From positions 159,164,052-159,228,051 of the forward strand of contig CM060977.1 in assembly GCA_030765065.1 (NCBI GenBank): a DNA stretch of 64,000 bases, read 5' to 3'. The position numbers were made by a program, and so were the translations under genes. Positions 1 to 64,000 of the stretch are shown piece after piece. Origin of the DNA: Deroplatys truncata. Its lineage: Eukaryota; Arthropoda; Insecta; Mantodea; Mantidae. The notes beneath the pieces are model-generated. The model was not told the origin of the DNA, ran no database searches, and was given only the letters and a program-made list of their open reading frames with translations. The number at the start of each line of letters is the position of its first letter. Position 1 is the stretch's first letter.

Positions 1-963
1 CGTGATGTTATTCATAAGATCATTTACTGTTTCTGGCTTGTTGACATAAACTCGAGATTTAACATAACCCCACAAGAAGTAATCCAACGGCGTTAAATCA
101 CATGACCTCGGGGGCCAGTTAACATCACCACCGCGGGAAATGATGAAACCTCTGAACTTCTCCTTCAAAAGATCGATTGTTTCGAGAGCAGTATGACATG
201 TGGTACCATCTTGCTGGAACCAGACGTTTCTGAGATCCATACCATTCAATTGAGGCCAAAAATGGCCCCTTATAATTAAGAGCCCGGTATCTTTCTCCAT
301 TGACAGAGCTTCTCCATCTTCATCTTGGAAAAAACATGGACCAATGATTCCACCGTACCAAAATCCACACCACACAGTAACCTTTTGGGGATGTAGTGGT
401 CGTTCTTGAATCTGCATTAGTTTGTGATTGATCCAATAGCGGCAATTTTGTTTAACACAAACATCTATCCATCCATCTATCCAAACATCTTCGTCGCTGA
501 AGATGATTTTTCGACAAAAATCCGGGTCAGCTTCCGATTGCTCCATAGCCCAGTCAGCGAATACACGGCGCAACCTATGGTCGTTGGGCTTTATTCTTGA
601 GTTAATGCCATTTTGTAAGCGTGAAACTTCAAGTCCAGATGCAGAATTCGCCAAGTTGTCGGCGAAAGCCCCAATTCTTGCGCTCGATGAGCAATTGATT
701 TGTTTCCGTTCTTGCGTACACTTTCACGAACGGCGCCTATGTTTTCGTTGGAGCGCTTACGTCGATTACGTACAGGAGTTCTTTGATCGCTGACAGAACC
801 ACTTCTTTCAAATTTATCAATCAAACGCCGAATCGTTCTCTCGCAGGGACGATTATGCACACCGTGCTTCACGCAATACACGGAAGGTTTGGCGAACAGA
901 TGATACATTTTGATAATAAATTTTCACAATTTCTACGCGTTGCTGAATGTTGTAACGTGCCAT
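1..963 (-). pseudogene. Mariner-type transposase (DD41D), two frameshifts, C-terminus off window
   Basis: A cut-and-paste transposase acting on its own terminal repeats. The likely start is the ATG at 961-963 (minus), giving MARYNIQQRVEIVKIYYQN. A helix-turn-helix region follows (motif CERTIRRLIDKFE). From about 600 down to 1 the frame is fully open and carries the catalytic core: FSDEDVW for the first D, WFQQDG for the second and LTPLDYFLWG for the third. Counting residues gives 41 between the second and third aspartates, so DD41D, a spacing reported for rosa-type mariners. Compared with the copy at 36068-36952, there is a 2-nt deletion near 874 and a 1-nt deletion near 592. Otherwise the visible part is intact, so it decayed recently. 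The subfamily is inferred from spacing alone. Confidence 0.85.
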
Positions 964-1071
964 GGCTTTTTGTCAATAACAACTGTAACCACATGAATAA
1001 AAAAGACTGCTGTAACTCAATAATAACGGCGGCTCATGTTAAAGATAGGACACTCTTGTTGAAAGACCCTT
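1..1071 (-). mobile_element. DD41D mariner element, copy A, cut by window start
   Basis: The element runs on the minus strand. Its 5' terminal inverted repeat lies at about 1042-1071 and reads AGGGTCTTTCAACAAGAG inward on the minus strand, next to a TA at 1072-1073. The same repeat bounds the full-length copy at 35967-37046, which defines the ends. The 3' end lies beyond position 1. Inside is one transposase gene, described separately. The TA target and transposase motifs place it in the Tc1/mariner superfamily. Confidence 0.85.
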
Positions 1072-1073
1072 TA

Positions 1074-1719
1074 TTTAAAGTCTTGTTAACATCAAAGAAT
1101 TTAAACAGTGCCGTATTTGAGGCGGAAGGAAATTCTTGATACGAATTGTGGAGGACAGGGCAGTTGTGCTGAGCTAGTGCGTGACATTTGCATGAGGGTG
1201 CAGTCGGCCGTGCAAAATGCTAAGCATGCATTAATGTTGTATGATCATGCTCTGTCCTGTAACTCCGAAGTCGCATTATGCGCTTATTCGTGAGGACATA
1301 AACACAGAAAAGAAAAAAAAAACTAGGGGAGCTTTATTTGCGATGAATCCCTTACTCTGCAGGGTTTTCTCCTTGCCATGCCTTGGCCTGCGCTTATGTT
1401 GCTTCTTATAATGGGTGCGCGCCGTCACGTTGCAATTATAATAGGCATGAATAGAGGACAATATCACTGTGTATTATTCGTTAATGGCCGATATTGAAAA
1501 GTGTCTCTTAAAGTATACTGTCAGATATTTCAAGCTTTATGCACAACAATACAAAACAATTTAAAATAAAAAATAAATCTTATGAATTCTTCGCATTAAG
1601 TTCTTTTATCTCAAAACTTAAAGGTTATTTCGTGTTTGTATAAATGTCCTCTATACGATATACAAGAATATAAGTAAAGTTGTTGAATTCTTTACCACCG
1701 GTGAATTAGAAGAAACGGC
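1074..1719. other. AT-rich intergenic, no gene seen
   Basis: The stretch holds only short chance reading frames and an A-run at about 1311-1322. I see no inverted termini, coding motif or RNA gene in it. Confidence 0.6.
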
Positions 1720-2426
1720 ACGGTTAAACAGTGTGTAGAAAATGTGTTAAACGAGTTTACATACGACTATGTGCACTTTTATTACCATGGATGAAACTTG
1801 GATACATCCTACACTCCAGAAAGTAAATCACAGTCAAAACAGTGGATTGCGCCAGGTGAACCAACTCCAAAAAAGGCAAAGTCAATTTTGTCAACTAACA
1901 AGGTTATGGTGAATTTTCTGGGATGCACAGGGAATTATTTTTATTGATTGCTTGGAAAAGGGTAAAAGTATCACTGGTAACTACTACGCAAGCTTACTGC
2001 AACGTTTGAGTGATGAGGTGAAAAGACAAAGACCTCATTTTGAAAAGAAAGAAAAAAAAATCTTGTTTCATCACGACAATGCTCCGGCCCATCGTTCAGT
2101 CATTGCAATGGGGAAAATTTGCGAATTAAAGTTCCAATTGCTTGAACATCCACCCTATTCGCCAGATCTAGCACCGTGATTATCACCTGTTCCCTAATCT
2201 CAAAAAATTTCTTGGAGGACGAAGATTTCACAGCAACGAGGAGGCCATTGGTGCGGTAAACAGCTATTTTGAGGACCCTGATAAATCGCACTACAGAGTA
2301 ATTAAATTAGAACACCGGTATGACAAATGCTTTAACCTTTCTGGAGATTATATTGAGAAATAAAAAAAAATATATTTTTAAACGTTGTTTTCATTGAGAG
2401 GCCCGGTACTAATCAGCCGACCCTCG
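1720..2426 (+). mobile_element. 5'-truncated mariner (DD34D) element
   Basis: The 3' terminal repeat ends at 2426 and reads GAGGGTCGGCTGATTAGTAC inward on the minus strand, followed by a TA at 2427-2428. No matching 5' repeat exists upstream, so the element lost its first half. The left limit near 1720 is where transposase similarity fades and is approximate. Confidence 0.75.
1776..2363 (+). pseudogene. Mariner transposase fragment (DD34D), catalytic half
   Basis: The fragment begins at the first catalytic motif, FITMDETWIH near 1777, runs out of frame, then recovers at 1952 (KGKSITGNYYASLLQRL). It continues through LFHHDNAPAH for the second aspartate and HPPYSPDLAP to about 2176. A 2-nt loss just after SPDLAP breaks the frame before the third aspartate (DYHLF). 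The C-terminal SGDYIEK and a TAA at 2361-2363 are still readable in another frame. Restoring spacing gives 34 residues between aspartates two and three, the classic mariner value. The N-terminal DNA-binding domain is missing, so the copy is dead. It is closest in this window to the element at 62230-63475. Confidence 0.85.
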
Positions 2427-2428
2427 TA

Positions 2429-3384
2429 TTATGGGTAAATTCAAATCGTCATGTAACTGAGGAAAATAAAACACGAATAGATACAGCTTTAACGAAAGAA
2501 AACTTAACTGGTAAACAAACATCTTGAATATGCGTCAGCAAAGTTGATTCACGAGGTAACATAAGACATAGATGTCTCGGTGTTTCTGCGCTTATGACAA
2601 CGTAATTAATATTTTATTAAAACTCGAACCCTACAGGTGTATAAGAACTCTTTGTTTCAATTTAGGGCTTAATTGGTCTACTTAGAAATTGTCCTAAGTG
2701 GTCCTGTATATAGGTAATCAAACAGTATGGATGATCGAGAAAAAAATGGTTAGTGATTTTATAGGTAATGTCTCTTCACTTCTCAGATGTTCGGAGTTTT
2801 ATTTGTGGGACAACTGCGCTACTTTCACGTTTTCTGCTCACCGAGATGGTGCAAACTACGTTAGAGATATAATATGTAAAGTGCGATAAGGAGATGACGC
2901 AGTTCTCTCTTTAACAAGCTTAGGATTGCTACGAAATTGCGCAGGTGAGGTTTAAACTATCAAGATTTAGTAGCCTTGCCACATTTGAAACGTGCATTCA
3001 GTGGTTAAAAATGTTTGAATTTAACTTTGTCGAATCTAAAACACGCCTTTAGCTGAATTTGATTACTTTTCATATGACGACTTCTTCACTCAAAAGGGAA
3101 CATTTCCTTATCTATGTATTGGTTTCTGCACAGAATGCGTGTCCTTTATGATTCCGTTCTTCTGATAGGTCTCTTTGTTGAATGCTTTTTATTTGTATGT
3201 ATGCATTTACTTGAAATTGGAGTGGGGCCTCTATAAATAGAGAAATATTAGCACAGATGTAAAACATAGAATTAAATTGTGCATTGAATAATTCGACTGC
3301 ATTAGTAGTTTCTATACGTTCAGTGATATCTTCACTCGCCCATATGCTGGTTGGAAATGGGACATCTGGTCAGGTGCAGTAGTC
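2429..3384. other. Intergenic, no gene seen
   Basis: Small open frames (for example 2698-2889) show no recognisable motif. No repeats shared with the rest of the window were noticed here. Confidence 0.55.
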
Positions 3385-3917
3385 AAAAAAAAATCTGATG
3401 TGTTACACTCACATGATTTTCTCTACTCTTGTACAAACTATTTTTACAAACGCTTATTCTCCATATGCTTCATGTTAATCGAGACGTTAATGTTATTGCT
3501 AATATGGTAGACTTTAAGCGATAGTCAAATCTTTTACGAGCTGGTTGTGTGACAGTATTTTATATCACAACAATGTAAATGCCAGAGTGATTGTAGTGTA
3601 AATTAGCATTATTGTATGACAATGATTTGGGATGTTTTTTAATTATAAGCATTGTTAGGAAATAAGGTTACACGGCCTCACTGAAACTGACAATAAGAGC
3701 GGGCAACAATGAGCGAGGGGTGAGTTGTTTATTAATTAGAAGAGGCAAGCAAATGACGTCAGAGTAGCGCGCGTTTCTTTAGAAATGGAGGGAATTTCTT
3801 CCCTAGAGTATATGTGTTCGTAATTTTGTTTGGATAAAAAAATAGACGCTAATGTTGGCGCGTTTTATTAACCAATAGCAGCTCGGTTATAATCTTTAGG
3901 CATATCGGGTGAGGGAG

Positions 3918-3923
3918 TATAAA
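3918..3923 (+). promoter_or_regulatory. TATA box in the 5' LTR
   Basis: TATAAA lies in the sequence GGGAGTATAAATTATG, about two-thirds of the way upstream of the LTR end. A CAGT motif about 30 bp downstream resembles an arthropod initiator. The same arrangement is conserved in the 3' LTR at about 7868. Promoter role is inferred. Confidence 0.55.
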
Positions 3924-3944
3924 TTATGAAGCCAAGAGACGGGT

Positions 3945-4075
3945 AACGTTCAGTCCAACAGAAGCACTCGCGGGTAATACGTCGTTCAGTCCAACAGAAT
4001 CATACACAGGTTAAACGTCGCTCAGTTCAACAGAAGTATTCGCGGGTTATACGTCGCACAGTTTAACAGAATCCG
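3945..4075 (+). repeat. Four-fold direct repeat in LTR R/U5 region
   Basis: Four degenerate copies of CGTTCAGTCCAACAGAAG plus a spacer with CTCGCGGGTAATA lie just after the presumed start site. The same array is in the 3' LTR at about 7903-8030. Confidence 0.75.
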
Positions 4076-4205
4076 TCGCGTCGTAAAGTTAGTTATAAAT
4101 GTGAAATACGCGAATTAATAATGTGCAGCCAATAAGTGATTATAGTAACATAAAAAATTATAACAGTTTCAGTCGGGCGTGTATCAAGAATAATTATGTT
4201 AAATG

Positions 4206-4211
4206 AATAAA
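4206..4211 (+). promoter_or_regulatory. Poly(A) signal in LTR
   Basis: AATAAA in TTAAATGAATAAAGTGTG, downstream of the TATA box, where an LTR needs its cleavage signal. Confidence 0.45.
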
Positions 4212-4415
4212 GTGTGACGGCAATAAGTGTAAAAACAAATTCTTTTATCAGTATTATCTTTCAGTAATAAATCCTTTCCATTTACACACCCTGTTTAAGA
4301 GATATGCTCGACTGAGAAATTATAGCTAGCCGGAGGACAAAGAACCCAAAACTCAAAGTAGTAGAACAATAACAGGCGCTCAGCAATAAGATAACACGAA
4401 GTTACCGCGACAAAT

Positions 4416-4435
4416 TGGCTCCCAGAACGTGGGGC
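4416..4435 (+). other. Primer-binding-site-like sequence
   Basis: TGGCTCCCAGAACGTGGGGC starts 3 nt after the LTR. It begins with TGG, complementary to the CCA end of a tRNA, and resembles lysine-tRNA-type primer sites with small differences. The priming tRNA is not established. Confidence 0.6.
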
Positions 4436-4791
4436 GAAATAACCAGGAAGGAGCGAATTAACCAGGAAGGGACGAAAGAACCAGAACGTGGAGCGAATGG
4501 AGCAGTGAAATGAACTACAAGACGCAGATTCCAGAAACAACCACAAGAACGACCGACGACGCGGATGAGAGGACATCGTAATAACGAGAATAGAAGGCAA
4601 CAGGGGAATTCGACGACAGGACACCAAGACAGCGAAACGACGCAGATCCATCGTAGTACGACGCAGAGGCGACATATACATCTAGGAGAGAGGGGCAGGA
4701 AGCTGGACATCAAAACATCATCAGATAGCATCATAAAGGTTAGAAAACTGTAATTTTTTTTTGTATCCTAAAAAAAATTGTGATAAATTAA

Positions 4792-5895
4792 ATGTTAAGG
4801 AGTGGTAGGATTAAGAAAACAATGTCCACTAATAATACAGAAGAAACAGTTATGGACGGGGATAATGTAACAGTTAGCTGTAATTCAATACAGGTTACAG
4901 AAAATAGCTCAAACAATGTAGGATTTGAGGGAGGAAATGTTAAGTGAAGAAAGTCAGAATAGAATAGCAGGAAATGTTCATTTTGATGCTGGTATGATGG
5001 AAATGCTGAGAAATTTTGGTGAAACATTAAACAAGAGTATTACGAGTACAAATCAATTAAGGGAAGATATTCTTAGGAGCTTAGAACAAAAACTAACTCA
5101 GAGAAATTAGAAATTAGAGCAGAAATTAGATCAAATCAGGGAAGATATGGAAAAGAGAAATAAGAAAATAATGGAAGATATTGGTAGGAGTAATGAGAAA
5201 TTAAAGCAAAAATTAGATCAAAACAGGGAAGAAACTGAAAAGAAATTTATGGAGCCAGATAGTAGTATGCCAAGAATGAACTGAAAATCAAGAAATAATA
5301 GCAAGTGAGATAGGAAAAGTTTCAAAGAAAATGTCAGACATGAGCAGGGAAATATCTAACGAAAAAAGTGAGGTTAATACTAAAATTGAACATGTTGGTG
5401 TAGAATGTACGGAGTTAGGAAGTCGAATGAGTAGCATTTCAAGTGAGCTAAGAGAGATGAATGCAGATTTAATTCAGGTGCAAGTTAATTTCAGAGGGGA
5501 GATATCTGAAATTCAGAAGGAATCGGAAACACAAAGAAATAAGTTGTCTGAAGAAGTTAGTTTTGTCTTTAGATTTGAATCAAAAACTAACTTCTGAAAT
5601 TAACAAGTACCAAGCTGTTCAGAATGAAAACTCCAATCCAGTACAGTTTATTACAGACTTGTCAGAGTACTCTCAAATTAAAAAGATACCGGAAGAATTG
5701 AAAATGATAGTTGTTAAAAGATGTGTTGTTCAGAAAACTTTAGATTGGTTTCAAATGGTATCGGGAGGTGAAATTTCATATGAATCCTTTAACAGGCTAT
5801 TCATGAACAGATTTTGGAATGTTACGATACAGCTACGAGTAATGCTTAACCATAGACAATTTGATCCAGGAAAGGGAATAGCAATGGCCGCTTAA
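4792..5895 (+). pseudogene. Decayed gag-like polyprotein of the LTR element
   Basis: Coding traces move through three frames. An N-terminal piece from ATG 4792 ends near 4974. It is followed by a long Glu/Lys/Asn-rich stretch (4925-5600) with heptad-like leucine and isoleucine spacing, suggestive of coiled coil (LEQKLDQIREDMEKRNKK). The last part (5563-5895) contains PVQFITDLSEY and YESFNRLFMNRFWN. This resembles the gag-like retrotransposon domain of arthropod LTR elements, where a short sequence is followed by a helix with an F-x-x-x-F/YW motif. Several stops and frameshifts make it non-functional. There is no zinc knuckle downstream and 5896-6412 has only short stop-rich frames. The gag call rests on context plus weak motif resemblance. 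Confidence 0.55.
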
Positions 5896-6412
5896 AAAAA
5901 ATGAAAGAAGATGAAAAGTAGATTCTGAATAGTTAAAGCTGAACTGCAGAACAAAGTATTGGAATGCAAGAGGGTTATCTATGTATATATGTCATGAGAA
6001 AGGAGAAATAAATTCAGGACAAAAATAAATGTTTAAAGGGGAAAAAGAACATGTTCTTAGTAAACTGTAACAGCATTTGAAATGAAGCATGTAATAATGA
6101 AAAAATGTCATATTAAAGTAAAAGTACGTAGATATAATTCAAATAGTATTGTGAATATAAGGTACAAAACAATAAAAAGGGGTAAACATAATTAAAGCAA
6201 AACACTTATATAGCACACAGATAATGTAAAATTATGTCTAGAATTAAGTGATGTAAATATATTTGTGTAGAGGATGAATATTTTGGTAAATTTGTTCAAT
6301 AATTACAAGATGAACCAGGTTAAAAATCTTAAGTGTATAAATTTCTATGTCAGTAATCTAAGAAAGTATAAACATTTTGTTACTAAATAGTTCACGGTAC
6401 AGTATTTGCTAT

Positions 6413-7282
6413 AAAAAAAATCTGATGTGTTACACTCACATGACTTTCTCTACTCTTGTACAATCTAATTTTACAAACGCTTATTCTCCATATGGTTCAC
6501 GTTAATCGAGATATCGAGATGTCAATCTTATTGGTAATTTTCTTGTAGATGCAAGGGAAATATGGTAGCTTTTAAGCGATAGTCAAATATTTTAACGCTG
6601 GTTGCTATGTGGCGCATTCCATTCTCTTTGCATGTCCAGGACATAAAAAAATGAATAACGAATGTGAGAAAAAGTATAAGTATTGTAAAATTTAAGGAAA
6701 TAACAAGCAATATCTCGAAAACGGTTCACTCAACAAAAGAAATGTATATGACATAAGTTGTGTATTTTAACGCGATCTACATTTTTTGTGTAGTAAAATT
6801 TTGTCTATCTCTTATGGTTTACCAGTTATGCAAAAGTCGTTCACAATGAAGAATACTTTTGGAGACATTCCCAGAAAATTCGAGATATACATTTCATTTC
6901 TCATGACATTATCTTAAACATATGATATTTTCATCAAAATCGTTAGAGCCATTTTTGAGAAAATTAAAATTTTCGAAAAATCTTCCATGTAAAGGGTAGT
7001 CTGGGGTGGGGGGATTTTCTTGAAAACCTTCGTGTCGCATCTCTGGAAGATACTGAACCTAAATACCAAGTTTGGTGCTTATCCGACTGTTCGTTTTTGA
7101 GTTATGCTGTTCACAGACACACACACAGACACACAGACACACACACGGACATGTTTCCAAAAATGCTTTTTTTGGATTCAGGAGGTCTCAAAACATGTAT
7201 TTCCGGTGAAATCTCGGTATCGAATTTTTGGGTGGAATGCAATACTTCCCCTACTTACTATACGTAGTAGAGAAAGTAAAAA
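6413..7282 (-). mobile_element. Family 1 copy nested in the LTR element
   Basis: Complete reverse copy from an A-run plus TCTGATGTGTTACACTCACA at 6413 to GTAGAGAAAGTAAAAA near 7282. It contains a CA/GT repeat at about 7119-7147. It lies between gag remains and the 3' LTR, so it inserted after or during the life of the retrotransposon. No protein is encoded. Confidence 0.88.
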
Positions 7283-7496
7283 TTGTAATGTCAGATGTAT
7301 GTATAAACACATTAGACCCGAGCCAGTAAATAGTGGCGAGAAAAAGGCAAAATGTATGACGTGTGTTAAATGCGTGTGCAGTGTTAAGTGCAAGTGATAA
7401 ATACCGTGTGTTATAAGATTCAGGAGACTAAAAACCCAATTATAAAATTTCCAAACAAGTTGTACATATTTATAATTATGTTTCTAGTGGGGCATA

Positions 7497-8362
7497 TGTG
7501 GCAGTATTTTATATCACAACAATGTAAATGCCAGAGTGATTGTAGTGTAAATTAGCATTATTGTATGACAATGATTTGGGATGTTTGTTAATTATAAGCA
7601 TTGTTAGGAAATAAGGTTACACGGCCTCACTGAAACTGACAATAAGAGCGGGCAACAATGAGCGAGGGGGTGAGTTGTTTATTAATTAGAAGAGGCAAGC
7701 AAATGACGTCAGAGTAGCGCGCGTTTCTTTAGAAATGGAGGGAATTTCTTCCCTAGAGTATATGTGTTCGTAATTTTCATTGGATAAAAAAAATAGACGC
7801 TAATGTTTGCGCGTTTTATTAACCAATAGCAGCTCGGTTATAATCTTTAGGCATATCGGGTGAGGGAGTATAAATTATGAATCCAAGAGACGGGTAACGT
7901 TCAGTCCAACAGAAGCACTCGCGGGTAATACGTCGTTCAGTCCAACAGAATCATACACAGGTTAAACGTCGCTCAGTTCAACATAAGTATTCGCGGGTTA
8001 CACGTCGCACAGTTTAACAATCTCTCGCGTCGTAAAGTTAGTTATAAATGTGAAATACGCGAATTAATAATGTGCAGCCAATAAGTGATTATAGTAACAT
8101 AAAAATGATAACAGTTTCAGTCTGGCGTGTATCAAGAATAATTATGTTAAATGAATAAAATGTGACGGCAATAAAAGTGTAAAAACAAATTCTTTTATCA
8201 GTGTTATCTTTCAGTAATAAATCCTTTCCGTTTACACACCCTGTTTAAGAGATATGCTCGACTGAGAAATAATAGCTAGCCGGAGGACAAAGAACCCAAA
8301 ACTCAAAGTAATAAAACAATAACAGGCGCTCAGCAATAAGATAACACGAAGTTACCGCGACA
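7497..8362 (+). repeat. 3' LTR
   Basis: 866 bp, beginning TGTGGCAGTATTTT and ending GTTACCGCGACA. A G-rich run, AGTGGGGCATA, precedes it and may be a remnant polypurine tract. It is followed directly by the GTTG target duplication. Confidence 0.88.
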
Positions 8363-8877
8363 GTTGCTATGTGGCGCATTCCATTCTCTTTGCATGTCCA
8401 GTACGTTAAAAAAAAAAAAAAAAACCAATTCCCATTTGAGAAAAAGTATTGGAAAATTTTAAGGTAATAACAAGCAATATCTCGAAAATGGTTCACTCAA
8501 CAACAAAAAATGTATATGAGATAAATTATGTATTTTAACGCGATCTACATTTTTTGTGTAGTAAAATTTTGTCTAGCTTTTATGGTTTACCAGTTACGCA
8601 AAAGTCGTTCACAATGAAGAATACTTTTGGAGACATTCCCAGAAAATTCGAGATATACATTTCATTTGTCATGAAAATATCTTAAACATATGATATTTTA
8701 ATCAAAATTGTTTGAGCCATTTTTGATAAAAGTAAAATTTTCGAAAAATGTTCCATGTAAAGGGTAATCTGGGGTGGGGGGATTTTCTTGAAAACCTTCG
8801 TGTCGCATCTCTGGAAGATACTGAACTTAAATATCAAGTTTGGTGTTTATCCGACAGTTCGTATCTGAGTTATGCTG

Positions 8878-8915
<38 letters not shown>

Positions 8916-9047
8916 GACATGTTTCCAAAAATGCTTTTTTTGGATTCAGGGGGTCTCAAAACATGTATTTCCGGTGAAATCTCGGTATCGAATTTTTGGT
9001 TTGAATACAATACTTCCCCTACTTGCTATACGTAGTAGAGAAAGTAA

Positions 9048-11182
9048 CAAAGTCGTAGAACCTAAAGCTGTCATTTCCGGGTTTTTCAGCTATGAATTCG
9101 TCAGCAGATTACTACTCAGTTCGTGAAAATGAAGGTCTAGAAATTATACCTACCAAAATGTTTCCAGTAGGTATAGCAAGATTCCCCAGAATAAAATTTC
9201 GCTCTGCCTAATTCAACTGTTTTGCGAAAAGGCTTTATAATAAATTAAAAGTTGCAGTCACGTAGTTTACTATTATGGAATACTTCACGAATGTAAGGAC
9301 TGCTCAAACTAAACCACATTATTGTTGGACAGAAAGTTAAGCGTGAGCTGTATATATCGTGAATTTGATGGAAGAGTCAATTGATTTATTCGGCAACAAC
9401 ATATACATAATGGCCATTTCTGTAGTCAAGCTGGCAAAAGAATGCTGTGCAATATTGGAAAGTACCATCTATGTATATTTTTTCGCATTCATAAAAAAAT
9501 GCAAATTTGTATTAAATGAACAAAATTTCTAGGTTAATCATTGTCATTCAGAAGTAAAAATTATTCTGTCCTACTGCTCTTGGGAGATGCAGCATCAACT
9601 ATTTTGTGTATATCAGCTCTGCCTTTTGGTAGTTGTGCATAACTCGTTTTTTCACTATGTACACATTTCAACGAATACGTAGCATGTGTATAATTGTCAA
9701 ATTACTTTCCTATTTCTACTTTGAAATTTCCCAGAGTATCGCTTTAGCTGGTTTTCACGAAATAATACTTATCTTAATTTTCCCGTTTGGCTCGTTTTTA
9801 TTATTCAGATTTTATTTCTATAAATCAAGGTTATCGTCTTGATTCTCCATACATATATAGCGTAATGCAACAGGTTTTCTTTAGACACCACCTTCACCTA
9901 ATGCTTCAGTGGAATTTGCAGCTGTCAACAATGATGACACTTCATGTATTGACTCACCATTTCAGAAGTCAGTACTTCCATGACTTCGTCAAAGTTTAGA
10001 TGCAAGTGGATGTCGAAAGATCACCCAGCTGTTTGTGGATGAATTCTTTTATTGCCAACCCAAACCAAACGGAGGGAATATATTCATTATAAATGTAAAA
10101 GTAGGTTCAAAATCCAAGGTATATGAACTTACTACCTAGATTTTGTTCATAATCTTAGTGTAGCAGCTGACAAATAACCTTGGCACATTTACATCTAACT
10201 TACAAATTTCCTATCGGCCCTGCCGTAGATTACATTCACCGGTCTAAAGGGAAACTGTAGGTTGATAGAGTTCTCTCACCTGAAAGACTAAAACTAAATA
10301 TTATAAATTAGAAACATTGTTATGATTGAACTTGTGTCCAGCAGAATGTGATTTTCCGACACTTCCTTTTAGCGGAAAGAGGACTAAAATGCCGGGTTTT
10401 CTGTAAGGCGCTGAAGCACAAACGTGCAGTAGGCTGCGCCACGCTTAGTTGCCGAAATGCAAATGGAAATGCTTTATCCAGAAGTGTAAAATAAAATGCA
10501 TACAATTGCATTTTAATCATCAGAATTTAGGAATAAATACCAGCTTTAAAGACATATGAAAAACACAGTATTTCAAACTCCGGTGGATTCAATGCTGCCT
10601 CTTATTGCAAGCACTCACTGGCCAGGCGGGTGTGTCCCAGAGGCTGAAGATAGGATTATCGTAAAAATGACGCTTATTCGGATTGAATCATCGTGATATT
10701 CGCAGACTTACAGTGACGTTTATATCACTCTTATCATTTAGCTTGACCTACAGATTGAGATAAGCGCTAATCACATGACACTTTCTCGTTACTTTGTATT
10801 ATGTAGCAACTATGTATGACAGCCTGCTCCTTTGTAAGCCATAGTAAGTGTAATGCCAAGGTCTAAGGCCTGCTGATCTGAAGCAAGGATAAAATACTGC
10901 ATGGATACAAAGTAACAAACATATTGACATAATCTCTCAGTTTAAAAAATTATTATTCCTGCGTATGGTTACGTAATATAAACAGAAAACGTGGTTGCAT
11001 ATCCCGACAGCTACGTACTATAACGGTATCTTCTTCATAGTTTGTAGCGCCACATTCTGAATAATTGTTGAAATTTTGTCTCAAATATTCTTAAACTATT
11101 TTGGTATTTTGTGATGAGTTTCCAAATGCTTTCCATATATACCGGTACACGGGGTAGTATTTTGAAGAGCTCAAGTGATTCT
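9048..11182. other. Intergenic, no gene seen
   Basis: About 2.1 kb of AT-rich DNA. Frames at 9633-9842 and 9787-9999 are short and lack motifs. I found no TIRs, SINE boxes or sequence shared with other parts of the window. Confidence 0.55.
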
Positions 11183-11186
11183 AAAT

Positions 11187-11700
11187 TGAGGCAGTATTTT
11201 TACTGCCTTAAAGCAATATGTGTATGTAACAATATATAAAAAGTGTATATTACAGTCATATTTGTTTATATTATTGTATGCATGTGTAATAATGTTATGT
11301 GAATGTATTCCGTAATTTAATAATGTAGGAGAGCTGTGAGAATAATTGATTAAAAGTTGCTGACAATGAGGTAGCCTTGAGGCAATAATGAATTAGAAGG
11401 TTTAATAATGCTACTAGTCTTTATTGGAGCAACAATAATGTAAATTTTGAGACAGTTTATATATAGCCAATCAACAACCAGAAAAAGCTTTAGTTAAATG
11501 AAGGTATTTTATCGGACTAGGATTAGCAAATCAGAAACTAAAATGGAGCAAAATTTACAAATTCAGAAGTTAGTTGGTTGTAGACAGTGTTCCTAACCGG
11601 ACGCGAGATGCGTCCTCGAGAAATTTAATACGTATTTACGAAAAAATAGTTTACGTGTTAAAAAGTGCAAGTATTTAATAATAAAAAAACAAATCTCGCA

Positions 11701-11756
<56 letters not shown>

Positions 11757-12185
11757 CAGTAAAGTGTTATTTAAATCGTATCAAGCATTAATAAAAGGAG
11801 TGAAGTAAAATTACCTGTGTAAGGCTACATTCTTCAGTCGCACCACTCCCTGCTAAGACATTCATGTCTCTAAAAAGATATAAATACTGACGCAGACGAG
11901 GCAAACATAAATAGATAATATTTAAAGAAAGTCAAAATTATAAAGTTAATATTTTTAAACAATTGGGGCAAAGGCCACCGGAAAATACATTTGGGGCGAA
12001 GGCTACCGGAAACTTTTTACCATACGTGCGGTTGCAATTTCAAGTTCGGCTCCCCAATAGTCGAAATATAATACATCTTCTTCAAACTGACTTTCCATAC
12101 CTAGCAGCAACAAACCTACTTCAAATTGGCTCCCAAAGCGGGGCAAATAAAATACAACTCCTCCTAAAATTAATAAACTTCTTCA
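11187..12185 (+). mobile_element. Solo LTR-like element, LTR family B, TSD AAAT
   Basis: 999 bp from TGAGGCAGTATTTTTAC to AAACTTCTTCA, flanked by AAAT at 11183-11186 and 12186-12189. TG..CA ends and a 4-bp TSD are the marks of a solo LTR left by recombination. It shares its ends with 40349-41340 and, inverted, 60373-61248. The last 200 bp hold repeated GGGGCGAAGGCTACCGGAAA-like blocks. About 60 bp before the end is AATTGGCTCCCAAAGCGGGG, a primer-site-like sequence that normally lies outside an LTR. A TC/TA microsatellite occupies 11699-11753. Confidence 0.8.
11699..11753. repeat. (TC)n(AT)n microsatellite
   Basis: A short TC run is followed by about 20 AT units, inside the solo LTR. The other two copies of this LTR lack the long AT run. 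Confidence 0.9.
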
Positions 12186-12883
12186 AAATAAAGACTGCAT
12201 TTTTACATAAATATCCTATCTTTAAAATTTGGTGTTTGCTTTTCACACATAATGTATTCCTCAAGCCTTCTTGTAAATAACTTCTACTGCCGAAAGAAAT
12301 ACCTAAGTAAAGCGGCTGGCAGTAAACGGGTGGTTTTTGACGGGATTCCTTAATGCGCAAATCCACATCGGGGGGGGGGGGGGGAGAGCTCGTGATGATA
12401 ACGTGGCATCAGTTGATCCGACCACGAATCAGGAAACAAGCATTTTCCATACAATTCTTGTTTCAGAACCTTTTGTATCTACACAATGATACGATTAGCT
12501 CACATTTGACCACTGCTGCTACAACACACAACAATGATGCATATTTGATCTAACAGTCTGCAGCACGTTTACCAAATCTTCCATCAGGTTCTTATAAACA
12601 TAAACAGTTTCCGTCCTAATTTTCCATGGTCGAAAGTGGCTGAATTGTGTGAGGTTGATGCTATAGACCACGGTTGCTTACGCAGTTCTCTCTCCGGTGT
12701 ATGAAAAGCGTGGTTAGCAGCGAGTTAAAATTCAAACCGAATTTGATTGGAGTCCCGTTCGATGCTGCTACTGTCGATGTACTACTGTACTTCCTGTACG
12801 AAAACACGTCCGCTTGGTAACATCTTCATGCTGGCGTTTGGAAACAAGCTTCGTAATTCTCCTGATATTATCTTCTAACTCCG

Positions 12884-13258
12884 TTAGAAGGTGTCTAGAT
12901 AGGTGTACAGCATGCCCTGAAGTTGCGCAACCCAGCCCACAAAGCGGCAACTTTTGTCAATTTCCACGAATGCTAGTAATGCAGAGTCAGACTTGCATTG
13001 TGTGCCTCCCCATTCTTTGAAAACATTTATTTGTTTATACTCACTTGCGTCCACCATTATCTGCAAAGACTGCGATTCAACGCACCTTTTTGGAGATGTC
13101 TTACATTCCTGTGCAGTCACACTCATGATGTATTTCACAGCTCTGCAGGACTTGTGTGTTACGAACTTGAACTGTCTTGACATTCTTCTTCCAAAATAAG
13201 AAGTAAAAAGCATGCTGCTTGCAGAACTGAAGGATGAACAAGTGCTCCACAGTTCCAT
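12884..13258 (-). other. Unidentified 124-codon frame, possible coding relic
   Basis: Minus-strand frame from an ATG at 13258. It includes KRCVESQSLQIMVDASEYKQ and VEIDKSCRFVGWVAQLQGML. A following frame at 12950-12768 (LLTELEDNIRRITKLVSKRQ) could be a continuation after a frameshift. I do not recognise the protein. No promoter, splice or poly(A) signals were assigned. It may be chance. Confidence 0.15.
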
Positions 13259-13398
13259 AGTTTAATGGTTCTGAACAATGAATTCAAACTCCTGCGCCAC
13301 TTGTATTTCAGAACATCCACAATAGCGTACGGATGTACTCCTATTCTCCGTCAATCATAACTTTAGTCAGTATAGCAGAAACGTTACATTGTCGTTTA

Positions 13399-13455
13399 TA
13401 TATATATATAATATATATATATATATATTATATATACACACACACACACACACAC
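13399..13455. repeat. (TA)n(CA)n microsatellite
   Basis: TA repeats at 13399-13435 run into CA repeats to 13455. Open frames across it (13333-13527) are artefacts of the repeat. Confidence 0.9.
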
Positions 13456-13874
13456 GCCTATGCCGATACCAGAATACTTCCATCTCGAAGGTTCAAGGCT
13501 GTTGCAGCTTACGGCAATGGTAATTAATTGTTGGATTGCATTTAACCCGCGTGGCAGCAGCGCGGTGGAACTCGTCTAAGAAATACTATGATTGTTCCAG
13601 ACGTTTGCGAAAAGTGGACTCAACGCCTGATGTTCATCACTAGCTGTTGTTGGAGTTTCGTCGGGATTTTAAGCGGCAATGTCACTGGTTTCCCATGTTA
13701 GTGCTCTTTCTTCTTGAAATATCCATTGAGGGGGGAAACAATGGCAATGAGGGGGGGGTGCTCTGGGAAAATAAGGGAACAGCGTTAGCGGAGAGAGACT
13801 TTTAACACAGATATATCACACTTAAGTCATTTCGTACTGCACAGCATATCTGTCATGTCATATTATTGCACATA

Positions 13875-16459
13875 GGGTAAGTCCACGTAATTTGGACCAC
13901 TTAACTTCGATGGTACTTAAATGTCCATGGAGTATATCGTATGATATAACATTTGTTGTAGGGGAAGTATTAAATAATAGAGACTAATAATCAATAATAC
14001 AATTTATCAACTTATAAAAAATAAAACTAAAACAAATTACAAGCGTGTTATTTGGACCAACCAGTCGTGTAATTTGGACTTGAACATAAAATAGCTTTGA
14101 ATATCCTTGAATATACCTAAGGATATTCATATACCTGGTTATAACAAAAGGGGTTTGTTTAAAAGTACTTATTATAAAATAATGTGACTATTAATTAGAA
14201 CAAAGGTCACAATAATATTAAAAGTCACTGGTTATATCTGCACAGTTTTCATTGACGATCCTTCACATTTTGCATACTGTATCCAGTCGTCTTCATAACA
14301 CTCCCCACATACAAGACAGCAAATCTGTATATTCGTTGCTTCAGTGGAGGCATTTGTTGTATCAAAAGGTGTTCTTTTCTAAGTTTTGGCCCCACTGAAT
14401 TTGTTTTTAGTAGTGTGTTTTTGTGAGGAGTTGCAGCGAGAACTACTCCTGAAGTACTAGCTCGTTTTCTAATTTTTCTCTTGGAATCATCTTCAAAGGA
14501 CGAAGGAATAGGGAGTATTTTTTTGAACAGGAACATATGGAGGAGTCGCATCTGACATACGCGAAGGACCTGGAACGCAAGCTTCAGAAGCAACCGATGC
14601 TGTACCCTCGTGTATCTTAGCTTCAGGCTGATCGACGATAGCTGATATAGGCTCAGACTGAACAGTGACAGCTGACGGTGGCTCCGGTTGGTCAGCGACG
14701 GCTGATGGAACAAAGTAAGCTTCAGGAAAACGTAGCGATCCACCGGCCATAATCCACTACCTCTGAATCCACTGATTTCTGTTTCAATGCTTGCCTACCT
14801 TGGGAATCCTATTTCTACCAGTGCTGCTATGTGCTTTGTTGTAACTCGCATCCTTTGATATGTCTCAATCATGTTTCATTTGCTGACCCCATGAAAGTAT
14901 TCAGAGCCTTGAAGGACACATCTAAAGGCTGCATTTTATGGATACAGTGGAGGCAGCGACTACACAACAATCCCACGCCTTCGTGCAACTTCAATGGCAG
15001 CTAAACTTTGTGAGGCTTTTGTGCCTATCTAAGATCAGTAAGACCTTTGCTTCAGCAAAAGGTTTAACTCTGCTACAAAATGATCAATCCATTGGCAGAA
15101 GACTTCAGTATTCATCCACCCTTTTTCTTGGCAGCAAAATTTGGTGGCTGGTGCTGTTCCAAAGAAAATTCCTTCATCCTCTTTCTAGGGTAGATAAGCT
15201 TGGAGGTATGTAAAATCCAGATGCACTGCCTGCGTGGACGCCTGTCACATTTTGTCCTCGCTCACAGTTTGTGATGGCTCCTATTTGATGTTTGCCCTCT
15301 CGTGCTACGACTTTATGAAAGTTTCTTCTATGTTGAAAATCCAATCAGCTGTGATTCGGTGTTCGTTCACAATTTTATCTAACTGATCAAAAAACTTACA
15401 CACTAAGACCTTGCTGAAGCCAGAAGCCCTGGCCTGAGATGTTAGTTCTGGCAACCTTAAGCTCAGATCAGGACGACTCTTCATAAAGCCTTCAAACCAT
15501 TCTTTACCGGCCGATGTTTTATCAGTGTTGAAACGCGTCTTGATTTTATTTCTTTCAGTTATTTTAAATGCAAGTTTCATAACATCTTTTCTGCTCAGGT
15601 TGAAAAGAAAGAGAAAAAAAAAACTGTTTTACACAGCATTGCTGAAAAGAGGCGATCTTAATAACATGACATTATGATCAATAATGCATGCCAATATTGT
15701 ATCGTTTATAAAGTTACTATAATTGTTTTGATTGTGCTAAACCATAAAACTGCAGAAAATCCTATAAAAATCCTAAAGAAATGCCAATATCTGTGTGTAG
15801 ATAAGTTTAAACATTTTGCTTGCTTACCCATAAAACATATTCTCTAGGTGCAGCAGATGTTGGACAAGCTCGTTTTCTATTGTAGGAGATAAATCTGTTG
15901 GATGATCAATTTTTAACCATCGCTACGCCGTCTTTTACTACGACCAAAGCCAATTTCACATCGTCATCAATCCATTTACTGTATATCCTTTTGGATTTTC
16001 TAACTTCTCTAGTTGTCACCTGGAAACGTTTGGTGATTTTAAAACATCGTGTAATTTGGACCCTGGACTAAAACACACTCGCTCGTGTGATCCAAATTAC
16101 ACGCGGGGTTATAAAATTAAAACTTCAAAGATATGGTTAAAAGTATTTAAAAATGCTTACAGTATAATGTTGACACATCTTACCTTGGTGTTGTTTAAAC
16201 GCAGGTAAAATTTAGTTTTGCTGTGAGCTATAAAAGTTAATCATCACCTGTTGAGCACAAATTATAAGACAACATAGTTTACGGGACCTCAACGCACTAC
16301 CAACGTAACAATTCCCGGCAGAATGCAGAAATCAGGTGATAATATGTTGTTGACATAGTAGATATTCACTCTATTTGAGAGACGGTGCTATCTTTCGCGC
16401 TTGCTCAAATCTAACTACTGGTCCGAATTACACGCTAGTCAAAATACACGGTCCTCCCC
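13875..16459 (-). mobile_element. Pogo/Tigger-like DNA transposon
   Basis: 2585 bp between TA dinucleotides at 13873-13874 and 16460-16461. The ends are imperfect inverted repeats: GGGTAAGTCCACGTAATTTG from the left and GGGGAGGACCGTGTATTTTG from the right. The motif GTGTAATTTGGACC recurs just inside both ends: near 13885, 14046, 14069 and 16050 in one orientation and near 16088 and 16425 in the other. A minus-strand transposase gene with an intron fills the middle. Length and TA target fit pogo-group elements. Confidence 0.85.
14262..16021 (-). pseudogene. Pogo-like transposase with GT-AG intron and C-terminal cysteine-rich finger
   Basis: Exon 1 (about 16021-15828) has VTTREVRKSKRIYSKWIDDD, then a stop, then IENELVQHLLHLENMFYG. 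A GGTAAG donor at 15827 and a polypyrimidine tract with CAG at 15591 bound a 237-bp intron. Exon 2 resumes KDVMKLAFKITERNKI, the expected continuation of a CENP-B/Tigger-type DNA-binding domain, then WFEGFMKSRPDLSLRLPE. IFNIEET near 15320 is the first DDE motif. The rest of the DDE domain (about 15213-14760) is frameshifted, with GWMNTEVFCQWIDHF and LLILDRH traces. A Pro/Ser-rich linker (14750-14493) follows. The C-terminus carries CCLVCGECYEDDWIQYAKCE near 14300, a PHD-like cysteine array known from insect pogo proteins. Several frameshifts and stops make it dead. Confidence 0.8.
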
Positions 16460-16461
16460 TA

Positions 16462-17006
16462 TTACCCATTTTTTTGTAGACTGGGGATTTCGGGTGAAAT
16501 TAATTCACTTATGTGCCTCGGTGTATTACAGGCAAATTTTATGACTGCTTTACTGTTGTAAATCATAATACAGCAAGCCCTGCCTAGTGTTAACTCTTAA
16601 TTGAACTATACTAGAGTGATAAAATGCAAGTAAATTAAAAGCGTTACTTCAGTTAAATTTAATCCACCGATTGTTATGGAAGAAGTCGAGGTCCCCTGAA
16701 GTTCTACACTATATTCACTCTTAGGTTGATCCGCAGCAAAACAAACCCACGTGGTCAGTGCACCGTGTTGCAACACGTTAGCAATGCGCCCAGGAAAGTA
16801 GTCCCATGCTAATATCTGAATTTTAGAATGGATTTATCCTTAAATAGTATAATATTCTATACAAATACCTAAGGTTTTATTTAACGCTGAGTTATACCGT
16901 AAAACAGAGTTACAAGTCCCATGATGCAATTCGTATGAGTCACCCGACATCCGGGTAGGCGCAGAATATTGTTTACAGCCAGAAACCAGCAGTTGTGTTT
17001 AGTATC
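16462..17006. other. Intergenic, no gene seen
   Basis: No open frame or repeat was recognised. The last 90 bases may be the untranslated leader of the fragment that follows. Confidence 0.5.
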
Positions 17007-17330
17007 ATGGAGGACAGTGAATTCGCTCTTGTGTTTTCGTCGAAACCATTGACTAGTGGTGAAAAAACAATAGTGTTGAATCTTTATTATAAGTTATGTG
17101 AGAAATATCCAACACTTTCCGCGAAAGAAGGCGAACTTAACTTCTGAGTTCACCGGTGTTTCGAGTAAAAGTATAAACAGCGCTTGTGCAGAAAAATCTG
17201 AAACGAGAAAAGTGGTTACGCCAGGAAAAAAAGAAAGAAAAAGCATATGAAATACGCGATGCAAGAATGTAGTGATCTTGAAGAATGCAATTCGCGTAAT
17301 ATGGCACAATTTCTTTTTTAAAATGAGCCG
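17007..17330 (+). pseudogene. N-terminal fragment of a transposase-like helix-turn-helix protein
   Basis: From ATG 17007 the frame reads PLTSGEKTIVLNLYYKLCEK and stops at 17142 after 45 codons. Shifting frame, it continues LTSEFTGVSSKSINSACAEK and VVTPGKK. The pattern of a GEK..VLN.Y helix, then T...GVS..S, then a basic PGKK segment resembles the N-terminus of transposon-derived proteins common in arthropod genomes. No catalytic part follows, because the 11-kb inverted-repeat element begins at 17435. The family call is from memory of the motif pattern, so only moderate. Confidence 0.4.
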
Positions 17331-17451
17331 CCAACACTTAATAAAGTGCCGCTTCCTGAGCGAATAAATTAAGTTATGGCATACCTGTTATTTTATTTTT
17401 CGCTCATTTATTTTAGAATTAACTATTATATGTGAGTAGCTTATATTTGGG

Positions 17452-17820
17452 GGTTCTGGATATATTAATGGTTTTTTAATTGGTTCAATTGGTCTTTCAG
17501 GCAAAGGGGACCTAAAGCACATGGGGCTTCTGGATATATTAATGGTTTTTTAATTGGTTCAATTGGTTTAATTGGTCTTTCAGGCAAAGCCGACCCAAGT
17601 AGCGGTACGTTCTGGATAAATTAATGGTTATTTTAATTGGTTCAATTGGTTTAATTGGTCTTTCAGGCAAAGACGACCCAAGTAGCATGAGTCTTCTGGA
17701 TCAACTCAGGGTTACTGCTGGAGTTGGTGGTCTTAAATCGGTTTAATTGGTCTTTCAGGCATAGGGGACCTATAGTGCATGAGTCTTCTGGATCAACTCA
17801 AGGTTACTGCTGGAGTTGGT
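17452..17820 (+). repeat. Terminal tandem array, about 75-92-bp units
   Basis: Five units begin TTCTGGAT and contain AATTGGTCTTTCAGGCAAAG, except that the last is partial. Short sub-repeats TTAATTGGTTCAATTGG lie inside units 1-3. In units 4-5 the sub-repeat is replaced by CAACTCAGGGTTACTGCTGG. Mirror array: 28030-28398. Confidence 0.85.
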
Positions 17821-17998
17821 AATTGCGAGAGTCGCTTACATGTCCACGTGGTGCCATTTACTTGAAGAAGCATTTAAAGGCTCCCTCCTCCTCGGCTTTG
17901 GGTGAGGGAGGTAATCAAAATAATGTATGCATTTCCAGTCAGCTATGAGACATGATTCACCCCTATAAAGTACACAGCGTTAATTCTAATCATATACA

Positions 17999-18366
17999 TC
18001 AAATAAAAAATACAAGTTTCAATTTTTGTGGCTAACACGTCTAACGAATGGAAATGTTTAATTTTCACCATCCGTCACTTGTTGCTTTGCACAACATGAA
18101 TAACATGCTACTTAAAACCATGTATGTATACAGTGAGTGTCATTCCCGGCCACGTGGAAGGCTTTAGAGCAAGACCCCGACCTAAACGCCATCAGCTCAT
18201 ATGCATCAAATAAAAAATACAAGTTTCAATTTTTGTGGCGAACGCGCCTAACGACTGAAAACCTTTTAAAAATCAAAAGGTTTAATCTTCACCATCCTAC
18301 CGAGACTTGTTGCTTTCTACGACATGAATAACATGCTACTTAAAACCGTGTATGTATACAGTGAGG
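17999..18366 (+). repeat. Two-unit direct repeat inside the arm
   Basis: Two copies (about 17999-18137 and 18205-18366) run from AATAAAAAATACAAGTTTCA to AAAACCATGTATGTATACAG. They differ by substitutions and one small insertion. The mirrored pair is in the right arm at about 27484-27850. Confidence 0.8.
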
Positions 18367-18786
18367 TCTCCCTCCACGCCAGTTTAAAAGACGATCGCCC
18401 GACTCTTCTGTCGCGTCCCCTCTGTCTGGAATGCCGGTGATTAAGGCTATTGACTCACCCTTCGTATAAGGGTGGGAATCTATTCACGCTATTGATTTTT
18501 TCCGCTGGCTTCCCTCTCATATAACGCTGCTAGCCATGGACCCTCGCACCCTTGTAAAAGTTCGCTTTATCTACACCAGATGCCAGAAGGTTACAGAACT
18601 AACATTTGTAATTCATATCTGGCACTATAGATACCGGCAGTATCCGATCCGCTATTGATTTTTTCATTAAAACTGCATGAGAGTCAAACACACATTAATT
18701 TATAATGAAAAAAAGTTTCTTTATAGAGATAGCTAATTACAGTGTTACAAGCTGTATGTACAGTGAAATAAAAACGAATCGCATTT

Positions 18787-19087
18787 AAAAAAAATTCTCA
18801 TATGTTACACTCACATGACTTTCTCTACTCTTGTACAAACTTGAGCGGGTTGCCATGTGATGCATTCCATTCTCTTTACATGCCTAGGACATAAAAAAAT
18901 GAATAACGAATTCGAGAAAAAATATAATTATTGGGGAATTTAAGGGAATAACAAGCAATATCTCGAAAATATTTCTGAATAAAACAGGGGGCCTCAAAAC
19001 ATAAATATCCGGTGAAGTCTCATTATCGAATTTTCGGGTGGAATACAATACTTCCCTTACTTACTCTTCATAGTAGAGAAATTTAAA
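18787..19087 (-). mobile_element. Internally deleted family 1 copy in left arm
   Basis: Tail end (TGTTACACTCACATGACTTT) at 18787 and head end (ATAGTAGAGAAATTTAAA) at 19087 are both present, but only about 300 bp remain. The deletion joins ATATCTCGAAAAT to TTCTGAATAAAACAGGGGGC. The identical deleted copy is at 26762-27064. Confidence 0.85.
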
Positions 19088-20337
19088 ATACTTAGTTATA
19101 ACAACGGGAAAGATGTCTTGTATCTTTTTCCCACGAGGTGTATGATTCATACAATAAAGTAATTGAACAATGCCTTTATTATTTAATTAACAGTACACCA
19201 AAAGGCAGACCATCTTTTACAGAATAACTTGTCATTTCCGGAACACGTGTATGCTTTTTTAGAAAGAAATATCTAAATGATACCTTCATTCTAAGTAGGT
19301 TCAAAGGCATTAGTGGTTTGATCATTTCCTGCACTATTTCAACAAGAGTACATAAAAAATATATTACGTAAAGATGATTCAGCGTTCGATTTCATACTGA
19401 ACTAAAGCTTGAAACAAATATTCAGTTTCCAGAACGCTAAAGTACGATTGAAAAGGAATATATACGTTAAATCAAGTTCCATTTCCACGTAAACGGATTA
19501 CGACAAAACTAGAAGAGAAATACAAAAGTAGACTAAAAATGACAGTGCAAGCGCAAATAGTAGTAGTTATTTGGGGACTTTAGCTACTTTCAACTGCAAC
19601 TTATTTTAACTCGAGCAACCTTAAGACAGGGCTTCTATTAGCTAATTTTATAATTAATAAAACAATTAATGTTTGAAAATAGTTCATTAACATACTAATT
19701 AACAAAAATTAATTTAACTCTGAATTTTTCGTTGAAACTCTGTAATCTGCTATAAAATAGCTTGCATAATATATAAAAAATACTCTTACGACATACAAAA
19801 AGCTTAACATACTTAAAGCTTAACCTCGAATGTCAACAACTGAAAAAAAAAATTGAAAAGCGGTAATATGCCAGAAAATGGAGTATAGAATATAGGGAAA
19901 TTATCCTTTTCTTCATTCATCAAGTTTATATGCCTAAAAGATTATTTCCAGGCAAGACGCCAGTGAAGAAGAAATACCAGTTCAGCGCCTGCGCTGGTAT
20001 TATTATCTACTTACTGGGAGGTATATCAACGGTCTCCACTTCAACTCCAGACATGGTCAAACTTTGATGTTTAAAACACTTCTGAGCTATGGCACTTAGA
20101 CATGCTTGACAAGTGCATTAAATTTTACAGCACTAATTGGAATGTTCCGAATAACTAGGCAAGTGTCCCTATGATTTGTATCTCGGAATGGTAAAACATA
20201 AATGTTTAACTGCTAAACAACTGTGATACTCGCGTGGGATAATAATAATCCTACAGCATTATGTGGATATATTGGAGGGGGTTCTCAGGTATACGAGATC
20301 CAGATCGAGTTTTATCTTCGTTCTTTCTCTCTTTCTT

Positions 20338-20560
20338 GATGTACATACATACATACAGACATATCCACACACATACAGACATACACACAGCCGAACACCT
20401 CCCCAAACACACGGACAGGTACGAAGACTTACGAATATATCCGAACATGCACATGCATACCGACTCATTCACGCAGATAAATACTCACAAACAAGCAGAC
20501 TCAGAGATACTCACACACAAATCAAAACAAGCAGACTCAGAGATATACATACACACACAT
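20338..20560 (+). repeat. CATA/CACA-rich low-complexity tract
   Basis: ACATACATACATACAGACAT-type repeats, plus a 25-bp duplication containing AACAAGCAGACTCAGAGATA (about 20491 and 20526). The long frames across it on both strands are chance products. Mirrored at 25290-25510. Confidence 0.85.
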
Positions 20561-21536
20561 ATACTTCCAAACATCAGGAATGAGCGAAGACCTTCGAGCA
20601 CACTCGAATACATGTACAGGCAATATACACACACAGGAACATACCAAACACCAACAGAGAGAGACGCTCTTACCTATAAGCATGGGGGGGGGGCTCTGTT
20701 ATAATATAGCTTCATATATGAGAGGCTCTGTCTTTAGATGATTGTATTGATTAATGTAGCGGTGAAGATGACGGGAATTGCGGGATTAGGGAGCTACGGT
20801 ATTAATGGAGTTATGTGGCGGCGGTGGCGAATGTGTATAGTTACGGTGCTGATGGAGGCAGGCGATGGTCATGGACGTATAAGTTAATGTACTTGTAAGT
20901 GTGAAGGAGTATTTGTGATGGTGGTGATAGGAGGCGATGAGGATGATTATATTGTGGGGAAGGCTTTTGGAAATGATGATGGTGATGAGAGGTGGTGTTA
21001 ATTGTTTCGCTGATGCTGATTCTTTTTTTGTGTGTAGGAGGGCACACATTCTCCTCTCCTCTTGCTATGTGGAATGAGTCGTTACATTGGGGACTTGTAA
21101 AGTGAGATGTTATAACCTGGAAACGTTAAGGACCTCAGCATGTCTCGAAATCTTCAACTTGTGTACTGCTCACTTTCCCTGTAGTATGGTTCTTCATAGG
21201 AAGATCTGTATGGGTGACCTTCTAGCCTTGAAACATTGCATATTCGAGTGCTAACATATTCAATGAGGTTGCGTCATATATCCTCCAATATTACAAGTAA
21301 GGGTAGACTTCATTTCATGCATGGTGAGCTTATGTAATTAATGGAGTAGCTGCAATTAATGTGGAATTCTGTCATAGTCCCGTTTCTTATATAACTTGAC
21401 TGTAAGGTTTATGGTTATCAATGATGTGAGATTACCGATAAAATTAGGAAATAAGCAAATAATTCTACAGTCTCCTGATGACATATGCGGCTGCAGCTTC
21501 GAAATCATATACAGTATATGATATTCTAGAACAAGC

Positions 21537-22103
21537 ATGGATTCCCTTATTGACATTCAAATACAGCCAGCTTACGAAAAGCTTCATTTTTCCTATATTA
21601 CCCATGAGAAGAGTCGTTCTGTCAAGTGTCATATGTGCAGTAGGATTTTAAAAAACAGATCTATTTCAAGACTTAAACAACACCGGCAAAGATGTAGTAA
21701 TGAATCATTGAAGTGTGCAGTACTTAGAACTCCCGTAAGTGATGCTGAAATCTATTCAAGGCCAGGGATGTTAGAGTTAAGCTGTGAAGCGCTTGGATCA
21801 CCCCTGAGTGCTACTGAAATCTCGTCAAGACCAGGGATGTTAGATGTAAAAAGAGCAGTGTCTTTGGATGATGAAACTCTGAATAATCACCTGAGTGAAA
21901 ATAAACATTTTAATGTTAACTCGTCCAGTGTGGGTGATGTATCCAAGGCGAATATTGAGATTTTATATCCCTGTACAGATCCTAATGACTTAGTACACCA
22001 GCTAAGACTGTTAATGATGTCGCATGAAGCTGGTAAAAACGACTTTTCTATTGAGATTAATAAGATCATCCAAGTATTGAAGAGCACTGGGATTATAGCA
22101 TGA
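21537..22103 (+). CDS. BED-type zinc-finger protein, 188 residues
   Basis: An uninterrupted frame from ATG 21537 to TGA 22103, the only convincing intact gene in the window. Residues 31-53 hold a zinc-binding pattern, Cys31-x2-Cys34-x14-His49-x3-Cys53 (KCHMCSRILKNRSISRLKQH), with the spacing of BED fingers, which bind DNA and are common in transposon proteins. Residues 64-107 contain an internal duplication: TPVSDAEIYSRPGML and SPLSATEISSRPGML. The C-terminal half is acidic with a final helix-like segment (INKIIQVLKSTGI). No catalytic domain is visible. An AATAAA at 22123-22128, 20 nt past the stop, could be its poly(A) signal. It sits in the centre of the inverted-repeat element and may be a DNA-binding accessory factor for it. 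That role is inference. Confidence 0.7.
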   Translation: MDSLIDIQIQPAYEKLHFSYITHEKSRSVKCHMCSRILKNRSISRLKQHRQRCSNESLKCAVLRTPVSDAEIYSRPGMLELSCEALGSPLSATEISSRPGMLDVKRAVSLDDETLNNHLSENKHFNVNSSSVGDVSKANIEILYPCTDPNDLVHQLRLLMMSHEAGKNDFSIEINKIIQVLKSTGIIA

Positions 22104-22122
22104 TTGAGACTGAACTCTGTAT

Positions 22123-22128
22123 AATAAA
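22123..22128 (+). promoter_or_regulatory. Poly(A) signal candidate
   Basis: AATAAA located 20 nt downstream of the zinc-finger stop codon. A second AATAAA occurs near 22230. Confidence 0.4.
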
Positions 22129-22259
22129 GAGCTTTCGCATTTGAATGAAATGAGTGTGTTAAAATATTGTTTGCTTCTGTTCAATGCTCTAGTGTTTGCT
22201 TAATGCAAAATCAAATAATAATAATTCTCAATAAAGATATTTTCACCATTGACTTAAGT

Positions 22260-23560
22260 GTTTCTTTTGATTTGCCTTTCTAGCCTCTGTCCCTATTCAT
22301 AATAAAGCCTGATGTTTAGATTTTATCCTTTGTGTATTTTAGGTTTAATACATATATTTTGAGCATTTTAGCCTAATCTGATGGTTCTATAGACAAGAGA
22401 ATGTATTTTAATTAGGTCAGTCCAAGTCTTTGGAGTATGCTGATGGGTTTTATAAATAGTGACAGGTATTTTAGCTGTATTGTATAGGTCACTAGGATAC
22501 TCTTTTACAGTGAGGTGCAGTTATCTTCATGGTATTGTCAGTGAACTATTTATTTGCGAGGGTTTTAGAAATTACACCATGTATTTCATGCTATCGTTAA
22601 GGGTCTTTTTTTAGCATTTTGACGTATTTTACAGTGTATTTAGATGCTCTTGACACTTTTATGTGTATTGTTTATGGTTCTGATCCTGAATGGCCTTTTA
22701 GAAGTGTAGCGTGTATTTTTATGTCATTAGAGTGTCCTGAAGGGCTTTTAGAATTACTGGGTTTTTAGATTATGTGGAGCCATTTTATGCTCTTTTAAGG
22801 TATTGTGACACTTCCAATTATATTTTTCGAAGTTTTTCATATGCATATTTATGACTCTTTAAAGGTATTCCAGCCTATGGAATTAGATATGAGTACAGGC
22901 TTTAAGGACATCCCGATATACTTGAATGGGAATTTTAGATGTTTCTTAAAGTAGTAGCATTCATTTTCAGGATATTGATACATCTTTTTTAAAATTTTCA
23001 GAACATTTTGAATATCCTTTATGATGTTTTTTTTAAGTATCTTTCAAAATACAGACGGAGGGATTGATGTAGGTATTTCAAATATATTTTTCATCCTGTG
23101 ACAGGCATTGTAGTGTATTTTTAGAAATGTTTGCTTGCATTTTAGCCACTGGAATAGGAACTGTAGAGCATTTAGCTGGCGTTTATGAGCTATTAGACAC
23201 AGGTTTTTGGAAAATTATGATCGGTTTTATAAGTAGGAGCTGTTATGTTCATGATATTGCCTCAGATCTTTACAGTATTCTGGTGGTTCTTTAGGCGCGC
23301 TGCTGCTATTTTCAAAGTTTCTGGTAAGAGAATTTGAGCCTCTTTCAGTGTATTTTAAGATGTGAATGAGGTATTGTGACATGCTTTTAGGATGCTATTG
23401 TAATATGGAGAGTGGAATTTCATTTGTAAGTCAGTGCATTAAAGCGAGTATTTATTCTAATTTCAGGAGTTAATGTATTTTCCACTGATTTTTGATACTT
23501 TATGAGCATTTCTTATCCATTATTAGAATAAATATATATACTTTCAGTCCTTTTTTTCTA
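22260..23560 (+). repeat. Degenerate TTTTAG / GTATTTTAG-rich tract
   Basis: Variants of GTATTTTAG, TGTATTTTTAG and CATTTTAG recur at irregular 30-70-bp spacing for about 1.3 kb, strongly T-rich on the plus strand. There is no open frame of note. It looks like an ancient, decayed tandem array or a strand-biased regulatory tract. Confidence 0.5.
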
Positions 23561-23751
23561 AATTTTGTAAGCTTCTATATGTTAAGTAGTTAACATGTGA
23601 GACCGATAGGCACAATCCCTGAATTGGTTAGTTTTAGGTATTGTGGAGTAGTCTAACCTAGCCACAAGCGACCATCCTAAGCCAATCTATCCCTGCCTTA
23701 CCTGCTCTGAAAGATCCTTTCATTATCTATCTTGGCATCGTCCAACCTAGC

Positions 23752-24055
23752 CAAAACGTAACCAACGTAACCACTAAACGTAACCAATGTAACCACTAAA
23801 CGTAACCAATGTAACCACTAAACTTAACCAACGTAACCACTAAACGTAACCAACGTAACCACTAAACGTAACCAATGTAACCACTAAACTTAACCAACGT
23901 AACCACTAAACGTAACCAGTAAATGTAACCACTAAACGTAACCAGTAAATGTAACCAACGTAACCGGTAAACGTAACAGTAAACGTAACCAAACCACTAA
24001 ACGTAACCAATGTAACCACTAAACGTAACCACTAACGTAAATAACTTAACCGTGA
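23752..24055 (+). repeat. GTAACC tandem array
   Basis: About 24 occurrences of GTAACC or close variants, arranged mainly as 22-bp units (ACGTAACCAATGTAACCACT) with shorter units mixed in. It sits near the middle of the inverted-repeat element. It lacks the spacer diversity of a CRISPR array and is not the arthropod TTAGG telomere repeat. Confidence 0.9.
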
Positions 24056-24059
24056 AACG

Positions 24060-24802
24060 CAGCCAACAATGACAATCATGACGAATCCATTCCTAAGACA
24101 TTCTATGCTAGTCTGTTCTTCAAACTCGGACAATCGTGCGAGCCTAACTCTACCTGTTCCCAGACTATCCTGGCGTTATGTATTCTGCCCAGTAATTATC
24201 TAGCCTAATATGATACCATTTCTTATAATCTGTCCAACAATCCAGTCCTTAGCTAGCACTGAATATCCTAACCTATCCTAAGATAGTATAAGCAGGATTC
24301 ACTTCCAGCCTGCTATTAGCTAGCCTAGCTCGATGACGTGCATGTTAACGTGTCTCAATCTTAGTCAGCAGCCCCCCATCATCTATTCAAGCGATCATAA
24401 CTTAAAGCTATAAACTAGCCCGTCCTCTAATTATCTGTGATCCCTATCATAACCTCAGCCAGTCTAACCTAAAGTGGCTTTACACAATGTACGCTATCTT
24501 GGCTTTACCGCTCCTAGCCTAATCTATGTGAAGTCTCTTATATGCTGAATGGAGAGCCTGTCCGAGCTTCATCGGATCCATGCATCACTAAATGTTCTCG
24601 TAAATCGAGAACTTTGAACACTTTAAAAGGAATTCGATACCGTTTACAAGCATATTCGGCATGCTCGCAGTCATTTTTCCCGCTTTATAAGTATTCTAAG
24701 ATGTTGTAAGGACATTGAAACCATTTTATACACTGATAAAAGATTTTGTGCTACTCGCAACATTTCGGTATGTTTTACAGTGTTAGTGTATTTCTTCGTA
24801 AT
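24060..24802. other. Centre of the inverted-repeat element, CCTA-rich, no gene
   Basis: CTAGCCTA, CCTAACC and ATCCTAAG words recur to about 24540, giving a C/A bias opposite to the TTTTAG tract. No coding frame was recognised. Confidence 0.45.
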
Positions 24803-27800
24803 GAATGTGTGCCCTTCTACACACAAAAAAGAATCAGTATCAGCGAAACAATGAACACCACCTCTCATCACCACCATCATTTCCAAAAGCCTTCCCGACA
24901 ATATAACCATCCTCATCGCCTCCTATCACCACCATCACAAATACTCCTTCACACTTACAAGTACATTAACTTATACGTCCATGACCATTCGCCTGCCTCC
25001 ATCAGCACCGTAACTCTACACATTCGCCACCGCCGCCACATAACTCCATTAATACCGTAGCTCCCTAATCCCGCAATTCCCGTCATCTTCACCGCTACAT
25101 TAATCAATACAATCATCTAAAGACAGAGCCTCTCATATATGAAGCTATATTATAACAGAGCCCCCCATGCTTATAGGTAAGAGCGTCTCTCTCTGTTGGT
25201 GTTTGGTATGTTCCTGTGTGTGTATATTGCCTGTACATGTATTCGAGTGTGCTCGAAGGTCTTCGCTCATTCCTGATGTTTGGAAGTATATGTGTGTGTA
25301 TGTATATCTCTGAGTCTGCTTGTTTTGATTTGTGTGTGAGTATCTCTGAGTCTGCTTGTTTGTGAGTATTTATCTGCGTGAATGAGTCGGTATGCATGTG
25401 CATGTTCGGATATATTCGTAAGTCTTCGTACCTGTCCGTGTGTTTGGGGAGGTGTTCGGCTGTGTGTATGTCTGTATGTGTGTGGATATGTCTGTATGTA
25501 TGTATGTACATCAAGAAAGAGAGAAAGAACGAAGATAAAACTCGATCTGGATCTCGTATACCTGAGAACCCCCTCCAATATATCCACATAATGCTGTAGG
25601 ATTATTATTATCCCACGCGAGTATCACAGTTGTTTAGCAGTTAAACATTTATGTTTTACCATTCCGAGATACAAATCATAGGGACACTTGCCTAGTTATT
25701 CGGAACATTCCAATTAGTGCTGTAAAATTTAATGCACTTGTCAAGCATGTCTAAGTGCCATAGCTCAGAAGTGTTTTAAACATCAAAGTTTGACCATGTC
25801 TGGAGTTGAAGTGGAGACCGTTGATATACCTCCCAGTAAGTAGATAATAATACCAGCGCAGGCGCTGAACTGGTATTTCTTCTTCACTGGCGTCTTGCCT
25901 GGAAATAATCTTTTAGGCATATAAACTTGATGAATGAAGAAAAGGATAATTTCCCTATATTCTATACTCCATTTTCTGGCATATTACCGCTTTTCAATTT
26001 TTTTCAGTTGTTGACATTCGAGGTTAAGCTTTAAGTATGTTAAGCTTTTTGTATGTCGTAAGAGTATTTTTTATATATTATGCAAGCTATTTTATAGGAG
26101 ATTACAGAGTTTCAACGAAAAATTCAGAGTTAAATTAATTTTTGTTAATTAGTATGTTATTGAACTATTTTCAAACATTAATTGTTTTATTAATTATAAA
26201 ATTAGCTAATAGAAGCCCTGTCTTAAGGTTGCTCGAGTTAAAATAAGTTGCAGTTGAAAGTAGCTAAAGTCCCCAAATAACTACTACTATTTGCGCTTGC
26301 ACTGTCAGTTTTAGTCTACTTTTGTATTTCTCTTCTTGTTTTGTCGTAATCCGTTTACGTGGAAATGGAACTTGATTTAACGTATATATTCCTTTTCAAT
26401 CGTACTTTAGCGTTCTGAAAACTGAATATTTGTTTCAAGCTTTAGTTCAGTATGAAATCGAACGCTGAATCATCTTTACGTAATATATTTTTTATGTACT
26501 CTTGTTGAAATAGTGCAGGAAATGATCAAACCACTAATGCCTTTGAACCTACATTAGAATGAAGGTATCATTTAGATATTTCTTTCTAAAAAAGCATACA
26601 CGTGTTCCGGAAATGACAAGTTATTCTGTAAAAGATGGTCTGCCTTTTGGTGTACTGTTAATTAAATAATAAAGGCATTGTTCAATTACTGTTTATTGTA
26701 TGAATCATACACCTCGTGGGAAAAAGATACAAGACATCTTTCCCGTTGTTATAACTAAGTATTTTAAATTTCTCTACTATGAAGAGTAAGTAAGGGAAGT
26801 ATTGTATTCCACCCGAAAATTCGATAATGAGACTTCACCGGATATTTATGTTTTGAGGCCCCCTGTTTTATTCAGAAATATTTTCGAGATATTGCTAGTT
26901 ATTCCCTTAAATTCCCCAATAATTATATTTTTTCTCGAATTCGTTATTCATTTTTTTATGTCCTAGGCATGTAAAGAGAATGGAATGCATCACATGGCAA
27001 CCCGCTCAAGTTTGTACAAGAGTAGAGAAAGTCATGTGAGTGTAACATATGAGAATTGTTTTTAAATGCGATTCGTTTTTATTTCACTGTACATATAGCT
27101 TGTAACACTGTAATTAGCTATCTCTATAAAGAAACTTTTTTTCATTATAAATTAATGTGTGTTTGACTCTCATGCAGTTTTAATGAAAAAATCAATAGCG
27201 GATCGGATACTGCCGGTATCTATAGTGCCAGATATGAATTACAAATGTTAGTTCTGTAACCTTCTGGCATCTGGTGTAGATAAAGCGAACTTTTACAAGG
27301 GTGCGAGGGTCCATGGCTAGCAGCGTTATATGAGAGGGAAGCCAGCGGAAAAAATCAATAGCGTGAATAGATTCCCACCCTTATACGAAGGGTGAGTCAA
27401 TAGCCTTAATCACCGGCATTCCAGACAGAGGGGACGCGACAGAAGAGTCGGGCGATCGTCTTTTAAACTGGCGTGGAGGGAGACCTCACTGTATACATAC
27501 ACGGTTTTAAGTAGCATGTTATTCATGTCGTAGAAAGCAACAAGTCTCGGTAGGATGGTGAAGATTAAACCTTTTGATTTTTAAAAGGTTTTCAGTCGTT
27601 AGGCGCGTTCGCCACAAAAATTGAAACTTGTATTTTTTATTTGATGCATATGAGCTGATGGCGTTTAGGTCGGGGTCTTGCTCTAAAGCCTTCCACGTGG
27701 CCGGGAATGACACTCACTGTATACATACATGGTTTTAAGTAGCATGTTATTCATGTTGTGCAAAGCAACAAGTGACGGATGGTGAAAATTAAACATTTCC

Positions 27801-28415
27801 ATTCGTTAGACGTGTTAGCCACAAAAATTGAAACTTGTATTTTTTATTTGATGTATATGATTAGAATTAACGCTGTGTACTTTATAGGGGTGAATCATGT
27901 CTCATAGCTGACTGGAAATGCATACATTATTTTGATTACCTCCCTCACCCAAAGCCGAGGAGGAGGGAGCCTTTAAATGCTTCTTCAAGTAAATGGCATC
28001 ACGTGGACATGTAAGCGACCCTCGCAATTACCAACTCCAGCAGTAACCTTGAGTTGATCCAGAAGACTCGTGCACTATAGGTCCCCTATGCCTGAAAGAC
28101 CAATTAAACCGATTTAAGACCACCAACTCCAGCAGTAACCCTGAGTTGATCCAGAAGACTCATGCTACTTGGGTCGTCTTTGCCTGAAAGACCAATTAAA
28201 CCAATTGAACCAATTAAAATAACCATTAATTTATCCAGAACGTACCGCTACTTGGGTCGGCTTTGCCTGAAAGACCAATTAAACCAATTGAACCAATTAA
28301 AAAACCATTAATATATCCAGAATCCCCATGTGCTTTAGGTCCCCTTTGCCTGAAAGACCAATTGAACCAATTAAGAAACCATTAATATATCCAGAACCCC
28401 CAAATATAAGCTACT
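24803..28415 (-). repeat. Right inverted arm (3613 bp)
   Basis: Inverse of 17435-21051. Differences include one base in the terminal array (AATCCCCATG here against GCCCCATG in the complement of the left arm) and a shortened A-run near 27057. This near-identity implies a young insertion or arm-to-arm conversion. Confidence 0.9.
26762..27064 (+). mobile_element. Internally deleted family 1 copy in right arm
   Basis: Mirror of 18787-19087, with the same internal deletion junction. Confidence 0.85.
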
Positions 28416-28421
28416 TATGTG

Positions 28422-29039
28422 CAAATGTTTGTTTGTTAAAACTATCATTCTTATCATCTTTAACCCTAAACAGAATGTGCTAGTCACCTCGCATGGTCTG
28501 AAAGTGTGACAGTATTTCTAGTTCGAATGGCGGAAGGATACATTATAACGGTGCACTGGTCACCTGGGGTTTGTTTTGACGGGGATCAACATAAGAGTGA
28601 ATACAGTTTAGTTGCTGCCCTCTCCACGGCAATAACAGCAAGGTCGCTGTGACGATCATCCATTTCATTTCATAAAAACGTTTTACCGCCCTCATATCGA
28701 GATTCGTTCTTCCAAACCAGTCGCTTGCTATGTTGTCTTTCAATATAAGTTACAAGTATAATATATATATATGATGCGAGATCATGGAACCGCCCTGGCT
28801 TTCAAGCTTCTATTAGAGGGCAACGCGCACTAAAAATCCTCCGACCATTTTAGATTAAGAAATAAGGAACAATGAAAAACGTGTCCGTTATTTTGGAAGA
28901 ATTTCAAGATGGAACCGTTAAAAAAAAGTCGTGCACTTTGACTAACACGGTAATTTGAGTATTTTATAACCGGTCCAAATGTAACGTTCCTAGAGTGTAC
29001 TTTATATTACAATAAAACAGTTAAAAGTATGTGTATGAT
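28422..29039. other. Intergenic with a diverged repeat unit
   Basis: At about 28771-28850 is TGATGCGAGATCATGGAACC followed by TTAGAGGGCAACGCGCACTA. It is a diverged copy of 29036-29110. A TA repeat lies at 28761-28772. No gene was seen. Confidence 0.5.
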
Positions 29040-29192
29040 GCGAGACCTTGATATCGCCTTGCTTCCAAGTTTCAACTAGAGGGCAACACCAACTAGAAAT
29101 TATCGTGCGAAGAGATTTACTTACGCTATTAAACGATGTGTATACCCGAGATGTGTTAGAAATTAATGTAATCACTAATCAATCCGCCCTCA
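29040..29192 (-). mobile_element. Solo mariner-like terminus, head to head with the next element
   Basis: Read on the minus strand from 29192, it begins GAGGGCGGATTGATTAGTGA after a TA. This resembles the terminal repeat of the neighbouring mariner (GTGGGCGGATTGGTAAGTCA at its 3' end). It continues into a TTGCCCTCTAGTTGAAACTT segment repeated at about 28800. It looks like the 5' end of a mariner pointing leftward. No transposase sequence remains. Confidence 0.4.
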
Positions 29193-29198
29193 TACATA

Positions 29199-30461
29199 TG
29201 TTTTTGGTGCTGATGATAAGTCCATGACTTTGACGAGAGATAGCGTTCTGATCACAGGTTTCTTGTTTGCCCCCAAGTCTTGCATCTGTTCCGAGTATAA
29301 TAGCAGAAATCCGTCAGGTGTTTCTTAGAACATTGTTGAGAGCGTCTAAAATAAGCAGATGTGTTTTGCTTCGTAAAAACTGAAGAAAAGTGAATTTCGT
29401 GTTCTGATAAAGCACTATTTTTGCATGGTAAGACGGTGAAGGAAACGGAAGAAAAGCTTATGCTTTTATGCGGACTCTGCTCCATCACATGGCATGGTTC
29501 ACAAGTGGTTCACAGAATTTCGATGTGGACGTTCGAGCACAAGAGATGCCTTGCGCACAGGACGGCCGGTTGAGTTCACAAAAGAAGAAATGGTGAACAA
29601 AGTTCACGATATTGTGTTGGAAGACCGCCGAGTGAAAATTCGTGAGATGGCCAAGACCGTAAACATCTCGGGTGAACGGGTGTATAACATTCTGCACGAA
29701 TTTTTGGGTATGAGAAAGCTGTCAGCAAGATGGGTGCACAGTTGAGAACAAGCGAATCGTATAACCATTTCACAGGCATGTTTGAACATGTTCCAACGCA
29801 ACCCAAATGAGTTTTTGCGGCGTTATATCACGGTTGATGAAACTTGGATCCATTACTATCAACCTGAAACCAAACAACAATCAAAGCAGTGGATTTCCTT
29901 CGGCGAACCTGCTCCAAAGAAAGCGAAAACCATTCCGTCGGCAGGAAAAATCATGGCAGCTGTCTTTTGGGATTCACATGGGTGATACTTCCACTACCTG
30001 GAAAAAGTTAAAATGATCACAGGTTCACATGCCGCAATGCTGGATCAGTTTTACAAGGAATTGTTAAAGAAACTACCCCATTTGGTGAAGAAAAGGATTC
30101 TCTTTCACCAGGATAATGCTCACAAGTCAGCCATTGCCATCGCAAAATTTGTGGAATTGGGCTACGAACTGCTACCTCAACCATCTTATTTTCCAGTTTT
30201 GGCTCCGAGCGACTTCTTCCTCTTCGCAAACCTGAAAACTGATTCGCTGGGAAGAAAGCCACGTCCAGTGAACATGTAAATGCAGAAACAACCTCATATT
30301 TTGCAGACTTCGAAAAATCATATTTTTTGGAAGGGTTAAAAATTGGAGAAACGATGGATAATGTGTATTGAATTAAAAGGGGACTATGTTGAGAAATACA
30401 ATTGATTTTTTGGAAAAAAATATTTTATTTAAAAAGTCACTGACTTACCAATCCGCCCACG
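29199..30461 (+). mobile_element. Mariner (DD34D) element
   Basis: The 3' repeat ends at 30461 (GTGGGCGGATTGGTAAGTCA inward on the minus strand) followed by TA. The 5' end at 29199, after TA, is diverged but retains GATAAGTCCATGACTTT aligned with GGTAAGTCAGTGACTTT. The length of 1263 bp is typical for mariner. Confidence 0.75.
29389..30405 (+). pseudogene. Mariner transposase (DD34D), multiple frameshifts
   Basis: Coding begins near 29389 (EFRVLIKHYF; the ATG is lost) and ends with KGDYVEK and TGA 30403-30405. The N-terminal helix-turn-helix domain reads APSHGMVHKWFTEFRCGRSS and KIREMAKTVNISGERVYNIL up to 29742. The linker MRKLSARWVHS ends in a stop. The catalytic half has YITVDETWIHYY (first D), then GKIMAAVFWDSHG and LFHQDNAHKSA, where two residues normally found after NA are missing, and LAPSDFFLF (third D). 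Frameshifts near 29745, 29990 and 30270 inactivate it. Spacing and motifs are ordinary mariner. Overall similarity suggests a mellifera-like group, which is inference. Confidence 0.85.
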
Positions 30462-30463
30462 TA

Positions 30464-31431
30464 TGATCGTTACTACGATGAGCGGAATTGCTTTTACGCG
30501 AGTTAAAAGTGAGCACTAATTTTAATACGTATATAGATGTAATGTTAACAGCGCGTTAAGAATTCGCGCATGCATGTTGGAAGAAAGAGTATGGGGTAGC
30601 ATCTTCCGATACTCTCAGCTAAGGGAACGAAGAATCATAACTTGTTGCAAAAGGCAAGTAACAGTGTGTCAAAGATTCTCTTCCTGTTACCATTGTGTAA
30701 ATGTTCATGGACCCTTAATATGCGTAAATATTTTAGAACCTAGTATTTGTTTTTGGAACTGGAGCGGTTTGAACTCATAACTATTGTGGTTGATCAGGAG
30801 AATGGCTTTGTTCTTGAACTGCAAGCGTGTAGTGGAGTAGGGAGCTGTTTGCCTACGATGCAAATAATGTAACACCAGCAGTTCAAAAGTATTGTCATCA
30901 ACTGCAGTTTACATGTGTATGGTCATAAGTACACTGTTGTATAAAATTCTAATTAAATTTGGACTAATAATTAAAAATACTATTGATAACACAAATATTA
31001 AAACTTACATGTATGCAGGTTTTACAGGTTATTGAAAGTGTGATCATAATTGTTTTGTTTGATGCGGTAATATAATGTATTACTGATGTTACTTCGCGTA
31101 ATATTTATTGTCCCGTGAAAGAAAGGATAAGTGCCTTTGGAACAGGGTGTAAAGCTATAGAGTGAGAGGGAAGAACAAATACAGCGCTGGCTCAAGTTCG
31201 CAACCACAAGGTTATGTCAACACAAGGTCATAGCTAAACTCCTGAGTCAAACACAGTATTGTACCCACCTCCACAGTAAAGCACAAGATACTTTTCACCA
31301 AGTACCTTCATTCTTCCGCACAAATTTGTGTTTTTCAAACTAGGCGAATAGGACAATTGTAATAAGTTCTTTATGTAGGACTGAATAATTGATAAGACTT
31401 ACTCTTTAAAAAAAAGCATTATAACGCCATA
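30464..31431. other. Intergenic, no gene seen
   Basis: No frame above 70 codons and no recognisable repeat ends. Confidence 0.55.
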
Positions 31432-31625
31432 TCATTAGTATGCATCGTTTTAAACCCAAGGTTGCGGGTTGAAACCCGGCAGATGGCGATGGATTTTTTT
31501 CGGGCATCGCTTCCTTCGGAAGGGAAGTAAAGCCAGTGGTCCCATGTCGTAGATTTACGGCACGTAAAAGAATCTCAAGCCTGATAAAGAGGCCTCTGAG
31601 CAAAATTACCAGTCTTTCACGTCCA
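31432..31625 (+). repeat. SINE-like repeat
   Basis: AAGGTTGCGGGTTGAAACCC resembles a tRNA-derived B box (GGTTCRANNCC) of a Pol III promoter. Beyond it comes GTCCCATGTCGTAGATTTAC and GGCACGTAAAAGAATC, a body I recall from arthropod SINE-like repeats. No clear A box, poly(A) tail or target duplication was identified, so the limits are approximate. Confidence 0.5.
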
Positions 31626-32049
31626 ATATAGAATGGGATGCTAAGGGTTCCGGCCCGTTGAAGTCGTACTTCTGTAGAGAATTGTATAAGGCTAAAAATA
31701 AGCTTTATTAAATATTTGCATTAATTCGTTTAAGAATTGAGGGGACCTTAAATAAGAAAGGACTGGACTTTGAAATGCAGGTAAGGTAGCTGGTAAATGA
31801 TATTGTTAATAACGTCCATAGGAAGTGAAAGGTCTACGTAACAGCCATTTCAGCGGAACATAGCGGAGATACGGATAGGCGCTCAGAGTGTTGCATATCA
31901 TGCGGTCACACCTCGTGGTCACATTTTTACAGGGAAAGAGTCATTTCTGGCCATGAGTATCATTCCGCTCTCTTAAGTATGTAATACTACTACAGTGTGC
32001 CTCAAGGTGCCTTTGCGGGGAGCAGCTTTCGATCTACCATTGCGATCAC
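31626..32049. other. Intergenic, no gene seen
   Basis: No frame or repeat recognised. Confidence 0.5.
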
Positions 32050-33440
32050 GTGATGTTTATAATGCCCAAGGCCTTCTGATGCTCCTGGTCATAAAGAGGC
32101 GCTCCATGGTACATGAAGACTTCAGAATAAACAACCGTTCCCCCCTAGTAGCATAATTGTCCGTTTTAGGAAGAAAATTTCTTACCAGGCCTGCGAATTC
32201 GTCGAACTTTTTTAGGCTTAGGTTCTGTTCGAAATACCCATTCAGCTGATTGACTTTTCTTTTCAGGATCATAACAATAAATCCAAGATTCATCACCAGT
32301 AACGATATTCCAAACCAAATTTGAAGTGCCACCTTGGAGTTTTTCCATTTTTCCTGCGTAAATCAATTGCTGTTGTTTTTGATCGGGAGTCAGTTTATGT
32401 GCAATCCAACAACGAAGTTTTTTACTTTCTCTACTACGTATAGTAAGTAGGGGAAGTATTGTATTCCACCCAAAAATTCGATACCAAGATTTCACCGCAA
32501 ATGTATGTTTTGAGGCCCTCTGAGTTCAAAAAAAGCATTTTTGGAAACATGTCCGTGTGTGTGTCTGTGAACAGCATAACTCGGAAACGAACAGTCGGAT
32601 AAACACCAAACTTGGTATTTAGGTTCAGTATGTTTCAGAGATGCGACACGAAGGTTTTCAACAAACTTCCCCCACCCCAGATTACCCTTTACATGGAGCA
32701 TTTTTCGAAAATTTTAATTTTCTCAAAAATGGCTGTAATGATTTTGATTAAAATGTCATATTTAACATACTTTCATGACAAATAAAATGTATATCTGGAA
32801 TTTTCTGGGAATGTCTCCAAAAGTATTCATTGTGAACAACTTTTGCGTAACTGGTAAACCATAAGAGAGAGACAAAAGTTTACTACACAAAAAAATGTAG
32901 ATCGCGTTAAAATATACAATTTATGACATATAATTTTTTTTTTTTGAGTGAACCATTTTCGAGATATTGCTTGTTATTCCCTTTAATTTTCCAATACTTT
33001 TTCTCAATGGGAATTCGTTATTCATTATTTTTTTGTACGGGTAATGCAAAGAGAATGGAATACTCCACATAGCAACCAGCGCTTAAAATATTTGACTATC
33101 GCTTAAAGCCTACCAATTCCCCTTGCATCTACAAGAAAATTAGCAATAAGATTAACATCTCGATTAACATGAAGCATATGGAGAATAACGTTTGTAAAAA
33201 TAGTTTGTACAAGAGTAGAGAAAGTCATGTGAGTGTAACATCAGTTTTTTGTGTTAATTGTGGATATAAAATGTCTTGAATTTGACTCGTACCAATGCCG
33301 AATGTCGCCCGAATAAGTTCATAATTGTCGTCGATCTTCTTCAAGCATTGGGGCTTCTTCGCCGAATGCATTCTAAGCCGATCCTCACATTGTTTAGGCG
33401 TTAATGACGGTTTAAAATCTAAAAAGTTATAGCCCGGAAA
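32050..33440 (-). pseudogene. Mariner transposase fragment split by a family 1 element
   Basis: On the minus strand the 5' part (about 33440-33251) reads PSLTPKQCEDRLRM, then NYELIRATFGIGTSQIQDIL. A family 1 element interrupts at the codons around LTQKK. Coding resumes at 32417 with LRCWIAHKLTPDQK, then EGG-like linker residues and NIVTGDESWIYCYDPEKKSQ (first catalytic D), ending near 32160 with RRPGKKFSS, and traces to 32057. Joining the two ends gives continuous frame across the insertion point. Residues between the two N-terminal motifs are deleted. The second and third catalytic aspartates are absent. This is a different mariner lineage from the other copies here. Confidence 0.75.
32418..33244 (+). 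mobile_element. Family 1 copy inserted in mariner coding sequence
   Basis: Runs from T-run plus ACTTTCTCTACTACGTATAG to GTGAGTGTAACATCAG. It is flanked by TTTTTT at 32418-32423 and 33245-33250, consistent with duplication of a T6 target that was part of the mariner gene's lysine codons. Confidence 0.88.
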
Positions 33441-34229
33441 TGTTATGTAGTCAAATTCATTTTTGGGTGAACACACAATCTTTAAATGATGATAATTAAC
33501 GAACTATTAATGCAATCTAACAAATTACGCGGTAATCAACTCGCAAAACATTAGTAAGTAGCTATCAAATATAATAAAATTTCATTTGTTTTTGAAAATC
33601 CTGGCATTCTAAAACAATTTCAGTATCCCTCTCGTATAGAGCGTTACGTTCCCAACATTTCTTTCACAAACCTTACTTATTCACTATTGGACGACTGAAA
33701 CGATTAAAGGAGGACACTCTATGGTGCAAAATGTTCCTGAATTTCAGGTGTTCTATATGGAATATTTTATCATAATTAGAGCGTGGATTTGTATGCATAA
33801 TCAAATAGTAAAATATGCATGCAAATATGCACAAAAATGTTTTTAAAAATGCACCGTAATATGTAAAACCAAATGAACACAAATAAAATTGTTTTGTGAG
33901 TAATTTCTTACCAATATGAGTCAGGGCTCTTGCGCCTCGCCACCATTAGCCCATGGCCGTCCTGAAACCTTGTAAAAGTCCACTGGTTTCAGGATTTAAC
34001 CTAAGATTAGGCTAGGATGTGTGAGAACCATATTCAAAGTGGTTACGAGGAAATCTGGTCATTTCAGTGGCCCTGAAAATATGGATCCAATACTTGATAA
34101 TTTTGTACATTTATCACCATTTTTCATCCCCATGTTGATGGGTGGCTGAACTTAGACATAATGTAAGCGGTATGTCCTGTTCATTTCAAAGACCTTGAAA
34201 ACTATAAATTTGACACTGGTATCAGTAGC
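33441..34229. other. Intergenic, no gene seen
   Basis: The minus frame 33673-33882 shows no motif. Nothing else was recognised. Confidence 0.5.
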
Positions 34230-34363
34230 TTTTTTACTTTCTCTACTACGCATAGTAAGTAGGGGAAGAATTATATTCCACCCAAAAATTCCATACCGAG
34301 ATTTCACCGGAAATATATGTTTTGAGACCCCCTGAATAAAAAAAAAGCATTTTTGGAAACATG

Positions 34364-34399
<36 letters not shown>

Positions 34400-35216
34400 T
34401 ATGAACAGCATAACTCAGAAACGAACAGTCGGATAAACACCAAATTTGGTATTTAGGTTCAGTATCTTCCAGAGATGCGACACGTAGGTTTTCAAGAAAA
34501 TACCCTCACCCCAGATTAAGCTTTACATGGAACATTTTTCGAAAATTTTAATTTTCTCAAAAATGGCTCTAACGATTTTGAATAAAATACCATGTTTAAG
34601 ACATTTTTATTGCAAATGAATTGTATATCTTCAATTTTTTGGGAATGTCTCCGAAAGTATTCTTCATTGTGAACGACTTTTGCATAACTGGTAAACCATA
34701 AGAGATAAGACAAAATTTTACTACACAAAAAATGTAGAACGCGTTAAAATACGCGATTTATGTCATACATTTTTTTTTTTTTTGGTTGAGTGAACCATTT
34801 TCGAGATATTGCTTGTTATTCACTTAAATTTTCCAATACTTGTACTTTTTCTCAAATGGAAATTCGTTATTCATTTTTTTTGTCTTGTATATGCAAAGAG
34901 TATTAATCTGTGGCAAAGAGAATGGTGCTCCACATAGCAACCAGCTATTACGAGATTTGGCTATGCTTAAAGGCTGCTGTATTTCTATATTGCCCTTGCA
35001 AATACAAAACAAGGGGAACATAGTAGGCCTTAAGCGATAGTCAAATATTTTGAGAACTGGTCGCTATGTATAAAATGTAATTCTCTTTGCATGTCAAAAG
35101 ATCGTTTCTGCAAATGTTTATCTCGATTAATATGAAATAGATGGAGCATAAGAGTTCGTAAAAATAGTTTGTACAAGAGTAGAGAAAGTCATGTGAGTGT
35201 AACACATCAGATTTTT
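34230..35216 (+). mobile_element. Family 1 copy with rearranged tail
   Basis: Head at 34230 (TTTTTTACTTTCTCTACTAC), GT repeat at 34367-34398 and tail end at 35216 (GTGTAACACATCAGATTTTT). It is about 150 bp longer than other copies. The CATAGCAACCAGC region near 34930 is followed by an inverted partial copy of itself (about 34992-35098, AGCGATAGTCAAATATTTTG), forming an internal hairpin. Confidence 0.85.
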
Positions 35217-35966
35217 CTGCACCCCTTCTCACCCTCACAGTGTTGTTTTCCAGATTGTAAGTCGTATGTATACCCCACCACACATCCATTTTATATTTAT
35301 TTATTTATTGCAGAAACTTAAGTACTAGTAATTAATAATTAGCTAAAGACAGAATTTATAAGTTAATGCCGCATTCAAGAATAAAACGTGCATGTTTGCA
35401 TTAAACATTTAAAATGTGCGTTTTCCCCTGGAATATGTATTTTTATGTATTATCAAACACTGCTCAATTGTCTGTAAAACTGTGACTTATCAAGTATATA
35501 CTTTCCGCATACCTTTAAATCTATAAAAAACAAAACGTTTCGCATGTAAATCCGGGTTCTGGTCAGTGTATATACCTCCATGCTTCATAGCTATTTCCGA
35601 TGTGCCGATATGAGTGGCCGCCCATGGCAGAAAGCCCAAACTGCTGTCGTGCACTGAATTTCGTGTATGGAGTTTTCCGGTCTTTGACTGTAAGAAGCCA
35701 TTTCTCTTCGCGGGTTACTGGTCTCATTCAGTAATCAACTCAGAGGAGAGTGATGAACTTGATGACTTAGTAAACCTATAATAGTCATGAATGAGTCATG
35801 GAGAATAAATACATTTTCTTTTCACACTACAATGTCTTATGAAGATTTCTGTCACATTAGAAGCTCCCTTTAAGTTTTGAAATGATCGACAATGCCTTGA
35901 AGTTTATAATGCTTAAAAACGGCTTGATGCTATGGTGGTTGTATTTATGAATGAATAGAATATATA
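35217..35966. other. Intergenic, no gene seen
   Basis: AT-rich, with a TTTA repeat near 35293. No frame above 60 codons was recognised. Confidence 0.5.
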
Positions 35967-37046
35967 AAGTCTTTCAACAAGAGTGTCCTATCTGTAACAT
36001 GTGATAGCTGCCGTTGTTATTGAGCTACGTTTTTTCATGTGGTTACAGTTGTTTTTGACAAATAGCTATGGAACGTTGCAGCATACAAGCGTAGAAATTG
36101 TGAAAATTTATTATCAAAATGGATCTACTGTTCGCCAAACCTTCCGTGTATTGCGTGAAGTTTACGGTATGCATAATCGTCCCTGCGAAAGAACGATTCG
36201 GCGTTTGATCGATAAATTTGAAAGAAGTGGTTCTGTCAGCGATCAAAGAACTCCTGTACGTAATCGACGTAACGCTCCAACGAAAACATAGGCGCCGTTC
36301 GTGAGAGTGTACGCGAGAACGGAAACAAATCAATTGCTCGTCGAGCGCAAGAATTGGGGCTTTCGCCGACCACAACTTGGCGAATTCTGCATCTGGACTT
36401 GAAGTTTCACGCTTACACAATGATGTTAACTCAAGAAATAAAGCCCAATGACCATAGGTTGCGCCGTGTATTCGCTGACATGGTGGAATCATTGGTCCAT
36501 ATTTACCAAGATGAAGATGGAGAAGCTCTGTCGATGGAGAAAGATACCGGGCTCTTATAAGGGACTATTTTTGGCCTTAATTGGATGGTGTAGATCTCGG
36601 AAACATCTGGTTCCAGCAAGATGGTGCCTCATATCGTACTGCCCTCGAAACAATCGATCTTTTGAAGGAGAAGTTCAGAGGTTTCATCATTTCCCGTGGT
36701 GGTGATGTTAACTGGCCCCAGAGGTCATGTGATTTAACGCCGTTGGATTACTTCTTGTGGGGTTATGTTAAATCTCGAGTTTGTGTCAACAAGCCAGAAA
36801 CAGTAAATGATCTTATGAATAACATCACGCGTGTTATTCGTGAAGCTGGACCTAATTTACGTTCTTCTGTCATTGAAAATTGGGTCAACCGTATAGGCGC
36901 AACCCAACGAAGTCGCGGCGGTCACTTAACTGATGTTCTCTTACACACGTAATGACATTAATTATGTCCCCCCCCAAAAAAAAACTCTATCATTTATAGA
37001 ACAGTTTTATTTAAGTTCAAAGATAGGAACTCTTGTTGAAAGACCC
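35967..37046 (+). mobile_element. DD41D mariner element, copy B
   Basis: 1080 bp between TA at 35965-35966 and 37047-37048. The termini are AAGTCTTTCAACAAGAGTGT at the left and GGGTCTTTCAACAAGAGTTC inward from the right. It gives the full-length limits of the family, and copy A at 1-1071 is the second member. Confidence 0.88.
36068..36952 (+). pseudogene. DD41D mariner transposase, first catalytic motif deleted
   Basis: From ATG 36068 a 2-nt loss shifts the frame at once. The helix-turn-helix domain (GSTVRQTFRVLREVYGMHNR, RTIRRLIDKFE) is open to 36291, and the linker continues in another frame (SPTTTWRILHLDLKFHAY). Near 36478 the sequence jumps from RVFAD to HIYQDEDGEALS, an internal deletion of about 240 bp compared with copy A that removes the first catalytic aspartate (FSDEDVW). 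The rest (36581-36952) is open through WFQQDG, LTPLDYFLWG and the C-terminus, ending at TAA 36950-36952. It therefore supplies the C-terminal residues that copy A lacks in this window. Confidence 0.85.
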
Positions 37047-37048
37047 TA

Positions 37049-37679
37049 TGCTTGGAAAGCTGTGTTAAATGCCATGTAAAATTGGACTACGGCAAAGATT
37101 AACAAAATAATATGCGAGTCGCCTATCAAATAGCAGGAAACAATCACTGAATGCAGATAAGTCATGACGGCTCACCTTCTGGTAAACACGCTGTTTTATT
37201 AGATCACTAAATCGATATATTTTCAAGTTTTACTCTGTAATGTAATCAAAGTTTTGCTGTTGAACGGAAAGAATTTTTTTGTTACAGAAGAAAGGGCAGT
37301 GACATTTAAAACAAATTTCGAAACTAAAGCACTTCAACACGAAATCAAACTAATTTAAGATTTTCATCAGCATTTTTCAAGAGATAGATAAAGAATTATT
37401 TTAAAACAAATAACTGTGCAGGATAAAAAGCAGTGTATTCAATAAAACAAAACGTGTACAGAAAACAGAGTTCAGCTCTGGATAATACCACAGACAGTAG
37501 ACTACAAAAATTAGCAGGTTCTTTACAAACAATTAAGAGATGATTATGAACTTACATGTTAGAACAGCGCATACAGGCTAGAAACAACTGGTGAGCAGTT
37601 ATGTGCTATGTCAAGACAAATACGAAAGGCGTTTGGGCTACTAAGAAAACACGAGATTTTAGGATAATTTTAAGTAGCT
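37049..37679. other. Intergenic, no gene seen
   Basis: AT-rich with no recognised repeat or frame. Confidence 0.5.
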
Positions 37680-38814
37680 TTAGTCACTTCCAAAATTTTT
37701 ATATCAATAAAACAAGATTTGTACGTCTATGTAAAATAACTCTTGAGCTCCAACATCATTTGATGTTAATCTTCGTCCACCCAGCCATTTCTTCAATTTT
37801 GGAAACGAAACGCAATCGCCGAGATCCAAATCCGGTGAATATGGCGGATGTGGAAGCACCTGGAAGCGAAGGTTATGCAGCTTAACAGCTACAATCTCAG
37901 ATATGTTGAGGGCGCATTATCTTGATGAAAGGGAACCTTCTTTTTCGCAAGGTGTGAATGTTCAATCTGAATAGCATCCTTCAATTGGTCCAGTGGGTAA
38001 TGAACTATAATACTCCCTGGTGATGGTTCCACCATTTTGGAGGTAGTCTATGAGCACCACATCATGAGAATCAATAGAAACCGTAGTCATAACTTTTCCT
38101 GAGATGAAACAGTTTTAACTGTCTTTGATGCACTTTTACTTGTTGCCACTCACTGTTTGGAGTGTTCCTTCGTCTCTGGCGTGTAGTGGTGAATCTCTGT
38201 TTCATCTACTGTTAAAATTTAAGAGACTCGCTGGAGTTGCGTTAAAACAAGTATAAAGACGCTGAGAAATGTTCATTCGAATGCGTTTTTGGTCCAATCC
38301 GGCACCCATCGAGGGTACAGCTTTCTCATACCCAAACTTCGTCTAAAATGCAGTGGACACAGCCTACCTAGGTCTTTGCAGTGTCAGCCAAGTGACGTAT
38401 CTTCAATTGCGAATAATTGAGTACGGCATTGTCATAATCTCGTCGGGTGTAGCGGTTTTGGGACGCCCTGAGGCCTTATCTTGAATGGATCTACGACAAC
38501 CCTTCAATTCAATAGTCCGTGTCTTAACCGTCGAAATCGAAGGGAAAGAATCCTTTAATGCGGAATTTAACTCCTTGTATTTCTGTTGATGTTAAACCCT
38601 TCAAAACGAAGTTCGTTATCACAGCTCGTATTTGTTTTTATCCATTTTACAGAAAACGTTAACATTAGTTTGTTGACATGGTCGTTACAAGTGACTACAC
38701 TTACGCGTCTGAAACTTTGAACTTGACATCTTAAGCTTGATACTTAGCAGCCATCATCATTTTGTTATCTCAGGATATCTCTGAATCAGGTCGAGAACTT
38801 TTAGAACGCCCTCC
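37680..38814 (-). mobile_element. Old mariner element, minus strand
   Basis: The 5' terminus on the minus strand starts at 38814 after TA (38815-38816) and reads GGAGGGCGTTCTAAAAGTTC. The 3' limit near 37680 is where transposase similarity ends. No matching 3' repeat was found, so that end is probably lost. Confidence 0.65.
37690..38647 (-). pseudogene. Heavily decayed mariner transposase
   Basis: Read on the minus strand from about 38647, the traces in order are STVKTRTIELKG and DKASGRPKTATPDEI in the DNA-binding region, then FGYEKAVPSMG, then TVDETEIHHYTPETKEHSKQ around the first catalytic aspartate. They continue with DSHDVVLIDYLQNGGTITRE, FHQDNA (second aspartate) and VLPHPPYSPDL near 37800. 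Many stops and frameshifts separate them. In the third motif the expected APSD reads DLGD. It is the most eroded mariner here, so probably the oldest. The family is clear, the subfamily is not. Confidence 0.75.
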
Positions 38815-38816
38815 TA

Positions 38817-39799
38817 CATCATACATCCCTCTCTTGGATGCCACGGATAGGGATGGTCACACAGAGTTTGTAATTCACCACTCTCTTCTCTCTGTGTAAA
38901 ATAAAGAGGGCATACTCTGGATGGGGAATCTACGCCTTCCTTTCTCTTCCACCTCTTCTTTCAGTGTTCTGCGCCCCTGCTTTAGAGAATGATCTAAGAC
39001 CGAAACTCCTAATTAAACTACCCTTGAAGAGCAAAAACAAACGTAATTTGAAACAAAATTCAGCTACGTTGAATAGGGTAATTTATCAAAATATTTATTA
39101 ATGGATTTGCCATTTCATGTTAAATGTTTTAAGAACTTCACAACTACTAGCGTCGGTGTTTGAAAATTTTTCATAGTGGCAACAATATTACTAGTTAAAA
39201 TTAGTTTTCTGAGGTTTCCTAATTCTTATAAGTATATTATTATTACTTGTTTCATTAGTATATCACAAATGCACGAATTTACAGATCCTTTAGTACACAA
39301 AACTCGCTGTAAATTACTGTGGTCCGTTCTCGGTTTCTTTCATTAGAAAAGCACTAGCAGTATACTTGACATTCGTGCCCGTTTACTTTTCCGGACCTCG
39401 AAAATGGTTCGATAAATAAAACATTCAACAGCAGGTTAGCATGTACGCCACCTCCATCGCAAACGTTTATCTTTATTTTTAACGCGTGCTTTTCGCGTTC
39501 TCGTATATACAGCTCCTGACTATATACAGTTGCAGATTGAAACTGACTCATATTTTTAGGAACAACTTGTTTAATATTTTGTCAAAGTAAATGAATTATT
39601 TTCACTGAATATAGTTCGTACCCGACGTTGGCGATATCTCCATTCATTCCTGCAACTTTTTAAAGCTGATTCTCTCTGAAACTATCTAAGATTAAAACCC
39701 ATTAATAAATTATTTAGAGAACATGTTATGATCAACATTTTAATTGTTGCATCATTGGCATTGCTAACGTGTACTTATCGTAGGTCCCAGATTGTTTAA
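38817..39799. other. Intergenic, no gene seen
   Basis: The minus frame 39354-39551 has no recognised motif. A CT-rich patch lies at 38880-38960. Confidence 0.5.
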
Positions 39800-39900
39800 T
39801 TTTTACTTTCTCTACCACGTACCAAGTAGGTAGAGGTGGTATTGCATTCTACCCAAAAATTCGATACCGAGATTTCACGGGAAATATATGTTTTGAGGCC

Positions 39901-39907
<7 letters not shown>

Positions 39908-39964
<57 letters not shown>
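39908..39964. repeat. (TAA)n microsatellite
   Basis: About 19 TAA/AAT units, located where other family 1 copies have AAAAAAGCATTTTTGGAAAC. Confidence 0.92.
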
Positions 39965-39966
<2 letters not shown>

Positions 39967-40348
39967 CCAGTTTTTTAGAAAAACTTCCCCGCGCGCGCAC
40001 ATGTGTGTCTGTGAACAGCATAACTCAGAAACGAACGTCAGATAAATACTTGATATTTAGATTCAGTCCATTCTAAAGATGCGACACGAAGGTTTTCAAG
40101 AAAATTCCCCACTCCAGACTACCCTTTACATGGAAAATTTCGATTTTCTCAAAAATGGCTCTAACGATTTTGATTTAAATATCATATATTACGATATTCT
40201 TATGGCAAATAACAGGCATATCTTGAATTTTCTGAGAATGTCCCAAATATCCCTCTTCATTCTTAATGACTTTCGCATAACTGGTAAACCGAAAGAGAGA
40301 GACAAAATTTTACTACACTAAAATGTATATCTCGTTAAAAAACACATT

Positions 40349-41340
40349 TGAGGCAGTATTTTTAACACTTAAACGATTTCAGTCAAATTATATAAATATA
40401 AATTCAATAAGAACTCGCCTTGAAGCAATATGTGTGTGTAATAATTTATAAAATGTATGTAACAGTCATTGCATATGTTTATATTATTGTAAACATGTTC
40501 AATAATGTTATGTGAATGCATTACGTAATTTAATAATGTAGGAGCTGTGAGAAATAGATCAAAAGTTGCTAACGAAGAGGTAACAATGAGGTAACCTTGA
40601 GGCAATAATGCGTTTGAGAGTTTAATAATACTACTTCTGATCATTGGAGTAACAATAATGTAATTTTAGTGACAGTTTATAAAACGGCCAATCAATAACC
40701 AGAAAAAGCTCTAGTTAAAAGAAGGTATTCTATTGGATTAGGAATAGCCAATCAGAGACCTAAATACAGAAATTTACAAGTTTAGGAGGTTGAAATCAGT
40801 TCAGTTGCCTGCAAATAGTGTTCCTAACCAGACGCAAAAACTGTGCTCAAGAAATTTAATACGTATTCGTGCGAGACAAAAGTAGTTTACGTGTTAAAAA
40901 GTGCAATTAATTAATTAAAAAAGAATCTCACAGCTCTCTATATCAGTGAAGTGTTATTTAAATCATATCAAGCATTGATAAAAGGAGTGAAGTAAAATTA
41001 TAATCTGTGTAAGCCTACATTCTTGTCGCATCACAGCCCTACTAAGAGAAATGTGTCGTTAACAATAATACTGACGCAGCCGAGGCACACATAGATAAAT
41101 ATAATATTTAAAGCAACAGTCAAATTACAAAGTTAATATTTTTTAAACTTGGGGCAAATGCCACCTGAAAGTGCATTTGGGGTGAAGGCTACCGGAAACT
41201 GTTTACTATACGTGCGATTGCAACTACTACAAATTCGGCTCCCCAACGGTTGAAATATAATACAACTCCTTCAATACAAACTACTTCAAATTGACGCCCA
41301 AAGCGTGGTAAAAAATTAACGTAACAATATAACTTCTTCA
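40349..41340 (+). mobile_element. Solo LTR-like element, LTR family B, TSD CATT
   Basis: 992 bp from TGAGGCAGTATTTTTAAC to TAACTTCTTCA, flanked by CATT at 40345-40348 and 41341-41344 inside a family 1 copy. Closely similar to 11187-12185. It also contains the internal AATTGACGCCCAAAGCGTGG primer-site-like block about 50 bp before its end. Confidence 0.82.
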
Positions 41341-41768
41341 CATTTATGTCATATACTTTATGCCCCGGACATGCAAAGAGAAATGAAAGTCTTCACATAG
41401 CAACCAGCTCTTAAAGGATTTGACTATCGCTTAAAGCTTACCATATTCTCCTTGCACCTACAAGAAAATTAGCAATAAGATTAACATCTCGATTAACATG
41501 AAGTAGATAGAGAATAAGCGTTTGTAAAAATAGTTCGTACAAGAGTAGAGAAAGTCATGCGAGTGCAACACATCAGATTTTTTTCACGTCGAATTTCTCT
41601 TAATATACCTACTCAAGAAGCTACAAGTAAAACGTACACACTTCGCTCACACGCATTTCCTTGTAAGATCACTTCCAATGTATATATATTGACCTACCGC
41701 TAATTTATGCCGTGCGTTCAGTATGTACCTCACTGGTGCAACATTACAAACTACCACATTGCAGACTA

Positions 41769-42595
41769 TTTTTACTTTCTCTACTACGTATAGCAAGTAG
41801 GGGGAAGTATTGTATTCCACCCAAAATATTCGATACCGAGACTTCACAGGAAATACCCCCTGAATCCAAAAAAAGCATTTTTGGAAACATGTCCGTGTGT
41901 GTCTGTGAACAGCATAACTCAGAAACGAACAGTCGGATAAACACCAAACTTGGTATTTAGGTTCAATATCTTCCATACATGCGACACGAAGGTTTTTAAG
42001 AAAATCCCTCCACCCCAGACTACCCTTTACGTGGAACATTTTTCGAAAATTTTAATTTTCTCAAAAATGGCTCTAACGATTTTGATTAAAATATCACATG
42101 TTTAAGATATTGTCATGAGAAATGAAATGTATATCTCGAATTTTCTGGGAATGTCTTCAAAAGTATTCTTCATTGTGAACGACTTTTCCATAACTGGTAA
42201 ACCATAAGAGATAGACAAAATTTTACTACACGAAAAATGTAGATCACGTTAAAATAAACAACTTATGTCATATACATTTCTTTTGTTGAGTGAACCATTT
42301 CGAGATATTGCTTGTTATTCCCTTAAATTTTCCAATGCTTATACTTTTTCTCAAATTCGTTATTCATTTTTTTATGTCCTGGACATGCAAAGAGAATAGA
42401 ATGCGCCACATAGCAACCAGCGTTAAAATATTTGAGTATCGCTTAAAACCTACCATATTCCCCTTGCATCTGCAAAAAAATTACAAATAAGATTGACATC
42501 TCGATATCTCGATTAACATGAAGCATATGGAGAATAAGCGTTTGTAAAAATAGTTTGTACAAGAGTGGAGAAAGTCATGTGAGTGTAACACATCA
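41769..42595 (+). mobile_element. Family 1 copy
   Basis: About 827 bp from TTTTTACTTTCTCTACTACG to GAGTGTAACACATCA. The part between ACAGGAAATA and CCCCCTGAAT is shortened. It lies 184 bp after the preceding copy in the same orientation. Confidence 0.88.
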
Positions 42596-44248
42596 ATGTT
42601 TAGGCAAATGTTTGCAGATGAACCAAAGGTTAAGACTTTTTTGCTCCTTTCAATACTTCTCTTAGCAGTTTAAAGGTGAACATCTCTGAATAATACATTA
42701 TCTTTAACCCAGTTCATAGTAGCAAACACCTTCATTGCTTACTCTTGCATAATAATGACCTTACATGAATGAGAGCAGTTGCGTGCAGTCGAATGGGAAT
42801 TATAAAAAAAAAATTGCAGTGTGCAACAAGCTACGTTATAAACTTCACATGTATTTTCCAGGTGTATTAACATTGTAGTGCCAAATTAAGCTAGCGAAAT
42901 TAGTATATCAAGTTGTCTTGGACATTTCCGCCGGTTTATGGAGACTAGCACTTTTATTTTCTCTTCGCTGTTCCTTTGCTTCTTGTAAGAATGTTGGGTT
43001 TTTCAGTGTACATAGTCTCTGCTATGCGCTATTATGGTATAGCGGATGCTCTGCCCTAAGCCCTTCGGTGGTCATTTTCCTTTGTTTGTTTAGTGAATAG
43101 TTAAATAGCCGTTTCACTGAATTGAAGTTCACAACTTGCACTGGAAACTGACCATGAAAACGTAAATGATTGTTATTTATTTTATATTCACATTCTTCAG
43201 ATATTTAAACGAGAGGAACTCGTAACATGTGTCAATCCTATCATTATTATTATAAGCAGCATTTCTCTTATAATAGAATAATTATCGTAAAGTTTCATAA
43301 CGTCTTTATATAGGGAGAGCCAAAAGACTACGAACAGACTGCGCGGTGTTTTTCCTGTCCGCGTCCTCGGCGCTCGTTGCCGTCTGCCGCTATCATAGAA
43401 AGGCGCGGATGAAACCATACAACTTCGTAGTTGTTGATTTATGATTCCACATGGAAAATATCTCGATTAAGTCAGTAGCAATAAACTAAATAGAACAGGG
43501 AGTTGATTATGCAACTAAGACCAGTTATCAGGTTACTCAAACATGATGCAGGAAACCCATTACGCAACTAAGGCCATCTCACTGGCATTAATTGAATATG
43601 TGTATCAAAGAACTTATGTTTGAATAATTCATTCATAAAATTGTCATCTACAATTTGCTTTTTTAAGTATAGAGTATAGTTGCCAGAGGTTGACGGCAGC
43701 GATTTTTGCCTTGCATATAATCTATTACAATAAAGCTGTATGGGGAAAAAATTATGTGTGCTTTCTGAATAATTAAACACGGGCTGAAACGGAAAGTTCA
43801 GCGTGGTTAGTTTTAACACGAAAAAATCGCTTGGTTTCAGTAAATTCCATTGCTAACCTAAAGTAATGCTTTCTTAACCACTTACTTTTATGCATGTCCC
43901 TGCATCTTATTTGCTGGAGTACTTCTCTCATATAATGAACTTTACTAATGAAGGGACACCTCTGATAAATTTAAGCTTTCGTGTGCTAAAAGTGAAGACA
44001 TTAGAGACTATGTTCAACTAGGTAATGAAGAATACATATACTACATGGGTTAGATAATTTGCCTTTTCGCCCTAAATGAGAACAAACTATTTATTATTGT
44101 TATTTGCGACAACAGAACTCTTATCAGCCCTTTTTTCAGTAGGGAGTAGAGGCATAAAATTCATTATGAGGTCCTAATATTATTACTTTGAAAATTTGAG
44201 AAATCTTGCAACCTTTCCGATACTGCATCCGGAATATTCCTTTGGGCG
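42596..44248. other. Intergenic, no gene seen
   Basis: About 1.65 kb. A small GC-rich patch occurs at 43342-43410 (GCGCGGTGTTTTTCCTGTCC). The frame 43568-43819 (minus) has no recognised motif. Confidence 0.5.
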
Positions 44249-44250
44249 TA

Positions 44251-45494
44251 CGTTATGTGATCAAAAGTATCCGGACACCCCCACAAACATACGTTTTTCA
44301 TCTTAGGTGTATTGTGCTGCCACCTACTGCCTGGTACTCATTATCCGCGACCTCAGTAGTCATTAGACATCGTGAAACAGCAGAATGGGACGCTCCGTGG
44401 AACTCACGGACTTCGAACGTGGTCAGGTGATAGGGTGTCGCTTGTGTCAGAAGTCTATACGCGAGATTTCCACACTCCTAAACATCCCTAGGTCCACTGT
44501 TTCTGATGTGATAGTGAAGTGGAAACGTGAATGGACATGTGCAGCACAAAAGCGTACAGGCCGACCTCGTCTGTTGACTGACAGAGACCGCCGACATTTG
44601 AAGAGGGTCGTAAACAGTAATAGGCAGACATCTATCCAGACCATCACACAGGAATTCCAAACTGCATGAGGATCCACTCCCAGTACTATGACAGTTAGGC
44701 GTGAGGTGAGAAACCTTGGATTCCATGGTCGAGCGGCTGCTTATAAGCCACACATCACGCAGGAAAATGCCAAACGACGCCTCGCTTGGTGTAAGGGGCG
44801 TCAACATTACACGATTGAACAGTGGCCAAACGTTGTTTGGAGTGACGAATCACGGTACACAATGTGGCGATCCGATGGCAGAGTGTGGGTATGGCGAATG
44901 CCCGGTGAACGTCATCGCCAACGTGTGTAGTGCCAACAGTGAAATTCGGAGGTGATGGTGTTATGGTGTGGTCGTGTTTTTCCTGGAGGGGGCTTGCACC
45001 CCTTTTTGTTTTGCGTGGCACGATCACAGCGCACACCTACATTGATATTTTAAGCACCTTCTTGCTTCCCATTGTTAAAGAGCAATTCGGGGATGGCGAT
45101 TGCATATTTCAACACGATCGAGCACCTGCTCATACTGCACGGGCTGTGGCGGAGTGGTTCACGATAATAACATCCCTGTAATGGACTGGCCTGCACAGAG
45201 TCCTGACTTGAATCCTATAGAACACCTTTGGGATGTTTTGAACGCGACTTCGTTCCAGGCCTCGCCGACCTACATCGGCACCTCTCCTCAGTTCCGCACT
45301 CCGTGAAGAATGGGCTGCCATTCCCCACGAAACCTTCCGGCACCTGATTGAAAGTATGCTTGCGAGAGTGAACGCTGTAATCAAGGCTAAGGGTGGGCCA
45401 ACACCTTATTGACTTCCAGCATTACCGATGGAGGACGCCACGGACTTGTACGTCATTTTCAGCCAGATGTCCGTATAGTTTTGACCACGTAGTG
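44251..45494 (+). mobile_element. Tc1-like DNA transposon
   Basis: 1244 bp between TA at 44249-44250 and 45495-45496. Inverted ends: CGTTATGTGATCAAAAGTAT at the left and CACTACGTGGTCAAAACTAT inward from the right, followed on both sides by CCGGACA/ACGGACA. One transposase gene fills it. Confidence 0.88.
44385..45412 (+). pseudogene. Tc1 transposase (DD34E), one stop and at least three frameshifts
   Basis: Starts MGRSVELTDFERGQVIGCRL at 44385. A paired helix-turn-helix domain follows (SIREISTLLNIPRSTVSDVI), then the GRPR hook (RTGRPRLLTDRD). An in-frame TGA at 44667-44669 separates it from TPSTMTVRREVRNLGFHGRA. WSDESRYTMW gives the first D. A frameshift near 44918 leads to KFGGDGVMVW and IFQHDRAPAHTA (second D). 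Another near 45160 leads to DWPAQSPDLNPIEHLWDVLN, where E is the third catalytic residue, 34 residues after the second D. The C-terminus ALREEWAAIPHETFRHLIES ends at TGA 45410-45412. All domains are readable and the copy is dead. Confidence 0.9.
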
Positions 45495-45496
45495 TA

Positions 45497-47158
45497 TTCG
45501 CAAACAAAATAGGGAAGGGATATACTATAAGTGGTCTAATGGGTGATAATATACAGATTAGAAAGCAAAAATGTTACTGTTTTACATGCAGTAACAAAAA
45601 GCACAAGGAATACAATCATCAATAAGTAGATTAGTTCTTACAAATACAAACTTAAATATGTATTGGATACTTTTAAGAATATAATTGTGATTTTTAGGGG
45701 CGTCTGGAAGCTGCAAAGAAGTGAAATTCTTATAGTTCACGTTAATAACTGCCACAAAGAACATTTGCTAACTGGAAAAGAAGGATGCCATTACTTTACG
45801 TAAATGTTAAATGTTTAGTATAAAACATTGTCTGCATTAAATTACAACTGATATATAATTTTTTATTCGTTTCAATTTACACCCAGTGACGATGCCATGA
45901 TTGTAACTTTTTTTTTCTTTTTAGCAGTTTATGCTTGTATATTTGGAATAGTTTTACCATAGCTTTTTAGATTAATATTTTCTCAGCTTCTACACAAACG
46001 TTTGTAGCAAAAATATGCAGATGATTCACAGTTGTCAAATTTCCAATACCCTGAATTTTCAAGGGAACTAAAATAAAATAGCAAGTAATATATATATATT
46101 TTTATGGTTTATATATGCAAACTATTAAACTATTCTTTATTTCTTTTTGCAGGTAAGCAGTGCAAATTACCTCTTCTAAAATAGTTTTCCAACTATCCGG
46201 TAAGTAGATATTTCAATATAAATGGCCATTCACATAAAAATTGCGCGTGTTGACTGCAAAGCACTATAAAGTAACTTTAAACTTAATTCACCCTTCAAAA
46301 TATTCAAACGGTTATCTACTGCTAGTTTTCTGCACATCATTTAATTATGAAATAACTTTCTACACATTATATGTTCATTGTTGACTTGGTGTTAACATAG
46401 AAAAATAGATGCCGTAAGAACCCAAGTATGTAATACGCAAAATCAACTTGCTTACCGCTTATAAAAACAGTTAATTTTTAAAAATTGCCTATTTAGTTTT
46501 AGTAAGATGAAACCGTTTGTGACATCTGTATTAGGCTGTACCGAAAGGACAGCGTCGGGGGATTGAGGAACAATTGCCGCACCTATCGCAAGGTTCGTTT
46601 TCAAAACTCACGAGTTATTCATCAGTCGAGTTCTGGCACTTGCACAGGACGGGATTTGCCGCGTACTAATAGTAAAATTGCTTTTGTTTTGATAGGCTAT
46701 TCGTTATGTTTGAATATACTTTGCAGCGTCGTTCTGTTTTCCCTGTGTGATGCTTATATTAAAGTTATCTTCCATAAGAAAGTTTTGGACAAAACTCCAT
46801 TCTAAGTTTTCAGACGTTGCAGATCTTGGCAGGGTAGCTATCCGTAATCTCGCTGGAAGCATATTGGGTCATTACTTTGTCCTTTATGCCAGAAATTTGG
46901 ACGTCAACCCGCAATTCAGTATAAATTAAAGGTGAGTTTACAGTGTAAAAAATAGCAGTATCACTTCATCAGATAATAGCATTGCTGGCCGGCGTCACCG
47001 GAATGGCAGCCGTGATTTTTAACATAGCAACTCCAAACAGTATTTAAGTTTTCTTTTTCTTTATAGTTTGGACACTTCAACCCGTTCGGTACTGTTTTGG
47101 GAAGCTCATAATTTGTCTTCCCTCCCCCACACACATAGATTTTTTTTAAAAAAATTGC
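45497..47158. other. Intergenic, no gene seen
   Basis: AT-rich with frames of 60-90 codons that carry no motif (46563-46805, 46961-47236 minus). Nothing recognised. Confidence 0.5.
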
Positions 47159-48900
47159 TTTTTTACTTTCTCTACTACGTATAGTAAGTAGGGGAAGTAT
47201 TGTATTCCACCCAAAAATTCCATACCGAGATTTCACCGGAAATACATGTTTTGAGATCCCTTGAATCCCAAAAAAGCATTTTTAGAAACATGTCCGTGTG
47301 TGTGTGTGTGTGTGTGTGTCTGTCTGTGAACAGCATAACTCAGAAACGAACAGTCGGATAAACACCAAACTTGGTATTTAGGTTCAGTATCTTCCAGAGA
47401 TGCGACACAAAGGTTTTCAAGAAAATCCCCCCACCCCAGACTACCCTTTACATGGAACATTTTTCGAAAATTTTAATTTTCTCAAAAATGGCTCTAACGA
47501 TTTTGATTAAAATATCATATGTGTAAGGTATTTTCATGACAAATGAAATGTATATCTCGAATTTTCTGGGAATGTCTCCAAAAGTGTTCTTTATTCTGAA
47601 CGACTTTTGCATAACTGGTAAACCATAAGAGATAGACAAAATTTTACTGCACAAAAAATGTAGATCGCGTTACAATACACAATTTATGTCATATACATTT
47701 TTGTTGTTGAGTGAACCGTTTTCGAGATATTGCTTGTTATTCCCTTAAAGTTTCCAATACTTATACTTTTTCTCAAATTCGTTACTCATTTTTACTTTCT
47801 CTACTACGTATAGTAAGTAGGGGAAGTATTGCATTCCACCCAAAAATTCGATACCGAGATTTCACCGGAAATACATGTTTTGAGACCTCCTGAATCCAAA
47901 AAAAGCATTTTTGGAAACATGTCCGTGTGTGTGTGTGTGTGTCTGTGTGTGTGTCTGTGTGTGTGTCTGTGAACAGCATAACTCAAAAACGAACAGTCGG
48001 ATAAACACCAAACTTGGTATTTAGGTTCAGTATCTTCCAGAGATGCGACACGAAGGTTTTCAAGAAAATCCCCCCACCCCAGACTACCCTTTACATGGAA
48101 AATTTTTCGAAAGTTTTAATTTTCTCAAAAATGGCTCTAACGATTTTGATTAAAATATCATATGTTTAAGATAATGTCATGAGAAATGAAATGTATATCT
48201 CGAATTTTCTGGGAATGTCTCCAAAAGTATTCTTCATTGTGAACGACTTTTGCACAACTGGTAAACCATAAGAGAGAGACAAAATTTTACTACACAAAAA
48301 ATGTAGATCTCGTTAAAATACACAACTTATGTCATATACATTTCTTTTGTTGAGTGAACCGTTTTCGAGATATTGCTTGTTATTCCCTTAAATTTTCCAA
48401 TACTTATACTTTTTCTCAAATTCGTTATTCGTTTTTTTCTGTCCTGGACTTGCTTAGAGAATGGAATGCGCCGCATAGCAACCAGCGTTAAAATATTTGA
48501 CCATCGCTTAAAAGCTACCATATTCCCCTTGCATCCACAAGAAAATTATCAATAAGATTGACATCTCGATATCTCGATTAACATAAAGCATATGGAGAAT
48601 AGGCGTTTGTAAAAATAGATTGTACAGGAGTAGAGAAAGTCATGTGAGTGTAACACATCAGATTTTTTTATGTCCTGGACATGCAAAAAGAATGGTATGC
48701 GTCACATAGCAACCAGCGCTTAAATATTTGACTATCGCTTAAAACCTACCATATTCCCCTTGCATCTACAAGAAAATTAGCAATAAGATTGACATCTCGA
48801 TATCTCGATTAACATGAAGCATATGGAGAATAAGCGTTTGTAAAAGTAGTTTGTACAAGAGTAGAGAAAGTCATGTGAGTGTAACACATCAGATTTTTTT
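47159..48900 (+). mobile_element. Family 1 copy interrupted by another family 1 copy
   Basis: Head at 47159. The outer copy runs to the T-run after ATTCGTTACTCA (47788), is interrupted, and resumes at TATGTCCTGGACATGCAAAA (48670) to its tail end at 48900. Joined, it equals an ordinary copy. Confidence 0.85.
47789..48662 (+). mobile_element. Family 1 copy nested in a family 1 copy
   Basis: Complete copy from TTTTTACTTTCTCTACTACG to GTGTAACACATCAGA. It inserted into a T-run of the outer copy, again leaving T-runs at both edges. A GT/GTCT microsatellite lies at 47926-47970. Confidence 0.87.
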
Positions 48901-49290
48901 GACTTGGATGTGCAAAGAGTATTATCTGTGGCAAAGGGAATGGTGCTGCACCTAGCAACCAGCTATTAAGAGATATGTATGTGCTTAAAGGCTACTGTAT
49001 TTCTGTATTGCCCTTGTAAATACATATTCCCCTTACATCTACAAGAAAATTAGCAATAAGATATAGTCTGCAAATATTTATCTCGATTAACATGAAGTAG
49101 ATGGAGAATAAGAGTTTGTAAAAATAGTTTGTACAAGAGTAGAGAAAGTCATGTGAGTGTAACACATCAGATTTTTTTTTATTCAGGGCGCATCAAAAGA
49201 TGTATTTCCGATGAAAACTCGATATCGAATTTTTGGTTGCATGCAATACTTCCCCTGCTTACTATCTATAAGTAGTAGAGAAAGTAAAAA
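48901..49290. mobile_element. Chimeric family 1 fragment: tail joined to inverted head
   Basis: 48901-49180 is a forward tail segment (variant with GTGGCAAAGGGAATGGTGCT) ending ACACATCAGATTTTTTTTT. 49181-49290 is an inverted head segment (ATTCAGGGCGCATC...) ending AGTAGTAGAGAAAGTAAAAA. Confidence 0.75.
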
Positions 49291-49431
49291 TGCTCCTTAC
49301 AATGCAATTTTCATAATTTTTAAACATTTGAGATTTATGTTCCTTGCTGAACTAGAAAAAAGTATGCTAAACGTATACTTTTAAATTAATTGGTTTAAAA
49401 CTTTGTTTCGTTCTGAGTTGCGGCTTTTGCG

Positions 49432-50593
49432 AAAAAGTCTGATGTGTTACACTCACTTGACTTTCTCTACTCTTGTACAAACTATTTTTACAAACGCTTA
49501 TTCTCCATATGCTTCAGGTTAATGGAGATGTTATTCTTATTGCTAATTTTCTTGTAGATGCAAGGTGAATTGGTAGGCTTTAAGCGATAGTCACATATTT
49601 TAAGAGCTGGTTGCTATATTCCATTCTCTTTGCATTACCAGGACCAAAAAAAAAAAAATAATAACGAATTCCCATTTGAGAAAAACTATAAGTATTGGAA
49701 AATTTAAGGGAATAACAAGTAATATCTCGAAAATGGTTCACTCAACAAGAAAAGATCTATATGACATAAATTGTGTATTGTAATGCGATCTACATTTTTT
49801 GTGTAGTAAAATCTCTTACGGTTTACCAGTTATGCAAAAGTCGTTCACAATGAATACTTTTGGAGACCTTCCAAGAAAATTGAAGATATACATTTTATTT
49901 GTCATGAAAGTATCTTAAATATGTGATTATTTTAATTAAAATCGTTAGTAATTTTTGAGAAAATTAAAATTTTCGAAAAATGTTCCAAGTAAAAGGTAAT
50001 CTGGGGTGGGGGATTTTCTTGAAAACCTTCGTGTTGCAGCTCTGGAAGATACTGAACATAAATACCAAGTTTGGTATTTATCCGACTGTTCATTTCTGAG
50101 TTATGCTGTGTACAGACAGACACACACACACACACACACACACTGTCTGCATGTTTATGTCCAAACGACTTTTGCATAATTCGTAAACCATAAGAAATAG
50201 ACAAAATTTTACTGCACAAAAAATGTAGATCGCGTTAAAATACACAATTTATTTTATATACATTTATTTTGTTGAGTGAACCATTTTCGAGATATTGCTT
50301 GTTATTCCCTTAAATTTTCTGAAATGGGAATTCGTTATTCATTTTTTTTTTTTTTTTTGTTGGTCCTGGTAATGCAAAGAGAATGGAATACTCCACATAG
50401 CAACCAGCTCTTAAAATATTTGACTATGGTTTAAAGCCTACCATATTCCCCTTGCATCTACAAGAAAATTAGCAATAAGATTAACATCTCGATATCTCGA
50501 TTAACATGAAGCATATGGAGAATAACCGTTTGTAAAAATAGTTTGTACAAGAGTAGAGAAAGTCATGTGTGTGTAACACATCAGATTTTTTTT
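49432..50593. mobile_element. Fold-back family 1 element, tails outward
   Basis: 49432-50140 is a reverse copy (tail first), cut at the CA repeat. 50163-50593 is a forward copy from ACGACTTTTGCATAA to the tail end CACATCAGATTTTTTTT. The two share an inverted repeat of about 430 bp, and both heads are missing. The 50141-50166 junction carries unrelated filler. Confidence 0.8.
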
Positions 50594-51768
50594 AAGTAGT
50601 ATACAGTTTTACTTAAAGTACATAATTTAGAAGCTGATTAATATATTTGTAGTAAATTTTGCAAAACCACTTCTAGAAATGTTGGTGGAAAATGTGAGAA
50701 ATAATCAGAAAAGGCCTCAGTGGTGGCACGCTGTCCGCTCAGAGTTATTTAAATCGTCACGTAACTTACATTTTCACTCCGATTACAAAAATGTTTACAC
50801 TTAAACGTTCCTGGTGGTTCGGGCGTAATAATAAATTCAAAAGCTTAAATTATAATTTTTTATCACTTTTGCCCAATTTTCACCGATTGGTCCCCTTAAG
50901 TATTTAAGTTGCTAAGATAGCCTAAATAAGTGATTTTCATTTCGCTGAATAAATATCCTAAATTCTCATTATGTAAGTGCTGGCGTAGCTCTTACAAGTT
51001 ATAGCTTCTGGTGACATTACTTATCTGCATGTTTATGTCCAAACAACCTTGCTTTTGAGAAAGTAAACTGCAATGCATAGACGAGTTATGATGGCAGCAA
51101 CAGACTTAATGAGGTAACTAAATGCTAAGTGCTAGGTAATGTCGAAACAGGTTCCGTTTAGAGCAAGCTACTTTGTTGGGCCCCACAGGAAATCTCTCGA
51201 TATTTCTGATTTTAACTCTCAATAGTAAGGAAGGGGCCAATTAGATTCCTAATTTTGGAATAACTACCAGTATAAAGATGTGAGGCGACTGATTGTAAAT
51301 AATAACTGGCGTTTTTTAAATTCAGATTTTAGATCCAATTGAAAGCCTCATGCTTCTATGTAGAAGAAATTCCACAGCCTAGGTAAAACTGGAGTGTTTG
51401 CAGTATACATTTTGTTTTAATTTGTTCTCTGCATTTTAAGCTATATTTAAAAAGCACAGTCATCTAGTAAAAATCACATCATTTTTATACAGCTTCACAG
51501 TCCACTTCTCAGTTAAGTATTAGATATGAGCAAGCATTTTTGCAACCAGGAGATCGTATCTTTATTAGACAGAATTGTCATTAAAGTTATGTTGAGCTCA
51601 TAACCGTCTTTGGTAATTCACGAGCGTGGACATAAAAGCATTGAAAGCACAAGGAAAAGTAAATTACCTCAAAGTTTTAAATACTTATGCGGTATAAGTA
51701 CGGTGGGTGAGAGAGCAACATAACTCAGAAACGAAAATTCTAGTAAATATGAAAGTTCATATTGAAAG
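50594..51768. other. Intergenic, no gene seen
   Basis: At 51024-51044 TCTGCATGTTTATGTCCAAAC matches the filler at 50146-50166. A short family 1-like phrase, CATAACTCAGAAACGAA, lies at 51719-51735. No gene was seen. Confidence 0.5.
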
Positions 51769-52350
51769 TGATGCAGTAATTTGTATCACAAATTACTTAA
51801 ATGTAAATAATGATTGTAATATGAATATGCATTTTTATGTGACATTGATTTCAGATGTTTATTGATTGTAAATATTGTTGGAAAGTAAATTTATAATGTC
51901 TTACTGAAACTGTCAATAATAGCGCAATAATGCAACAAAGTGATCAGTAAGAAGTTATTATAACAGTTTCAGTTTGGCGAGTATCTAGATCAATATGTAA
52001 ACGTGATAGTGAACGTGTTCGACAATAAAAATTATAAAACAAATTTCTTCATCAGTGTTCTTTTTGGATAAAAGATTCCTTTCCGTTTACACAACCCTGA
52101 TCAAGACACATGTTCGACCCAAGATAAGATAATAGCTAGCCGGAGGACATTTGAAATAAAATCAAACAAAAGCTAACACTGATGCAAATTGCTAACAAAA
52201 GATGGAGCTACAAACCGAACAAATGAATGACGTCGCAAGATGGCTTCAACACTGATGTAAACAAACAAACAATAATGTTACTTCAAATTGGCTACCATAA
52301 CGTGGGGCTACAATAATGTTATTATAAATTGGCTCCTATACGTGGGGCAG
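51769..52350 (+). mobile_element. Diverged, internally deleted LTR with two primer-site-like repeats
   Basis: Begins TGATGCAGTAATTTGTATCA and tracks the 3548-4412 LTR through ACTGAAACTGTCAATAATAG, ATAACAGTTTCAGTTTGGCG, TTCCGTTTACACA and AATAGCTAGCCGGAGGAC. The region with the TATA box and four-fold repeat is missing. After TTCA come two blocks, AATTGGCTACCATAACGTGG (52286) and AAATTGGCTCCTATACGTGG (52326). No gag or second LTR follows, and no clear TSD was found. Confidence 0.65.
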
Positions 52351-52693
52351 TTAAAGTTATGAAACCAAACAAAACAAAAGCAGCACAATATAAGATCTTC
52401 AAGTTCTAATAATTTACGTAAATACATATTACGTAAGCACTAATGCCGCATCAAAAGCGAGGCTTTTTATACCCCCAATACTCACAACCCGCTTCGCGTT
52501 TTCACGTTTAAATGCTGGGGTTCTACTCTGGTCTACTTTCTCGCTGTCTTCCCCCTCTATCATTCCATCCTCGTGTTTGCATCTCTTTCCTTCACTATTT
52601 CCTCTTTTTTCCTCTCTCTTTCCCTCCATCCTATCACCTTTCTCACCTTTCCATGCAACTTATTTTGAAAACCGGTAATAAAATTCGTTTTGC
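52351..52693. other. Intergenic with CT-rich tract
   Basis: 52530-52650 is pyrimidine-rich (CTCTCTTTCCCTCCATCC). No gene was seen. Confidence 0.5.
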
Positions 52694-53020
52694 TTTCACT
52701 ACTACGTACTTACAGTAAGCAGAGGAAGTATTATATTCCACTAAAAAAGTCGGTTAAATAACAAATTTGGTATTTTAAGTTTAGCATCTGCCAAGGATGA
52801 GCCACGAAGATTTTCAAGAAAATCCCCATGACCCCAAACTACCCTTTACATGGAATTTTTTTCTCAAAAAATTTTCTGAATAATGGCTGGAACGATTTTG
52901 ATTAAAATACCATATGTTTAAGATATTTTCATGCCAAATCAAATTTATATTTTGAATTTTCTGGAAAAAGTGCTATTCAAATCTGAATGACTTTTGTATA
53001 ACTGGTAAAATCCTACTACG
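52694..53020 (+). mobile_element. Old truncated family 1 copy
   Basis: Head at 52694 (CTTTCACTACTACGTACTTA), then diverged matches such as CTACCCTTTACATGGAA and GGAACGATTTTGATTAAAAT, ending around TGTATAACTGGTAAAA. The CA repeat region and tail are gone. Confidence 0.75.
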
Positions 53021-54472
53021 CATCCTTTATCTCTCTAAAAGCAAATGTGACAACGCAGTGAATACTCATCTCGCCTCACAGGCCCCTTATTGTAGGATAA
53101 TCCGGTTGAGGGAAATAAACCCACAAAAGATACCATAACGGGATTTTCTGTTATATAAAACAGAAAAATCAGCCTTGAGACAACTTTATGTAGCGCAGAA
53201 TGGTTTTGCTCATTTGGCAGCATTTGCTCCAACTGGAGTAGTGGAGTACCATGCCCGTCCTGTTACCCATGGTTACGAATGAGTACGAATCCGGTTTATA
53301 CCTGTGACAGCAAAAGAAGAACTCGAAAGACCCACTCGTGTGTATAGTAAATGGAATCACATAGCGAGTATTTTGTCTCCATTATTTAGCCTTGAAACTC
53401 TGTGGTTTCCGAAAACTACATACTGTTGACAGAAAAAAACATTTACAATTTAATGAACAAAAGTCCTGTTGTTAATCTGTATAGAAATTAACGCCAAAAA
53501 TCGGACATTTTCCATTCGTTCTAATGATATTAAAGCATATTACTTTCTTAGATCTAGCTTTTCAAAGTCAAGAGACTCCTCTGCAGTTGGACATTTGGGT
53601 GTGGGGATAAACAGATAAACATTATCATTAATATCAGTTGAAACCATGCTACCAAATACTTTTTGGTTAATCCTTTCGGACATTCCTTTTACCCGAGTTA
53701 CACTGCATGCTACCATCGTAAAAGAACTAAATCAGATGAAGGTTGGTTGCATCATCAGTACTATAATGTGCATAAAATAAAGAGATTGCTAACATAATGT
53801 AAATTTTAAGCTTTTTGCATTAGACAGGGGCGGGTTTTATTGGTGATAATTTTTTTTTAAAGAATTCGTGTTTAATTTTTTAATTTATCGCAGTTTCGTG
53901 TTCGTAATAAAACAAAATTTAGCAACAAAAATGAAAAACAAAATATAAAAACCGACTTTGAAACTCATTTAGACAAAAAATATTAACTTATACAGTAGAA
54001 AATTATTGTATTAACAGCAAAATTGAATTGTTAATACCACCACGAGTTTATGCAAGATTTGACATAGATACAAGCAATCTTGAAACGATATTTGGAAATA
54101 AAATTAATGTTATTTAGCCGAACTGTTTATTCCACGATACCAAATTGCAATACACAAGTTACAATGTTTTAAGGCCATTGAAAATCTTGTCTGTAACTAC
54201 TAAATTATAGTACGAAAAGTATCTTTCACTGTTCACATTTGATAGTAAGCATAAGGCTTGAATAGGTATCTCACAAAATCTATCTTAAGCTTTAAATATC
54301 AGCAGAGCATGCAGTACGTATTATTTTCACTCTGAATTTCAAGTAGTTACTTAAGCATAAACTTTACCAAATCGAGATTGATATTAGATTTTGCAATTAA
54401 TTTTGGTGACTAAACAGAAACTCGAGTGCTTTGATTTTCTTTATATCGTGAACATGTTGGTTTTGTAATTAA
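53021..54472. other. Intergenic, no gene seen
   Basis: AT-rich, about 1.45 kb. Minus frames 53035-53232 and 53169-53360 have no motif. Confidence 0.5.
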
Positions 54473-55312
54473 TTACTTTCTCTACTACGTATAGTAAGTA
54501 GGGGAAGTATTGTATTCCACCCAAAACTTCGATACCGAGATTTCACCGGAAATACATGTTTTGAGACCCCCTAAATCCCCCCCCCCAAAAAGTTGGAAAC
54601 ATGTCCGTGTGTGTATGAACAGCATAACTCAGAAACGAACAGTCGGATAAACGCCAAACTTGGTATTTAGGTTCAATATATTCCAGAGATGCGACACGAA
54701 GGTTTTCAAGATAATCCCCCCACCCCAGATTACCCTTTACATGGAACATTTTTCGAAAATTTTAATTTTCTCAAAAATGGCCATAACGATTTTGATTAAA
54801 ATATCATATTTTTAAGATATTGTCATGACAAATGAAATGTATATCTCGAATTTTCTGGGAATGTCTCCAGAAGTATTCATGGTGAACGACTTTTGCATAA
54901 CTGGTAAACCATAAGAGATAGACAAAATTTTACTACACAAAAAATGTAGATAGGGTTAAAATACACAATTTATGTCATATACATTTTGTATTTTTTGTTG
55001 GGTGAACCATTTTCGAGATATTGCTTGTTATTCTCTTAAATTTTCCAATACTTATACTTTTTCTCAAATTCGTTAATTCATTTTTTTCTGTCCTGGTAAT
55101 GCAAAGAGAATGGAATACTCCACTTAGCAACCAGCTCTTAAAATATTTGACTATCGCTTAGAGCCTACCAATTCCCCTTGCATCTACAAGAAAATTAGCA
55201 ATAAGATTAACATCTCGATTAACATGAAGTAGATGGAGAATAAGGGTTCGTAAAAATAGTTTGTACAAGAGTAGAGAAAGTCATGTGAGTGTAACACATC
55301 AGATTTTTTTTA
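54473..55312 (+). mobile_element. Family 1 copy
   Basis: Full-length from TTACTTTCTCTACTACGTAT to GTAACACATCAGATTTTTTT. The GT repeat is reduced to GTGTGTAT, and a C-run at 54579-54588 replaces the usual A-run. Confidence 0.88.
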
Positions 55313-56877
55313 AAAAATAAACCAATGTTCGTGTTTATCGCGCAATTAAAGACTTTCGCGAGAAAACGAGAACTTTGTGAAAATTCTCTAAAAAATTACA
55401 CGTTTAAATCGTCTACATTTATTTTATATCTCTAATCGAAGATGTAAAACTATTTTGCTTTTATCAATAATAATAACAATAATAATAACAAAAAACCGGC
55501 TCTGCATATGGAATACAGTTAGAAGAAAATTAGCACCAGCACACCACGTAAAAATAAGCTAAAGCAAAATGCAATGGTACTGCATAAACTCGTCCTTCGC
55601 AACAGTTATCGCTTTCTACTTGTGTAAGAAGAGAAAAATAAGGAGGAACCGTTGCTGTTGGTTAGGAAGGCTGCGAGATTGAAATGTGGAGACATTGCTA
55701 GAAGCAGAAAAGAAAATATGCGTACTTACAGGAGAGTTTTGACGGCTGCGAGCTGGCCATGAGATATCAAGCTGGTCGCACAGAGAAGTTAGCACTGCGT
55801 GTGTGACAGACGGTAGAGCATTCCGGACCGTCACAAATGAATGGAGTCCATCACGTGGTCAGCCACGCTACTCAAGCCACTTGAACTCTTTGGATAACTA
55901 TCCATTCTTCTTTAGGGAGTGTAAATGCACCCAGTGGCGTAGCGTAAGGGTAGACTTTGAGACTGAGGCTACCTAAATAAATTGCCAAGAAACTAAGTAA
56001 ATTTTTAAACATTTAAATAAAGACAGCCTCAAACAAGTGATGAAAAACTAATGAATACAATCACCTTAGTGAGACTTGCATAGCTTTTCGCCTATCGTTG
56101 TAGGAAGACATGCCTATGTTTTGTTGTGCATTAAGGGCACAAAGGCCACAGCAGAGACTTAACACGTTTAGCAGGTGTGTACCTGCTCTCTCAAAGGTCC
56201 GGAAACAGGACAATAGGGGTTGGAGACAACAGTAGGGCAAGGCAGTGTAACATAAACATTTCGTTCCTCAGTTATTGGTGAACCGGTATTATGTGCGTGC
56301 TGCCGCGCAGTGCATAAAGTGTTAACTTTACGTAGATCTGTGTATGTTTTTGATTGTGCGTGTTTTGTTTATGATTTTAGAAATACGGACAATTCCATCG
56401 ATTTAGTGGATTACCTATTAAAAATTCAGTTTTCGACTCTATTCTATGAGAAAGAGTATGAACTTAAAGGCAAAAGACCAATTCCTGAGCTTGGCATTGT
56501 CTTCCAGACGATATTTCAAACATCCTGGCACAGTAAATGTAATTTTTAACTGTCAGTTACATTCATAACAAAGTGTGCTGCTTCGTATGTTTGCTTTTTG
56601 GCGGGGAAAAGAAATGGTGTGTTGAAATAATATCAAATATTAAAAATATTGAAAGAAAACCTTGCAATAAAAACCGCCGACTGGAGCTTATATATATAAG
56701 AAAATCTAATTGAGTACTCACATTGTTTTCATGATTTACGTCATACAATGATTTGTAGACATTTTGTAAAGTTACACCTAACGTTATATTTTTATAATCT
56801 AGTTTAGTTTAAAATGTAGGTTCGTTCGATTTCGGCAATTAGTAGTGATGCTCGTGACTACTAAAACAACAACAACA

Positions 56878-56910
<33 letters not shown>

Positions 56911-57109
56911 CGAATCGATATGGAGAATTGACACTATTTTATGAAACATTAATGTATGGAAATTGTGCATCATTTAAAAAATTCTAAGTTCAATTTTTAA
57001 AATCTAGTATACCCAGAACACAGTATCACCACTGAAATTTGGTGAAAATCTCACTTGTGTTGCAAATAAAACAAATCTCTACATAAAGAGGAAATGTAAT
57101 AGCAAGGTT
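55313..57109. other. Intergenic, no gene seen
   Basis: About 1.8 kb. Contains a TAA-type microsatellite at 56875-56911. The frame at 56310-56549 (79 codons) has no recognised motif. Confidence 0.5.
56875..56911. repeat. (AAT)n microsatellite
   Basis: About a dozen AAT units after a short CAA run. Confidence 0.9.
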
Positions 57110-58680
57110 TATTTCCTCTACCACATACCTATGTTACGAGTAGAGGAAGCGTATATTGTATTCGACCCATAAATTCGATATGGAGTTTTCACCGGGAATG
57201 CGGTAGAGTACTTGAAAATATTTTGTGCGTGTGATGGAGAGGAGGACAGAGAGAGACAAACGGACAGAGAAAAGCATTACTCAAAAACAGTAGTATAAAT
57301 ACCAAACTCTCAATTTAACTTGGAAGATTCTAAACGTATAGGTTCATGAAAATCCCCACAAACTACCCTTTACACGGAAAAATTATCTTTTCTCAAAGAA
57401 TGGGTTAATGCATGGTAAATAAAGCGTATTGACTTGAATTTTCTGCGGATACTTAGTAAAATCTTCATTCTGAATTAATTTTGTGTAACTGGAAAACTAT
57501 GGACAGAGAGGCGAAAACGTACTGCACGAAAAGGTTAGATTTCGTTAAAACTCGCACTTTTGTAGCATTGACCATTGTTATATATATACATTGCTATTGG
57601 AAGTGCTAAGCCACCGTCAACTAGGGTGAGATTGGTCCTGCAGGGTGAGATTGTTCCATTTTGGGTAATTTTAATTATATTTTTCTGCCTCAAAATCAGT
57701 GGGTAAATTTGGAAATTTAGATACAATGGAGAAGCGTTTCCAAGGATTATCTATAAACTACCCGAAAGTGATGAGAAGGGACCTACTGTTAGCTGTATGG
57801 AGCAGTCGGTAGAAAGTTGGAAATGCCAAAGAAAGAAGATATTCTTGAATATGATTGGGAGAATGTAATACGAAAAATTGCAGCTCCTAAAATATTAAGC
57901 AAAAGAGGATTTTTCAGTGTGCCACAATTAAATTATTTTGTTTAGTTGGGATTTCAGCAAGTATGGTACAGTAATGACAACACGGAATTGTCAGTCCTTT
58001 GAACTTCTAACAAATGTTCCAGTTTTGTTTAAGAATTTGTCTTTTCAGAAGTGCCTTATGCCTTTTTACCCATGTTTTGCAAAATAAAACCAGCTTTTGG
58101 GGCACACCCTTATTTCTATATGTCCTACCTTACATACTGCAGGGATGACATTGATCCAGAGCAGAATATATACCTACAAACAGTGTATTCACAATGTGGA
58201 CCAAAGTCACCCCAAGTCTGGGTGAGATTGTTCCACATTTTTCAAAATGTGTATTTCAAAATGCAATTGGTACATACTTTGTTTATTAATATGAGGTCAT
58301 TCCTGCATTAGTTAATAACATATACCTGACCTTTCATAAGCCTTTCCTCAGATCCTAGTATCGGCTTCCAGTATAGAAATACAAAAAACACAGAAAGTGG
58401 ACCAATCTCACCCCGATTGACCGGCACCATTCTTTTATTTCTCTTGATATCATGCAAGCATCGTGGAATTTCAAAGCCAGCATGTAGCGGCCCGTTTTTA
58501 AGGATCTGAACATCGCTTCAGCCCCGTGTATCCCGTTTGTAACTACAACGAAAGGTGTAATTAAACCATGTTTATCTCTCGATTAATATGAACTAAATAA
58601 ATAATAAGCTTTCGCAAGAATGGTTTGTAGAAGAAGGGCTAGAGAAAGCCATTTTAATGTAACACATAAGAGTTTTCTTG
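57110..58680 (+). mobile_element. Very old family 1 copy, split
   Basis: Diverged head at 57110 (TTTCCTCTACCACATACCTA) to about 57562, with CAAACTACCCTTTACACGGA and TTCGTTAAAACTCGCAC. A diverged tail at 58568-58680 has TCTCGATTAATATGAA and TAATGTAACACATAAGAG. A short pogo-like element lies between, and part of the family 1 middle is deleted. Confidence 0.65.
57603..58427. mobile_element. Short non-autonomous pogo-like element
   Basis: Ends are inverted: CCGTCAACTAGGGTGAGATT at the left (57612) and CGGTCAATCGGGGTGAGATT inward from the right (58424). The block GGGTGAGATTGGTCC or GTTCC occurs four times (57624, 57640 and 58217 forward; 58399 inverted). This mirrors the subterminal-motif layout of the pogo element at 13875-16459, with a different motif. 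The one longer frame (58051-58311) is not recognised. TA target bases are not clear. Confidence 0.6.
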
Positions 58681-58689
58681 AAACTACGT

Positions 58690-58915
58690 CTTTTGTGTGC
58701 ACAATTCAGGTGGCAGGGTTTGAGGCTCGCATTCTGGAGATCCCTTGCTCGATTCCCGTTCGACTGGCCAGTCTGACCCTGGTTTTTCTCGTGGTTATCC
58801 TGAGTTTGTAGAAGAGTGTTGAGGTGGATACTACCACGACGTTTCCTGCCACTCGTTTCAATTTTCTCTTCATCTTTCAGGATTGCAGAGCCAGGAGAGG
58901 TTTTTAATTTTTGGT
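58690..58915 (+). repeat. tRNA-derived SINE, plus strand
   Basis: GGCAGGGTTTGAGGCTCGCA (A-box-like) is followed by TTGCTCGATTCCCGTTCGAC, with a B-box-like core GCTCGATTCCC. The body has TTTTTCTCGTGGTTATCCTG and a tail TTCATCTTTCAGG shared with the inverted copy at 59100-59560. Limits are approximate. Confidence 0.55.
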
Positions 58916-59099
58916 GTTTTAAGGATATAATAGATATAGATTTTTTGGGGTGAGCCAGATCTTAACGTAACATATTACGTCTATTTTCGGAAGAATAATG
59001 ATTTTAATAACAAAAATTGTTCTGGATTAAAAGGTATCCGTCCATCTAGCTACGGACACTTTCGAATGCGTTACAAAAGCAAATACTAGCATGTAGGTT

Positions 59100-59560
59100 T
59101 AATTATCGGAGGCGGACACCTCGCCATTGCAACCAACTAGATCTATTGTGGCTACACCGCCCCCCCCCCGGGAGGCAGGGATGAAGTGGAGGAGCCGCAG
59201 GTCCGCAGACAGACGGGATCCCAGAGACGCACGGAAGGCCCTATCATTTCCAGTACGAAGCACCCGCTCTCGCCAGTAGACGCGGAGTCCCGCCAGACGC
59301 CAACACGACCTGTCGTTGGCGGTGAGAAATCTTTCCAAAGCGCTGCAACCATGCCATCTGGCCATCACTAGACGCATTACGGAACCTGGCGGCACTGCCT
59401 GAAAGATGAAATGACAGGAAATGAGGGAAAGGAGAAATCGTGGCGTCCAGAGGAAAACTACGAAAATCTCGATGGTACAGGTAGACGGCCACCGGGAATC
59501 AAACCTAGGACCTCGAATGCGGGTCATAGACGTTACCGCTCGGTAAAGCAAATAGTAAAG
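59100..59560 (-). repeat. tRNA-derived SINE and GC-rich body, minus strand
   Basis: On the minus strand TTTACCGAGCGGTAACGTCT and TAGGTTTGATTCCCGGTGGC give A- and B-box-like sequences. They are followed by ATTTTCGTAGTTTTCCTCTG and TTTCATCTTTCAGGCA, as in the SINE 180 bp away on the other strand. The GC-rich part 59155-59390 continues it. The 150-codon minus frame across the region is not taken as a gene because it reads through the tRNA-like part. Confidence 0.5.
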
Positions 59561-60372
59561 TTATATTGCTGTTCAGATTACCGTTTTTTTCAAGTTGCTT
59601 TTTAAATGCAGTTAATTTTAGTAAAGCATGAGTGATATTTGCAAACGAGTCGTGACAGAAGTTAGAATTTGTACCATTATATTCCCGTTTCTTCTACTTA
59701 CTGCTTCAAGTAATTTATGATTATATATATATATATGAATGTATATTATATAATGTGAAATATTTACTAAGATTTTAATTTTATTTTTCAGCAAATGCAA
59801 TGATTGCCGACTTGGATAAATTTCAAATCTTATATCGATGCCAGTTTTGGCTTATGAGTATTGGCTTTGTGTTATTGTATGTACTCGTATACTTTTATAT
59901 CCTTTTTTGTTTGGCAAGTTTTAGAAGTAGCATAGTTGAGTGTTCCAAAGGGAAAACAAAAAAACAAAAAAAAAAACAGCAAAAAAGAGTGGTTTTAGTA
60001 AGCTTTTCTTGAGTTGGCGTAACTAATAAAATGGATAAAGTGTAAGCTTGAAATTCAACGATTTGTAATTAACTTAAGACTAGTATTCATTTGACTTTCA
60101 GAAATAAAATAACTGCTTTGCAAATGAAGCTGAAATGGTCCACTACCCCTTTTGGTTACACGATTCACCTACAGAAGTGTAATTTTTTTAGAAACCCAAA
60201 TTGCCCTATCTAATAGTAATATCTCTTGGCGCTATAGAGCGTTATATTTCCCAAAAGAAAAGCAACATTTTAGCGTACTCGAAGCACTTCGGCGGCAAAG
60301 CCGATTAAATCGCCTAGGAATTAATTCCATGTAATATTAATCCATTGCAAACGAATACCCATGCGAGCGAAG
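59561..60372. other. Intergenic, no gene seen
   Basis: TA repeat at 59722-59738 and an A-rich run at 59958-59985. The frame 59800-60012 is hydrophobic in the middle but has no family resemblance. Confidence 0.5.
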
Positions 60373-61248
60373 TGAAGAAGTATTATCTTTACGTTATTAG
60401 CACCACGCTTTGGGGGCGCCAATTTGAAGAAGTTTGTTGCCCCACGTAGGATCCAAGTTTCCGGTGGCCTTCGCCCCAACGTTTAAAAAAATAAACTTTG
60501 TATTTTAATGCTTCTTTAAATATTATATATTTATGTTTGTCTCGGCTGCGTCGGTACTAATTTGTAGAAACACGTATCTCTTAGCAGGGCTGGAACAGCT
60601 AAAGAATGAAGGCTTACACAACTTATAATGGCATTTAACTTCGTTTTATTAATCTTTCACACGATTAAATAACACTTCACAGATATATCCAACTGTAGAA
60701 CCGTGAGATTTTTGTTAATTGTACTTTTTAACACGTAAACATATTATTCACGCCATAATGAATTTTATGTCTCACACTGAATACGTACCGATCGAACTGC
60801 TCAGGAACGTTGCCTTCTAGCATCTACCGCTTAAATTTGTAAATTTCTCTATTTCAAGTCTCTGATTGACTAATCCTACTCCAATAGAATACTTTTATTT
60901 AACTTTCAGCTTTTCTAGTTTTTGATTTGCTATTTATAAACTGTTTTAAATATTACATTATTGTTCCAAGAATTATTAGTAGCATTATTAAACTTTCTAA
61001 TTCATTATTGCCTCAAGGTTACCTCATTGTTAGCAACTTTCTGCTTCTATTCTCACAGCTCCTACATTGTTAAATTACATAATACATTCACATAACACTA
61101 TTAAACATGTACATAATATAAACATAATACAATGACTGTTACATACATTTTGTATATTATATTATACACATATTGCTTTAAGGCGGGCTGTTATTTTTTT
61201 ATATTATATAATTAGACTGAAATCATTTAAGCGTTAAAATACTGTGTG
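60373..61248 (-). mobile_element. Solo LTR-like element, LTR family B, inverted
   Basis: Inverse of the elements at 11187 and 40349. It starts TGAAGAAGTATTATC, has CACGCTTTGGGGGCGCCAAT and TTTCCGGTGGCCTTCGCCCC, and ends near 61248 in a diverged AAAATACTGTGTGA. The right end and TSD are not clear. No TC/AT microsatellite is present. Confidence 0.7.
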
Positions 61249-62227
61249 AAAACTAGTAAAATAAATTAATAATACACAAGTCTATAATTTCAAACTGTGT
61301 TTTCAAATTTGCTATTGTGGGAAACTAACTTTATTTGCAAAAATTAATGAACCTGCAAACAAAAATACTTTGGCTTTACAGTTTGATTATTGCAGTTTTT
61401 TTTCAGACCACCTTCGCCCGTTCAAAAAGTTTCATACAGTGGAATTTTCATCCAATTCCTGAGGAAAGTCGACAGTTCGCGGTGTAACAAAATGTATTAC
61501 ATTGCGAATATTTTCTAAATGGTTGATCTAAAGGCAATAAATGAACATTAAAAATGAAGTACCTACACAAACTATTACAAATATGTTATGGCGGCTTCTT
61601 GTGTCAATGTTGAAGCTGCTTAGATTTTCACTGTGTGGAACTTTAGGCACAGAAGCATAAAATTAATTTTTGTTAGCAGTATTTTGAAAACTATTATTGT
61701 AAGAAAATTTATTTATGATTAAATTTTCAGCTAAACTGTCTGAAAACAGGGCTTGCAGTGGCGCATGCGCTTAAAGTAAGGTTGCCGAATATGTAATCCT
61801 TTCTGAGTGCCAGAATATGCAATATACATTAAATCACAGAGAAAGGGTAAAAATCCTAATGGAAATACCGACCAGAAACGGATCGACGCAGGGAGTCGCA
61901 TTGTAATCGCATCTCGTTTTACCATCTCGGCTTTAGGATATTATAAAACCATTGTGACTGCTTAAGAGCACATACAATTCCTTACCATGTTAATAACTAA
62001 GTTTACAAGTAAACCTTGTCGCTTTATTTAAAGACAGTTGTTCGCCACATGCGTGCCGATAAAGAGGGAGCGCTTCACTCTATCACATAAGTGCAGAGGA
62101 TAAAATGGGGGCAGAGGGAGAGTTTATAGTGAACGGAGGAGCAGGGTGGGGGCCTATGCGGAATAGGTGACCCTTGCCTTCACTTTGTGGTAAAGCTATA
62201 ACAGAGTACTGCAGTATATCGTCAACA
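61249..62227. other. Intergenic, no gene seen
   Basis: No recognised repeat or coding motif. Confidence 0.5.
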
Positions 62228-62229
62228 TA

Positions 62230-63475
62230 CGAGGGCAGTCCCAGAAGTACCCGACCTGACGTACGAGATATAGCGGTTGTTGTTTCAAACAAATGACTAT
62301 GGTAGAAAGTACCACCCTTATAAAGCTTAAGTTTGAAGTTTGACGATGCTACGTTGTTTAGTAAATGTTTGGTAGTCATCAATATTGAACTCTCTCAGCG
62401 AATTTGAAAGGTCTTAGTCCAACTAATATTAAAGCTGAGCTAGATTCTACTCTGGTGGAGTCTGCTCCTTCGTTTACAACAGTAAAATATTGGGTGACAG
62501 AGTTTAAGCGAGGCCGTACGAGCTGCCAAGACGAACATCGCAGTGGGAGACCAAATGAGGTGACCACGCCAGAAATTGTGAAGAAACTTCACAAAATGGT
62601 ATTGGATGACCGACTGAAGGTACCGAGCTAGCAGACATCGTAGGCATTTCAAAAATGCTCTACATAGCATACTAACTGAAAATTTAGACATGAGAAAGCT
62701 GTGCTCAATATGGGTGCCGCGTTTACTCACAATGGAACAAAAGCAGCGTCGTGAGGATGTTTCAGTCGAGTGTTTGGCGATGTTTCGCTGCAATAAATCA
62801 GTTTTTGCGTCGATTCATAATCATGGATGAAAACGGGTCCATCGCTTCACACCTGAGACGAAGGAACAGTCAAAACAGTGGATTGAAGGGGGAGAATCGG
62901 CTCCAAAGAAAGCGAAGGCAGTTCCATCTGCAGGCAAGATCATGGCGTCAGTTTTTTGGGATGCGCGTGGACTAATTTTCATTGATTAACTTCAAAAAGG
63001 AAAATAAATCAATTGCAAGTATTATGCAAACTTATTGCACCGTTTGAATGATGAAATCAAGCAAAAACGGCCACATTTAGCGAAAAAGAAGGTTCTATTT
63101 CATCAAGACAATGAATGCACCAGTTCACACATCCATTATCGCCATGGCCAAAATCAATGAGTTAAAGTTCGAATTGCTTCCTCAGGCACCCTATTCACCA
63201 GACTTAGCCCCCTCTGATTACTTTCTGTTTCCAAAGTTCAAGAAGCGGTTTGGTGGTAAAAGATTTGCCAACAATGAAGAGGTGGAGTTTGCAGTTGATG
63301 ACTATTTTGTAGAACTCGACGGTTCTCACTATAAACAGGGTATTGAAGCTATTGAACATCACTGGGAAAAGTGCATCGGGCTGAAAGGAGACTATGTAGA
63401 GAAATAAAGATGGGTTTTTCCGCCCAAAATCTTTGTGTTTTCTTGTTAGGTCGGGTACTTCTGGGACAGTCCTCG
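62230..63475 (+). mobile_element. Mariner (DD34D) element, full length
   Basis: 1246 bp between TA at 62228-62229 and 63476-63477. Ends are inverted: CGAGGGCAGTCCCAGAAGTA at the left and CGAGGACTGTCCCAGAAGTA inward from the right, continuing CCCGACCT on both sides. These long matching termini suggest a fairly young copy. Confidence 0.9.
62374..63407 (+). pseudogene. Mariner transposase (DD34D), several frameshifts and stops
   Basis: Coding traces start near 62374 and are open at 62404-62631. The DNA-binding domain there has KGLSPTNIKAELDS, FTTVKYWVTEFKRGRTSCQD and RSGRPNEVTTPEIVKKLHKM. After a frameshift, MRKLCSIWVPRLLTMEQKQR links to the catalytic part. FIIMDENGS near 62815 is the first D motif, with the usual ETW altered. 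SAGKIMASVFWDARG follows, then LFHQDNAPVHTS (second D) and YSPDLAPSDYFLF (third D). The last 98 codons (63111-63407) are intact and end KGDYVEK. Frameshifts near 62630, 62750 and 62850 and stops near 62985 and 63005 inactivate it. Spacing between aspartates two and three is 34. Confidence 0.87.
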
Positions 63476-63477
63476 TA

Positions 63478-64000
63478 ACATAGTTTACTTTTTATACATG
63501 GAATAAAACGTGTGGCTTGTTTTATGTTTTTATGTCATCGTTCTTAAACGAGAGGTGGTGAATATGTGAAACGGAAGCTTTTGAAGTCCAGAGAGCTTCC
63601 AGTTACCCGACGAGTTTTAAGGATAAGGAAAAATCCGGAAAATAATTCCGGATTGTGAAACAGATTGGCATTCCCACATTGCCAAGGTGAGCTGCTATGC
63701 GTTTTGTTGTAATGCTCTTTATAACCGAACACTTAATTTCACAATTTATCCTCAAAGTGCGCCATCGTTTCCAGCCACTCCTATAAGAGTATCATTTCTG
63801 GATCACCTTCAACTCTTTGTTGCAATGGTATACATTCCTCCTTGTTAGTCCTAGATTTCTTGCAGTATTTGCACATTAATTGTGCAAAATATAAAACCGT
63901 TTATGTCAAATCTGGAATGAGCTGCCACGATCTACGTTTCCCATTTAAATTTACGAATAAATGTAGTAACTATGCATTTTTTTTCGCGGCAAAGCGGAAG
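63478..64000. other. Intergenic, no gene seen
   Basis: The minus frame 63544-63732 has no recognised motif. Confidence 0.5.

Follow-up and report, generated by a model that had tools for sequence, protein, structure and literature searches.

The element at positions 17435 to 28415 of the window, by which we mean the whole 64,000-nucleotide stretch of DNA that was analysed, is a palindrome of one whole and one truncated arm. It has the ends and the 6-bp target site duplications (TSDs) of Polintons resident in the same genome, and its arms reach into the start of the Polinton first open reading frame (ORF). Taken as a whole, it is probably a satellite, itself non-autonomous, of a Polinton/Maverick in this genome, of likely fold-back origin and encoding a putative adaptor protein. 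Its features are as follows; C5 is a gene-bearing relative with the same ends.

17435..28415, no strand: whole element, 10,981 bp, defined by the inverted arms and the exact TSD
17429..17434, no strand: left TSD TATGTG, directly adjoining the left end
28416..28421, no strand: right TSD TATGTG, directly adjoining the right end
17435..21051, plus strand: left arm, cut at arm position 3617, 99.1% identical to the right arm
24803..28415, minus strand: portion of the right arm also present on the left, from the inverted-arm alignment
21050..28415, minus strand: complete arm that runs from the right terminus to where the palindrome axis used to lie, by mapping onto relatives
21052..24802, no strand: single-copy centre, with a counterpart on both sides of the axis in fuller palindromes
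17435..17820, plus strand: subterminal tandem repeats with units of 83-92 bp, mirrored at 28030-28415
17435..19951, plus strand: segments in common with the left end of C5, 85-96% identity, mirrored in the right arm
19889..20050, plus strand: relic of the start of the Polinton first ORF (residues 1-45), tblastn 44%, E=1.6e-6
21537..22103, plus strand: 188-aa ORF with a BED-like zinc finger, a linker and a Polinton-type C-terminal tail, from ORF, profile and alignment
21972..22100, plus strand: 43-residue tail, 58% identity to the tail of a C5 protein, E=1.75e-10

The first-pass annotation of this DNA had described inverted arms of about 3.6 kb, AGTAGC/GCTACT termini and an exact TATGTG TSD, all of which we recovered; the arm alignment of 3,621 columns contains 20 substitutions and 12 columns with gaps. 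Within the window, the 30-bp terminus occurs at two places only, both of them element ends (allowing up to 3 mismatches), and it found zero matches in 100 shuffles of the sequence. The shortened form of the palindrome had been overlooked, as had the element's own gene. Sequence past the end of the left arm maps beside the palindrome axis of relatives, and the complete arm maps outward along one arm of palindrome C16a, its start adjoining the axis on both arms of C16a (L013) and C6 (L023). Counterparts of the 21052..24802 centre flank the axis both ways in L013, L015 and L017. The subterminal repeats are candidate protein-binding sites.

Long-read chimaeras are able to create mirror sequences, and a mirrored read in the library or assembly was weighed as a source of the palindromes. 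Outside the TSD, the two flanks of the window element bear no relation to one another, which excludes a mirrored assembly artefact here; the annotation had argued against an assembly palindrome from the TSD. By scripted comparison the left and right flanks were unrelated in nine of ten elements, and in the tenth, C16b, the 40 bp of flank per side look unrelated by eye. The arms also differ by substitutions and the TSDs recur at many places, leaving an artefact extremely improbable.

The 4.29-Gb genome from which the window comes contains many relatives of the element. Exact 6-bp TSDs were present in 16 of the 17 elements with both flanks readable (the window counted, and two elements with unreadable flanks, C10b and C8n, left out), the remaining one matching at five of six positions, while AGTAG..CTACT was present at both ends of all 17 elements read. 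At eight places with the window terminus a Polinton integrase lies 7.2-7.7 kb inward; among these is C10:45302945, the relative closest to the window end (97%). C5 is itself a Polinton, with matches to rve (5.7e-12), a Pox_A32-type ATPase (1.1e-6) and the double-jelly-roll (DJR) capsid (3.8e-71); no polymerase profile matched its ORFs, including those at the place expected for the protein-primed DNA polymerase B. The first-pass annotation had suggested searching for further copies, the lack of any second copy being taken as refutation, and for a longer autonomous copy between the same termini. Further copies proved numerous, with a recurring 6-bp TSD, and C5 is a same-ended copy that carries Polinton genes.

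The arms of the window element are two inverted copies of the C5 left end, matching it in arm coordinates 1-721, 763-1408, 1409-1774 and 1981-2517. Arm positions 1-350 match both terminal repeats of C5, at 92.2% identity for the left one and 90.3% for the right. The first-ORF relic is mirrored at 25961-25800, and by tblastn two of 14 C5 ORF pieces match the window, namely residues 1-45 of the first ORF and the 43 C-terminal residues of one other protein. Over positions 1-707 both arms are 90-98% identical to C5, versus 76-92% to C16a, C16b, C7 and C10a; counting against an exclusive tie, other palindromes reach 81-96% in this helper-like terminal segment, and C2b 95.6% in 351-707. The annotation had seen no integrase, ATPase or capsid gene, which holds as far as tested, as these three C5 ORFs gave no tblastn match in the window. 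For this reason the element is filed as a non-autonomous Polinton derivative and not as a Polinton.

That derivation had been offered alongside a new group of giant terminal inverted repeat (TIR) elements, and it is the derivation that stands, on the same-ended Polintons and the recurring TSD. An independent giant-TIR superfamily would have its own transposase, foldback-like or from a hAT relative with 6-bp TSDs, and would have converged on Polintons. It would suit the giant arms, the lack of integrase inside and the BED-like finger, such fingers occurring in hAT transposases. However, several arm blocks align at 85-96% with a Polinton left end, and the presence of same-ended, integrase-bearing Polintons in the genome in practice already refutes it, so that we give it almost no chance. 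TSDs of the hAT superfamily are 8 bp long, versus 6 bp here.

Of nine further relatives with left ends that were fetched, five are near-complete palindromes of ~15-16 kb, which is roughly Polinton length, and 13 full-size outward pairs of left ends, five of them with the interior read, span 14.5-16.5 kb from match end to match end. Polintons with both ends (n=5) measure ~15.3-17.3 kb. Right-right elements also exist; the one on C11 is 16.6 kb long, and its axis lies inside the integrase gene, where the sequence is self-inverted at 98.2% over 1,230 bp without a spacer. We infer that fold-back during Polinton replication best accounts for the left-left and right-right forms. Counting against this, one of three right-right elements is asymmetric at its centre, and C2a has a different axis.

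While linear Polinton DNA replicates, the growing strand would probably fold back or switch template, so that copying of half of the genome yields a mirror dimer whose two ends are identical, and the Polinton integrase would then be likely to insert this dimer, making the 6-bp TSD. Since no polymerase was recognised in C5, the replication step rests on known Polinton biology (PMC4028283). By going repeatedly through a hairpin or panhandle form, the element would likely keep its arms alike and leave both able to acquire helper ends, and the length near Polinton genome size may plausibly reflect packaging.

Arms within an element are 98.1-99.9% identical (nine palindromic elements compared), and left arms between elements 83.3-99.0% (36 pairs), a range that overlaps the first. 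Gene conversion homogenises chromosomal palindromes, and in the host it could be an alternative cause of the likeness of the arms. The corresponding explanation is host repair, in which an integrated Polinton suffered a break that was mended by fold-back or single-strand annealing, and the product was later mobilised in the manner of a MITE, with gene conversion keeping the arms alike and the BED ORF a passenger. The close likeness of arms within an element agrees with it, as does the lack of a significant sign of selection among recent copies of the BED ORF (synonymous excess, P=0.077; ratios of single pairs 0.27-2.66). Against it are the exact 6-bp TSDs on the two outer flanks, from which it follows that the mirror form predates its insertion, the near-Polinton length of both left-left and right-right forms, and the recurrence of the BED-tail layout in proteins with no more than 32-33% identity to that of the element. 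We consider host repair unlikely, and prefer fold-back during Polinton replication.

The 188-aa ORF had 150 scored matches in the genome at 95-100% identity, 98 of which form 49 neighbour pairs less than 6 kb apart, all 49 divergent (-/+). The layout is found also in two database proteins, P0004 and P0006, to which the identity given above refers, and zf-BED scored below the Pfam cut-off in all four members scanned. A Pfam scan covering the largest ORF of the element (one of 34 stop-to-stop ORFs of at least 60 aa) gave a weak BED match and nothing else, such as a hAT transposase domain. The C5 protein with the matching tail is encoded beside the integrase. Its relatives carry the database label PF26634 (DUF8207), though our own Pfam scans did not assign PF26634 to the C5 protein or to P0001; the alignment of the 188-aa protein with this PF26634-related protein covers the last 43 residues only and not the whole protein. 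An adaptor role is plausible, in which the finger would bind satellite DNA and the tail would dock where the tail of the Polinton protein usually does. If so, the protein would point to the Polinton part where the common tail docks.

To our knowledge, replicating or packaged Polinton genomes have hardly ever been seen. Mirror-image elements that carry the left or the right end twice, with about Polinton length and the usual TSD, are the leftovers expected from fold-back of a linear, end-primed genome, and may therefore be a fossil record of the Polinton replication cycle. Polintons are suspected to be viruses (PMC4028283). We put forward only tentatively, as possible, a class of hyperparasites: palindromic Polinton satellites born by fold-back replication, of helper length and borne in Polinton particles, with a custom adaptor, the BED-like finger joined to a Polinton protein tail, that brings satellite DNA into the helper's replication, packaging or integration machinery. 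If true, phage satellites would have a counterpart in animals.

Polinton/Maverick ends are 5'-AG..CT, and the element resembles Polintons in these ends, in its 6-bp TSD and in the terminal and left-end sequence of gene-bearing copies. Polintons have been described with 6-bp TSDs and long TIRs (PMC8969392). The window element differs in having no integrase, ATPase or capsid match, and the satellite in having its own BED-tail gene; the palindromes have arms of 3.6 to ~8 kb versus ~360 bp in C5, and two left ends versus the left and right ends of a Polinton. The SYREC of adenovirus 12 are symmetric recombinants that have the viral left end twice, enclose foreign DNA and are approximately as long as the viral genome. 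Mirror DNA, two left ends, foreign DNA in the interior and a length near that of the parent genome are shared with the present elements; however, SYREC came from virus stocks, whereas the elements here are integrated with TSDs in many copies. Foldback (FB) and Galileo elements also have very long arms and internal tandem repeats, but differ in their ends and TSD, and the related gene-bearing element here is a Polinton. Virophages and the P4/PICI phage satellites are likewise parasites of a virus-like element, with few genes of their own, any takeover of helper functions being putative here.

The arms, termini and target site duplication (TSD) that the first-pass annotation had described for the element at 17435-28415 were confirmed: the 3.6-kb inverted arms are 99.1% identical, the termini are AGTAGC/GCTACT, and an exact TATGTG stands on both sides, between left and right flanks that are unrelated to each other. 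The right arm runs at full length from an axis at about 21050 to the terminus, while the left arm ends at arm position 3617. Because the sequence that follows maps beside the axis of two related elements, C16a and C6, the element in the window can be read as a palindrome shortened in one arm, with a single BED gene left. Pieces of a dispersed repeat lie at the same place in both arms, so its entry predates the latest homogenisation of the arms. Features of the window are as follows, the Tc1/mariner likeness having been judged by eye from motifs.

21537-22103, + strand: 188-aa ORF, the BED gene
18784-19097: pieces of the dispersed repeat
6412-9052, 32418-34900, 41765-42601, 47157-50595, 54473-55313: many copies of the same repeat, roughly 850 bp
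1-723, 29440-30276, 44376-45303, 62389-63404: Tc1/mariner transposase-like fragments

Comparison of the terminal 501 bp with the genome assembly (4.29 Gb, 818 contigs) yielded 45 match rows (40 of the 857 candidates being scored), and among these are 11 outward-facing inverted pairs, the window's own included; the ten others were fetched. One, C5, is a gene-bearing Polinton. Near-complete palindromes account for five of the other nine left-ended relatives (C2a, C16a, C16b, C7, C6), in some of which a centre of a few hundred bases is unmirrored; the remaining four (C10a, C10b, C2b, C16c) are shorter or lack symmetry. Element ends were also fetched for five of 49 BED gene pairs (C7n, C5n, C1n, C14n, C8n). 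Among elements with both flanks read, window included and leaving out C10b and C8n (whose right end lies beyond the fetched stretch), 16 of 17 TSDs are exact and one matches at 5/6.

Window terminus, exact: C2a GCCCTC; C5 AATGAA; C16a CAGGGG; C16b ACCCTG; C7 AACTCC; C10a CATGTA; C6 GTACTC; C16c CTCCTG
Window terminus, 5/6 matching: C2b
BED pairs, exact: C7n TAGATG; C5n GCGGTA; C1n CATGCT; C14n TACGTT
Two right ends, all exact: CGCATT, AATGAG, AAGGTG

Full-size outward left-end pairs (n=13, five read through) measure 14.5-16.5 kb between match ends and shorter ones (n=7) 7.9-12.8 kb; the five Polintons in which both ends were located span about 15.3-17.3 kb, the last 300 bp being estimated in four. 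The axis of C2a differs from that of BED-type palindromes and lies inside a short ORF (L009:8084-8371), which matched no C5 ORF piece. A further ORF, containing 13-residue repeats and 332 aa long in C2a, is present in three palindromes (L009:3142-4137, L010:2360-3373, L023:3114-3968, L025:9159-9926) and has no Pfam match above cut-off.

C5 spans 16.6 kb, its terminal repeat measuring about 360 bp. Among its ORFs there are matches to rve integrase, Pox_A32 and, over two ORF pieces, a DJR capsid; a T7-tail-fibre model matched just above cut-off, Adeno_PX, Josephin and Peptidase_C5 fell below it, and no polymerase was matched by profile. The window arm aligns with the first 3.2 kb of C5 in several blocks (85-96%) and also contains a relic of residues 1-45 of its first ORF. 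At eight places in the genome the window terminus is accompanied, 7.2-7.7 kb further in, by an integrase encoded on the opposite strand, and the C16a-type terminus (best 96%) forms six Polinton left ends, counted from six integrase rows chosen by eye, with the integrase at 7.4-7.5 kb (five) or 8.3 kb (one). Several end variants thus occur in Polintons and palindromes alike. Integrase matches (125 scored of 12,395 candidates) form two groups, at 93-100% and 80-82%; frames of the latter are mostly open genome-wide.

Arms within one element are 98.1-99.9% identical (nine palindromic elements), and left arms between elements 83.3-99.0% (36 pairs), a range that overlaps the former. Positions 1-707 of the window arm are 92-98% identical to the C5 left end and 90% identical to the right repeat of C5, but 81-96% to the C2a, C2b, C6 and C16c palindromes and 76-92% to C16a, C16b, C7 and C10a, to which the segments from 1409 on are 92-98% identical. 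Both window arms carry this mixture, and the sequences are suggestive of an exchange of ends between Polintons and these non-autonomous palindromes (satellites), while each satellite's arms template one another.

Elements with two right ends occur as well. Among 40 scored right ends there were three outward-facing pairs, known from their ends and, in two, from the centre.

C11:142531204-142547831: 16,628 bp, axis within the integrase; an inverted self-match with no spacer covers 1,230 bp at 98.2%, and this stretch is about 98% identical to C5
C6:121777325-121785527: 8.2 kb; 1,051 bp at the centre match the C5 protease region, with no self-inversion in the 1,051 bp read
C16:630002631-630016439: 13.8 kb, spanning an integrase match

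Because the mirror form lies between TSDs, it predates insertion into the genome. If the copying of a linear, end-primed genome went wrong, for instance by fold-back, left-left as well as right-right forms would be expected.

A CxxC...HxxxxC finger in the 188-aa ORF matches zf-BED weakly (E 0.048 in the window, 0.0035 in C16a). The ORF also encodes a 43-residue tail sharing 58% identity with the end of a C5 protein, the ORF of which overlaps that of the integrase. Relatives of that protein bear the database label PF26634, which our Pfam scans did not return. Finger and tail occur together in two of 85 proteins from two database searches (P0004 and P0006, on contigs of about 1.1 kb), 32-33% identical to the window protein; in an alignment of five rows, including three nearly identical copies from the present assembly, 39 columns are invariant. 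AlphaFold2 predicts a two-helix tail in both BED-tail and Polinton-type proteins. The joining of a finger to a Polinton-type tail suggests an adaptor, in which the finger would sit on satellite DNA and the tail in the complex of the helper Polinton; the protein could equally well be a competitor of the Polinton protein. Of 6,712 candidate BED matches in the genome 150 were scored; these are 95-100% identical, and 13 contain a stop. Neighbours less than 6 kb apart account for 98 of them, in 49 pairs that are all divergent. Stops occur in 4/98 paired versus 9/52 unpaired matches (Fisher p=0.012), in a test where arms of a pair are non-independent and matches were selected by score. Among recent copies, substitution counts gave no significant result.

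Both Polintons and non-autonomous transposons are already known; our searches of an open-licence library turned up no description of Polinton derivatives in palindromic form, nor of a BED-tail protein. A precedent for mirror-form viral DNA is adenovirus SYREC.
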